Source: Antedon bifida (taxonomy: Eukaryota > Echinodermata > Crinoidea > Comatulida > Antedonidae). Taken from it: a stretch of 64,000 bases of DNA. Location: contig OY727094.1 in assembly GCA_963402885.1 (NCBI GenBank), positions 36,210,501 through 36,274,500 on the forward strand, given 5' to 3'. Under the pieces are notes generated by a model that was not told where the DNA came from, ran no database searches, and saw only the letters and a program-made list of their open reading frames with translations. The position numbers and the translations under genes are program-made. Shown one piece after another: positions 1-64,000 of the stretch (positions are counted from its first letter, which is position 1; each line of letters starts with the position of its first letter).

Positions 1-850
1 ATAACGAAACAGTAAAAAATCCTATATTTTACATTCGTGTGGCCATACGATGACGTCATAACATCCGAGAGGTAAAAATTCTGCATGAATTCATATCTAC
101 AATTTATCTTCTTGCATAATAAGTTAAAAAAATTGGGGGTCACCTTCGATCCTGAAGAGCTATAATAGATTCAAAATAGGCATATATTTGACAATATTTT
201 GTAACTTTTTTAACTAAAACGCGCGCAAATGTTATAAATCAACGTGTTCGTATGACGTCATTTTAATTTGAAATGATGTCAATCTTTTTTTAAATGACTA
301 GGAAAGGCTGGAAAATCACAATTCAAGAGAAAAAAACATGTTTTTCATGCTCCGTGCGCACCTTACGCGTAAAATTTTTCGCGCGCGTGGGAATTTTTTA
401 CATGCTCAAAATGTCATGATCAGCGTAGAAAGTTGATTAGAAATTAATTTTGCGCATTTTTAAATTTTAAATGCGCGTGCGCGCGTAACTTCTTGTGAAA
501 CATGTCATTTTTAATCCATAGAAAGTTTGCCCTTGATATGACTTAAATTTTTACCAAGTGTCAATACAAAATGACTTTTGGTTTATAATCTATGACCTAT
601 CATTGAAATTCATAAAATTGCGCGTAACTTACGCTGCGCGACTCTAACGTCATTAAAAATATGGAGGTGCACAACTTCAGGTAAATGTCCATATAATGAC
701 AAAGTTATACAAAAGATATATTCACAAGCAATAGGGGATATGCTGTAGACAAAAATCCGGGAAAGAAAGAAGAATAACAAAGAAGATGATGAAGAAAAAG
801 ATATTTACAATCACATGGGTTATCCTGCAACTAAGTTGCGGATAACCAAC
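1..850. repeat. CRE-rich interspersed repeat, partial unit
   Basis: This is the end of a ~1.5-1.6 kb repeat unit whose next copy starts at about 851. It is AT-rich with CpG islets (GCGCGC runs) and carries exact TGACGTCA palindromes at 51 and 253. Positions 1-632 recur, with no difference seen by eye, at 24208-24839. The unit ends in a hairpin at 818-847 (arms around GCAACT, core TTATCC, one bulged T). No coding potential is visible. It lies in what would be intron 3 of pelota (minus strand). The family is not recognised. Confidence 0.8.
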
Positions 851-2505
851 TAGATTTGAACTCGTCACTTTGACGAGTTCGGGTTATCCGCGCAAACGCA
901 ACATGCACATACGTTTAAAATATATGAACGCCGACAATTATTATACCATCTTATGACATGAATTAAATATGTTTACAGTGCTGAATTGTACCTATTTTGT
1001 AGCATACAGCATATTACAGTATTTACAGAATACATTGTATGTTATATACAGTGCAGCATAGACGAAATTTCGAGACCCATCTTTTAAATCCAATTATTAA
1101 CAAGATGACGTCATCAAATTGACATATAAAGATAACAATTTTTGAAGATAATTATCTAAATAATTACATTAATACAAATTTGAAGAATTTTGAGCACGTA
1201 AAAGTGAGATGCGCTCTCGTTTAAACGCAATGAACTTTTACGCAAGAGATGAAAATATGACTTTTTGAATTCAACTGGCCATATGATGACGTCACAACAT
1301 CTGTTTGGCAAAATATTCACATGAATTTGTATCTACAATCCAATAGCTTCCAGAAAACGTTTTAATCATGATTATCACTTTTTATTCTGACGAGTTATAA
1401 CAGATTGAAATTTACTGTAAAGATGAAAATAGGTGACCCACGTTATTTACATTTTTAGACATGATGACATCATAAAAATTAAAATATTTTTAACTCATGC
1501 GAAAGATAGTTGATTGACCTAGACAGTATTAAAATATATGAGGAAATGGAATACGTATAAGCGAGATGCGCTCTATTTAATGTAATGAGCAATAACGAAA
1601 CAGTCAAAAATCCAATATTTTACATTCGTGTGGCCATACGATGACGTCATAACATCCGAGGGGTAAAGATTCTGCATGAATTCATATCTACAACATATCT
1701 GCTTCTATATTAAATTAAAAAAATTGGGGGTAACGGTTGATCCTGAGGAGCTATAATAGATTCAAAATAGGCATAATTTTGACAAAATTTTGTCACTTTT
1801 GCAACTAAAGCGCGCGCAAATGGTCTAAATCAACGTGTTCGTATGACGTCATTTTAATTTGAAATGATGTAAATCTTTTTTAAAATGACTAAGAAAGGCT
1901 GTAAAATCATAATTCAAGAAAAAAACACATGATTTTCATGCTCCGTGCGCACCTTACGCGTAATTTTTTTCGCGCGCGTGGGAATTTTTGACATGTTTAA
2001 ATTGTCATGATCAGCGTAGAAAGTTGATTAGAAATTAATTTTGCGCATTTTAAAATTTTAAATGCGCGTGCGCGCGTAACTTCTTGTAAAACATGCCATT
2101 TTTAATCCATAGAAAGTTCGCCCTTGATATGACTTAAATTTTCACCAAGTGTCAATACAAAATGACTTTTGGTTTATAATCTATGATCAATCATTAAAAT
2201 TCATAAAATCGCACGTAACTTACGCTGCGCGACTCTAACGTCATATAACGAAATTTCTTGCACATCTACAGCTACAGGTCAATCTTATGACAAAGTTATG
2301 CAATCTTATGTTGACCATAATTAGAGATACGCTGCGAACAAAATTCCGGGAAAGAAAGAAGAATAACAAAGAAGATGATGATGAAGATGAAAAAAAAGAT
2401 ATTTACAATCACAAGGGTTATCCGCAACTAAGTTGCGGATAACCAAAAATATTGATCTCATACAATTACAAGGAGTTATCCGCTTGGTATACCAAGCGGA
2501 TAACT
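851..2505. repeat. CRE-rich repeat, complete unit with terminal palindromes
   Basis: Second unit of the same repeat; 1591-2250 closely matches 1-660. It opens with a 10-bp-stem hairpin at 858-867/871-880 (arm GAACTCGTCA, loop CTT) and closes with a perfect 14-bp-arm hairpin at 2416-2429/2431-2444 with a one-base loop. A separate perfect 32-bp palindrome follows at 2474-2505. Exact TGACGTCA sites occur at 1106, 1287, 1642 and 1844. No open reading frame is convincing. The structure suggests a non-autonomous mobile element with palindromic ends, but no known superfamily was identified. Confidence 0.75.
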
Positions 2506-2748
2506 AATTATGCAATAAAACATGATAATAACTGCATTTCAAGGACAATACATTTGAAAGTAAAATTGTAGAATCACAAGACAAGCATGTGAATATATCA
2601 AATGGTTTCAGTATCTTTTGAATCTAAAGTGTCTCACGCAATCAGTAGTATCATATTTTCATTTGATATCATCAAACAAATAAATAAAAGAAGATGTCCT
2701 TGTTGTTATTGTCATATGATTAAAATTTATCATTTTTATGTTACTAAC

Positions 2749-4409
2749 CAATTCTTTCTAGTGCTATGATATCCCAGCATTCTTTGGCAAGTGTGAATTT
2801 TCGGTTTAGTTCCAAATCTAACGTGTGATAAGCTCCCATCTGTGAAATGGTAATAATAATCTTTTATTAAATACAGTAATTCATGTATGTTCAAATGTAG
2901 GCACTGATTTACATCTTAAAATTAAAAAAAAAAATGTAACAGGACCTTTAAAATTTGTTGAGTGATGTGACGCAAAACTTTTTTTTATTTTGCTTTACCT
3001 TGACATACTGGTTTTCTTGTATATTTCTGCCTTTAACCCTTAACATGCAACCTTGTGTATCAAAGTCTATATCTTCAATTGAAATGGTCAAAGTGGTGCG
3101 AACACGGCTACTACTACTACTTCCTGTTGCCGATTCCGTTGTGACCTTCCGTACCGTTGTTGACCTCAAACTGTCACCAACACCGATAAGGTTGTATGCG
3201 TGCCACATGTCCTCAGCTTCAACTGGTATTAGGGTCACTTGACTGAAAAATAAAAACATAAAGGGGTCAAACATGGTTTATTTTAGCGCGACAAGACTAA
3301 TAATATTATTAGTTAATACATATCAAGGAATATTAAGATCATGGCGAAAGTTGCGCACCATGAATTTGGGCGTTTCATAATAACTGACGACCGAAAAACA
3401 AGTGAAGTCCATCCACAAGGCTTGGATTTGTGAAGGGCATCTGGTAAACCAACAGAGAGAGAATTAATTGATAATAGGTCTAGCAAGTACTGTACTGTAA
3501 GCTAGTATAATATACTACAAGCCTAGCTAGCCAGGTAGGTAGGGAGTTGTAAAAGGGAAAAATAACTCCTATTAATATTATGACGGTGTGAGTTAAATCG
3601 GTCGCGGCCTGCCTGTCTAACTAACTAAACTACCTAGGCCTAGTTAGTACTACTAGAGGGGGAACAGACGATCGGGACCACGGACGATCGGGCCCAAGAC
3701 GATCGGGCCCAGAAAACGTGGTCCCGATCGTCTTTAGCGTTGGGCCCGATCGTCATACCAGTTGGGCCCGATCGTCCAGTGTTTTCAGAACCATGTTGGG
3801 TCCGATCGTCTTACCAGTTGGTCCCGATCGTCTTAGCGTTGGCCCCGATAGTCGTTTGTGTTATATAAAATAATGTGCCACATTTCATCATTTTTAATTC
3901 CTACTGCTAGTGTCAACGTGCTTTTCTTGCGTAATTAAGATTTTAATTAAAAAGGTTAATTAGATTTTTTTCTGATTTTATCATAATTTTCCCCTAATTA
4001 ACACTACTGGTTTTAAGAATTTCTTACCAATACTCTCGATTTATGAATAAATGTGATTGATTTGATTGTTATTATTGTGTTGTTTGTATTCGCGTATTTA
4101 TTTTTTAAAATTTTCTGAGAATGTTTTGGGCCCGATCGTCTTGTTTGTTGGGCCCGATCGTCTGGACCCGATCGTCTCTGGGCCCGATCGTCTTTCACCC
4201 TTGATGGGCCCGATCGTCTCACGATTTGGGCCCGATCGTCTTGAAGTGGGCCCGATCGTCCGTGGTCCCGATCGTCTGATAACCCTACTAGAGAAGGCCT
4301 AGTTATGCCCGGGCCTAATAAGCTAGGCCAATTTAGTGGTTTCATTTGAATGTCCAGGTACAACTTACCCCGATCCATCCTTTTCTACCTCTTTACTAAC
4401 AAGTTTCAT
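2749..4409 (-). CDS. PELO: Pelota, exons 1-3 (N-terminal domain)
   Basis: Pelota (Dom34) is a cytoplasmic eRF1-like protein that, with HBS1, splits stalled ribosomes in no-go and non-stop mRNA decay. Three minus-strand exons are visible: 4369-4409 (start [14 protein letters not shown]), 2999-3242 ([18 protein letters not shown], then [13 protein letters not shown] and RVRTTLTI) and 2749-2839 ([20 protein letters not shown], then [10 protein letters not shown]). All junctions have GT donors and AG acceptors and the phases agree. They encode residues 1-125, the Sm-like N-terminal domain, closely matching animal pelota. The next exon should lie at lower coordinates, but only repeat is seen there to the window edge. 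A phase-compatible exon 4 lies at 21461-21685 instead. A transposon ends only 160 bp upstream of the start codon. Confidence 0.93.
3667..4276. repeat. GGGCCCGATCGTC-array element in pelota intron 1
   Basis: About 17 copies of a ~13-bp motif, consensus GGGCCCGATCGTC, lie in two clusters (3667-3855 and 4125-4276) separated by ~270 bp of AT-rich DNA. The first three copies (3667-3713) are in opposite orientation to the rest, so the element begins and ends with inverted motif arrays. Spacers are irregular (2 to ~25 bp), unlike a satellite or CRISPR array. A sister element with GGGCCGAATCGTC lies at 48276-48804. It is probably a non-autonomous DNA transposon with repeated subterminal binding sites; the family is not recognised. 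It lies wholly inside pelota intron 1. Confidence 0.8.
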
Positions 4410-4569
4410 GCTTTTTTCTTTATTTTGAAAAATCAGAGAAAGTTTCGAGGATGATCATAATTATTCATAGCATATCGAGGAGGGGATCGGAGGCTCTAGC
4501 ATGCAGCATGCAGCTAGCCGGCGGCCAGCAGCAAAATATGATGTTTGTTGTGTAGGTGGCGCTAATTAC
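4410..4569 (-). promoter_or_regulatory. Residual pelota upstream region
   Basis: Only 160 bp separate the pelota start codon from the left end of the transposon at 4570. It includes a CATGCAGCATGCAG motif pair near 4500-4512 and the hexamer AATTAC at 4564-4569, which recurs at 34226-34231 beyond the far end of the inverted copy. No TATA box is obvious. Calling this a promoter is inference from position. Confidence 0.35.
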
Positions 4570-5540
4570 TATGGAAAGCCAAACCCGCCAAAAATACATA
4601 ATACATACCATCCACCAATAATTAATTCGTACAAAATTCAAACCATCCAATATTATCTCATGCAGTTCAATGAAAACTTAAACCATTCACCTAGTATCTA
4701 CACCATCCAATATAATGTGTGACCATCTATCACTAGCCCAAACGACAATACGCCGAACAAACTACCCATAACACAAACCATCTAAAGAATGTTGAGCCCA
4801 GGCAGCAATAATTGAATTAATCTAACGTTAATACAAGTATATATTAGTCAACTCATTTATCAACATTTCATGTAGTTCATGAACATTTCAAACAAAGCAT
4901 CTTAATTATAGTTCATCGAATTCTAATTCTAATACATTGCCTGTTTTATACACCGTTCGTCTGGTCAACAGTTGAAACAACTGTTTTGCACACGATACGC
5001 CCGTTCGTGAGTTCAAACCATGATATTTGAAGCATCGACTTTCCAAACAGCGATTTTTCGCACCGAACGTATTTTCTTGAGTTAAAGTGGTTGCATTTCA
5101 ATCACTTACTTTTGATTGGCCAGTATTACACACCGTTCGCTTGTTCGTGATTTCAAACCATGATATTTGAAGCATCGACTTTCCAAACGGCGATTTTTCG
5201 CACCGAACGTATTTTCTTGAGTTAAAGTGGTTGCATTTCAATCACCTACTTTCGATTGGCCAGTATTACACACCGTTCGCTTGTTCGTGATTTCATGTGA
5301 TAACATTTCATTCGACAACTTTTCAAACGTTAGCTTTTGGCTCCGCTTACGTATATATCAGTTGATATACTATTTTTTAATTTTCATACTTTCCATACAT
5401 CAGTTTTGTACATCATTCGCATTTACGCATGTAAAGTGTATTTATTCCACTCGACAAGTTTTAAAACGGTAGTTTTTGTTTTATTGTTTAATTGTAACTG
5501 TTGGCGCCGATTTTATATTGGGGTGGGGGGGGGGGGGGGG
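4570..5540 (+). repeat. Left terminal inverted repeat, copy 1
   Basis: Inverted complement of 13566-14683. It contains two copies of a 140-bp tandem subrepeat (TGATATTTGA at 5021 and 5161), against three copies in the right TIR and three at 33351-33785. The inner edge is a G-homopolymer (5526-5540) next to TTGGCGCCGA. Confidence 0.88.
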
Positions 5541-5792
5541 AGGTGTTCGGTACTGAATGTGAACAGTACACATTTTTAAATATGGTACCTCTACATGTCC
5601 GGAAATTACACTCTCTCAAAAAGGGGTTTTTTTTTCCGTAGTGTGTAATATTAAATCAACCACAACCACAACCGTAAGATGAGAACATTTTAGGAACAAT
5701 GGACATGTTATGCCCTGAAATTGTACTCATTAAAAATATTCCAGCTAGAATAAAATGTATAGTCCCCTCTCATATTCCCAAAAGTCTTTAAC

Positions 5793-8596
5793 ATGGCGTA
5801 TGTTCCTATTGCTATTGCTTTGCAAGAAATCTGTCAAACACTTGAACAGTATGTGAATGGTAACATTGATAGAAATCTATTAATGCCACTCCCAATGCGA
5901 CTGGAGGTTATTATCGAAACGATAATCGGGCATGAAAATATCCGGTTAGAGGTAATCGATAATCTTGTAGCGAGTAAAAGAGCGATAGAAGAAGTCATTG
6001 GCCCAGGCCAGGTAGGAGACGAACATCCCACTACGGACTCTGCCATGATTCACACTGGCAGACCAGGACGGGCAAGATTTGTGATCGGGCGTAGTCAGCT
6101 GCAGTTCTTTGTGGGTGCGTATTATTTTTAGGCCTCCTAGGTTTTGGGCCTAGGCCTATGTATCATTATCTACTTTAATTATTTCTTGTCTTTGGTAAAG
6201 TGGCTACCATCGAAGTAAGTAATTCATTCATTAAATTAAATTCGTGTTACGGAAGCCATCTTCTTCTTGAAGAGAGTGGCAAACAGTCGTAACCAGCCGA
6301 GCCTTAAAAACAATTATTTTTTGTTTTTTACGCTCGGCTGATCATGGTTGTTTATCATCTTTGTAAGATAGTAGCACGAACATAGTGTGTTTAATACAAA
6401 TTTAAAGTAGGCCTAACGACCTTTACTTTTATGTGAAACAAATTTTGTAATTTAAATATTAATATATTGCATGACAAAAGGTAGGTAGGTTGCATGATAG
6501 GTAGGCCTACTGTATTATTTTTTTAAAAATTATTATGAGGCTCTTGCAATAATAAGCATGTAGAGTCTTTTTTCTCTCGAAAATATTACCTTACAGTACA
6601 GTACTTTGAATTATTTCTTAGAATTTTCTAGCCAATATATTATCCAATTCCCATATAACAATTTAGTATTAATAATGAACAAAATTTGGTGTTTTTGTAA
6701 ACCTAATATTTTACTTTACGTTCAGTCTTCTCTCCATAGTCAGTTATTTTCATTTACTTCGTAGACAACAACTTTACTGTTCAGGACATGAGTAAAATGT
6801 TTTCTGTAAGTAAAAGAACGATAGAAAGGAGGCTACAAGAATACAACATGACAACAAGAAACTACACAGATATTTCTTCCGAGTTTCTAGACGCGCGTAT
6901 TGGCATGATAACCATGAATTTTCCAAGATCAGGTAGGTATTTAAAATATACAGAATGGCTTGTTTTGTTACGCGACGGACTTTAGAATAGAAGAAGTACT
7001 CCTTCGACATGATAAGCATACAAAATAAGGATTATTTTTTGAAAGGTTGGGTTAGATACGATGATCGCATCATTTATTGATGGGATGGGATTCTTTCTAA
7101 ATGATAGAGTAGTACCACTGTTTGTAGCGGTAGCTATTTGCATAGTTTGCTTATTTGTTTTTCTTTATTCATCATTTCATCTTAACACTAGGACTTAAGT
7201 CAATTGAGGCTCATTTGATGAAAGACGGCATACGAGTACGAAGAGAAGCATTGCGAGATTCTGTCAAAAGGGTTGATCCCGTTGGGCGTCATTTGCGGTC
7301 TCTGCGTTGCATACGCAGACGAGTTTATTCAGTGCCATCTCCGTTGGCTCTGTGGCACATAGACGGGAATCATAAACTAATAAAGTAGGTCTACACGTTT
7401 ATGATATGTTATGATCAAAACAGATTCGTAGGCAACCCGACGCAGATATGAAAAATGATAATGTAAATGTAAGAAATTTACATTTTATGATACAATAACA
7501 TAAAAGTATTTTCAGTTTCCTTTATAATTGTCGTATGTTTGATTCTACAGATGGAGGTGTGTGATTCATGGAGGTATTGATGGTTATAGTAGAGCGATAG
7601 TGTACCTAAAACTCAGTACAAATAACAGGGCATGCACGGTTCTAACTTGTTTCCAGGAAGCTGTCAGAAAATGGGGATTGCCGTCGAGGGTGAGAGCGGA
7701 CAAGGGGATCGAAAATGTTGATGTGGCTCGCTTAATGTTGAACCACCCTTCTAGAGGACCAGGCAGAGGTAGTTTTATTACTGGAAAAAGTGTTCATAAC
7801 AGCAGGATTGAAAGATTGTGGAGAGATGTATTTGAGGCTGTTATATGTTCCTGGCGCACATTCTTTAGCAGTTTGGAAACCATGGGTTGTTTGGACCCAG
7901 ATAACGAGGCGCATATTTTTATTTTACATTTCATTTATGTACCCATTATTAATAGTATGTTGATGGATTTCCAACTGATGTGGAACAACCACAAACTGCG
8001 GACCGAGCACAACAAAACCCCAAATCAATTGTTCATAATGGGTATACAAAATATTGCATCCGATGCAAGCATCATAGCGTCTGAGTACTTTGAAGCCATA
8101 CCAGAGGTAACGTGGAGTTGTATAAATTAAAGTAATAAATAAAACCTTCATTTTATACGGTATTCTTGGATTTAGAATGTAAGGCGAACGGATGTTCGTA
8201 TAATTTGTTTGTCGTAACAACTACGTTATTATAAACCTGTAACAAAAACTGTTTTAAAAATAGTCTCCCCGACACACACATTATACGTGAGAAACTACTT
8301 GTATAGTTAGCTGTTACCGTACACATTTTAATTTTACCGTGTCTTGTGTGATCTACCTAATCTTCTTTCATTATTTTGGCTTATTGTAGGAAAGTGTTCA
8401 GCAGTATGGTATAGATCCAAACTCACCCCTTCCAGAAGAAAATGATGGTATAGTTGTCCCTGACACTGCCTGTCCAATGAATGATGAACAACTCTCTTTA
8501 TTTAAGGATGAAATAGACAATGCGCTAAATAATGCAGTTGATATTTGGGATGCAACTCCTTATTTACGAGGCTTAGATATTGTTTCTGAATTTTGA
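5793..8596 (+). CDS. DDE integrase-type transposase, five exons, copy 1
   Basis: Spliced exons 5793-6110, 6785-6932, 7192-7384, 7551-8106 and 8390-8596 give an uninterrupted 473-residue protein with GT/AG borders and matching phases. Residues ~107-125 ([14 protein letters not shown]) look like a helix-turn-helix for DNA binding. The core is a retroviral-integrase (rve) fold: WHIDG (Asp213), DKGIEN (Asp270) and RIERLW (Glu307), a D-D-36-E triad at normal spacing. The segment after it ([17 protein letters not shown]) is typical of this integrase group. An acidic tail follows (exon 5). It would cut and join the transposon ends in the nucleus. It is identical in translation to the copy at 30064-32867 and looks competent. 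The start ATG is the first in frame; an upstream exon is possible. Confidence 0.88.
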
Positions 8597-9397
8597 TGAG
8601 TAATAATGACTATTGTGAATGTTTAAAATAGAAAATTATCATAATGCATATATTAATAATTTGGTTGGCATTTACACTTTAGTATTGGAAATCAGGCTGT
8701 GTGAATATCGATTGTTTTGAAAAACAACTTATTCTCAAATGAATGTTAATGTTTTTATTAGTTAATTATATAGGCCTAAAAATAGCTGTGTAGATTGGGG
8801 ATAGAGAGAGAGAGCATGTTGCACAATTTTACTGATTGGTGTATTTAATGACTGCCTTAATTGTTAATTAACAACAAGTTTCTTTAATTGTTAAAGAAAA
8901 ACGTTTATTGCCATTAAATTGAAAAGGTTATTATATGTCCTAAAATCAATACCGTAGTCAACATATGATTTGCTTTAACATTTTTTCTACTGATGTGTAA
9001 ACTAAATATGTTTGTTGAAAATAATGTTGTACTTAATGTTTCAAGAACTGCCGACACTAAAATGTTTAGAATCAAATATTATATTTCATTTATTTAGATC
9101 TACCCTGTACAGGGGGTTTAAGAACTGGTATGCCTAATGTTTAAAACGGAAATAATATGAAAACGTATTAGCTCATAACAACCCTTTCAACCATCGCTCA
9201 TCTTTTTCTGTCATATATCTTTCCGTTATGTAAATACAAATTACCACCACTCTTTCTCAACGGTCACCTCCTCTATCCACTCTCCATGTCCTAAATTGAA
9301 GCATTATGGATTTTGCTCTGTGATTGAACCAACCCATATCTACAGTAGAAAACTTTATTTAAAGTATGTCACTTGCTTTGTTCTGACCCACTTAGGT

Positions 9398-12219
9398 CTA
9401 CACATTACCAAAAAACTGTTGAGAAAATGCCAAATCATACATATTGAACAGTGTGTCTTTTGGCGGCAGACTGCATGTTAAACCTGGCCGTGGAAGTTGC
9501 ATACTGTTAATACACGTGTTGGCAGACGGGAGAAAAGAACCTGCTGTTTCTGTAAATACTATTTGTGGATGGAGAACAAAACCCAACACTGGTTCTTCAT
9601 CCGTTCCGGTCACAAACTGCAACAGATGACCAAGCGTCAGGTGACCTCTTCTACCACCTATGAAAAAGAGAGGTAAAAGTCAAAACAAATCAAGTCATAA
9701 CAAAACCCTTTTAGCCATCGCATCAGTAAGTGACTTGGCTTAAATGCTTTGAATAGTTTTAACACTGCATGTTCTGATATGAATTAAAAGTAATGAGGTT
9801 TAAGAAAATTTGAAAAATGTCGGAGTAAAGCGAATTTATTTTGGTATATTACGGTTATTGCTCTTTTTTGCCATTTTAGACACTGTTATTATATGGTTTG
9901 CGACGGCAACAACAAATACTTCACTTGTATAGCGGACACATCCACTACAAGTGTGCTCAATGCAATATTCCTTTATTGTTTGTTTATTGTTTTCCACACA
10001 TAATAAACTTAAAGTTAAATTGTACTAAACGAAAAGTGACTTCAGAAATACACATAAATAAAAAAGGGTAAGTGTGTGGAAGCCAAAATAAGCTTGAGAA
10101 CTTTAGGGCATGGCCACCGGTTAAAATAAGGGTTTAAACAAATAATGGATTGCATTATGCTACAGTAGGGCAGAAAAAGTAAAATATACGAACAGACAGT
10201 CTGTGTTTTTCTATAACTTATAACTTACTAGCAACCTCTCTGACGTAGTCCAGAAATCGGGCATATACAGAACTTTCAAATATCTTAGTGTTTGAGCCAT
10301 CGCTGCCTTTAAAAGATGGCTTCAACAATTCTTTCATCTTTTTTACAGATAATAGTGCTGCAGGGCTGGGTCGAAAAAGATGAACAAATGTTGGTATGTG
10401 ACAACAAAGCTATAGAAAATAATTAGATAAAATGGTAGACAAGTGAATTGAATTTACAATTTTCAGTTGATCATTGAACGCATTACATTATTGTTTCGAG
10501 CAGAGATGAAGCATTATAGTGATTGGATCTGACGTATGCATATCATTACCAATACTACTTTCTTCTCTTTCACAGGTAATTACCATGCAATATTTGATGT
10601 GCACTTTCATGTTCTTCATGGAAATGTCGGCCCTACAATTTAAACATTTTTCTCGGGCTTCCACTAATGGTATTTCTCCTCCGGTATATCCCGCTGCAAT
10701 GGGCGAATGTATAATTTTCCAGAACCAAATGTTCTAAGGTCTTGAACTTTACATGGCCCGTAATGGACAACAGTCAGTTTTTTGCGATCACCTTCCTTTG
10801 CCATTGTTATCTCAAACCCTCCGCAATTTGCAATTAGCAACGGAAATGTTCTACAAAAACAAATTAAAAATAAATATGTAGAATTTTGTTCTCATTTGCA
10901 AAATGTCATAAGCATCATCATCATAGTTGATTATTTTCTCTTTAACAAACAGTATTTTGGCAAAATCACCACAGAAAACATTTCGATGTGAAAACATTAG
11001 AAAAATTATCTTACTTAAATACCAGGTTGCAAAAATCGTCTTGATTGCCTTCCGCTGGAAACACAATTTTCTTCTCGCCATAGCCGTTATCTTTCAGTTT
11101 CCGACGTTGGGCTACAGTAGGAACAGTTTCCATTTTGTGTTCCATGAGGCATACTAAAAATCTTGTCAATGTTCTTCCTAACAAAGGATAAAACATCTTA
11201 TAAAAACCATCTTTTATTAATATTAATAATCATTTCGGTCAATTAAGAAGATAAGACCTCCTTGTATTATTATTAGGCATGTTTTTGATTATTTTTGGTT
11301 AAATAGCAAATTTTGTTACATGGGCTAATTGTTGGAGGTTATCAAATATACAGATATGTTAGGAATTACATAACATCGTTATTCTTTTTATTATATGTTT
11401 AATAAAACTGTTAACATTTCAACTTTATATAAAAAATATACACCAATAAACCTGATTGGCAGTATTATCCGAACTCAACTATAACATGACGTAATAACTG
11501 TACCGACCTAAATACATTACACACGACAGCTTCTAAACTCTCATTGTGAAAATACAATTAAAATTGATGCGATAAAACAATTACCATCGTACCTTTTCCA
11601 GATGCTTTACTACTGGTACTGTTGTTGCTATGACCCCTGTTATATGGGGTTTGTCTCTGAAATAATATTATATGTACACAGTGATAAAAACTCGTTCAAA
11701 ATGTTAATTTTACTTGTAATACAAAAAATATATGATGTTTTACTGAACGGCCAGGTAAGTCTCCAACAAAATTAATAAAAATGTGATGGACAACATGTTA
11801 AAATGTGGCACCATTGTATTGAAAATTATTTAAACTGGATTGGTACAGGCTTGGAGCCACTTAATAAGCTATCTATCGGTACAATAGTAAACTATTCGGG
11901 TGCCAAGAAGAAGGGGGTTTAGTAACATGATGCAACTTACATAATTTCGATTGAACAGTCGTCTGTGTTCACTCGCAATACTTTGGTCTATGCTAGGCGT
12001 ACTGCTGGTGCTAGCACTGGAACTCAACGTAGATCTACTACTACTTCTGCTACTACTAGGCCTACTAGTACTAGCAGCATGACTAGTGGTTGTAGTAGTG
12101 CTACTAGTAGTACTAAGCTCACTACTACTATTGGAAATGGTAGCAGGCGAAGGAGTGTTTGTGATAGAATTTGCTAACCCCTGCAGCACCTGCAAAACAC
12201 TACGTAAATCATCTGACAT
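9398..12219 (-). pseudogene. UBZ/HECT E3-ligase-like gene, copy 1 (frameshifted)
   Basis: Mirror image of the gene at 26441-29262 (coordinates sum to 38660). Exons on the minus strand: about 12219-11941, 11656-11593, 11177-11015, 10850-10584, 10409-10229 and 9657-9398. The protein starts MSDDLRSVLQVLQGLANSI, continues with a Ser/Thr-rich stretch, and ends in a HECT C-lobe with the catalytic cysteine in ANTCINSMQLP. The fourth exon needs a frameshift (near 10665-10700) to pass from YIRPLQRDI into the zinc-finger segment, and most of the HECT N-lobe is absent. Damage is shared with copy 2, so it predates the duplication. Confidence 0.72.
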
Positions 12220-12659
12220 ACTGGATGATACCTGAAACGAATGAGTCCATACAACTTGTATTTACACTTTTTCACAATTTCACGTTAATTTATCACATTT
12301 TAAGTTTATATACTAGAAAATCAATATTATTCCTAGAGCCTAGGCCTATATGGTTTAGAGCTATTTGGCAAAATAAAAAATAATTGTTCAGTGGTAGGCT
12401 TCTGTACTATTTATTATTAATAAATACAACCATTGATTAAAATATCGGTCTACGCACAATCGGAGGTTTATATATAATTAATTTAATATAAGTAGGCCTA
12501 GGCTAGGCCTATGTGTAATAAATATTATATTATAGCTGGATAATTCCTATAATTAGTAATTTCAGCTACAAAATCCAGGTTCCAATCCTGGTCACCACTC
12601 ATGGCACTAATTGTAGCTTTTTATAAAATAATGATAATAATTCCAATATTAATAATTAT

Positions 12660-12720
12660 TAGGGCCTAGGCCTAGCCTAGAGGCTAGGCCTAGCTAGCCT
12701 AGGGCTAGGCCTATACTATT
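12660..12720. repeat. GGCCTAG palindrome cluster
   Basis: About 60 bp made almost wholly of overlapping AGGCCTAGGC, CTAGGC and GCTAGCCTA blocks, internally self-complementary. The mirror copy is at about 25945-26005. It is the densest occurrence of the TAGGCCTA motif scattered through the window. Confidence 0.7.
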
Positions 12721-13458
12721 TTATACAGAAAAGTATAACAATAACTTAAACCATCATCAATTTCACCTACAAAATCGATAAAACACAGAATTTAAAATAA
12801 TAATAATAATAATAAAACAGGAAAACACTATTAAACATTATTATATTTATTTATCTACCTATCATCAGTATACGTACGGTACGTACCTTTTTTGGTCTTC
12901 CTGAGCTGAATCAATTCAATCAGCATCAATGTGTGAAAAATGACGAACTACGCAGTTGAATAGCCCCCATAACAGCGTTGGGTTATTTAATGCATGATGA
13001 ATAACAAAATAATTATGATTTAATAACAATACACATGTTTTTATTTAATCCATGATAAATATTCGTAAAATATGTTTATTCGGATATTTATTAATTACGT
13101 CTCCACTAAAGTCTATAAAACATAATGAATGTCATTATTTCAAATAAATAGGCCTACCCCGTAAACAAATGGAAGCGTCTCAACAACAGTTAATTTATGC
13201 ATCATAGAGAACACAGAGCAGAAAATGGCTCTAGGCCGGCCTCATCTAGCAGCCGCCGCACAGGGGGAGAGAGAAGCACGATACCAGCTCTTCCCCCCCC
13301 CCCCACCCCACCCCTGTCTCTCCCCCACAGGCGGGTGAGGTGGGTGTTACCCCGGGCCTAGTTGTGGGGCGTAAAATTGTAACAGGCCCACAAGCTAAAT
13401 TATATTATTTCATTCTGGTTTTTTTTTCATTATGTAAGTTTGTGATAATGTGTGTAAC

Positions 13459-13503
13459 CAGGGAGATGTAAAATAAATTTATAAATTAGTTTACATCTCC
13501 CTG
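13459..13503. mobile_element. 45-bp palindromic mini-insertion in transposon copy 1
   Basis: Starts CAGGGAGATGTAAA and ends with the near-exact inverted complement TTTACATCTCCCTG. It is flanked on both sides by the same 10 bp, TGTGTGTAAC (13449-13458 and 13504-13513), as expected for a target-site duplication. The CAGGG end is hAT-like, though hAT duplications are usually 8 bp. The same insertion is at 25172-25216, and a 48-bp relative lies in receptor gene D at 54876-54923. Confidence 0.7.
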
Positions 13504-13565
13504 TGTGTGTAACGTAGGCCTAGGCCTAAGTATTAGTGTCATACAGTCGTAAAGTTGACATTCAC

Positions 13566-14683
13566 CCCCCGCCCCTCAATATTAAATCGGCGCCAACAGT
13601 TACAATTTAACAATAAAACAATAAATGTGCGAAAAACTACCGTTTAAAACTTGTCGAGTGGAATATCTACACTTTACATGCGTAAATGCGAATGATGTAC
13701 AAAACTGACTAGGATGGAAAGTATGAAAATTAAAAAATAGTATATCAACTGACATATAGGCCTACGTAAGCAGAGTCAAAAACTAACGTTTGAAAAGTTG
13801 TCGAATGAAATGTTATCACATGAAATCACGAACAAGCGAACGGTGTGTAATACTGGCCAATCGAAAGTAGGTGATTGAAATGCAACCACTTTAACTCAAG
13901 TAAATACGTTCGGTGCGAAAAATCGCCATTTGGAAAGTCGATGCTTCAAATATCATGGTTTGAAATCACGAACAAGCGAACGGTGTGTAATACTGGCCAA
14001 TCAAAAGTAAGTGATTGAAATGCAACCACTTTAACTCAAGAAAATACGTTCGGTGCGAAAAATCGCTGTTTGGAAAGTCGATGCTTCAAATATCATGGTT
14101 TGAAATCACGAACAAGCTAACGGTGTGTAATACTGGCCAATCAAAAGTAAGTGATTGAAATGCAACCACTTTAACTCAAGAAAATACGTTCGGTGCGAAA
14201 AATCGCTGTTTGGAAAGTCGATGCTTCAAATATCATGGTTTGAACTCACGAACGGGCGTATCGTGTGCAAAACAGTTGTTTCAACTGTTGAACAGACGAA
14301 CGGTGTATAAAACAGGCAATGAATTAGAATTATAATTCGATGAACTAACATTAAGATGCTTTGTTTGAAATGTTCATGAACTACATGAAATGTTGATAAA
14401 TGAGTTGGCTAATATATACTTGTATTAACGTTAGATTAATTCAATTATTGCTGCCTGGGCTCAACATTCTTTAGATGGTTTGTGTTATGGGTAGTTTGTT
14501 CGGCGTATTGTCGTTTGGGCTAGTGGTAGATGGTCACACATTGTATTGGATGGTGTAGATACAAGGTGAATGGTTTAAGTTTTCATTGAACTGCATGAGA
14601 TAATATTGGATGGTTTGAATTTTGTACGAATTAATTATTGGTGGATGGTATGTATTATGTATTTTTGGCGGGTTTGGCTTTCC
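13566..14683 (-). repeat. Right terminal inverted repeat, copy 1
   Basis: Inverted complement of 4570-5540. It has three 140-bp subrepeats (TATCATGGTT at 13951, 14091 and 14231). It ends GGCTTTCC and lacks the final ATA seen at 34223-34225. Confidence 0.88.
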
Positions 14684-17600
14684 AATTAACAAGCAATAAA
14701 TGTCCATATTCTCAACCATCTGTGATTTATGGCGTCGTCGGCTTCCCATAGATGTCTTAATAAGCGTCTTAATTATTGTAGTTTCATCCAACTACAATTG
14801 AGCAATATTCACAAACTGATCGTTATAAATTTATCTTTAAAACGTACCACGAACAGTATAGTGTTACCATGGATACAGAAGACTAAATAACCTGCGTTAG
14901 ATTTAGAGCATAAACTGTAAACTTGTAAGGACACGAACTTTATTTATTTTTAAAAAATAATGTTCTATCATGATGGTCAACCTAGCCGATTCTCAGTAAT
15001 ATAATTTTCTCAGTTTATCATAGGCAAATTCCAAGATACAGCATCACATACAAAAAACATAGAAGCATGTCATGAACCCTAACCTAGTACGTGAAACACA
15101 TGGGGTGCTGTATTACGGAATTGCCTATGATACAGAAGAAATATTGTCATATGTGATTATAAACATCGAAAATCGGATGATTAGATGATGACGATGATTA
15201 CTGCCTCTCCGCTGAAAAGTCTGCCGACATTTTGAAGTTAAATAAAAACGGTATAAAGTAAAACAGTCACAAGAAGTGACAAACATTTGAAAACGTCAGT
15301 ATTCCTTTGTCAGTAATAATAATATACGAATAATATTAATAAGAGTGGCTATACTTTGACAAGTGCAGTTTTATGTTGACACTTAATCTTGCATACCTTA
15401 ATAATTTACTTGACTGTAAACTGAGATACGATTAATAAATGTAACGATATTTTACGCAATTAGGAGGTGTTTGTTAACTTGTTCAAATAGTTCACTTCTC
15501 ATGTTAAAATCATTAGCAAAAACCATCGCCATGTTTGGCTAACAACACTCTCAGTATCAATATATCAACAATTCATCGGTGTAACTAACTTGTCTGCGCT
15601 GCTCAATTAAAACGCGCGCTATGCATACCCAGACTCTAATTTGAAACAAGATAGTTAGGCCCTCGCAAAATGGCCATTTGTCAATATTCAATTACTGCAA
15701 CCGTTAATTTCGCCACCGTTATTATCGACAAAGCAACAATTTGTGATGATTGTTATCAATATTAATTTATTCGTGATTCGCATACATATAATTTTACAAG
15801 CATAATTGTTTATTTAATTTATTATATGACTATTATATTATTAGTAATTAAATTATATTCTGGTTAATTCGATACGCAAATTGTCATGGCATGAAAAACA
15901 TCATGTCATGTTAAAAAAAAAAAGTAATATACATAATTAAGAACGTCATGTTCCTATTATTTGATTGCGTTTTCCAAGTTTGCTTGGTGCTGTCCCTTTA
16001 TGCCTTTTTATTTTTGTTAATTTCATATTTCAGACTTAATTTATTCTTTCAATTTTATCATGCATTTATAAAGTATAACGCATTGCTAGTTTTATTTATT
16101 GTAGTATTTTAATCGACTTTTTAGGATTTTATATGTATATTTTGTATGGCTCTTTTATCGTATTTTATATTTTATATACTGTATCCATTTTATATTTGTA
16201 TGTACTGTACTGTATTTTTGAAAAGGCCAACAGAGTTTCCCTATGGAGATAATAAAGTTTTAATTGAATTGAATTGAATTGAATGTATGTGTTATAGGCC
16301 TAATGTATTGCATTGTACGTTGGTGCGTCATATTCTTTCAATTTCATCATGCATTTATAAAGTATAACTAATGTATGTGTTTTAGGCCTAATGTATTGCA
16401 TTGTACGTTGGTGCGAAACGTTTGCAGATATTGAACGCAAAGCTGAGATTCTTTAGCACATTTAAAGAGTAATTAAAATGAACTAAACTAATTGACACAG
16501 CAGTTGATTGCTCCTGAAAAGGCTGTCTAATTGTTAAGCAAACGATTAAACTATAAGATGCAGTATCGCTTGTTGACACGTTAAACAAACAGGGAGCAAA
16601 ATAAAAGAGGGATGAGACAGCTAACTAGGCTAACAATACGGATGGCGACGGCCGGATTATAGACTACAACACGCTGAAGTATTGTCAGAAGATGTGAAAT
16701 GTCTAGCGGGTACGGCGAGACAATGCCGCGCTTTGGGCCAACACTTCTCGGTCAATGAGACCGCGTACTTAGGCCAACATGTTAGTGCAAAAAAATGGCC
16801 GATTCTAACATTATTGACCTTTGAACTTTACACTACAGAATCGCATAACTATGAAATTATTTTTTAGTGTCAAATTGTTAAGAAAACACATGTTTCCGTA
16901 GAGTCTAATAACACATGTTGTCCAATTATGGCCTATTGTATGGTTATTTACCTTTGAACTATGTTCATATAGACATCCATTAAAACATGTCTACTTTTAA
17001 CGTTGTAACATATAAACAAGAGGAAAAAATATGCTCAAAAAATGTAACTTTTTAAATAGACTATGATAATAAAAGTGGGACGAACCCACACAAGACAAAA
17101 AAAAAACATGTGATTTGGCACTCTACAAGTTAAAAGAGTTTCAATGATGACTGTTATGTTTAAAGTAGGCAATTGGTACATTTAAAAGCCTACAAGTTTG
17201 TTTGTTTATTTCCTATCATCTTAATCAAATGAGGTAATCAGCCATCCTGATAAGCTATAACAGATTAAAAGAACAAATTTGTTTAACGTGCACGTGCGTC
17301 GTTATTTTGCGATTCAAGTTCAAATGAATGAAATCTAGGTATGAAAAACAAAAATCAATTGCAAAATTGTGCGTGCGCAAAATGCAAAAAATGTTTACAA
17401 TTTTGAATTGCTCAAAAATGACACTTATGTTTTGTGTTTTTGGCTGCTCTAGTTTTAAATATGTACAAACCAATGACTGTTAGGTTAGGTCTTTTTCATG
17501 ATTGAAGGATTGTACAGTGCACATGAAATTCAATAAACTTGCCCTGTATTTTGGTTATACTTTATATATATTTGGTTCTCTACAAATGCCAAAGTATTTA

Positions 17601-17934
17601 GAATCTGTTATATAATTTGAGTTGCCACTTTTATAAAAGTGATATATTAATTTTAATAGTTGAATCCTTTATTTACAATGAATAGTAAGTTTGTGTTGAT
17701 TGATTGCATTGATACTCATTTGAAAACAGTCCCTAAGTAAAATGTTGACTGTGCAAACATGGTTGACGGTAAGCTCAGCTGCTCTTCAAACTTTGCTTCC
17801 TTGTGTTTATAGAGTTGTTTAATTATGTATGTTTTCTCAAGCAATTCAGCTTTAGCAATTTGAGATAAATATTATTTAAAAACATATTTAAGTTCTATAT
17901 CATTATCATTAATATCATCTATTTAAATTTACAA
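14684..17934. other. Non-coding stretch right of copy 1
   Basis: No gene is supported over ~3.2 kb. A minus-strand open stretch at 14684-14791 (MDETTIIKTLIKTSMGSRRR) runs into the transposon TIR and could be the cut remnant of an exon, but no family is recognised. Imperfect inverted repeats lie at 15017-15044 and 15106-15131. A LINE 3' tail ends at 16284. A ~48-bp block containing GGCCTAATGTATTGCATTG is repeated at about 16284 and 16370. The remainder (16.5-17.9 kb) is AT-rich with nothing recognisable. Confidence 0.5.
15960..16284 (+). mobile_element. LINE 3' end with TTGAA microsatellite tail
   Basis: AT-rich segment ending GGAGATAATAAAGTTTTAA followed by four ATTGA/ATTGAA repeats. Short 3' tandem tails of this type are known from CR1/L2-type non-LTR retrotransposons. 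No reverse transcriptase is left, so it is a severely 5'-truncated copy. Confidence 0.5.
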
Positions 17935-18025
17935 ATGCATTTAATAAAATCTCAACTTCAATATCAGGCATTGAAAAATGGCTGCCACTCCACTCTCCAA
18001 ATCCAATTATATTGAGAACAATACT
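17935..18025 (-). pseudogene. Decayed duplicate of the pelota last exon
   Basis: On the minus strand this repeats exon 10 (18103-18194): the acceptor-side ATTGTTCTCAATA, the SGVAAI-coding stretch and SMPDIE are recognisable. It lacks an intact acceptor, has small deletions (RFP lost) and diverges at the acidic tail. It lies ~90 bp downstream of the intact last exon, so it is a local tandem duplication left to decay. Confidence 0.8.
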
Positions 18026-18102
18026 GGCTTTAATGTTTATTTGAAAAATGCTGGCATAACATTTTTATAACCTTAGTTGGACATGGGTTGTTATAAATGC
18101 AT

Positions 18103-21100
18103 TTAATCCTCATCTGAGCTTGAACCAATCTCATCCTCAATATCAGGCATTGGAAATCTTAAAATGGCTGCCACTCCACTCAGCAAATCCAATTCTATTG
18201 AGAACAATACCATATTGAAATAATTGGTGTTATAAATCCAATATTGGGATCTCTGAAATCATTATTCAATTTTTCCTTCAGCACCAACCAAAAAAAGTTT
18301 TGGCGCCCTTTATTTCACCATATTAAATTTTTCAGTTTGTATACATAGGGCGAGCAGTTAAGGCAGGGGCACCGTTTACTGTACCTAAAGAGACAACAAC
18401 ATCGGCAAGGGTTCGAGGCCGACTCGCTCCTAATTCTGGTGGTGGAACAAGTTTTCTCGGATAAGGACTAGGACTATAAACCATGGTCGAGTGTACACAG
18501 TTATAACCTATGTGCACTTTAAAGAACCCAGTTCATTATTTGAAAAGAGTATGGGGTTACCCCGGTGAACTGGTTCACAAAATAGCCCCTGTATCAGGAG
18601 GATTACCACCTATCTGGTAGGACAGTGATTAATTTACTATTGGCAATCCTTGGCCACATTGCCTAAAGACATAAAATAAAAAAATAAAATAGGTGTCATG
18701 ACATTAGGCGCTATATAAATCCAGGCTATTATTATTATAATCATTTTATTATTTGATTTGTTGACTTACGTTCCCCTGATACATGCTGGCTTGAGAATAT
18801 TCGTACCTCTCCTCCGCCATCCCTCACTTCCTCTACCAGACCAACATATCGTTTCCTTTGAGTAATATCTGATGACCTAAAACATTTATTTTTGGTGTTT
18901 AAAATCTTGCTCCATGAATCACATTATGTTACTTGTTTATTAATAATGATGTAAAGTGCATTTTGAACCATATTTCTATTGTTTTTAAAAATACTATGTT
19001 ATAGTTTTTACTAAAAAGATTAATGAGTAAAAAAGTATTGATTTTAAAAAAGCAAGAACATTGCATGCTAAATTGTTTTGATATCCTTTGATATATATCA
19101 ATGTACTATCGATGTTATTCTTGATGTTTCATATATTAACTTTTAATTTCATATTTCAATTTCGAAATGACTCGGTATTGTCACGCAACGGCAAGTCTTC
19201 AATTCAACACAGCGAGTTAAGTTAACAAACTTGACTGATACACCATACCACAGTAGTAGCTTTTTGTATAATACCCTGGTATTATTATTAATATTAAAAT
19301 ATAGAAATGTATAATAAAAGGTAACCTGAAAAGAGTGTCACTAATCAGTAATGTCTCTATTGCTGATGCCTCATTTGCCTTTTCAACGTGTTTTACTCTA
19401 AAAGATAAAAACAAATCATTATGATTTAATCTGATCAAGGTAATCTAACAACTAAGCTCACCTTGCCAAGATAGGAACAGTTAATAATCTTGGTCAGTTT
19501 GGAGTTGATATGTTTCAACTAGGAATAGAATTGAACTAATAACCATGGGTCCTTAGGTTGTTGTGGAACATACCCATATAAAGCTCTATCTTGTTCTGGA
19601 TTTAACATTGTATAAAACATACCCATATAAAGCTCTATCTTGTTCTGTATTTAACATTGTATAAAACATACCCATATAAAGCTCTGTCTTGTTCTGTATT
19701 TAACATTGTATAAAACTGTTCAAGTGCTTTCACCTCTCCCGCTGCCTTTGTATCAGCCAATCGGGTTGATAGATCTGGGTCTGATAACACTTCTGTAAAA
19801 GGAACAATAAGTAGGAAATAGTTAGCATTGTGATTATATTTGTACCTGTCAATAATAGTTTGTAAAGAGGAAATATTTCATGTTTGCCTACACAGGTTAT
19901 TATATAAAGAGCGCCTTATAGTGTCTGCACTTAAGGGAAAAGCATGTGCATAGAGACTATTTGTATTATGCGCTATACAAATTTAAAGTAAATATTATTA
20001 TCAGAGACCTTGCATCATGCATTCCTATTTTAAACAAATCTGACTGTACAAATACAACAGGTATAATATCTTATATTGATTTGTAGCATAGTAAAATTTA
20101 AATCTACTGTAGTTATATAGTGAGTTTGCAATAAAGAAGAGAATGACGTTTTAGCATTAACATTTAGACTCAAGATATTATTTTGTGGAATAATAATCGT
20201 TATAAGTGGTATTATGATGCTGTTTTAGTTCAATTTACCTTTTAGTGCATGTTTATGTCCAGATGATGAATGTACCTGAATAAACTTGTGTCTGTTTTCT
20301 AATAATATTTTCAAATCTAGTTTTACAGCTTGTTGAAATAAATATTCACAGAATTGATCCTGCAATACAAATTATTAAAATTAAGTAATTAATATGTGAA
20401 TATATTATTAATACATTATTTACACATTACAGCTATCTAAAAACATCATGTACCTGTTGCCATAATAGAAATCTCCATAATGGTATCAGCATTATAAATA
20501 CAGTGCAAATATATTCAGAACAGAAATTATTCAGAGAGCAGGTGTACAGTATCTCATATATTACTACAATTATAGTTTACCATCCTAGGAATTTCCCCGA
20601 TTCTTTTTTCAAGTGGTAATTAATTGCAATGGTATCAGCATTATGTAATTTAATTTGAAAACAATTACTAAATTATTCATATTTGTTTTGGGTATTTTTT
20701 ACTGTCCCTTCCTTCTCCGACTAATGCTTCTTGTGTCTGGTTAAATTTCCCTATATTTGTATGATTTATACATTTTTATACAGTATTGTGATTTTTATAT
20801 ATTTCACTGCTAACACCAAACAAATAAATGACTCCAGGCAAAATTGTATTGCACACTAGTCTGTTTCATGGCGATAAAATTGTCTCTTCAATCATTAGTA
20901 ATATTGAAAGAGTTGGTTTTCATTGTATTGATTTGTTTTTATACTAACACTTGGTTTCACTTCAAAGTAATTCCGACAAGCAAAGTAAACAATTTTTATT
21001 TCCATTGCAAATCATTAAATTCTACTTCACTTGCTATTTTAGGAACTGCAATTAACTAAATCAGTTCTTATTATCAAGACCTTTGGATTAATAGCTAATT

Positions 21101-21685
21101 AAGTAAATAAGACAGTTCACAGAAAACCAATTTTGATTGCAATTAGTGTATGCTTATGAACATCAAGCGAAAAAAAAAACTTAATACTACTGTATTGTAA
21201 TTACCTTTACAAATCCTGGACTTGCTACAATGACACACTTCACAACTAGTAAATGAATAAAAGAAAAGTGTTAGTGTAGAGTGGGTTGATTATTGAGACC
21301 AGTCTTATTTGTCACTCTTCTTAAGCCAGCTGCCATTATATATAATACAAGTTAGATGGTGGGGGGGATGGTGTGGTTGTACATCCAAATAGAAGCATTA
21401 ATTACTTTATTCGTTGAATAAATGAAGCAGGTCTGTGGCAAAACAAAGTTTTGAACTAACTTTCAAAATTAATATGCCTCTGAACAGCTTGTAGAACAGA
21501 ATCGTAAAACTTAAGCAAAGCTTTATCGTGTTGCTGACAGAACCCTTTGCGTTTACGTGGAATGTTCTGTTCTAGTTTGGCACGTATGACCGTCATACTG
21601 GACGTCACAAGACACACATGTGCTAGACCTTCTTGAAGGATTACAGCCGCTACATCCGCTGATTGCGCAACATCGCACGCCATCT
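18103..21685 (-). CDS. PELO: Pelota, exons 4-10 (central and C-terminal domains)
   Basis: Seven minus-strand exons: 21461-21685 (ACDVAQSADVAAVILQEGLA and IPRKRKGFCQQHDKAL), 21205-21245 (VKCVIVASPGFVK), 20239-20359 (DQFCEYLFQQAVKLDLKILL and VHSSSGHKHALK), 19672-19792 (EVLSDPDLSTRLADTKAAGE), 19326-19397 (VKHVEKANEASAIETLLISD), 18770-18876 (QRKRYVGLVEEV and VRIFSSQHVSGE) and 18103-18194 (LDLLSGVAAILRFPMPDIED, acidic end SSSDED, stop). All have GT/AG borders and agreeing phases. They match the eRF1-like middle and C-terminal domains of animal pelota. With exons 1-3 at 2749-4409 the total is exactly 1155 nt (384 residues plus stop; human pelota is 385). No start exon lies upstream of 21685: only repeat, then an inverted transposon. 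So this is either a displaced 3' half or a truncated duplicate. Confidence 0.93.
18347..18745 (+). mobile_element. tRNA-derived SINE in pelota intron 9
   Basis: The head resembles a tRNA promoter, with box B GGTTCGAGGCC near 18408-18418 and an A-box-like GGGCGAGCAGTTAAGGC at its start. The body follows and the 3' end GGCGCTATATAAATCCAGGC runs into ATT repeats, a common SINE tail. It lies in the same orientation as the window and antisense to pelota. Confidence 0.65.
19567..19713 (-). repeat. 49-bp tandem triplication spanning a pelota splice donor
   Basis: Three near-identical 49-bp units (start points 19567, 19616, 19665). In pelota sense, each contains the end of exon 7 (TEQDRALYG-coding) and the donor GG|GTATGT. 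Using the first donor met by the polymerase (exon end 19672) keeps the frame into exon 8. Inclusion of one more unit adds 49 nt, shifts the frame and meets a stop. Unit differences are single bases. Confidence 0.88.
19900..20002 (+). repeat. Possible SINE tail fragment
   Basis: TATAAAGAGCGCCTTATAGTG followed by ATGCGCTATACAAATTTAAAG and ATT repeats resembles the 3' region of the SINE at 18347-18745 (GCGCTATATAAAT). No promoter head is present. It lies in pelota intron 6. Confidence 0.35.
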
Positions 21686-21944
21686 CTGTATAAAGGTATA
21701 ATAAACATAAAAGTATTGAATAATACAAAATTACAAATGGTTTAGTTAATTTGCTGAGTATGAGGTATTCTCAAATAACCATATGAAAAATGTGTTTTTT
21801 GTTTAAGTTTATTAATAATAATAATTATATTTATAGTTTAATAACAAATTTATAGTTTCATTTTACAGTCAAATTATATTGGCTTAAAATCTAAAAGTTT
21901 ATATAAAAAATAGATTTCTTAATTCCAATTATGAACTAGACATG

Positions 21945-23465
21945 AAACTCGTCACTTTGACGAGTTAGTTATCCGCACCACGACAAACGCCACGTGCACG
22001 TCATACGTTGGAATATTGCACACAGATAAAGATTATGGCATTATGACAAGAACTGAAGAATATGACATGCTGTTAGTGCTGAATTTGGTGTCATATAGTA
22101 TATACATGCAAACAGTATAAGCTGTATACATATTACATACAGTGTAGAATAGGTGAAATTACGGGACCCGCCATTTATTCCAATTTTTAACATGGCGACG
22201 GTATCAAAATGAAACACTTAGATAGCAATTTCAGAAGGAAATTATCTCAGGAACAACATATTAACGTGTAGAAGAAATTTGAATACGTAAAATATAGATG
22301 CGCACCCTTTTAAATGTGATGAACTATTACGCAAAATATGAAAATACGACTTTTTTTATTCAACTGGCCATATGATGACGTCACAACATCCGATTGGCAA
22401 AATGTTTACATGAATTCGTATCTACAATCCAATAGCTTCCAGAAAACGTTTTAATCGTGATTATCATATTTTATTCTTACGAGCTATTACAGATTAAAAT
22501 TTACTGTAAAGATGAAATTAATGACCCACGTAATTAAAATTTTTAGGCATGATGACGTCATAAAAATTAAAATATTTTTATCTCATGCTAAAGAAAGTTG
22601 ATTGACCTACACAATATATAAATGTAGGAGAAAAAGGAATACAGATAAGCGCGATGCGCTCCATTGAATGTGATGAGCAATAACGAAAGAGACAAAAATC
22701 CTATATTTTACATTCGTGTGGCCATACGATGACGTCACAATGTTTTTTTAGCCTTATTGATGCATGATCCGATATCTACAACTCATCAACTTCTAGATTT
22801 TGTAATAAAAATAAACGGTTAACGGTTTACTTTAGAAACTATGACTGTTTAAAAAAAGACATAATTTTGACGATTTTTTAAGCTTTTTCATAAAAAACGC
22901 GCACGAATTGTCTAATTCAACGTGTTCGTATGGCGTTATTTAAACTGGAAAAGGTCTAAATTGTTTTCAAAATCACTGGGAAAGGCTTGAAAAATATAAT
23001 TCAAGAGAAAAAAATATGTTTTTAACGCTATGTGCGCACCGCGCGCATAAAAAATTGCGCGCCCGTGGGAATTTTTGACATGCTCAAAATGACAAGAAAC
23101 GCGTAAAAAGTTGATTAGAAATTAATTTTGCGCATTTTGAAATTTTAAATGCGCGTGCGCGCGAACTTCTTGTCAAACATGCCATTTTTAATCCGTAGAA
23201 AGTTTGCCCCTGATATGACTTAAATTTTGTCAAAGTGTCAATACTAAATGACTTTTGGTTTTTAATCTATGATCAATCATTGAAATTCATAAAATTGCGC
23301 ATAAGTCACGTTGCGCAACTATGACGTCATTCAAAAATAGGAGGTGCACAACTTCACGTAAATGCCCATATGTTGTCAAAGTTATGAAATGTTATGTTTA
23401 CACATTTTAGAGGAACACGACTCACAAAAAGGAAGGAAGGAAAGAAGAATAATACAGAAAAACTA
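21945..23465. repeat. CRE-rich repeat, third unit (diverged)
   Basis: Opens with the AACTCGTCA-CTT-TGACGAGTT hairpin (21946-21966) followed by GTTATCCGCACC, as in the units at 851 and 23471. Exact TGACGTCA occurs at 22376, 22553, 22730 and 23332. It is more diverged than the next unit. It occupies the sequence upstream of pelota exon 4, i.e. the intron 3 position. Confidence 0.75.
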
Positions 23466-24839
23466 GATTTGAACTCGTCACTTTGACGAGTTCGGGTTAT
23501 CCGCGCAAACGCAACATGCACATACGTTTAAAATATATGAACGCCGAAAATGATTATGCCATCCTATGACATGAATTAAATATGTTTACAGTGCTGAATT
23601 GTACCTATTTTGTAGCATACAGCATATTACAGTATTTACAGAATACACTGTATATGTTATATACAGTGGTAGCATAGACGAAATTACGAGACCCATCTTT
23701 TAAAGCCAATTATTAACACGATGACGTCATCAAATTGACTTATAAAGATAACTATTTTAGAAGATAATTATCTAAATCATTACATTAATACAAATTTGGA
23801 GAATTTTGGGCACGTGAAAGTGAGATGCGCTCTCGTTTAAACGCAATGAACTTTTACGCAAGAGATGAAAATACGACTTTTTTTATTCAACTGGCTATAT
23901 GATGACGTCACAACATCTGATTTGAAAAATGTTCACATGAATTCGTATCTACAATCCAATAGCTTCCAGAAAACCTTTTAATTATGATTATCACTTTTTA
24001 TTCTGACGAACTATAACAGATTGAAATTTACTGTAAATATGAAAATAGGTGACCCACGTTATTTACATTTTTAGACATGATGACGTCATAAAAATTAAAA
24101 TATTTTTAACTCATGCGAAAGATAGTTAATTGACCTAGACAGTATTAAAATATCGGGTGAAATGGAATACGTATAAGCGAGATGCGCTCTATTTAATGTG
24201 ATGAGCAATAACGAAACAGTAAAAAATCCTATATTTTACATTCGTGTGGCCATACGATGACGTCATAACATCCGAGAGGTAAAAATTCTGCATGAATTCA
24301 TATCTACAATTTATCTTCTTGCATAATAAGTTAAAAAAATTGGGGGTCACCTTCGATCCTGAAGAGCTATAATAGATTCAAAATAGGCATATATTTGACA
24401 ATATTTTGTAACTTTTTTAACTAAAACGCGCGCAAATGTTATAAATCAACGTGTTCGTATGACGTCATTTTAATTTGAAATGATGTCAATCTTTTTTTAA
24501 ATGACTAGGAAAGGCTGGAAAATCACAATTCAAGAGAAAAAAACATGTTTTTCATGCTCCGTGCGCACCTTACGCGTAAAATTTTTCGCGCGCGTGGGAA
24601 TTTTTTACATGCTCAAAATGTCATGATCAGCGTAGAAAGTTGATTAGAAATTAATTTTGCGCATTTTTAAATTTTAAATGCGCGTGCGCGCGTAACTTCT
24701 TGTGAAACATGTCATTTTTAATCCATAGAAAGTTTGCCCTTGATATGACTTAAATTTTTACCAAGTGTCAATACAAAATGACTTTTGGTTTATAATCTAT
24801 GACCTATCATTGAAATTCATAAAATTGCGCGTAACTTAC
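23466..24839. repeat. CRE-rich repeat, fourth unit, cut by transposon copy 2
   Basis: Hairpin 23471-23480/23484-23493 marks the start; TGACGTCA at 23722, 23903, 24081, 24258 and 24460. From 24208 to 24839 it matches window 1-632 base for base as far as can be read. At 24840 the match stops abruptly and transposon copy 2 begins, whereas copy 1-632 continues GCTGCGCGAC. Confidence 0.85.
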
Positions 24840-25171
24840 TTGTTCGTGATTTCATGTGATAACATTTCATTCGACAACTTTTCAAACGTTAGTTTTTGAC
24901 TCTGCTTACGTAGGCCTATATGTCAGTTGATATACTATTTTTTAATTTTCATACTTTCCATCCTAGTCAGTTTTGTACATCATTCGCATTTACGCATGTA
25001 AAGTGTAGATATTCCACTCGACAAGTTTTAAACGGTAGTTTTTCGCACATTTATTGTTTTATTGTTAAATTGTAACTGTTGGCGCCGATTTAATATTGAG
25101 GGGCGGGGGGTGAATGTCAACTTTACGACTGTATGACACTAATACTTAGGCCTAGGCCTACGTTACACACA

Positions 25172-25216
25172 CAGGGAGATGTAAACTAATTTATAAATTT
25201 ATTTTACATCTCCCTG
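25172..25216. mobile_element. 45-bp palindromic mini-insertion, copy 2
   Basis: Mirror copy of the 13459-13503 insertion, with GTTACACACA on both sides (25162-25171 and 25217-25226). It was therefore present before the large element was duplicated. Confidence 0.7.
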
Positions 25217-26440
25217 GTTACACACATTATCACAAACTTACATAATGAAAAAAAAACCAGAATGAAATAATATAATTTAGCTTGTGGGCCTGTTACAATT
25301 TTACGCCCCACAACTAGGCCCGGGGTAACACCCACCTCACCCGCCTGTGGGGGAGAGACAGGGGTGGGGTGGGGGGGGGGGGGGGGGGGGAAGAGCTGGT
25401 ATCGTGCTTCTCTCTCCCCCTGTGCGGCGGCTGCTAGATGAGGCCGGCCTAGAGCCATTTTCTGCTCTGTGTTCTCTATGATGCATAAATTAACTGTTGT
25501 TGAGACGCTTCCATTTGTTTACGGGGTAGGCCTATTTATTTGAAATAATGACATTCATTATGTTTTATAGACTTTAGTGGAGACGTAATTAATAAATATC
25601 CGAATAAACATATTTTACGAATATTTATCATGGATTAAATAAAAACATGTGTATTGTTATTAAATCATAATTATTTTGTTATTCATCATGCATTAAATAA
25701 CCCAACGCTGTTATGGGGGCTATTCAACTGCGTAGTTCGTCATTTTTCACACATTGAAGCTCAGGAAGACCAAAAAAGGTACGTACCGTACGTATACTGA
25801 TGATAGGTAGATAAATAAATATAATAATGTTTAATAGTGTTTTCCTGTTTTATTATTATTATTATTATTTTAAATTCTGTGTTTTATCGATTTTGTAGGT
25901 GAAATTGATGATGGTTTAAGTTATTGTTATACTTTTCTGTATAAAATAGTATAGGCCTAGCCCTAGGCTAGCTAGGCCTAGCCTCTAGGCTAGGCCTAGG
26001 CCCTAATAATTATTAATATTGGAATTATTATCATTATTTTATAAAAAGCTACAATTAGTGCCATGAGTGGTGACCAGGATTGGAACCTGGATTTTGTAGC
26101 TGAAATTACTAATTATAGGAATTATCCAGCTATAATATTTATTACACATAGGCCTAGCCTAGGCCTACTTATATTAAATTAATTATATATAAACCTCCGA
26201 TTGTGCGTAGACCGATATTTTAATCAATGGTTGTATTTATTAATAATAAATAGTACAGAAGCCTACCACTGAACAATTATTTTTTATTTTGCCAAATAGC
26301 TCTAAACCATATAGGCCTAGGCTCTAGGAATAATATTGATTTTCTAGTATATAAACTTAAAATGTGATAAATTAACGTGAAATTGTGAAAAAGTGTAAAT
26401 ACAAGTTGTATGGACTCATTCGTTTCAGGTATCATCCAGT

Positions 26441-29262
26441 ATGTCAGATGATTTACGTAGTGTTTTGCAGGTGCTGCAGGGGTTAGCAAATTCTATCACA
26501 AACACTCCTTCGCCTGCTACCATTTCCAATAGTAGTAGTGAGCTTAGTACTACTAGTAGCACTACTACAACCACTAGTCATGCTGCTAGTACTAGTAGGC
26601 CTAGTAGTAGCAGAAGTAGTAGTAGATCTACGTTGAGTTCCAGTGCTAGCACCAGCAGTACGCCTAGCATAGACCAAAGTATTGCGAGTGAACACAGACG
26701 ACTGTTCAATCGAAATTATGTAAGTTGCATCATGTTACTAAACCCCCTTCTTCTTGGCACCCGAATAGTTTACTATTGTACCGATAGATAGCTTATTAAG
26801 TGGCTCCAAGCCTGTACCAATCCAGTTTAAATAATTTTCAATACAATGGTGCCACATTTTAACATGTTGTCCATCACATTTTTATTAATTTTGTTGGAGA
26901 CTTACCTGGCCGTTCAGTAAAACATCATATATTTTTTGTATTACAAGTAAAATTAACATTTTGAACGAGTTTTTATCACTGTGTACATATAATATTATTT
27001 CAGAGACAAACCCCATATAACAGGGGTCATAGCAACAACAGTACCAGTAGTAAAGCATCTGGAAAAGGTACGATGGTAATTGTTTTATCGCATCAATTTT
27101 AATTGTATTTTCACAATGAGAGTTTAGAAGCTGTCGTGTGTAATGTATTTAGGTCGGTACAGTTATTACGTCATGTTATAGTTGAGTTCGGATAATACTG
27201 CCAATCAGGTTTATTGGTGTATATTTTTTATATAAAGTTGAAATGTTAACAGTTTTATTAAACATATAATAAAAAGAATAACGATGTTATGTAATTCCTA
27301 ACATATCTGTATATTTGATAACCTCCAACAATTAGCCCATGTAACAAAATTTGCTATTTAACCAAAAATAATCAAAAACATGCCTAATAATAATACAAGG
27401 AGGTCTTATCTTCTTAATTGACCGAAATGATTATTAATATTAATAAAAGATGGTTTTTATAAGATGTTTTATCCTTTGTTAGGAAGAACATTGACAAGAT
27501 TTTTAGTATGCCTCATGGAACACAAAATGGAAACTGTTCCTACTGTAGCCCAACGTCGGAAACTGAAAGATAACGGCTATGGCGAGAAGAAAATTGTGTT
27601 TCCAGCGGAAGGCAATCAAGACGATTTTTGCAACCTGGTATTTAAGTAAGATAATTTTTCTAATGTTTTCACATCGAAATGTTTTCTGTGGTGATTTTGC
27701 CAAAATACTGTTTGTTAAAGAGAAAATAATCAACTATGATGATGATGCTTATGACATTTTGCAAATGAGAACAAAATTCTACATATTTATTTTTAATTTG
27801 TTTTTGTAGAACATTTCCGTTGCTAATTGCAAATTGCGGAGGGTTTGAGATAACAATGGCAAAGGAAGGTGATCGCAAAAAACTGACTGTTGTCCATTAC
27901 GGGCCATGTAAAGTTCAAGACCTTAGAACATTTGGTTCTGGAAAATTATACATTCGCCCATTGCAGCGGGATATACCGGAGGAGAAATACCATTAGTGGA
28001 AGCCCGAGAAAAATGTTTAAATTGTAGGGCCGACATTTCCATGAAGAACATGAAAGTGCACATCAAATATTGCATGGTAATTACCTGTGAAAGAGAAGAA
28101 AGTAGTATTGGTAATGATATGCATACGTCAGATCCAATCACTATAATGCTTCATCTCTGCTCGAAACAATAATGTAATGCGTTCAATGATCAACTGAAAA
28201 TTGTAAATTCAATTCACTTGTCTACCATTTTATCTAATTATTTTCTATAGCTTTGTTGTCACATACCAACATTTGTTCATCTTTTTCGACCCAGCCCTGC
28301 AGCACTATTATCTGTAAAAAAGATGAAAGAATTGTTGAAGCCATCTTTTAAAGGCAGCGATGGCTCAAACACTAAGATATTTGAAAGTTCTGTATATGCC
28401 CGATTTCTGGACTACGTCAGAGAGGTTGCTAGTAAGTTATAAGTTATAGAAAAACACAGACTGTCTGTTCGTATATTTTACTTTTTCTGCCCTACTGTAG
28501 CATAATGCAATCCATTATTTGTTTAAACCCTTATTTTAACCGGTGGCCATGCCCTAAAGTTCTCAAGCTTATTTTGGCTTCCACACACTTACCCTTTTTT
28601 ATTTATGTGTATTTCTGAAGTCACTTTTCGTTTAGTACAATTTAACTTTAAGTTTATTATGTGTGGAAAACAATAAACAAACAATAAAGGAATATTGCAT
28701 TGAGCACACTTGTAGTGGATGTGTCCGCTATACAAGTGAAGTATTTGTTGTTGCCGTCGCAAACCATATAATAACAGTGTCTAAAATGGCAAAAAAGAGC
28801 AATAACCGTAATATACCAAAATAAATTCGCTTTACTCCGACATTTTTCAAATTTTCTTAAACCTCATTACTTTTAATTCATATCAGAACATGCAGTGTTA
28901 AAACTATTCAAAGCATTTAAGCCAAGTCACTTACTGATGCGATGGCTAAAAGGGTTTTGTTATGACTTGATTTGTTTTGACTTTTACCTCTCTTTTTCAT
29001 AGGTGGTAGAAGAGGTCACCTGACGCTTGGTCATCTGTTGCAGTTTGTGACCGGAACGGATGAAGAACCAGTGTTGGGTTTTGTTCTCCATCCACAAATA
29101 GTATTTACAGAAACAGCAGGTTCTTTTCTCCCGTCTGCCAACACGTGTATTAACAGTATGCAACTTCCACGGCCAGGTTTAACATGCAGTCTGCCGCCAA
29201 AAGACACACTGTTCAATATGTATGATTTGGCATTTTCTCAACAGTTTTTTGGTAATGTGTAG
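26441..29262 (+). pseudogene. UBZ/HECT E3-ligase-like gene, copy 2 (frameshifted)
   Basis: Exons 26441-26719, 27004-27067, 27483-27645, 27810-28076, 28251-28431 and 29003-29262, with GT/AG borders. The N-terminus is Ser/Thr-rich low complexity from trinucleotide repeats. Exons 3-4 give a conserved module ending YIRPLQRDI. Next, in another frame, comes a C-x2-C-x11-H-x3-C finger of the UBZ4 type. The end is a HECT C-lobe: LLQFVTGTDEEPVLGF, LPSANTCINSMQLP (catalytic Cys) and LAFSQQFFGNV. HECT ligases pass ubiquitin through this cysteine. The frame change at about 27960-27995 lies between the two modules, and nearly all of the HECT N-lobe is missing, so the gene is probably inactive. Missed exons are the alternative. 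Confidence 0.75.
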
Positions 29263-30063
29263 ACCTAAGTGGGTCAGAACAAAGCAAGTGACATACTTTA
29301 AATAAAGTTTTCTACTGTAGATATGGGTTGGTTCAATCACAGAGCAAAATCCATAATGCTTCAATTTAGGACATGGAGAGTGGATAGAGGAGGTGACCGT
29401 TGAGAAAGAGTGGTGGTAATTTGTATTTACATAACGGAAAGATATATGACAGAAAAAGATGAGCGATGGTTGAAAGGGTTGTTATGAGCTAATACGTTTT
29501 CATATTATTTCCGTTTTAAACATTAGGCATACCAGTTCTTAAACCCCCTGTACAGGGTAGATCTAAATAAATGAAATATAATATTTGATTCTAAACATTT
29601 TAGTGTCGGCAGTTCTTGAAACATTAAGTACAACATTATTTTCAACAAACATATTTAGTTTACACATCAGTAGAAAAAATGTTAAAGCAAATCATATGTT
29701 GACTACGGTATTGATTTTAGGACATATAATAACCTTTTCAATTTAATGGCAATAAACGTTTTTCTTTAACAATTAAAGAAACTTGTTGTTAATTAACAAT
29801 TAAGGCAGTCATTAAATACACCAATCAGTAAAATTGTGCAACATGCTCTCTCTCTCTATCCCCAATCTACACAGCTATTTTTAGGCCTATATAATTAACT
29901 AATAAAAACATTAACATTCATTTGAGAATAAGTTGTTTTTCAAAACAATCGATATTCACACAGCCTGATTTCCAATACTAAAGTGTAAATGCCAACCAAA
30001 TTATTAATATATGCATTATGATAATTTTCTATTTTAAACATTCACAATAGTCATTATTACTCA

Positions 30064-32867
30064 TCAAAATTCAGAAACAATATCTAAGCCTCGTAAATAA
30101 GGAGTTGCATCCCAAATATCAACTGCATTATTTAGCGCATTGTCTATTTCATCCTTAAATAAAGAGAGTTGTTCATCATTCATTGGACAGGCAGTGTCAG
30201 GGACAACTATACCATCATTTTCTTCTGGAAGGGGTGAGTTTGGATCTATACCATACTGCTGAACACTTTCCTACAATAAGCCAAAATAATGAAAGAAGAT
30301 TAGGTAGATCACACAAGACACGGTAAAATTAAAATGTGTACGGTAACAGCTAACTATACAAGTAGTTTCTCACGTATAATGTGTGTGTCGGGGAGACTAT
30401 TTTTAAAACAGTTTTTGTTACAGGTTTATAATAACGTAGTTGTTACGACAAACAAATTATACGAACATCCGTTCGCCTTACATTCTAAATCCAAGAATAC
30501 CGTATAAAATGAAGGTTTTATTTATTACTTTAATTTATACAACTCCACGTTACCTCTGGTATGGCTTCAAAGTACTCAGACGCTATGATGCTTGCATCGG
30601 ATGCAATATTTTGTATACCCATTATGAACAATTGATTTGGGGTTTTGTTGTGCTCGGTCCGCAGTTTGTGGTTGTTCCACATCAGTTGGAAATCCATCAA
30701 CATACTATTAATAATGGGTACATAAATGAAATGTAAAATAAAAATATGCGCCTCGTTATCTGGGTCCAAACAACCCATGGTTTCCAAACTGCTAAAGAAT
30801 GTGCGCCAGGAACATATAACAGCCTCAAATACATCTCTCCACAATCTTTCAATCCTGCTGTTATGAACACTTTTTCCAGTAATAAAACTACCTCTGCCTG
30901 GTCCTCTAGAAGGGTGGTTCAACATTAAGCGAGCCACATCAACATTTTCGATCCCCTTGTCCGCTCTCACCCTCGACGGCAATCCCCATTTTCTGACAGC
31001 TTCCTGGAAACAAGTTAGAACCGTGCATGCCCTGTTATTTGTACTGAGTTTTAGGTACACTATCGCTCTACTATAACCATCAATACCTCCATGAATCACA
31101 CACCTCCATCTGTAGAATCAAACATACGACAATTATAAAGGAAACTGAAAATACTTTTATGTTATTGTATCATAAAATGTAAATTTCTTACATTTACATT
31201 ATCATTTTTCATATCTGCGTCGGGTTGCCTACGAATCTGTTTTGATCATAACATATCATAAACGTGTAGACCTACTTTATTAGTTTATGATTCCCGTCTA
31301 TGTGCCACAGAGCCAACGGAGATGGCACTGAATAAACTCGTCTGCGTATGCAACGCAGAGACCGCAAATGACGCCCAACGGGATCAACCCTTTTGACAGA
31401 ATCTCGCAATGCTTCTCTTCGTACTCGTATGCCGTCTTTCATCAAATGAGCCTCAATTGACTTAAGTCCTAGTGTTAAGATGAAATGATGAATAAAGAAA
31501 AACAAATAAGCAAACTATGCAAATAGCTACCGCTACAAACAGTGGTACTACTCTATCATTTAGAAAGAATCCCATCCCATCAATAAATGATGCGATCATC
31601 GTATCTAACCCAACCTTTCAAAAAATAATCCTTATTTTGTATGCTTATCATGTCGAAGGAGTACTTCTTCTATTCTAAAGTCCGTCGCGTAACAAAACAA
31701 GCCATTCTGTATATTTTAAATACCTACCTGATCTTGGAAAATTCATGGTTATCATGCCAATACGCGCGTCTAGAAACTCGGAAGAAATATCTGTGTAGTT
31801 TCTTGTTGTCATGTTGTATTCTTGTAGCCTCCTTTCTATCGTTCTTTTACTTACAGAAAACATTTTACTCATGTCCTGAACAGTAAAGTTGTTGTCTACG
31901 AAGTAAATGAAAATAACTGACTATGGAGAGAAGACTGAACGTAAAGTAAAATATTAGGTTTACAAAAACACCAAATTTTGTTCATTATTAATACTAAATT
32001 GTTATATGGGAATTGGATAATATATTGGCTAGAAAATTCTAAGAAATAATTCAAAGTACTGTACTGTAAGGTAATATTTTCGAGAGAAAAAAGACTCTAC
32101 ATGCTTATTATTGCAAGAGCCTCATAATAATTTTTAAAAAAATAATACAGTAGGCCTACCTATCATGCAACCTACCTACCTTTTGTCATGCAATATATTA
32201 ATATTTAAATTACAAAATTTGTTTCACATAAAAGTAAAGGTCGTTAGGCCTACTTTAAATTTGTATTAAACACACTATGTTCGTGCTACTATCTTACAAA
32301 GATGATAAACAACCATGATCAGCCGAGCGTAAAAAACAAAAAATAATTGTTTTTAAGGCTCGGCTGGTTACGACTGTTTGCCACTCTCTTCAAGAAGAAG
32401 ATGGCTTCCGTAACACGAATTTAATTTAATGAATGAATTACTTACTTCGATGGTAGCCACTTTACCAAAGACAAGAAATAATTAAAGTAGATAATGATAC
32501 ATAGGCCTAGGCCCAAAACCTAGGAGGCCTAAAAATAATACGCACCCACAAAGAACTGCAGCTGACTACGCCCGATCACAAATCTTGCCCGTCCTGGTCT
32601 GCCAGTGTGAATCATGGCAGAGTCCGTAGTGGGATGTTCGTCTCCTACCTGGCCTGGGCCAATGACTTCTTCTATCGCTCTTTTACTCGCTACAAGATTA
32701 TCGATTACCTCTAACCGGATATTTTCATGCCCGATTATCGTTTCGATAATAACCTCCAGTCGCATTGGGAGTGGCATTAATAGATTTCTATCAATGTTAC
32801 CATTCACATACTGTTCAAGTGTTTGACAGATTTCTTGCAAAGCAATAGCAATAGGAACATACGCCAT
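30064..32867 (-). CDS. DDE integrase-type transposase, five exons, copy 2
   Basis: Mirror of the copy 1 gene. Exons 32867-32550, 31875-31728, 31468-31276, 31109-30554 and 30270-30064 encode the same 473 residues, with helix-turn-helix-like exon 2, triad Asp213/Asp270/Glu307 and acidic tail. No stop or frameshift was found, so two intact transposase genes are present although both HECT-type partners are broken. Whether it is expressed cannot be seen from sequence. Confidence 0.88.
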
Positions 32868-33120
32868 GTTAAAGACTTTTGGGAATATGAGAGGGGACTA
32901 TACATTTTATTCTAGCTGGAATATTTTTAATGAGTACAATTTCAGGGCATAACATGTCCATTGTTCCTAAAATGTTCTCATCTTACGGTTGTGGTTGTGG
33001 TTGATTTAATATTACACACTACGGAAAAAAAAACCCCTTTTTGAGAGAGTGTAATTTCCGGACATGTAGAGGTACCATATTTAAAAATGTGTACTGTTCA
33101 CATTCAGTACCGAACACCTC

Positions 33121-34225
33121 CCCCCCCCCCACCCCAATATAAAATCGGCGCCAACAGTTACAATTAAACAATAAAACAAAAACTACCGTTTTAAAACTTG
33201 TCGAGTGGAATAAATACACTTTACATGCGTAAATGCGAATGATGTACAAAACTGATGTATGGAAAGTATGAAAATTAAAAAATAGTATATCAACTGATAT
33301 ATACGTAAGCGGAGCCAAAAGCTAACGTTTGAAAAGTTGTCGAATGAAATGTTATCACATGAAATCACGAACAAGCGAACGGTGTGTAATACTGGCCAAT
33401 CGAAAGTAGGTGATTGAAATGCAACCACTTTAACTCAAGAAAATACGTTCGGTGCGAAAAATCGCCGTTTGGAAAGTCGATGCTTCAAATATCATGGTTT
33501 GAAATCACGAACAAGCGAACGGTGTGTAATACTGGCCAATCAAAAGTAAGTGATTGAAATGCAACCACTTTAACTCAAGAAAATACGTTCGGTGCGAAAA
33601 ATCGCTGTTTGGAAAGTCGATGCTTCAAATATCATGGTTTGAAATCACGAACAAGCTAACGGTGTGTAATACTGGCCAATCAAAAGTAAGTGATTGAAAT
33701 GCAACCACTTTAACTCAAGAAAATACGTTCGGTGCGAAAAATCGCTGTTTGGAAAGTCGATGCTTCAAATATCATGGTTTGAACTCACGAACGGGCGTAT
33801 CGTGTGCAAAACAGTTGTTTCAACTGTTGAACAGACGAACGGTGTATAAAACAGGCAATGAATTAGAATTATAATTCGATGAACTAACATTAAGATGCTT
33901 TGTTTGAAATGTTCATGAACTACATGAAATGTTGATAAATGAGTTGGCTAATATATACTTGTATTAACGTTAGATTAATTCAATTATTGCTGCCTGGGCT
34001 CAACATTCTTTAGATGGTTTGTGTTATGGGTAGTTTGTTCGGCGTATTGTCGTTTGGGCTAGTGGTAGATGGTCACACATTGTATTGGATGGTGTAGATA
34101 CAAGGTGAATGGTTTAAGTTTTCATTGAACTGCATGAGATAATATTGGATGGTTTGAATTTTGTACGAATTAATTATTGGTGGATGGTATGTATTATGTA
34201 TTTTTGGCGGGTTTGGCTTTCCATA
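33121..34225 (-). repeat. Right terminal inverted repeat, copy 2
   Basis: Corresponds to the left TIR of copy 1 but has three 140-bp subrepeats instead of two, in this respect resembling the right TIR of copy 1 (13566-14683). The outer end is GGCGGGTTTGGCTTTCCATA. Confidence 0.85.
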
Positions 34226-35029
34226 AATTACCTCTCATTTTTCTTTTCTTTCTCAAGCTGCTCCGGGTGTGGGTATATTATACTGCTGAGAATACTCTCA
34301 GACAGTACTCTACTCGGTGAGTACTGTATACGTAATGTATAATACTATAACATGCCTCATGGATGAAAATGAACAGTGGCTACGTAATATGGAGGCAAAA
34401 AAAAATTATTTCCTCTCCGTAGTTTCATCATATTATTATTCAGTTTCATATTTTATTTATTTATTGAACATATACCTTTCATTGAAACATAAAAAAATGG
34501 AGCACTGAGGAGAGACAAGAGCTGTAAGACAGCTACCGCCAAAGGGCGCGTCTCTCCAACTCCAGACATTCAATACAAGCAAAAATAAATTGTTTACAAG
34601 AAAAAACTATGTACAATATGAAAATCAAACCTGTAACAAATGTATGAATAATAAGAATTATAGTTTTAATTATTGATAGTGTTTAGAAGAACATGCCTAC
34701 TATGAGTGCCAAACTTGCAAGTGTAAGTATATAGACTAATCCTTTTTTGTCACGTAAAAATAAACACCGAAAATACATGGCATTAGATATATGGTTTTAC
34801 ATAGGCATACTGTAGTTAAAATTACTTATAATTATTCTTTGCCAGAAGTATTAAGCCTACTAACTCGTAGCTCGTAATTAATTGCTAGTGAGCTTTGATT
34901 ATCATGTTGAGAGACCCGTAAGACGGTAAATGTGTGTAGCCTAACATACATCAAGGAGGCTGCTATTAATTATGAGGGACATAAATGTAACTATAATAAT
35001 ATAATAATTTTGTTTTCTTAATGTATGGT
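34226..35029. other. Non-coding flank right of the composite block
   Basis: Begins AATTACCTCTC, giving the hexamer also found left of copy 1. No gene, RNA or repeat is recognised. If the whole block is an insertion, this was once the sequence directly upstream of pelota exon 1. Confidence 0.5.
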
Positions 35030-35200
35030 ACGAATTTCAATTTTAATAGGATGGTGTTTTTTTTTTATAGCTATTTTATCCTATTTTTATATATTTGTAA
35101 TGCAATTCATTTCAGTCCTTGACTGTCGTTTTGTAATTGGATGTATCTTTATTATACCGAATAAATAAAAAATAAATAAATAAAATAAATAACAATAAAA
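35030..35200 (+). mobile_element. LINE-like 3' tail
   Basis: AT-rich segment with GTATCTTTATTATACCGAAT followed by TAAA/TAAAA repeats, like the tail of the LINE that ends at 54747. No coding part remains. Confidence 0.4.
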
Positions 35201-35204
35201 TAAT

Positions 35205-35515
35205 AATAATATCCTGGATTTATATAGCGCATAATGTTGTGAAACCTCTAAGCACTGAACATTATTACCAATTTTTTCATTTGTATTTATCAAACACGTA
35301 TGGAAACATACTCCCATAAATGCAGCTAGTACTCAGCGCAAAGTTGTGTCTTGATCTAACCGGGTGCCCATTTATACACCTGGGTGGAGAGAGGCAAACG
35401 TAAGTAAGGTATCTTGCCTAAGGATACAAGCAATGCGGCGAGAGTTGGATTCGAACCTCGATCTCACGATCAGTAGTCCAACTTCCAACACACTGCGCCA
35501 CAACAAACTTAATAA
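35205..35515 (-). mobile_element. tRNA-derived SINE
   Basis: On the minus strand it starts GTGGCGCAGTGTGTTGGAAG (box A-like) and has box B GGTTCGAATCC (35449-35459 on the plus strand as GGATTCGAACC). It ends GCGCTATATAAATCCAGGAT followed by ATT repeats. The tail matches the SINE at 18347-18745. It lies ~190 bp upstream of receptor gene A. Confidence 0.75.
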
Positions 35516-35704
35516 TAAATTGTCAAATTGTGTTACAATTACACACCGACCCCCTCCTTCTAAAGACAAAGAGAAGCAGATTAGTTTCTGGAGCAGGTCA
35601 GAGACTCTATAACATCGTATCGTTTCAAAACTGAAACAATGTTTTGAAAGCAAAATTTATTAGCTCAAATATAAAATTGAAGCTAACATACTGAATTAGT
35701 CATT

Positions 35705-37351
35705 TTGCACACGATTTCGACGATGGATCTTCAGTTAAGATTATTCTTGTTGGTAGGATTATCATGTGCAGATATTGGTAAAACAAGTAATATTACTCTA
35801 ACACCTTTAAAGAACAATGTTATTAAAGGTGATGCTGTGACTTTGACTTGTAAAGTGGATCTTAGCAAGGCAGTTTATTACACTTTATTGTGGTACAAGG
35901 ATGATACTGAAGTGAGTAGAAATTCAACAGTAATAGTTCACAAGGGTCTTTGGACTGTTGAGTGCAACTTTACGAGTAACACACATAAACTGATAATTGA
36001 ACAAGCCGATACACACCACACAGGATCATACACATGTAAAGCATGTGCTTCCAAACCTCAATGTCTGGAAAGTCAAACAGCTGATGTTTCTGTATATGAA
36101 CAACCAACTTCTCCCACATGCGAAAAAAATAAGTATGATGTTAAAGAAGATGAATTAATTGAGTACAATTGTTTGTACAATGAACAATTTTCAAATCCCC
36201 CTAATTCGTTAGAAATAGGACTTACTTACGCAGGCAAAAGAGAAACACTTGAAAAAAAGATTTTCAACAACAGTGTTACCGGTCAGAAGCGGATCATCAA
36301 TGTGCAACGTAATGTGACTTATGATTTGAACAAAGCAACAATTTACTGTGAAGCTAAATTTGAAACTCCAAATACAACAACAAACTGTACCAGTAGGCCA
36401 CTTAATGTCAGCTACTCACCAAGAGTTCTTACAACGAAAGTTACCTACTCAATTGCTGACTCAATAGATGGCCCAAGTAACGCATCAATAGCAGTGAATA
36501 TCACATCAAATCCCGAAGCCATTGTGAGTTTGTCAAGGAATGACGACAACAGTTTCTCCAGTATCTCATCTATAACAAATTTTCAAAACAGTATATTATA
36601 TTTATGCAATATTTATAATGTTACAAATGGGTCAGACGTGAATATTTCGATAATCAATCACTTCGGTACAATTGTACGATCGTTTCATTTGAGTTACAAC
36701 ACATCGTCAGAATACACTAAGCCTACAGTCATCATACAGGGAACTACAGATAATTATGATCATTATAATTACTCCAGTAGGCCTCCTAATGATGACAGTA
36801 ATGTTTTTATGTTTACGATGACGATGAGTGCACTGCTTATATCAGCTGGGGTAGTTATTACCTTTATGCTGATAATGAAAGTCCGAAAGATGAGAAAACA
36901 ATTTAAGAAGAGTCGTAGAGAAAGCATTCGTCTTGATGTCTTAGATGAGATGCCACACCCTGTACCATTTGCTTCCGAAACGTATAGAGCAAGTATAGAC
37001 AGAAATCATGCGATTAATGTTCCAGACTCAAGAGATCATCGCTCAGAAAATATCTACGACGAATCGCCACTTGACATCTTAAACCATTACACACCGGCTA
37101 CAAAAGAGAATGGACATGGATGTGGATTACCACAATACGAAATACGTGAAAACAGTTATGAACGAAACGCTGAAAACTTAACATATCTTGAAATAGACCA
37201 TTCAAGAATTGAAAATAGGCCTACATTCGAAAGAACATTGCGAGTGATGAGAACCGAAAATGTTGATTACGCAGAGGTTGTGTTTGACACATATTTTTTT
37301 TTATATTATAGACCTATTATTGAACCAAATTATGATGATTTAAGGGTCTGA
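35705..37351 (+). CDS. IgSF receptor A with ITIM-type tail
   Basis: Single uninterrupted frame of 548 codons; Met7 (35723) is the better start because MDLQLRLFLLVGLSC forms a signal peptide directly. Ectodomain: an Ig-like domain (Cys49, Trp63, Cys111), a second (about 138-236) and a third (about 240-330), with many N-glycosylation sites. The membrane span is about 367-391, followed by basic KVRKMRKQFKKSRR. The ~155-residue tail carries SETYRA, NIYDES, PQYEIR and two textbook ITIMs, LTYLEI (492-497) and VDYAEV (520-525), then NYDDL near the end. ITIMs recruit SH2 phosphatases, so an inhibitory surface receptor is the likely role. It is paralogous to gene E (NTTTNCTS-PLNVSYSPRVL is shared). 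Downstream gene B is on the same strand. The last ~20 residues after VDYAEV are atypical (FFLYYRP) and may hide a splice site. Confidence 0.85.
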   Translation: MHTISTMDLQLRLFLLVGLSCADIGKTSNITLTPLKNNVIKGDAVTLTCKVDLSKAVYYTLLWYKDDTEVSRNSTVIVHKGLWTVECNFTSNTHKLIIEQADTHHTGSYTCKACASKPQCLESQTADVSVYEQPTSPTCEKNKYDVKEDELIEYNCLYNEQFSNPPNSLEIGLTYAGKRETLEKKIFNNSVTGQKRIINVQRNVTYDLNKATIYCEAKFETPNTTTNCTSRPLNVSYSPRVLTTKVTYSIADSIDGPSNASIAVNITSNPEAIVSLSRNDDNSFSSISSITNFQNSILYLCNIYNVTNGSDVNISIINHFGTIVRSFHLSYNTSSEYTKPTVIIQGTTDNYDHYNYSSRPPNDDSNVFMFTMTMSALLISAGVVITFMLIMKVRKMRKQFKKSRRESIRLDVLDEMPHPVPFASETYRASIDRNHAINVPDSRDHRSENIYDESPLDILNHYTPATKENGHGCGLPQYEIRENSYERNAENLTYLEIDHSRIENRPTFERTLRVMRTENVDYAEVVFDTYFFLYYRPIIEPNYDDLRV

Positions 37352-39394
37352 ACGAAGTTCTACTCACAGCTGTTTAACATTTACATGTACTAATTATCTT
37401 TTAAATCTACTGTATTTCCATAATAACAGGCTAAATTATGCAGATTATGTTTAAAAATGTAAGTAATAGGCTAAATGCTGTTAAAAATATAGCCCTGTTT
37501 AAAAAAAAAGTGAATTTCCGTGGGCCTAAATTCATAATTTCTATAATGTAATAATTATATATATATTATAATAATGTATACAAAACTAGTTTTTTTAAAA
37601 TATCTTTTATACATACAAAAAAAAAGAAAAAAAGCGTAAAGTAAGAAAATAATAAAGCACTCATAACCCACTATTCCTTAAGCAAGATCTACAATGTTCT
37701 TAAATCTGGTTAATGAACTTAAGGCTTTTAAAATAAGGTACATTATTTTTTATTCTGCAGGCATAAATATAATATTTTGTTAAAAAGATAAAAGAATCCA
37801 TAAAGAACGACAGTAAGTAAATTGCCTTTCTCTTTTTTACAAAAGGAACACAAGTCGGATTTAGTTAATCCGATCCTGAACAACCTTTCATTTGTAAAAA
37901 TAATTTGTGTAGGTATTTAAATTGGAAAGCTTTTACTTTGCCATTTGACCATTTCAAATTTACTTCATTGATGTCGTTTGTAACATTTGCTACAATATTG
38001 TAATATACTTTATTCATGTTCATTTAATTTTGAATACAGTTTTATGACAATAAATATCAGCTTTATCAAGTATTTCTTGGTTTTCATATTGAGAATTACC
38101 TTGCAGTTCATTGGGATAGAATGCAGAATCAAACATAAACCTCTTCCAAAAACTTACAAAACTACTTGTCTTATTGCAATTATGATGACAATATCGTTAT
38201 TGCTATTTCGTTATATTTTTAGGGGTTATTTTTTAATTACTGAAAAAACGGTTTGTACACTGTTATACGGCGATCCCGTACACTGGTTTCCTATTCACAA
38301 TCGTCGTAACGTAAAAAAGTGGACAGTAAAATTATTATTCTACAGTATTTCCAAAAAAATACAGACTAGGTTTACAACTCGTGAAAGAAAACAATAGCGC
38401 TTAAGATAATATGTATAAAAATGTCCACATCATATAAAATGTAATGAAATCTTATAAAAAGTTTATAACATAAACATATAACAAGATTTGGCAACAGGGA
38501 TTACAGAAAGTATAGCTATAGTTGCAAATAATACATTACTTTTTAATTGTTTATACAAAATAACTTAAAATTGAAAATATCAAAGTAATCTATAATATAT
38601 AAATTATGGTTAATTCTGCACAATGTAAAAACTTCGGTATAAATCTCCGCCTTGGAAACCTACCTTATCTATCTTAGATGTCGGGAAACGTAGATTTGAT
38701 AACATTATCACTAGAACATATTTATTCACTCTGACGAAGAAATGTTTCTAAAGCTAGGTATTGATTTTCTATGTCCAATGATAAACAAATAAAGATGTAT
38801 TGTCCCCCTGAAAAAATAATTCTTAACAAAACATTTTTTGAATATGCCATTTTAATGTAACATAATAGTTATCCACTTTGTATTATCCACTTTGACCTAA
38901 AATTAGATCGAAAAAAAATGTATTTATCTGGAAAAAAATGTAATATAAAGCAAAAAATTGTCAAATTGGCTGCCAATTTAAATAAAATAAAAGAAATATA
39001 ATATGGTAGATACTCCGGTATCTAAACAATTCCAGGTAATTGAAACAAAAATTTGTATTCCAAAGCATACAAATATGATTAATTTGCACTTTAAAGATAA
39101 CATTACATTTTATATGTATTAAATTCGTATTAAATCTTAATTTTACCATCATATTATTCTACTGTCTATTGAATAACTTTCCGTATCCATACTCGACGTG
39201 CGAGGCGCCCTTTAAATTGAGTCTCTTTGTTACTTTACCACGTCTACCGTTGTTGTAGAAAAACAATCACTCAAACTCAAATCATCACATTTTCACTTAC
39301 GTTTCACTGGTGTTTGATCATAGCACATTGTGTTTTTTGTTGTTGTTGCCAAGGAACCTATAGTAGTTTAGTATCGTACCAACACTGCTTTGCC
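37352..39394. other. Intergenic, receptors A to B
   Basis: AT-rich. It holds a truncated AAGATGTATTGTCC-type MITE (38791-38981). An open frame at 37987-38397 (136 codons, hydrophobic stretches ISFIKYFLVFILRI and LIAIMMTISLLLFRYIF) has no recognised relative and AT-driven composition. I do not call it a gene. Confidence 0.4.
38791..38981. mobile_element. Half copy of TA-flanked MITE
   Basis: Starts TAAAGATGTATTGTCCCC and runs parallel to the inverted right half of the MITE at 55392-55874 (TTAATGTAACATAATAGTTA shared), stopping at GGCTGCCAATTT. The other terminus is missing. Confidence 0.75.
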
Positions 39395-40648
39395 ATGTTT
39401 TTGATAATTTCGTACATAATTTCAGGTTTATGTTTACTGCAGTGTACACAAGGGCTATCTTCAGTACAACAGGATGAACCACAAATGCAAGTTCCTGTTG
39501 GCCTAGTGCAAGCATATGTTGGACAACAGAACGTGAAATTGGATTGTCTAGTAGTAACGCATACCAATCAGACGTTATCATGGACATGGTATTTGGTTGA
39601 CAAAAAATCCGATTCTCAACTGACTTCAGACACGTGGATTAAATACCCAAGTTTGTATGCTATTGAACACGTCGATATTGGTATAAACGAGACAAGTTAT
39701 AGCCGTTGTTATACCCTGGTTATAAAAAACACGAATATGTTAAATGTGGGATTGTATAAATGCGAAGCTACAACAAGAAGTGATAGTGGATCTGGTGACG
39801 GGGAGACTGTCGTGATAAGCACAAGGTTGGCCGTATTTGAATTATCTCCTGAACCAAAGGTTTTATGCGGTATTGCAAAAACTAATGTCGAAGAGAATGA
39901 AATATCAATAATACAGTGCAATGCATCTATTGGTACTATTCCAGCGAAATTTCAGATAAGGGCTATCTACAGCAATACACCTGATTCTATCGGTAGGCCT
40001 GTCAACACTACATTTAATGAATGCGGATTCAATTGCGTCGCAGTGGAAGTAAACATAACTCGCAGTATGGATTTATTTCAGTGTGTTGTCTTGCATAACC
40101 TACTTCCAAGCGTGATAACCAACTACACGTCGCGTCTGAATGTACATTACCAGCCAAAATTCGACAATATGCCTCAGATGTTAGAATACGATACAGAAGC
40201 CGATTTGAAGATACCAATTAACGTAGATTCTAACCCAAAAGCATGGATTGAATTAAAGTTGTGGAATGAGCATGAATTGGTAGATGATATAACCTATCTA
40301 AGAAAATTAAATACAGCGTATAAAAACAATTTTGAGCTTTCAATCAAAGAATCAGAAATTGGTAATGCCACACATATTACAATCAAAGCGATTAACAGTA
40401 TTGGATATGATACACACATCATACAACTCTATAAAATGAAACCAGAGTCAACGGAAAACGACAAAGAAGAAGCACAGTACTACTACTGGTGGGTTTTCTC
40501 TTTTCTAGGCCTCCTAGTACCACTGGTGGTATTATTAGGCCTAATAAAATTTTTTATAACACGACACAAGGTTATAAAGGTTATAAAGGAGCGTTCATGT
40601 CGCGGTCCTGTTTTAACTAATCCTTTATCTGCACAGTCTATCGTTTAA
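39395..40648 (+). CDS. IgSF receptor B, short cytoplasmic tail
   Basis: A 417-residue protein from the ATG at 39395; the frame is open from 39227, but only this Met gives a signal peptide (MFLIISYIISGLCLLQC). Three Ig-like domains: the first from VQAYVGQQNVKLDC through the Trp in TLSWTW to YKCEA; the second from SPEPKVLC to FQCVV; the third from QPKFDNMPQMLEY to NSIGYDTH. Membrane span WWVFSFLGLLVPLVVLLGLI with a lysine close to the inner edge, then a basic tail of ~30 residues without tyrosine motifs. Short-tailed members of paired receptor families often signal through adaptors; that is inference here. Intronless. Close relatives: genes C (51186) and D (54954), sharing FNCVTVEVN/FNCVAVEVN and LKIPINVDSNPKA. 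Confidence 0.85.
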   Translation: MFLIISYIISGLCLLQCTQGLSSVQQDEPQMQVPVGLVQAYVGQQNVKLDCLVVTHTNQTLSWTWYLVDKKSDSQLTSDTWIKYPSLYAIEHVDIGINETSYSRCYTLVIKNTNMLNVGLYKCEATTRSDSGSGDGETVVISTRLAVFELSPEPKVLCGIAKTNVEENEISIIQCNASIGTIPAKFQIRAIYSNTPDSIGRPVNTTFNECGFNCVAVEVNITRSMDLFQCVVLHNLLPSVITNYTSRLNVHYQPKFDNMPQMLEYDTEADLKIPINVDSNPKAWIELKLWNEHELVDDITYLRKLNTAYKNNFELSIKESEIGNATHITIKAINSIGYDTHIIQLYKMKPESTENDKEEAQYYYWWVFSFLGLLVPLVVLLGLIKFFITRHKVIKVIKERSCRGPVLTNPLSAQSIV

Positions 40649-40728
40649 AACAGTGGCAGGTCCATAAAATGAAAATATGTAATAACTCCATACTAATATT
40701 TTGAGAATATTAACAATAACAAAAATTT

Positions 40729-40796
40729 GGGCGGATGCAAGAGAGACACCACGAGAATATGCTCATATTCTCGTGTTGTCTCTCTTGCATCCGCCC
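40729..40796. repeat. 33-bp-arm hairpin
   Basis: Arms 40729-40761 and 40764-40796 are complementary with one mismatch and a 2-nt loop, starting GGGCGGATGCAAGAGAG. It lies ~80 bp downstream of the gene B stop. It is followed by a repeat-like end at about 40895-40950 (GGATCCGCCACTGG). It could be a mini-transposon end or form a strong RNA stem in the gene B 3' UTR. Confidence 0.8.
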
Positions 40797-42857
40797 CTTT
40801 TGCACTGAAAATTACGAATTGGTGATTTTTTATCGTCATAAAAGATATCATTGCCCAACTAGGTTGGTCGAAATTCGATTTAAAAATAGATTATGAAGAG
40901 GGAAGGTTAGTGCGGAGATACGCACCGCCTTCTGGATCCGCCACTGGTTAAGTCTTGTAAACAAATAAATAAATGTAAATATATTTTAATTAGGATTTAA
41001 TAATTGTTAAATATACAGTTTGTTATGGTTTTAGAGGTTTACGGTTCAATTATTTGTTAGGTTAGTGTCAAGTTTAATATAGATTTATATAACGTACGAG
41101 TACTCGACGTCCAAGTCAGTTAAATAAGGATCAGTCTGATTGACTACTACTGCCACACAATTTTTATTGCGGAGGAAAGAAGAGATTGAAACACCGGCAC
41201 CAAAACGTCAATTGGATTGAAACATTGTTATTTGATATTAGGAATTAGTAAACTAAATGTTGTAAATATTTGGGTCTGCATTTTTATCACAATTTTCAAA
41301 AATAAAAGTATGGTCTTTGGCAGTCTTTTTCAACAAGGGCATACAATGCATTTCCATTGATCATACATTCTAATAATTATGTAATAAATATAGTTTCCTC
41401 ATTTTTTGTGTGTGCGATTTATAGTTCAAATTACCCAGTAAAATCCCTATTCTTACGGTACATGATGTTGTAAATAGATAGGAATTTAAATGAATATGAA
41501 TATAAATTGAAAGTCAAATTCTGTATCTAAAGAGGATTTATGTACATTTTGTACATTGTTAAATTCATGCCTGTACTGAGCTTTAAACTCATTTCTAAAA
41601 TATATGAGGCGTGCTACACTCATTCACACAAATAGTTTACTATAGTTTTTCTTTACATTTTAAAGTTTTTGATTATTGTGTAGGTGTAGTATTATTTTCG
41701 ACGCCCCTTTATAAGGTATCTGGTATAAGGTATCTGGTATAAGGTTGCCAATAAAGTACGTTATTTTAATTATTTTGTTAAATATGGTTGGTTAAGTTAT
41801 TCATCATTTAAAAATAAACAACTTATAGTCTGTTTGAATGAATTACACTATATTTTTGTTTGGCCTATTTGTGTTTTACTGCTATAGGTTTAAATAACGA
41901 TATAAATCTTGCGGAAAAAAGAATTATCAAGGGAAAAAATATCCGGGCAATCCCAATTTATAATTTATTGCAGACAATAGGCCTAAGCTAGGCCAAGTTA
42001 AACTGCTAACTTCTGCACAAAATTAGCATTTTTTTCTTATTTGTACATGATCAAAGAACCTGATTTGATAATCATCATAAATTAAATGTAGAGATTGTTG
42101 TCTTTCTATGAAAATATAACAAACGTCACAGACTGTCAGCTCTTTCTTATAATATTTCTCATAAATACTACACTTATGGTGATACCGTATGTTCAAATAA
42201 ACGGTTGCGTAAAATGGTAACATAATGTAATCAAATAAAATCCCCTTGATATTGAAGTGATAAAATACAGGAAAAATATATTACAAGTCAAAGTTTATTC
42301 CAATAACGTGATTATTAATTAATTATATAATTACTCGCTTCGCTAGCGCACCATCTAGTGGGTGTACCCGAATGGTTCTCGAACACATGACCAACGCCTC
42401 TGGAAATTGAAGCCCGGGTGACACCTATGCATATGACTGATGAGTAATGCATGTTTTTTTTGTGATGCATCTTGTTAATTTTGTAGACTACTTATATATC
42501 GGTTGTAGTACTAGACACCATTTATAATTATAAATAGAGCAAGCAACAGAAATAATCGATTATAAACAGTAAAAGTGTTTCCCTGGTAGGCCTACCAGGC
42601 CTCATAGTAACATTGAATCGCACCTAAATGTGATTAAATGAATAATAAATAGCATAAATAATTAGTTCAATTAGCCAGCCTGCTATAGTAACATTGAATC
42701 GGGCCTAAATTTGATAAAATGATTAATAAATAAATAATTAGTTCAATTACTAAAGCCTTTATAATTGATTAGTTGAATATCTAAAACAAATAAATTATAG
42801 TTCACGATTCAGTTGAATCACTAAAATCACATTGTAACAATGTGTATGCCTAGATTA

Positions 42858-43412
42858 AAGATGTATTGTCCCTTTGACTAATTCCAACAACATTTTAAAA
42901 AAAGATTTCGAAAAAAAGTGGGTCATTTTGAAGTATCATAATAGTTATTAACTTTCACCAAAAATTAGTCTAAAAAAATCATTTAACTGAAATACATACG
43001 TTTTTTTCTTCAAAAAATAACTTTGACTTCCAGTCAAAGTTTTCGATCAAAACATGTCCCATAATGGAACGCGCTTGTTTGGCTACACTGTATGCATAAT
43101 CATAAAACTTCTTTGCGATCTGTTTGAAAACACCTTCTCAACCGTGACGAGTTGTAAACAATCCTAATTAGCATCATTCATAATGCATACTCATGGTTTG
43201 AAATCTTTGTTTACTTTCGCTCGCGACGATTTTCAAACAAACACAGACAAAATGCAATCAAACTAATTTACCTGTTAATTACGTAAACTTGTTGTTTTTG
43301 GCTCGAAATTTCGACTTAAAGTGAATAACTTTAATATTACTTTGATATGGCCAATTTAAATTTAGAATATTTTGACCTTCATTTTTTTGTGTTCCAAGGG
43401 ACAATACATCTT
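42858..43412. mobile_element. TA-flanked MITE, complete
   Basis: Begins AAGATGTATTGTCCC and ends GGGACAATACATCTT, with TA on each side (TTAA...TTAA context). No open frame. TIR and TA target fit a Tc1/mariner-type non-autonomous element; TTAA would also fit piggyBac, but the half copy at 38791 has only TA. Confidence 0.8.
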
Positions 43413-44199
43413 TAATTAATCGATTATAGTTTATTTCTATATAAAATTGGGTAATAAAAGAGAATAGTAGACATGTGTAATCAATCAATCAATCAATATT
43501 ATTATAATCAATAATATACAAATAGTCGATCGTCTGTAGGAACTCTCTGTAAGGGGAAACTTATACAACGAATACCATTATAGGAATTTAGGAAGTAATA
43601 ATTATGTAATGTTGTGATAGTATTATTGATGATAAAAAATGTAAAAAATAAGAAGCTTGATGTTGTTGTTTATGTGGTCTATTTTTACAATTTATTGCCG
43701 AAAACATCAGTTTCGTTGTGCTTTGACATTGCGATTCCCATGTTTCTTTATCGTCTATCCCTACTCGTCGTGAGAGGCGGCCTATCTCGAGCGGTTCTCT
43801 AATTTTAAAGTGTTCTTCAATGGGAATTCCCATTATTCTAATATCAGGAAATAATGGCGGATACAAGCTATTCAGGGTGTATTTCAATTTAATCATTTTA
43901 ACTGTATTTTGTGGAATGTCTTTGTTTTGTTTACCCAAAATAGAATCTATGACTCAAAGATAACAGTTTCGCAATGGTTACACCTGACTTAAAACAACCC
44001 ACAAATTATACATAATACCGAATATATGTAAGAATCAAATAATTGAACCGTAAAAGTAGTAGTTAAACTGTTTATTTTGTGATGTAACACTTTCTATCGC
44101 AAAGGATATTCAGTGATGACGACTGGATGGAACATTCTCTTCTATGGAGCGCCATTTATGCCTTTATTAACTTTCTGAAATATAAATAGTACTACGGTA

Positions 44200-44495
44200 A
44201 CTGGTCCAGTGGACCAAATTTGGCACTGATGGATTTTGATATATTTTCGTATGTTAATACACTGTGCTCAAGTGGACCTAATTTGGCGCTGGTGAAGCAC
44301 AGTTATATAAAATAGAAAAAGTCACTAAATGTATTTTCATATGTTAATACACTGTGTTCAATGAACTCAGTTTGGTACGAGCGGAGCACAGTGATATAAA
44401 ATACAAATAAAGTCGCTAAATTGTAATATCTGTTGGTATGTTAATACACTCTGCTCCAGTGGACCCATTTTGGCGCACAGCGGAGCACAGTAAAA
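44200..44495. repeat. Three-copy ~90-97 bp tandem repeat
   Basis: ATGTTAATACACT recurs at 44251, 44341 and 44438. Each unit also holds a CCAGTGGACC- or GGAGCACAG-like block and the units have diverged noticeably. No coding potential. Confidence 0.75.
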
Positions 44496-47223
44496 TAGTC
44501 ACATACAAATAGGCCTACTCGAATTCAAAACTATTTCTAATAGACTATCGGTTACTCCATCCGTAATGCAAAAGAATTAGTTCCGAGCCATATCAGTGAT
44601 TTTAATAACTTGCGTTAACAATAGAACAATGGGAATTACTATTCTATTTCAATACATCAGGAAATAATGGCGTATACTAGTTTGTAATAAAATATTACTA
44701 CAGGAGCGAGAAAGAGAGCATTTTCGGAATCAATCCTAAAAAACTCCGTGGTCACCTAAAGTTTGGTGTATGTAAATTGTAGTGCGATGATATAAACGAG
44801 CTTAGAAAAAAAAAGATATTTGAAATAGTATGTTGGACCATGGGGGTATATTATATACATATAAATCAAAGAGCTGCATAGGCAGGATAGAAAAAAATCA
44901 AGATCAAATAAGTTAAAACTACCTCAATATAAGTTTATTTGTACGACATGTTTCGGGCATAGCCCATCATCAGGTGAAGAGAATTGTAACAAAGGATAAC
45001 ATATAAGTCACAAAATTACATAATAAAACAAATCAGTCAATCAAAGATGTTAACATATATATTTATATATTACAATTAAAATAATTTTATACCTCCATGA
45101 TTGGATCAACCTGATTTTTCGGCATGTATTGAATGTAGGACTATTCCATTATTATTATTATGTTTTCGCGCCGCGGCTTTAGCCAGCTATATCCCCAGAG
45201 GACTACTCATTCAGAAGCTATATCAAGCGGAAGCTATAGTTCTAGAAGCTGACATTTTTGGAATTTTGTAAACTGGTCATGCTCAAATTACAAACCTCAA
45301 AGCACGTCTGGGAGAAGAGATTCTATGCAAACATTTGCTGATAAATACAGTATTTTGAGATGCATGTGTAGACGGTAATCTGTAAAATCTGTCAAATAAT
45401 CAAAACTTTATTTTGGTTATAGGCCTATAGGCCGTTATTTACAATGACTCCCATTTGACTGTCAATCTTGGCCGATATTATAATGCTGTAATTCGTCGTC
45501 AGATAATCATTGAATTATGATCAAACAGTCCATAGTAAAGTTTTTGTTTGTAATAGGATACAATTTGTTCACACTTGAATGTCCCTTTATACCATTTATC
45601 ACTTGTTGACATCTAGGCTTGATGAAGTGACCCCAGACTTGACCTTAGCAATAAAATAAACTAAAGTGACAGACATTGAGTCTGTTTAGTCGTCTAAAAT
45701 TGGCTTTAATATTATTTAGAAATCATTTTTATTTAAATTATTTAATAAGCTCATCATCTTTTACAGATTCAGTATTTTTTATTTTAAATTAGAGGGGGAT
45801 GGGGTTCGGTCTTTAAAGAGTTACTGCAAATGTTTGTATTATTATTTTGAATTATTTTTAACCAGATCGTTAGACTAGCTATTTATCCAAAACGGTCTAC
45901 GTAAGTAACCAACGTTGTTACGTTTTTTGCACAAAAGGTGTAAATCTGTAGGAATTTTCTGAAACGTGCTCATCGCGTATATGATGCGCTACGAATATGT
46001 GTCACTGGATAGGTGAATTATGATGGCCGGTTGTTAAAATATGTCTCTAATCTCGTGATTTTACAAAAATCGCGCGCTTATTAGAGCGATTCACTCGATG
46101 AGAAATGCGGATTCCCACTCTCGAAGTCAAGGGTTTTAAAATATATAACAAGGACATATGTCTGGACCTGTTCTCTTTATTTTCTCTAGACAAAGTAGGT
46201 CTACCGTTTGAGAATCAGATGACAATCTGAGCATTAAAGACGAATAAATTGTAAGGATAGAATAATGAACTTCCGATAGTATCAATAAGCTGTATATTCA
46301 TATATAGGGGTATAATCTTTAGTTGAAAACGCCTCTACAAATTGGACAGAAATGGAAGATAAACAAAAATATTTCTTCTGAATTGTGTACCTCATGTGTA
46401 TAATGAGAATTTGAAATACCAGACTTGTGATTTGATCCATTATTTTCAAGGACTACCGTAGGCCCTATTATTGTTATTCATCAAACCATGTTCATGATAG
46501 AAATAAATTAATGGAGCACAAAAGGCTACATTGTGTGTTATATCGATCGTTAACGAAATTCAGTATAAAAATAATAATACTCAATATTCTTCTTTGTTAG
46601 AAATTGGTAGACCATGTCCCGTAAGAAAATACGCATCGATGATTTAATCAATATCTCACAGTTTTTAGCCACTGAAAGTTTCAATGACATTAATTAAAAC
46701 ATGGTAAAAAACAAGATGTTTTTATACACCTTAACTATAGTTGTAATTAAAATATACACAATTATTGTCATGTTTACAGTGTCTTTGTAAAATTACATTG
46801 TCAATCAAATATTTTCCTTTTAACCATTTACGTTGTGCCTTAATTTACTTGTTATGGGATATTTCAATATAATTATTCGCTCCACATACCATGTATACCT
46901 CCACGTGTTGAGAGATTTAATGAACATGCAAAGCTTTAATATTATGCTTAGCTTGAAGTGTTTGTATTTGTGTGTTATAGCCGCTGGAAACAAAATACGT
47001 GGGGTCTAGTGGTCTCAATGTGCTGCTCTATTGTGTTTTGCAGATTCCAATTTGTTTAGTTTTTTAACTTTGTGTTTCGTCTTTTATTGTTCAGATCTAT
47101 AGTGTATTGAAGATCCCTTTCTTTTGTAAGTGTCCAAAGTTCGCTATAAATAAAGGCTGCCTATGCCTACGCGTTGGTAAATAACATGGTACGAGATAAT
47201 AATATAAGATAAAAGAACAATAA

Positions 47224-47299
47224 ATGTTTAGTGTCTATTTGATCATAATATAAATATTTACATTATATCTTATGTCATATATTATGTATTGTATAATGG
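47224..47299 (+). repeat. 76-bp direct repeat, first copy
   Basis: Identical to 48070-48145 (ATGTTTAGTGTCTATTTGAT to GTATAATGG), 846 bp apart in the same orientation. It could be the ends of an unrecognised insertion or a local duplication. Confidence 0.85.
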
Positions 47300-48069
47300 A
47301 ACATTCCAATCTTTGTTCCCTCAGGCGTCGTAAAGGCAAGTACTGTATACTCAAAACAGAAATTCGATCCATTTTTTTTTCAATCTGTGCTGCAGAGGTT
47401 GGATATAGATTTGTTTTAACGGATAATGAGCTAGCGTTTTCAGTCGTTTTTTTATTTATGAACAGATATTTATTATTGCAGTTAAACCACCCACATCATC
47501 ACCCTTCCCTCACTGGCATGAGTAGTGTTGTAAAGCCAGTAGAGGATAGGCCTACAGTGCATCACATGCCCTAAACGCAGAACAACGTTGGTGGGTAGGG
47601 TGGAACCAACTTAAGTATGAATTGGCTCTAAGAAACAATTGAAAACCATTAGGCCTACTAATTAAGTTGAGTTAGATAATTTAATATATATTGACGATTA
47701 AATCGAATTTATGATTTTCCCCGAATAGAGGTGGTTTTCACAAGATTGTTTTACATTATATAAACATATACACGTCGTAGTGATGTATCGTTACATGTAC
47801 TGTACTTTTCAATCGACTAGGACGGTGATAGTTTCAACAAGTATTACATCGAAATGTTTTACTGTGTTTAGTGGTATATTATTTGTAAAACATGAAAACA
47901 ATTAATATTTCGTTGCTAAATGGATAAAGAATATATTTAAAAATTGTTCCTCTTTGCACCCATCCTCTTCCCCATCCCTCAACCCTAATGTTACATATAA
48001 AACACAAATTAAGTTTGTTTAAATTTGACTTAAACAATTGGTCTCATTTTGTGACAAGTTTTTCTCGAA

Positions 48070-48145
48070 ATGTTTAGTGTCTATTTGATCATAATATAAA
48101 TATTTACATTATATCTTATGTCATATATTATGTATTGTATAATGG
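48070..48145 (+). repeat. 76-bp direct repeat, second copy
   Basis: Second copy of 47224-47299. Downstream, ATGGCGCA recurs within 30 bp. Confidence 0.85.
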
Positions 48146-48275
48146 CGCAGAAAACTTGCTAATGGCGCATACAAAACGATGTCGCGTCTTCACATTATTA
48201 TTTATGTCAGTAGATAATAGAGACTTGCCACACTCTTGTATCGTAGCGCCACCAGTGGGTGTTCTGTTGGGTTCA

Positions 48276-48804
48276 GGGACGATTCGGCCCTGAGACGATT
48301 CGGCCCGGGACTATTCGGCCCACTTTTAGTGGGCCGAAACGTCTCACTTTAGACCAAATTCATATTCATTTGTTGGGGTATTTATCAAGTTTCTAAAGGT
48401 GTTTAACAATCCGTATTTTATTAATATTGACAATGTTGATATAATATATATAATAAATTACTAAAAAAACGTAATTTTATATTCAATTTATTACTTCGAA
48501 AACCTTGTTTATTTCGTGCATTCGCCAAGCGGCCAACAGAGGGCGTAACTTGTTTACATCGTTCGCGTGACTAAAAAATGATCATTTTCGACAATTATTT
48601 TTTAAATGTTTGCTTTATTGCATCTTTATCCCTAGTAGTACTACCCCATAGTCTCTCTGAAAATAAAGTTTGGGGAAAAAAGCTTATTTTATGCTTATAA
48701 AATGCATCAAAGCCGATAAATGTAAGTGTGCCGAATCGTCTCAGGGCCGAATCGTCCCGGGCCGAATAGTCCAGGGCAGAATCGTCCCAGGGCCGAATCG
48801 TCCC
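48276..48804. repeat. GGGCCGAATCGTC-array element
   Basis: Left cluster (48276-48345): three GACGATTCGGCCC-like copies and one reversed GGGCCGAAACGTC. Right cluster (48732-48804): five GGGCCGAATCGTC-like copies in the opposite orientation. ~390 bp of AT-rich DNA separates them. The layout is the same as the element in pelota intron 1 with a related motif, so they are two members of one element type. Confidence 0.8.
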
Positions 48805-49687
48805 GTTACCTTCTGTTGCATAGTTGATGAGTTGTCTTTTTACGAATTTTAAGTTGGTACAACCTAGAATGTTAGTAGACTGCGCGCGTTATGATTCAGG
48901 CCTTTTTGGGCATTGTAAAACTAAATACATTTTTGTCTCATGCTTCGGTCTTTATCAACAATCGTTGAGCTGTTTTGTACATACTATAGGCTAATTACGG
49001 CCCTTCCACTCTGGGTGTTATGGGAACGGGGAGGCGCCCCAAGTATATAAAATACCCTCCCTTTTCACCAAGACAAAAATGAATGAGATGAGTAAGAAGA
49101 ATGCAAAAGTTTGAAAAATAAGTTATTTAGAATGGATAGGATGGAATGATCTATTTAATGAAAACCGTAAGGTTAGAGTCCATACACTGTGCAAGTCCAT
49201 TTCCAGTTCCAGTTATTATTTGCATAAAACATATATACAAGGAAACTGTGTTGCTCTGAGACCGTACACAACACAATAAAAAAACAGTACAAAACCACAT
49301 CAAAATATATAAGTTCACATCTCACATTCAATGCCGTACCAGATGGATAAAACTAGTCAGAACTTATTTGTACACGAGAAGTGATGGGCGGTAATGTCTA
49401 CTGCTCCGTAGAACATAGCATGAGATAGGTTCATCATCATCATCTGTTACAATATTTGACTTGGGTAGACATTGCGTTCGCTAATTTCAATGATTCTGTT
49501 TCGGTCGATGAATTTACTTTTCTTTTTTTATGATGTAACTGGTCTTAACTGTCCGTAAAATTCTGCTAAAGCTAGTTTGACTAGAGCAGCGGCGGACTAG
49601 AGTATCCATCGGAAGTCTTTAGCACATGTGTCCTGTCCATTTGTATACGATGTGTTTTGAAATTGAATTTCTTAGTTAATCTCTTTT

Positions 49688-49813
49688 AAACAAGGCCAAC
49701 AGCCATAAGTCGCGTGCTAAAACGCATAGTGATACCGGACCGACAGACAGACCGACAGACCGACCGACCGACATAGTGAACTATAGAGTCGCGTCCACGC
49801 GACTAAAAATAAA
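49688..49813 (-). repeat. Solo-type copy of the GGTC/TGTC-array repeat
   Basis: Reverse orientation. It has both outer ends of the family (AGTCGCGTGGACGCGACT hairpin and GGCCTTGTTT) but only one GGTC/TGTC block and none of the ~600-bp interior present at 56754-57514 and 61376-62149. It is what recombination between the two internal direct repeats would leave. Confidence 0.8.
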
Positions 49814-49894
49814 CTCAATTTGAGTTATATAGAGTTTCAACTATCTTTACATTGGCAGTAAACAATAAAAAATCCCCACTACTCCTTTGCATAG

Positions 49895-51186
49895 TTAAGC
49901 TAACTTAACTCGGGAATTGACACATACCAATTTCTGTTTGCACTGAGAACAAGTCATGTAGACCAAGTGCATGAAACAGGCCTTGTAATGCTTAATATGA
50001 CTGAAACAGATATTATAATAGTTTGTTCTTTGTGAACCCATCGTCGAGGAAAGCTCTGGCCCCACAACTGTTTGAAGGTTCCACCTTCTATGATACCAAT
50101 TAATTATGCATAACACTAGTAGACCTAATATTATATTGACTACAAACATGATCAAATACCCCAAATGCTCATTCTTCTGTTCGTCGTTTTCCTTTGACAT
50201 TTTTTTTTATAGAGTTGAATGATGTGTGTATCATATCCAATACTGTTAATCGCCTTGATTTCAATGTGTGTTGCATTACTAATTTCTGATCCTTTGATTG
50301 AAAGCACAGAATTGTTTTCATACGTTGTATTTAATTTTCTTAGATAGGTTATATCATCTACCAATTTATGCTCATTCCACAACTTCCATTCAATCCGTGC
50401 TTTTGGATTAGAATCTACGTTAATTGGTATCTTCAAATCGGCTTCTGTGTCGTATTCTAACATCTCAGGCATATTATTGTCGAATTTTGGCTGGTAATGT
50501 ACATTCAGACGCGCCGTGTAGTTGGTTATCACGCTTGGCAGAAGATCATGTAAGACATCACACTGAAATGAATCCATACTACACGTTATGTTTACTTCGA
50601 CTGTGACGCAATTAAACCCACATTTATTAAATGATGTAGAGTTGACATGCCTACCGACGATAGAGTCAGCTGATTTATTGCTGTAAATAGCCTTTATTTC
50701 AAATTTCGCTGGAATAGTACCAATTGATGCTTTGATCTGAACTTTCGATATCTTACTTTCTATGACATCAGTTTCTATAATACGACATGTAACTTGTGGT
50801 TCAGGAGAGATTTCAAATACGACTAATCTTGTTAGGCCTCTGACTACAATTATTTCATCGTCAGATCTGGCAACAGTAATTTCGCATCGATACAATCCTT
50901 CATCTAAGATATTCACGTTTTTAATAATCAGGCGATAATTACTCTCGTTTAAACCAATAATGTGTTCAACATCATACACACCTGGGTATTTAATCCATTC
51001 GTCTGTTGTTAAGGTAGATTCGGAATCTAACCTGTTTACCTGATTGGTAAATATACAATCCAACTCCACGTTCTGTTGTCCAACATATGCTTGTAATATT
51101 TGTATTTGTGGTTCGACGTTATCGTGCACCTTCGTTAAAACGTCCTTTGTAGACAGCAAAATAAGGTAAGAAAAAATATAAAACAT
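49895..51186 (-). pseudogene. IgSF receptor C, frameshifted before the membrane segment
   Basis: Paralogue of gene B. Frame 1 (51186-50152): signal peptide MFYIFSYLILLSTKDV, then Ig domains sharing LQAYVGQQNVELDC, FNCVTVEVN and LKIPINVDSNPKA with B, ending abruptly after LYKKK. A run of nine T (A on the coding strand) at 50200-50208 precedes the break. The neighbouring frame (50200-49895) continues the homology as MSKENDEQKNEHLGYLIMFV, a membrane span and a tail. As written, the protein would be secreted. Domain 1 has lost the TLSWTWYL segment with the core Trp, and domain 2 has lost a Cys (IQCNAS in B, VQIKAS here). A one-base homopolymer error could explain the frameshift but not the lost core residues. 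Confidence 0.8.
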
Positions 51187-52110
51187 GGCAAATGTCAGAC
51201 AGTTAACAGCTGTTTTCTACCCAGTCCATAATAATCATGTTTAATAGACTTATTATTCATTGCTATTCATAAACCCATGTCCAATCATGCATAGCATAAT
51301 ATACCTTTGTGCCAGTAAACAAATAAAACATTCTTGGCAATATACCTGAATCATGATAATATAAAAATGATATATAATTCAATCAATAATCTTACGTCTA
51401 TACTCTCTTCTGACATCTATTTCTTAATCAAACAATATTAAGCCTACACGACTACATGTTTCTAATGCATTCTTTAGACCTACATATTTTTTAATAAAAT
51501 AACTCTTGTTTATTTAAATTTAACTCTACAAAAGACGCATTTTAAAATGTTCAAAAATAAAAAATTGTTAAAGTTAATCTTAGAAAGTAAATATATTATT
51601 TTGGATTAAAAAAAATGTATTATTTTGAATTTATATACTTACTTATACTGTATACTGTTTTACTACAAGTAATCATATTATTATAAAACAAAGTAGGCCT
51701 ATAAATAATAGTAACTGAAATATCTTATTTATAATTTACGATATCTAAAAATGATTATGTTTTCTATAAATGTGGCAATTCACTTAATTACTCACGTAAA
51801 ATATAAATTGTACATGGAAACAAATAAATTGAGATAAAGTAATGTCAAATATGAGAGTAAAGACTTGATCGGTTCTTTATTTGAAATAGGAAGAATGATG
51901 GGCTTTCATGTCTTAAAATCATTTGCTGTTAGCCACCGGTCCTGCTTTCAAAATCATTATTTTGATATGCCAGGGACCTTGTCAGATATTTCAACAGTTT
52001 GTAATGAGTCTACTGTACTTAATATAGTAGTGCTTAATAAAATTAAGGTTGTATACAGAATAATTATGTTAATATATAATATTAATAGTTGATACCGTAA
52101 AACCTAATTC

Positions 52111-52153
<43 letters not shown>

Positions 52154-52741
52154 ATTTCAATTTATTATTTCAATTTATTTTTTTCTTTTAAGTGACAATT
52201 CAGCTCTTCCCGGGAAAATGTTAACCATATAGAAATAGTTTCGAGACATTGAAAAAATACGTTCGACATAACCCGACATTGTATTTCATTAAAATGGAAC
52301 CGATCTCTATTTACAAAGCTTCCAAACTCCAACTGAATTGACCTCTGTTCCCAGTTACTCTTCCACAATCATCCGTAGTGAATTATGGACCATCCAGACG
52401 TAAACCTTACTACAGTATACATTTATTCACATTTACAATATTTTGTAAATGTTTTTTTTCTTTTGTATACCAAAAGAAGCGAGTGTTTGTCAGTTTGGTA
52501 ACCATTATTCAAATGCATTTAACTGTACGGTACGGTAACACGGTAACAACAAGGCATATACATGGCTGCAGTCGCGTGTTCAAGTTAGTGTTTACCGACC
52601 AACCGACCGACATAGTGAGCTAAAAATGATGTACAAAAAAAGTAAAAACAATGTTCGCCGACGCCCGGTCAGCACCTCCGGTGGGGCACTCCCTTGTTGG
52701 TATATGGTAGGAGAGTATCTGGAGAGTTAATTATCTATACA
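51187..52741. other. Intergenic, receptors C to D
   Basis: AT-rich, no gene seen. A (TGT)14 microsatellite lies at 52111-52153. A solo-type GGTC repeat (GACCGAC run with TCGCGTG) lies at about 52555-52625, minus orientation. Confidence 0.5.
52111..52153. repeat. (TGT)n microsatellite
   Basis: About 14 uninterrupted TGT units. Confidence 0.95.
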
Positions 52742-53617
52742 TTATATGTCACGATCATCATTCATGGGTATGGTTTGATGCTGCACAACTGTAGTACCTC
52801 GGTTATGTATCTTCCTTAACACTAGTACTATAGGTATTATTATCAATAGCCACAAGTACTGTTTCTCTTGTTTGTCGTTTTCCTTCAACCCTTCCGTTTT
52901 ATTGAGTGTAGTGCTGTGTATGACATTTCCAATATTGTTGTTTGCTTTGAATACATAGTATGTGGCACTACCAATGTCTGATCCTTTGATTGAAAGCATA
53001 TAACTATTTTCAGATGTTTACATTATCTACCGACAAGTTTTATACCTCCGCTTTAGGGTTAGAATCTACGTTAATCGGTATCTTTAAAACGGTCTCTGTG
53101 TCATACGTTAAAATCGTCGACATATTTAGGAATGTTGGCGGGTAACTTACGTTAATACTTCTCGTGTCATTGGTTATCTCGTTTAGTAGAAGATCACTTT
53201 GGACAACACACTTAAATGAATCCATACTGCGAGTTACGTTTACTTCCACTGTGACGCAATTGAATCCGCATTGATCCATTGTTGTAGACTTGAGAATAAC
53301 GGACATAGGTGAATTTTTATGAACAATTGACATTTCACATTTTACTAGAATATTATCAAAAGGTACATTGCACTGAACAATATATATTTTTCCTTCTATG
53401 ACATCAGTTTCTGCAATACTGCATGTAACTTTCGGTAATATTACGTACAATCGTTTTACAGATATCAACTCATTGTCACAAGATCTTGTAGCTTCGCATT
53501 GATACCATTCATTTAGCACGTCCATGTTTTTAATGATCAGTTGATAATTTTCATAAGTCTCGTTATTTCTACTCCAATTGCCGTATTTAACACCATAAAA
53601 ACTTACGTATTTAACAT

Positions 53618-54747
53618 AACTCAAGGCTCCACTCTTGGTCCTCTTCTCTTTTACATCTACATTAACGACCTTTCATCTTCTCTAATCTCTCATAACTCTA
53701 ATCTACATGTTAACATGTATGCTGACGATACCATCATCTACTATTCTAACTCCTCTTCTAAACTAATTGAACAGAATCTTTACAATGCTCTAATTCATCT
53801 CTCTACCTGGCTAACACAATATCTAAAAAGCTAAATCTATGCTCATTGGCTCTTCTCAAAAACTTAAATCTAACTCTATCACCCTTACTCTTAATGATTC
53901 TCCAATTCAATCTTTTACTTCTCATAAACACCTTGGAATCATAATTGACAATACTCTAACCTGGAAATCCCGCATATCTTACCTTTGTAAAAAACTCAAT
54001 TCTATTATCTACTTACTCAAACGTACCTCTAAATTTACAAACAAATCTTCTCTTCATCTTCTGTACAATTCACTTTCCCTTTCTAGACTTGACTACTCTG
54101 CTCTGTCTGGGGTTCTAAACCTTCTTCTACCACTAAACTTACAAAAATCCAGAATAAAGCTATTCGTCTACTACTCGATCTATCTCCCACTACACATCTC
54201 TCTCCTCATCACTTTTCCAGTGCTAAGTCTCTCCCCTTCCATAACGATACCTCTTTCAGCTTGCATGTCTATCTTTCAAAGCTCTACATCACTCTGCTCC
54301 TCTTACTATCTGTCAGCTTTTAACTAAAGTCACTTCCAACGGCCGTATGAACACTAGGCAAATTACTAAAGGAGATTATCCCTCGTCCTTACCTTGAAAT
54401 CTTTAAACTTTCTTTTAGTTTCAATGCTCCTTCTTTCTTTAATTCTCTACCTTTAAGTATTCGTAACTCTTAATTCTCGTAATTTCTTCTCCTTTAAATC
54501 TCTTTTGAAAAAACACCTGTTTCTCTCTCTCTGATTTTATTTCTTTTTATCCATCTTTCATTGTAGGCCTACTGTATATTTATTATATATATATTTATTT
54601 TTTATATCTTTGTTAATTTTGTGTTTTTATAGTTTATTTTGTATTTACTGTTTGTATTGTTTGAGGGTCCCTAATGATCACCCTCATAAAATATTGTTGA
54701 AATAAAATAAATAAATAAAATAAATAAAAATAAATAATAAATAAAAA
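53618..54747 (+). mobile_element. 5'-truncated LINE (CR1/L2-like) inside receptor D
   Basis: The plus strand begins inside a reverse-transcriptase domain: TQGSTLGPLLFYIYINDL then the catalytic box YADDTIIYY. The frame shifts to the connection region (SHKHLGIIIDNTLTWKSRIS, LLKRTSKFTNKSSLHLLYNS). It ends with GTTGAAATAAAATAAATAAA-type A-rich repeats, so the orientation is 5' to 3' on plus, opposite to gene D. Several frameshifts show it is dead. The clade assignment is tentative. Confidence 0.85.
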
Positions 54748-54875
54748 TTCTTTATTCCACATATACCAACTTAACGTCTTCTCATGCTTTTGAACTATGC
54801 AATCCAGTGTCACGTTCGTTTCACCTGCAGTAACTAACTTTATTTCTTCTTTTTCAGGTAATGACCATGATAAAC

Positions 54876-54923
54876 CAGGGAGATTTAAAATAAATTTATT
54901 TATTATTATTTTACATCTCCCTG
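54876..54923. mobile_element. 48-bp palindromic mini-insertion in receptor D
   Basis: CAGGGAGATTTAAAA to TTTTACATCTCCCTG, flanked on both sides by GATAAAC (54869-54875 and 54924-54930). It is the same family as the insertion inside the large transposon. Confidence 0.75.
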
Positions 54924-54954
54924 GATAAACCCGGTGTACACAGGAAACCAACAC

Positions 54955-56753
54955 ACAAAATGAGGTATAACGAGGAAATAAAAGACATTACAAACTTGTG
55001 TTATTAGTATACCAGAAATGCACTGAATAATTTCAGATAAAGCCTTACACTCCTTTGAGTTACAATTACTATGGTGCAGGAGCTTAGCTTGTTGTTTGGA
55101 ATTGCAACAATCCTGTTTACATTTTTCACACACTGGCCTAGTTTACGTTTCGTTTAGGTTTTTGTTAGAATTGAAATGAATTTGAATTGTCAATACAATG
55201 TATAACACGGATAATTGGGTGCTATTTTATGCAAAACAACTACACAAAGGTGGGGTATAGAACGGAATGATAATATTACAAGAGAACAAATTATTAATAT
55301 TGTAATTCTCTCTCCCCCAGACAGACTGTAAGGTTAATTGCATGGACTATTATGTCCATGGTTCAAGCTTATAACTCGTTGCAAGCTGTTAAAGATGTAT
55401 TGTCCCCCAAAAACATGAAAAATGAAGATTAATTAAATCAAACTTTGACCCTCAATATCTCACTAACGCAGTAACTAGAAGGCTGTAAAAATGTTTTGGT
55501 AATTATTCACACCTAAAGCTACAACAAAATACCAAAAGACCTTTTATTAGAATTTTTTCAAGGTCAAACCATATATATAGCCTCTAATAGGTTATTTTGT
55601 AGTTTTAATAAAGTTAATCACTTCCATGGAAAAAAAACGAAAAAAAATAATGTTTTCACTTATAAAATGACAAAAAAATTGTTAAATTCAACCAAAAATC
55701 CATTGGCTGGCAGCCAATTTGACCATTTTTTGCTTTAAATTACATTTTTTTCAGATAAATACATTTTTTTTCGATCCAATTTTTGGTCAAAGTTGATAAC
55801 TATTATGTTACATTAAAATGGAATATTCAACAAATTTTGTTTAAGAATTATTTTTTCAGGGGACAATACATCTTTAATCAGATATTTTCACATGTTTACA
55901 ATGCACAAAATGTAATGGATGATTGGTGCATTACAATGCTCAGTCTATTACTGTTTATTGTTATTCTAATATCTTATGACAACATAGCAAGGCATAAAAA
56001 GTAAATGACAACGTTTATGATATTTAGGCCTCTTTTTCTTTTAATTATATACTGTAATATCTAATCGACACTAGAATGTAATAAAATATTGTATCATAAA
56101 CTTTGCATGTCAAGATTACTGTAACCTCCTTCAGTCGTTTTGCTTTTTCTGAGTTTAATAATAATAATAATAATAATTTATTTGGAGTTTACACTTTTAC
56201 AACAGTGGCACTCGACCAATAATAAATATACAAAAAAAAACATGATATAGTAAACAACAATTACAATAAAAAAAGTCGATGTAGGTCAACATGTCGAAAC
56301 AATTCGACTACAGTAACTACAATACCATTGATAGTTATCACTAAAGCAGCAGGAAACCCACTGACACCTAAAAATACAAAACTACAAGAAATAAACATAT
56401 AGAATAAGTTAGGAACTGTACAATATAAAATGAATTGGGCAACAACAATTTAGACCTAACACTTTAATGAGATAGATATCAATCATTTGGTTTAATTGAT
56501 ATGAACATTACTCGCTCAGAACAACACATCTGTGTGCCCATGCTCTTCTAACATAGTGCTTACAGTAACGATCAAAGACATTTGATATGGATTCGACGTC
56601 ATACATATAATAGTAGTTATCAGTTTCACCTAATACAAGATTTAATTTGGTGTTCAAGTCACCAGAGATAAAATCTTCCCATACATCTAAATGTATTGTA
56701 TATATTGTATACATTGTATATTGTATACATTGTAGGCTATACATTGTATATAT
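54955..56753. other. Intergenic, upstream of receptor D
   Basis: Holds the MITE at 55392-55874, a TAA microsatellite near 56160 that begins an antisense LINE-like 3' end, and a minus-strand fragment at 56508-56690 (FISGDLNTKL) resembling the LINE endonuclease GDLN motif. A TATACATTG minisatellite runs at about 56690-56755. No host gene is seen. Confidence 0.45.
55392..55874. mobile_element. TA-flanked MITE, complete
   Basis: AAGATGTATTGTCCCCC to GGGGACAATACATCTT with TA on both sides. Inside is a second hairpin (TTGGCTGGCAGCCAA near 55702). Same family as 42858-43412 and 38791-38981. Confidence 0.82.
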
Positions 56754-57514
56754 ATTTTTAGTCGCGTGAAAGCGACTCTATAGTTCACTATGTCGGTCGG
56801 TTGGTCTGTCTGTCTGTCTGTCGGTCTGTCTGTCGGTCCGGTATCACTATGCGTTTTATCGCTTTCTGACCTTATCTTGATATCAGTTTAATCTAGCTAA
56901 GTCAATTTTTCACAGAATATTCCTTATGGCCAGGAATCGATGTGGTTATGTTTTCAAGGTGCGCATTAAAAAATTACGCGGTCTACGCACGATTTAACGA
57001 AATCACGTTTGTAATCATATCTTCACAACCATGAATCACAATTAAATAAAATTTGGTACTCATAAATTTCAGGGCATAAATCATCATATGGCAATACAAT
57101 TACGTGCGTAGCGCATGTAACGCATGCGTACGCGCGCTTAAAATTTTCAAAATTTATTTTCGATGAAATAAGAGTACGTTTCAGCCAATTTTAAGCGTTT
57201 ACAAAATTGCCATGAGTGCGCAGATTTTTGCGCGCGCACTGCGCGTTAAATGTTATTGTGCACTCTTTTTGCCCGATTTCTGTTTTCTTGACTTACTTTT
57301 CAACTCGAAATTACGTTATACGAGCACGTCAAAAGTGACAGGCTACGCACGTGTAAATTAAAAAAATATAAATGTTTTTAAACATTTCAACATTTTTAAA
57401 CATGTTCAGTAATTTCGGTCAGTATAGTTTACTATGTCGGTCGGTCGGTCTGTCGGTCCGGTATCACTATGCATTGTAGCACGCGACTTAATGGCTGTTG
57501 GCCTTGTTTAAGTA
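56754..57514 (+). repeat. GGTC/TGTC-array repeat, full-length copy 1
   Basis: Starts TTTTTAGTCGCGTG and ends GGCCTTGTTT. Near each end is a direct repeat of ~60-90 bp: ACTATGTCGG, a variable GGTC/TGTC tract, then GGTCCGGTATCACTATGC. The ~600-bp interior is non-coding with GCGC-rich patches. It is nearly identical to 61376-62149, and the pair flanks receptor E in the same orientation. Confidence 0.85.
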
Positions 57515-58425
57515 CATTGAACTTACACATTATTATCATGACTCCGCCACGTGCCAATATTATTGGCAAAAGTGTAAAATCCTATTTACGACGGTCAGTT
57601 GATAACAATGTGATATTATTAGGCTTAGGCTTAACTGTAGTGAAAACATGTGTTGTACAAAAAATGTATAAACATTCCTCGTCTAAAAATAAGGATAGGC
57701 CTACGTATAAAGAGTTTAATAAGTCATTTATGCGCATATGTTAAAATGCAAAGAAATCATATTATGAAAATTTTTTTAACAATACTAAAGGAAATTTTAA
57801 AAAAACATGGAATATTATAAATGATATAGTACATCCAGGTGGAGGCAAAAATAATGTTCCATCCACTTTTACATCTGGTGACAAAATCATAGAGGGTTGT
57901 GAGCCTATTGCAAACCACATTAACGATTATTTTATTAATGTTGATCTCAAGGTACGAGACAGTATTGAGCCATCAACGGCAAAATACTCTGATTACCTGC
58001 TAAACAGGCAAAGTAACTCTATGTTTTTCTACCATGTAAGAGGAGGAAGTGTTAAAAGTGATTCAATCACTTGATGCAAACAAAACACCTGGTTTTGATG
58101 ATATTTCACCAAAGGTAGTCAAGGCAGTTGGTGATGCTATTGTAAAGCCCTTGACTTACATATCTAACGTATTTCTTCACTCCGGCATAATACCGGAACA
58201 GATTAAAATTGCAAATGTAATCCCTATACTATATACAAAAAAGGGGACCGTCAATTAGCCTCGAATCATCGCCCGATATAACTACTACTAATTTTCTCTA
58301 AAATCTTTGAAAAGATAGTCCATTCCAGATTGTATAATTACTTTAAAACATACAATATACTAAATGATTGGCAATACGGCTTCCGAAATAATCATTCAAC
58401 CTCCACGCTATAATTGATTTGGTCC
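57515..58425 (+). mobile_element. Decayed LINE reverse-transcriptase fragment
   Basis: Broken frames read, in order: linker NAKKSYYENFFNNTKGNFKK, VIQSLDANKTPGFDDISPKV, PLTYISNVFLHSGIIPEQIK, then NHRPI-like, FSKIFEKIVHSRLYNYF and WQYGFRNNHSTS. This is the N-terminal half of a CR1/jockey-type reverse transcriptase. In-frame stops (for example near 57742) and frameshifts show decay. It is on the opposite strand to receptor E and is not the source of E's PHD finger in situ. Confidence 0.82.
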
Positions 58426-59240
58426 ACAAAATACTAAAGGCATCCTACCCCTCATTTTAACTCATGTTTAAAACCAGGTCATCTACCCATTATTCTACTG
58501 CACTCAGGAAAAACTCCTTTTTTTATGGAATAATTTATCTTTAGACATTAATTAATCATCACTAACTTTACAAGATTTCTTACAAGAAATAATATCTAAT
58601 CCATCAATATTCATCAGATGGTTATTAAGTTTGCTCCTATGAAATTTATATCTTAATTTTTCTATTGATACTAAAAATCAGTCTTCGTTTTTTAAAAAAT
58701 GTTTTTACCTTACCATGTACAATGTACATTCTTTTGGATACTCAGCCCTAAAGCTCTTTTTGGATTTATTTGTAACAAGGTTATCTTAAATTTAAATTAT
58801 TAATTATTATATTATTATTAATTTATCATTCAGTTGCAAAAAAATCATCAAGTTTCGTAATGGTATCGCTGCCTTTCTTGCCTAGGCCTAGAATTGTTTG
58901 GTTTTTCGAGCCTTATTAAAGCTACCGAGAATCTGAAATTTTAACTTATTACTAATCTATTAGTTTAGTTATTTTAAAATAGTTTTTCATTATGTGTAAT
59001 GTACTTTAGGCCTATATATACATTTTTATAAAGATCAAAGCAAACTTACATTTACATTATTTACAAATTTAGGCCTACTCAAACTTAGAAGTTTCAGTAG
59101 GTCTCGATAATATATATTTTTCTTCAAATATTTTTTTTAATCCGGGTTTACATATTGATAGCCGGTAGCACAATGTTACCGTAGTCGCTCTTTTAACTGT
59201 GCGTTCTGTGTATAGAATTAAAATCATACTTAGAATGTTG
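58426..59240. other. AT-rich downstream flank of receptor E
   Basis: No gene is visible; this includes the presumed 3' UTR of E. Confidence 0.5.
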
Positions 59241-61238
59241 TCAATTGGTTTGTAGGTTTGCAATCATATCTTTCTGTTCTTTTACCATTGCTGTCAATGA
59301 AGCGATATTACTAGCCATGTCTGACATTAATTGCTGCTGATCCGAATTGGTCTGAAGTATAGATTCAACAGTACCCGGCATATTCTTGCAATACGGACAC
59401 ATCCACACTTTGGGTGTCGTAGTTGACTTTATTTTGAGACAAAGTCTATGATATTGTTTTTGGCAAAGTGAGCATTCCAGCTGACTCTCCTGCATCATAA
59501 CATGATTAAACTTACATTGTTTGATGCAACTAATTCTTTCAGTTGTATTTTCGAGTCTTGTACTTTTATTTTGTGTTGTATGACTACCAGTTGCTGTAGA
59601 ATGTTCGTCTATTACCTCTGTGTATTCAACTCTTTCAGTTGCTGTAGAATGTTCGTCTATTACCTCTGTGTATTCAACTCTTTCAGTTGCTGTAGAATGT
59701 TCGTCTCTTACCTCTGTGTATTCAACTCTTTCAATTGTTCGTATCACTCTGGCGTTATATTCAATTCTTGGATGGTCAATTTCAAGGTATGTTAGATTTT
59801 CCTTGTCAGCTATGTCGTCTGCTTCGGGATCTATGTTGGGTGATTCCTCTTTGCTTCTTTCGTGGAAACAAACCTCTTTTGCGACTGAAGCATTGGAACT
59901 GTTTGCTTCATATAGTTTTGTTTCATAGATATGATGAGTCGCTGAATGTATGGGGTTGGATGTGGATGAACTACCTGTGACATTGAGACCAATACTGTGA
60001 CGACTCTTCTCACCTTGGCTCCTCATCTTTCGGATGGTGATTATAATTATGATAACTACCCCAACTAATGTAAAAAATACTACACTTACTGTTATCGTCA
60101 AAACATAATAATTCGTAACCACATCATCATCATCAGTTTCATAATCAATATAATATTTTGTAGAAGTTGTTGATACATTATTTTCAGTATCATTAATCTT
60201 AGTTGATTGATGAATATTTTGGTTTGTTTTTATAGGCAAGCTGGTTGTAGTGTATTTTGTATAAACTGTTGTAGAATCCCATAGCAATGTTAACAACTCA
60301 GGAATACTACTCCCAGCATTATTATCAGCTAAAACAACAATGTCTGTCCCGTTTGTAACATTATAAATATTACATATATAAAGTGTGGACTTCTCAGTTA
60401 CTGATGTACTACTGCAGATAAATTGACGGTAATTATGTGACCAAGTCACATTAGCCTCAGGATTCGATGAAATAGCCACTGCTATTGATGCGTCACGTGT
60501 GACATTAGCGGAGACATCGATTGAGTAAGTTACATTTGTTGAAAGCACTCTTGGTGAGTAGCTGACATTAAGTGGTCCACTAGTACAGTTTGTTGTTGTA
60601 TTTGGAATTGAAAATGTGGCTCTACAGCACAACACGGCGTTGTTTAAATCATAAGACACTGAAATATCGTGTAGTATACGTTTGTCTGACGAGAATATCA
60701 GATGTTGTCCTGTTTTGCCATTTGTGTAAAGAACGAATAATTCTAAGTAATTAGGAGAATTTGCGCCATGTGACGAACACATAAAAGACAATGTCTCCCC
60801 TTCCTTAACGTCGTGTTTAATATCATGGCATTTAGGACTTTCGGGTATTGAATATTCGATGATATTTGCAGCATTACTGCTGAATACACAACTTCTATAT
60901 TCAGAATCAAAACACACTTGACATTTATACATACCTCTGTAGTGCCCGGTTACACTATTAATCCGCAATGTAAAACTCTTACTCGTATAATTATTTACAA
61001 CAGAATAGCCAGGAACAAGAATATCTTTGTTTTTAGTAATATGCAAGTCTTCTTTATACCATGAAATGGCATACACATCTGTATCTTGTACAACGCAACT
61101 CAGCTCTGCTTGGTTAGAAATAGGTACAATATCCATCGATGGCGTTACACTTACATTGTACATTGCTTCAACTACTAATAGTAGGCCTAGAAAATTAAGC
61201 ACGTATGTCAGAAACCAGACATTCATACTGAGCCACAT
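59241..61238 (-). CDS. IgSF receptor E: ITIM array fused to a PHD finger
   Basis: One uninterrupted 665-codon frame, close paralogue of gene A. Signal peptide about 1-25; Ig-like domains about 28-128 (Cys48, Trp60, Cys106), 137-225 and 231-320; Thr/Asp-rich stalk; membrane span about 377-401, then basic IRKMRSQGEKSR. The tail has HIYETKLYEA, ITIM LTYLEI (482-487), then VEYTEV at 505, 521 and 537 in a 16-residue tandem repeat. After this comes a complete C4HC3 PHD-type finger (Cys571, 575, 589, 592, His597, Cys600, 614, 617, with the usual Trp612), then a coiled coil rich in Met/Gln/Lys. PHD plus coiled coil is typical of CR1-type LINE ORF1 proteins. Gene A stops shortly after its second ITIM, so the PHD part is an addition. 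Function is inferred: inhibitory receptor with an extra cytoplasmic zinc finger. Confidence 0.87.
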   Translation of the reverse strand: MWLSMNVWFLTYVLNFLGLLLVVEAMYNVSVTPSMDIVPISNQAELSCVVQDTDVYAISWYKEDLHITKNKDILVPGYSVVNNYTSKSFTLRINSVTGHYRGMYKCQVCFDSEYRSCVFSSNAANIIEYSIPESPKCHDIKHDVKEGETLSFMCSSHGANSPNYLELFVLYTNGKTGQHLIFSSDKRILHDISVSYDLNNAVLCCRATFSIPNTTTNCTSGPLNVSYSPRVLSTNVTYSIDVSANVTRDASIAVAISSNPEANVTWSHNYRQFICSSTSVTEKSTLYICNIYNVTNGTDIVVLADNNAGSSIPELLTLLWDSTTVYTKYTTTSLPIKTNQNIHQSTKINDTENNVSTTSTKYYIDYETDDDDVVTNYYVLTITVSVVFFTLVGVVIIIIITIRKMRSQGEKSRHSIGLNVTGSSSTSNPIHSATHHIYETKLYEANSSNASVAKEVCFHERSKEESPNIDPEADDIADKENLTYLEIDHPRIEYNARVIRTIERVEYTEVRDEHSTATERVEYTEVIDEHSTATERVEYTEVIDEHSTATGSHTTQNKSTRLENTTERISCIKQCKFNHVMMQESQLECSLCQKQYHRLCLKIKSTTTPKVWMCPYCKNMPGTVESILQTNSDQQQLMSDMASNIASLTAMVKEQKDMIANLQTN
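59586..59729 (-). repeat. 3 x 48-bp tandem repeat encoding ITIMs
   Basis: Three in-frame 48-bp units in receptor E, each encoding RVEYTEV-IDEH-STATE (Arg for Ile in the first). Each adds one V-x-Y-x-x-V phosphotyrosine motif. Gene A has a single equivalent (VDYAEV), so the array expanded after the two genes split. Confidence 0.93.
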
Positions 61239-61375
61239 TTTGAATCAAAGTGTTTCATATGATTCTAACTTTCTCATAAATGTCCGCAATATTCACTTTC
61301 AGTTTCTAGTTTTATTGTTAATTAATTAGATAATGATGTTTTTTTTTTTATTATTATGACGTCGGGTTTACTTTT

Positions 61376-62149
61376 ATTTTTAGTCGCGTGGACGCGACTC
61401 TATAGTTCACTATGTCGGTCGGTTGGTCTGTCTGTCTGTCTGTCGGTCGGTCCGGTATCACTATGCGTTTTATTGCTTTCTGACCTTATATTGATATCAG
61501 TTTAATCTAGCTAAGTCAATTTTTCACAGAATATTCCTTATGGCCAGGAATCGATGTGGTTATGTTTTCACGGTGCGCAATAAAAAATTACGCGGTCTAC
61601 GCACGATTTAACGAAATCACGTTTGTAATCATATCTTCACAACCATGAATCACAATTAAATAAAATGTGGTACTCATAAATTTCAGGGCATGAATCATCA
61701 TATGGCAATACAATTACGTGCGTAGCGCATGTAACGCATGCGTACGCACGTTATTTTCGATGAAATAAGAGTACGTTTCAGGCAATTTTAAGCGTTTACA
61801 AAATTGCTATGTGCACAGGTTTTTGCGCGCGTACTGCGCGTTAAATGTTATTGCGCACTCTTTTTGCCCGATTTCTGTTTTCTTGACTTACTTTTTAACT
61901 CGAAATTACGTTATACGAGCACGTCAAAAGTGACAGGCTACGCACGTGTAAATTAAAAAAATATAAATGTTTTTAAACATTTCAACATTTTTAAACATGT
62001 TCAGTAATTTCGGTCAGTATAGTTCACTATGTCGGTCGGTCGGTCGGTCGGTCTGTCTGTCGGTCTGTCGGTCTGTCTGTCTGTCGGTCCGGTATCACTA
62101 TGCATTGTAGCACGCGACTTAATGGCTGTTGGCCTTGTTTTTTTCTGTT
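61376..62149 (+). repeat. GGTC/TGTC-array repeat, full-length copy 2
   Basis: Same structure and orientation as 56754-57514, with AGTCGCGTGGACGCGACT hairpin start and GGCCTTGTTT end. Array lengths and a short interior deletion near 61750 differ. It lies ~140 bp upstream of the receptor E start codon, so it may be part of the promoter region of E. Confidence 0.85.
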
Positions 62150-64000
62150 CGGGTAACATTTACAAAATTTATCCAAGGGCTAAACATATTGTATAGTTCA
62201 TCGGCGAAAGTTCCGTATTTTTAGTTGTATGAAAAAAATGTCTCTGGCGAGATTCGAACCTGCGACCTGTTTCTCATACATACATACATCAATTTCAACG
62301 TTTGCTAACAATTGAATAATGCATTCATTTTCTTATAATGTTCTACATTAGAGTCCTTGAGGTTCCAAATGTACAACAAAAAGAAAATAGAACCTGTTAA
62401 GAATTGCTTTTTTTAAATATAAAAAGTGAAGTAATTATCTTGCTGTTAAACTAATCAAATTTAAATGTATGTAGTTGGGGAGCCAGAAAGGGGTTACCTG
62501 CACCCTCTAGCAAAATATGCCAATAATGGTTTTTGCTTCCTTATATCAATACAAATCAATTTGTTGCTGTTGGCCGAAAGAAAATTGGGATGCTTGGTCA
62601 GTACAGGGGCCAAAAGGTCAATATGGTCAAAGTTAAGACTTTGTGTAACTTGGTAACTACTGGGTGTATTGGAATATTTTTTGAAAGACCCATATTTCTA
62701 TTCACTCTAATGAGAAACTTTTGCCAAAAGTTGACGGAAACCCTTTTTCTGACTACTGGTCAAGAAATTGGCCATATGAATATCTCAGCAACCACTGGTC
62801 AGAAAGTGATAACTGTGATCTCAAATTACTCGCAAAATATATGTTTATATTTGTTCTAATTTAATAAAAATCATAAAACTGTCAATAAACCCTTAATTTT
62901 GACCTTTGGCTCTACAGCTCACTATGTCGGTCGGTTGGTCGGTCGGTCGGTCGGTCGGTCGGTCGGTAAACACTAACTCAAATTTGAGCACGCGACTGCA
63001 GCCATAATAATGGTCTTCTTGGCTTAGAGGACACTTTTCATATCTCAAAAATTGTTGGGCGGATATGGTCGTAGTTGGTGTCAAAATACTCAGAATATAC
63101 TTGATTTTTTACCATTGGTCAAGGAAATGGCCAAATCAACATCTCAGCAACCACTAGTCAGAAAGTTATAATTTTAGACTTAAATTACTCGCAATATATA
63201 TAATTATACTTGCTCTAATACAGAAATACACAAAATGTTTAAAAACGCCTTACTTTGACATTTAACCTATATAGCTGGTACAAACATGCGTGGAGCACAC
63301 TTACACTGTGACTGTTGTGTGAGTATGGTATATACTATGAATACTTTGTATTGGAAGTCCTAAGTAGATACATAATTATATTCATTCTAATGAATAACAT
63401 GACAGTTAAATCTCTCATCACCAAGATCATTATTAATATTTAATATTATAATTACAATCTAAACTAATCACTGTTTAACAATTTTAAAGAGCTCGGTAAA
63501 TGAAAGACAAATGCTATACACTTATTGTTACATATTTTAAAACCATAATATGACTACATATTATGTTATAAAGGAAATTGTTTATTTACTCGTCCTCCTT
63601 TTTGTTGGAATCACGAACTTATAGGCCTAATAATTTATAACTAATTAAGAAGCTTACCATGTTTGTTGTGACATTGCACAGTAAACCATAAACATCATAC
63701 TACTCAGTATATGTGATTTTAATTAAAACTAAAAATTAATAATTTAATTCTAAAGAACTTAGGTTTGTTTTATTCAGATGTTCAAATGTTTCCCGCCATT
63801 ACAATAGGCTGTTTAATGCAACATACTTAGTTATATTGAATCTTTTTAATACAAATAAACAAAAATATGTAAATTAGTTGCATAGTAATCTTTATTCACA
63901 AACCTATATTTAGGATACTAGTTTTAATTAAAATCACATTGCGCTGATTTAGTATGATGGTTTATTATGCAATGTTCATTCATTTATTTGCTTCTTAAAT
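62150..64000. other. Non-coding right end of the window
   Basis: No gene is supported. A B-box-like fragment GATTCGAACCTGCGACC lies at 62250-62266 (reverse tRNA/SINE remnant). A ~355-bp tandem duplication is visible from CATCTCAGCAACCACT at about 62780 and 63139. A GGTC microsatellite with AGCACGCGACT lies at 62905-63010. The rest is AT-rich. Confidence 0.5.
62905..63010 (+). repeat. Solo-type GGTC repeat
   Basis: CTCACTATGTCGG followed by about nine GGTC units, then AAACACTAAC and GCACGCGACTGCAG. It is a subfamily related to the copy at about 52555-52625, lacking the long interior. Confidence 0.7.

What the first reader, a model, noticed from the sequence alone, without database searches (positions are those of the whole stretch)
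59379..59740. Inhibitory-type Ig receptor fused in frame to a retrotransposon-like PHD finger
Receptor E keeps the A-type ectodomain, membrane span and ITIM tail, then continues without stop or intron into a complete C4HC3 finger (all eight ligands and Trp612) and a coiled coil. PHD plus coiled coil is characteristic of CR1-type LINE ORF1. I know of no described ITIM receptor carrying a cytoplasmic PHD finger. It could be domain capture that gives the tail an oligomerisation or histone/peptide-binding module, or even a releasable nuclear fragment.
Basis: partly seen in the sequence, partly recalled or inferred. Interest (0 to 1): 0.88.

Follow-up and report, generated by a model that had tools for sequence, protein, structure and literature searches.

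The report
Immune-type receptor with tail zinc finger
An animal gene for an inhibitory-type cell-surface receptor reads straight on into a zinc-finger-plus-coil module usually found in nuclear or mobile-element proteins; if the messenger RNA really includes it, this is an unusual receptor tail, but no transcript or relative could be examined.

Summary
The reading frame is real. On the minus strand, 61238-59241, one uninterrupted 665-codon frame encodes a putative signal peptide, an Ig ectodomain, a putative membrane span and four ITIM-like motifs. It then runs without a stop into a PHD-type finger (C571-C617, eight Cys/His positions, W612) and a helix (624-664) with heptad periodicity. The finger regex hits once in the six-frame window and 0 times in 30 shuffles. 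Paralogue A (35723-37348) aligns up to the second ITIM (35% identity) and has no finger. Qualifications: Pfam's PHD model covers ligands 3-8 only and passes only on a segment I cut out (24.3 against 24.0 bits); the first pair is C-x3-C; AlphaFold2 did not build the finger. Alignment with A ends within one codon of a strong donor-like site (59711), and two AATAAA lie inside the tail, so transcripts could omit the finger. Also found: a 48-bp repeat triplicates the second ITIM. Retrotransposon origin is plausible by architecture only: no relative was found, and the host-genome search did not complete. Verdict: genuine fused frame, likely a new receptor-tail variant; transcript and origin unproven.

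The parts
61164..61238 (-). start codon and putative signal peptide, residues 1-25
   Evidence: read from the translation; no signal-peptide program run
60114..61163 (-). Ig-type ectodomain, residues 26-375
   Evidence: Pfam Ig_3 2.7e-13, two stretches; 35% identity to paralogue A
60033..60107 (-). putative membrane span, residues 378-402
   Evidence: hydrophobic run read from the translation; no topology program run
59778..59795 (-). ITIM-like motif 1, LTYLEI (482-487), shared with A
59588..59737 (-). 48-bp tandem repeat, 3.1 copies, 98% matches; three VEYTEV ITIM-like motifs (505, 521, 537)
   Evidence: Tandem Repeats Finder; motifs
59710..59711 (-). donor-like GT, ACAGAG|GTAAGAGA, within one codon of the end of the alignment with A
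   Evidence: matrix score 6.4; 0.24% of 7414 GTs in the window score as high; matrix recalled, not trained
59529..59588 (-). linker, residues 551-570; AATAAA at 59570
59388..59528 (-). PHD-type finger, residues 571-617
   Evidence: Pfam PHD 24.3 bits on 566-620, profile 8-47; PDB phmmer best 1.2e-6, MLL3 homolog; regex unique
59247..59369 (-). helix with heptad pattern, residues 624-664
   Evidence: AlphaFold2 single-sequence helix; block pLDDT 87-95 for 637-665, 51-65 before that; heptad p 0.0005
59241..59243 (-). stop codon
35723..37348 (+). paralogue A, 542 aa, two ITIMs in common with E, no finger

Best explanation
E is a single-frame ITIM-type Ig receptor of a local paralogue cluster. Relative to A, its tail differs in two ways after the shared second ITIM: a 48-bp minisatellite has triplicated that ITIM, and a PHD-type finger with a short coiled coil follows in frame as the C terminus. 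Most likely mechanism: the phosphorylated ITIM array docks SH2 phosphatases at the membrane, and the coil (with the zinc finger as a stabilising or peptide-binding cap) self-associates tails, raising the local density of docking sites. Shown: the frame, motifs, partial finger signature and heptad helix. Inferred: transcription through the finger, phosphorylation, self-association, and origin of the module (most likely a mobile-element ORF1).
For: Open 665-codon frame; P about 1.4e-5 for the last 155 codons by chance. Paralogue A aligns with E28-510 and ends without a finger. dN/dS between A and E below 1 (0.535 over 456 codons, NG86), so the receptor part behaves as constrained coding sequence. 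Matches to Pfam and PDB PHDs. Helix and heptads. The 48-bp repeat unit keeps the frame. No alternative last exon shared by E (59711-51401) and A (37280-49500) was seen in the part of the output shown.
Against: No transcript. Strong donor-like site at 59711, within one codon of where the alignment with A stops; AATAAA at 59570 and 59433 inside the frame. Codon score of residues 566-620 in frame is -0.143, like noncoding 100-codon windows (mean -0.134, sd 0.067); 566-665 scores -0.023, the noncoding 95th percentile, while a stop-bearing frame of the same stretch scores +0.091; synonymous codon score slightly negative. No homologue of the tail in any collection searched. AlphaFold2 drew helices instead of a finger there (block pLDDT 51-62, single sequence) and Foldseek found nothing at E <= 0.001.
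Confidence: 0.45

Rival explanations
1. The finger and coil are not part of the usual protein: E is spliced at 59711 (or 60013) to an unrecognised last exon, or ends at an internal poly(A) signal, and the finger is recent mobile-element debris that happens to be open and in frame.
For: Donor-like ACAGAG|GTAAGAGA at the end of the A/E alignment and GCCAAG|GTGAGAAG at 60013; AATAAA at 59570 and 59433. Noncoding-like codon score of the finger. LINE activity in the same locus: an RVT_1 fragment (7.6e-10) interrupts a neighbouring receptor.
Against: Debris would have to be in the same orientation, in frame, with an open 20-codon linker and intact ligands. No shared downstream exon seen. A 222-nt splice 59711-59490 would itself stay in frame and keep ligands 3-8.
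Confidence: 0.3
2. The fusion is real but the finger came from a host PHD gene, not from a retrotransposon.
For: The sequence matches found are host chromatin proteins (MLL3, PHF23, Lid, ATXR5 and others). No ORF1 remainder or ORF2 recognised downstream on the minus strand.
Against: The PDB set holds few or no LINE ORF1 PHDs (recalled), so the match list cannot discriminate; PHD and coiled coil together are listed for CR1 subgroup 3 ORF1 (PMC4120745).
Confidence: 0.15
3. E is a decaying or misassembled locus and the fusion has no biological product.
For: The window holds a near-perfect 7006-nt inverted repeat (1 mismatch) and one LINE-disrupted receptor, so the cluster is rearranging and assembly errors are possible.
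Against: E has no stop or frameshift in 665 codons and sits about 26 kb from the inverted repeat; A/E dN/dS below 1.
Confidence: 0.1

Closest known systems
ITIM-bearing Ig receptors (LILRB, CD22, Siglec, CEACAM1 type; recalled, with LILRB seen in passages of PMC11999971, and CD22 in an abstract start)
   Same: Ig ectodomain, one span, several [SILV]xYxx[ILV] motifs in the tail
   Different: As recalled, those tails carry no zinc finger; E continues into a finger and coil. Sequence relationship beyond generic Ig domains not shown.
CR1/L2 LINE ORF1 with PHD and coiled coil (PMC4120745, passages read)
   Same: PHD and coiled coil together (CR1 subgroup 3)
   Different: No RRM or CCHC seen after the coil, which ends at the stop; fused behind a receptor; no sequence homologue recovered
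PTM, plant membrane-bound PHD transcription factor (review PMC4593955, passages read)
   Same: PHD and membrane spans in one protein; a released fragment reported in the nucleus
   Different: Chloroplast envelope protein with homeodomain and DDT; not a receptor of this type; homology not tested
MARCH/RING-CH membrane ligases (recalled)
   Same: C4HC3 finger in a membrane protein
   Different: E has CxxC-x4-HxxC spacing and W two before ligand 7, as in PHD; no RINGv row in the Pfam tables

Membership tests
ITIM-type Ig receptor | Ig domain(s) | tested here: met
   Pfam Ig_3 2.7e-13, I-set 7.9e-11
ITIM-type Ig receptor | [SILV]xYxx[ILV] motifs behind a membrane span | tested here: met
   four motifs at 482, 505, 521, 537; span read by eye only
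ITIM-type Ig receptor | phosphatase recruitment and inhibition | not testable with these tools
   needs biochemistry
PHD finger | ligands 3-8 with CxxC-x4-HxxC ... W-x-CxxC | tested here: met
   Pfam PHD 24.3 vs 24.0 cutoff on 566-620 only, below cutoff on longer stretches; regex
PHD finger | canonical first Cys pair | tested here: inconclusive
   C571-x3-C575 present, outside the Pfam alignment; of five PDB alignments shown only ATXR5 covers it, with one residue extra in E
PHD finger | cross-brace fold | tested here: inconclusive
   single-sequence AlphaFold2 model drew low-confidence helices there; Foldseek none at E <= 0.001
CR1/L2 LINE ORF1 | PHD followed by coiled coil | tested here: met
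   published listing
CR1/L2 LINE ORF1 | sequence homology to ORF1 copies, or repetitive in the host genome | tested here: inconclusive
   none in the collections searched, which are poor in animal genomes; one copy in the window; own-genome search not answered
CR1/L2 LINE ORF1 | remaining ORF1 domains and ORF2 downstream on the same strand | tested here: inconclusive
   nothing recognised by eye; Pfam none on 11 of 21 minus-strand frames of 25 aa or more in 57500-59240
RING-CH (MARCH) | RINGv domain | tested here: not met
   no RINGv row in the Pfam tables

The most novel reading that the evidence does not exclude
An invertebrate-type inhibitory receptor has captured a mobile-element PHD-coil module as its tail, which clusters the ITIM array at the membrane and, after cleavage, could act as a chromatin-reading fragment.
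Probability: 0.12. Interest if true: 0.85.

Novelty: new variant of a known kind. Interest (0 to 1): 0.5.

Why it matters
Two changes sit side by side in one receptor tail: a minisatellite that multiplies an ITIM, and a finger-coil module in frame behind it. If transcribed, it would be a test case for how immune-type receptors gain signalling parts, possibly from mobile elements, and whether a zinc-finger reader can work in a membrane receptor. The paralogue A is a natural control.

Tried and rejected
RING-CH/MARCH finger: rejected on spacing and lack of a RINGv row. Insertion from the neighbouring LINE-like fragment at 57.7-58.5 kb: LINE by eye only (Pfam none at E <= 0.01 on 57745-58071 and 58040-58255); it reads on the plus strand, and its order relative to the finger does not suit inversion of the 5' part of one insertion; reasoning only. 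Target-site duplication around the finger: longest shared word 11 bp (59518 and 59052), but 11 of 200 shuffles reach 11 or more: no evidence. Linker as a decayed repeat unit: 14-base local match, shuffle p 0.035 of 2000: weak, left open. Missing last exon shared by A and E: blastp of stop-delimited peptides and blastn; what I could see was receptor genes, dispersed repeats and many short chance-like rows, but the output was cut and part of the peptide list was not seen. One row set aside there: six residues of A's unique tail (LYYRPI) against another frame of E's coil region, E 0.031 among many comparisons. Fold of the finger: low-confidence model, Foldseek 12 matches at E 4.5 or worse.

Literature: no paper describing an ITIM receptor with a PHD finger was seen in one search (0 papers), 44 (0), 57 (2, listing only) or 58 (8 of 1,178 shown; two hold all four terms, judged by title and abstract start only). 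Searches (20 of 770 shown; 1; 4; 2; 4) were on neighbouring questions. All cover open-licence PMC papers only. The Kapitonov and Jurka paper on PHD in CR1 is not held.

Full report
Observation. The minus strand holds one open frame, 61244-59241, whose first ATG (61238) gives 665 residues. Only two sense codons lie between the preceding stop and that ATG, so the genomic frame does not extend upstream. By eye the protein has a signal peptide (1-25), an ectodomain with Ig domains (Pfam Ig_3 2.7e-13, two stretches), a membrane span (about 378-402), and a tail. The tail has LTYLEI (482) and three VEYTEV motifs (505, 521, 537). It then runs through a 20-residue linker into C571-x3-C575-x13-C589-x2-C592-x4-H597-x2-C600-x13-C614-x2-C617 with W612, then a helix 624-664, and a stop.

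Is it more than chance? At the stop frequency of chosen noncoding stretches (0.069) the last 155 codons would be open with probability about 1.4e-5. A regex for ligands 3-8 plus the aromatic residue hits once in the six-frame window, at 59474, and 0 times in 30 whole-window mononucleotide shuffles. Pfam gives PHD_4 1.1e-5 for the whole protein (25.7 bits, below its cutoff of 30.6). PHD scores 15.7 bits on the whole protein, 22.3 on residues 557-665 and 24.3 on residues 566-620 alone, against a cutoff of 24.0, so it passes only on the segment I cut. PDB phmmer lists 36 distinct sequences at E <= 0.05; the best is an MLL3 homolog at 1.2e-6, and by their names all 36 are proteins that carry PHD fingers (recalled). 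The best stretches start after C575 except in four rows: 5vab from C571, and 4ljn, 5b79 and 5vdc from just before C575. Of the five alignments shown, only ATXR5 covers the first pair, where E has one residue more. So 'all eight ligands' is right as a count, and the first pair is the uncertain part. The coil: heptad score p 0.0005 by shuffling, with a score of my own, and a lone helix 624-664 in AlphaFold2, confident for 637-665 (block pLDDT 87-95) and not before (51-65). In the finger the single-sequence model drew helices at low confidence (51-62) and not a PHD fold; Foldseek found nothing at E <= 0.001.

Paralogue. Receptor A (+, 35723-37348, 542 aa) aligns with E28-510 at 35% identity (E 1e-67). 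dN/dS is 0.535 over 456 codons (NG86), 0.53 for E191-310 (0.52 by YN00), 0.37 for E1-190 (NG86, dS 1.9, near saturation), and 0.73 (NG86) or 0.49 (YN00) for the span and tail; YN00 failed for two of the four sets. The alignment stops at the second ITIM (E510, A519). A goes on for 23 residues that blastp does not align there. E goes on with a 48-bp repeat, 3.1 copies at 98%, so the second ITIM is triplicated. The finger tail has no other match in the window (one 12-residue match at E 0.70 set aside).

Results against a simple reading. Within one codon of the end of the alignment lies a donor-like site, ACAGAG|GTAAGAGA at 59711; 0.24% of the 7414 GTs in the window score as high on a matrix recalled from general knowledge. 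Another, scoring higher, is at 60013, just after the span. AATAAA occurs at 59570 and 59433 inside the frame and at 58770 below it; ATTAAA at 59141. Trained on 1748 receptor codons, the codon score of residues 566-620 is -0.143 in frame, against a noncoding mean of -0.134 (sd 0.067, 100-codon windows). The coil scores +0.124, and the two together -0.023, which is the noncoding 95th percentile; another frame of the same stretch, with 8 stops, scores +0.091. Synonymous usage is also slightly negative over 566-665 (-0.066), though the tail 376-500 is near zero too (-0.015), so the test is weak. A splice from 59711 to an exon starting at 59489 would remove 222 nt in frame and keep ligands 3-8. Without RNA none of these can be ruled in or out.

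Origin. Three protein searches found no relative: one search scored 8000 candidates, none at E <= 0.001; one search had 13 candidates (none at E <= 0.01) and one search had 2 (none at E <= 0.1). Two scans of viral contigs and one of prokaryote genome contigs confirmed none of 1, 15 and 51 pattern matches. These collections are poor in animal genomes by their descriptions or by inference, so the absence says little. The own genome could not be searched in 16 tries. The LINE ORF1 idea rests on architecture: a survey of Jockey-superfamily ORF1s reports PHDs in many CR1 and L2 subgroups, lists PHD, coiled coil, RRM and CCHC for CR1 subgroup 3, and says no functional study of the LINE PHD was known to its authors (PMC4120745, passages read). 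LINEs have been active in this cluster: a plus-strand RVT_1 fragment (7.6e-10) splits a C-type receptor whose halves lie in the frames 53040-53672 and 54634-54987. But no ORF1 remainder or ORF2 was recognised below the stop of E on the minus strand: by eye, and by Pfam on 11 of 21 frames of 25 aa or more.

Mechanism. The most economical reading is a receptor whose ITIM array has been multiplied and whose C terminus is a self-association module. A heptad helix of about 40 residues is long enough to pair tails (established knowledge of coiled coils), which would concentrate phosphatase docking sites. A PHD could bind a peptide or simply cap the coil. Nuclear release has a precedent in kind in plant PTM (PMC4593955, passages read), and nothing in E tests it. 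The host was not identified; 'animal' rests on the Ig receptors, and no call named the organism.

Verdict. The frame fusion is confirmed; protein-level reality is my best bet but not shown; LINE origin is plausible and untested. New variant of a known kind, interest 0.5.

Noticed in passing
window 59588-59737: 48-bp minisatellite (3.1 copies, 98%) multiplies an ITIM-like motif in frame, so copy number could vary between alleles.
   Followed up: yes
window 5524-12529 and 26131-33136: 7006-nt inverted repeat with 1 mismatch, 13.6 kb between arms, each arm carrying the same 195-aa integrase-core frame (rva_4 5.9e-69 on the copy tested, 7543-8127). Recent inverted duplication, mobile element or assembly duplication.
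   Followed up: partly
window 53040-54987: A C-type Ig receptor split by a plus-strand LINE fragment with a reverse-transcriptase piece and an AAAT-rich end.
   Followed up: partly
window 56753-57509 and 61375-62140: Two copies (90% over 793 columns) of a repeat holding AGTCGCGTG near one end and CACGCGACT near the other, one on each side of gene E; further ends at 49708, 49796, 52570 and 62989. Looks like a terminal-inverted-repeat element family.
   Followed up: partly
window 37268-37348: Receptor A has a T-rich run and TTATAG just before its last codons, and a third ITIM-like motif LYYRPI in its unique tail.
   Followed up: no
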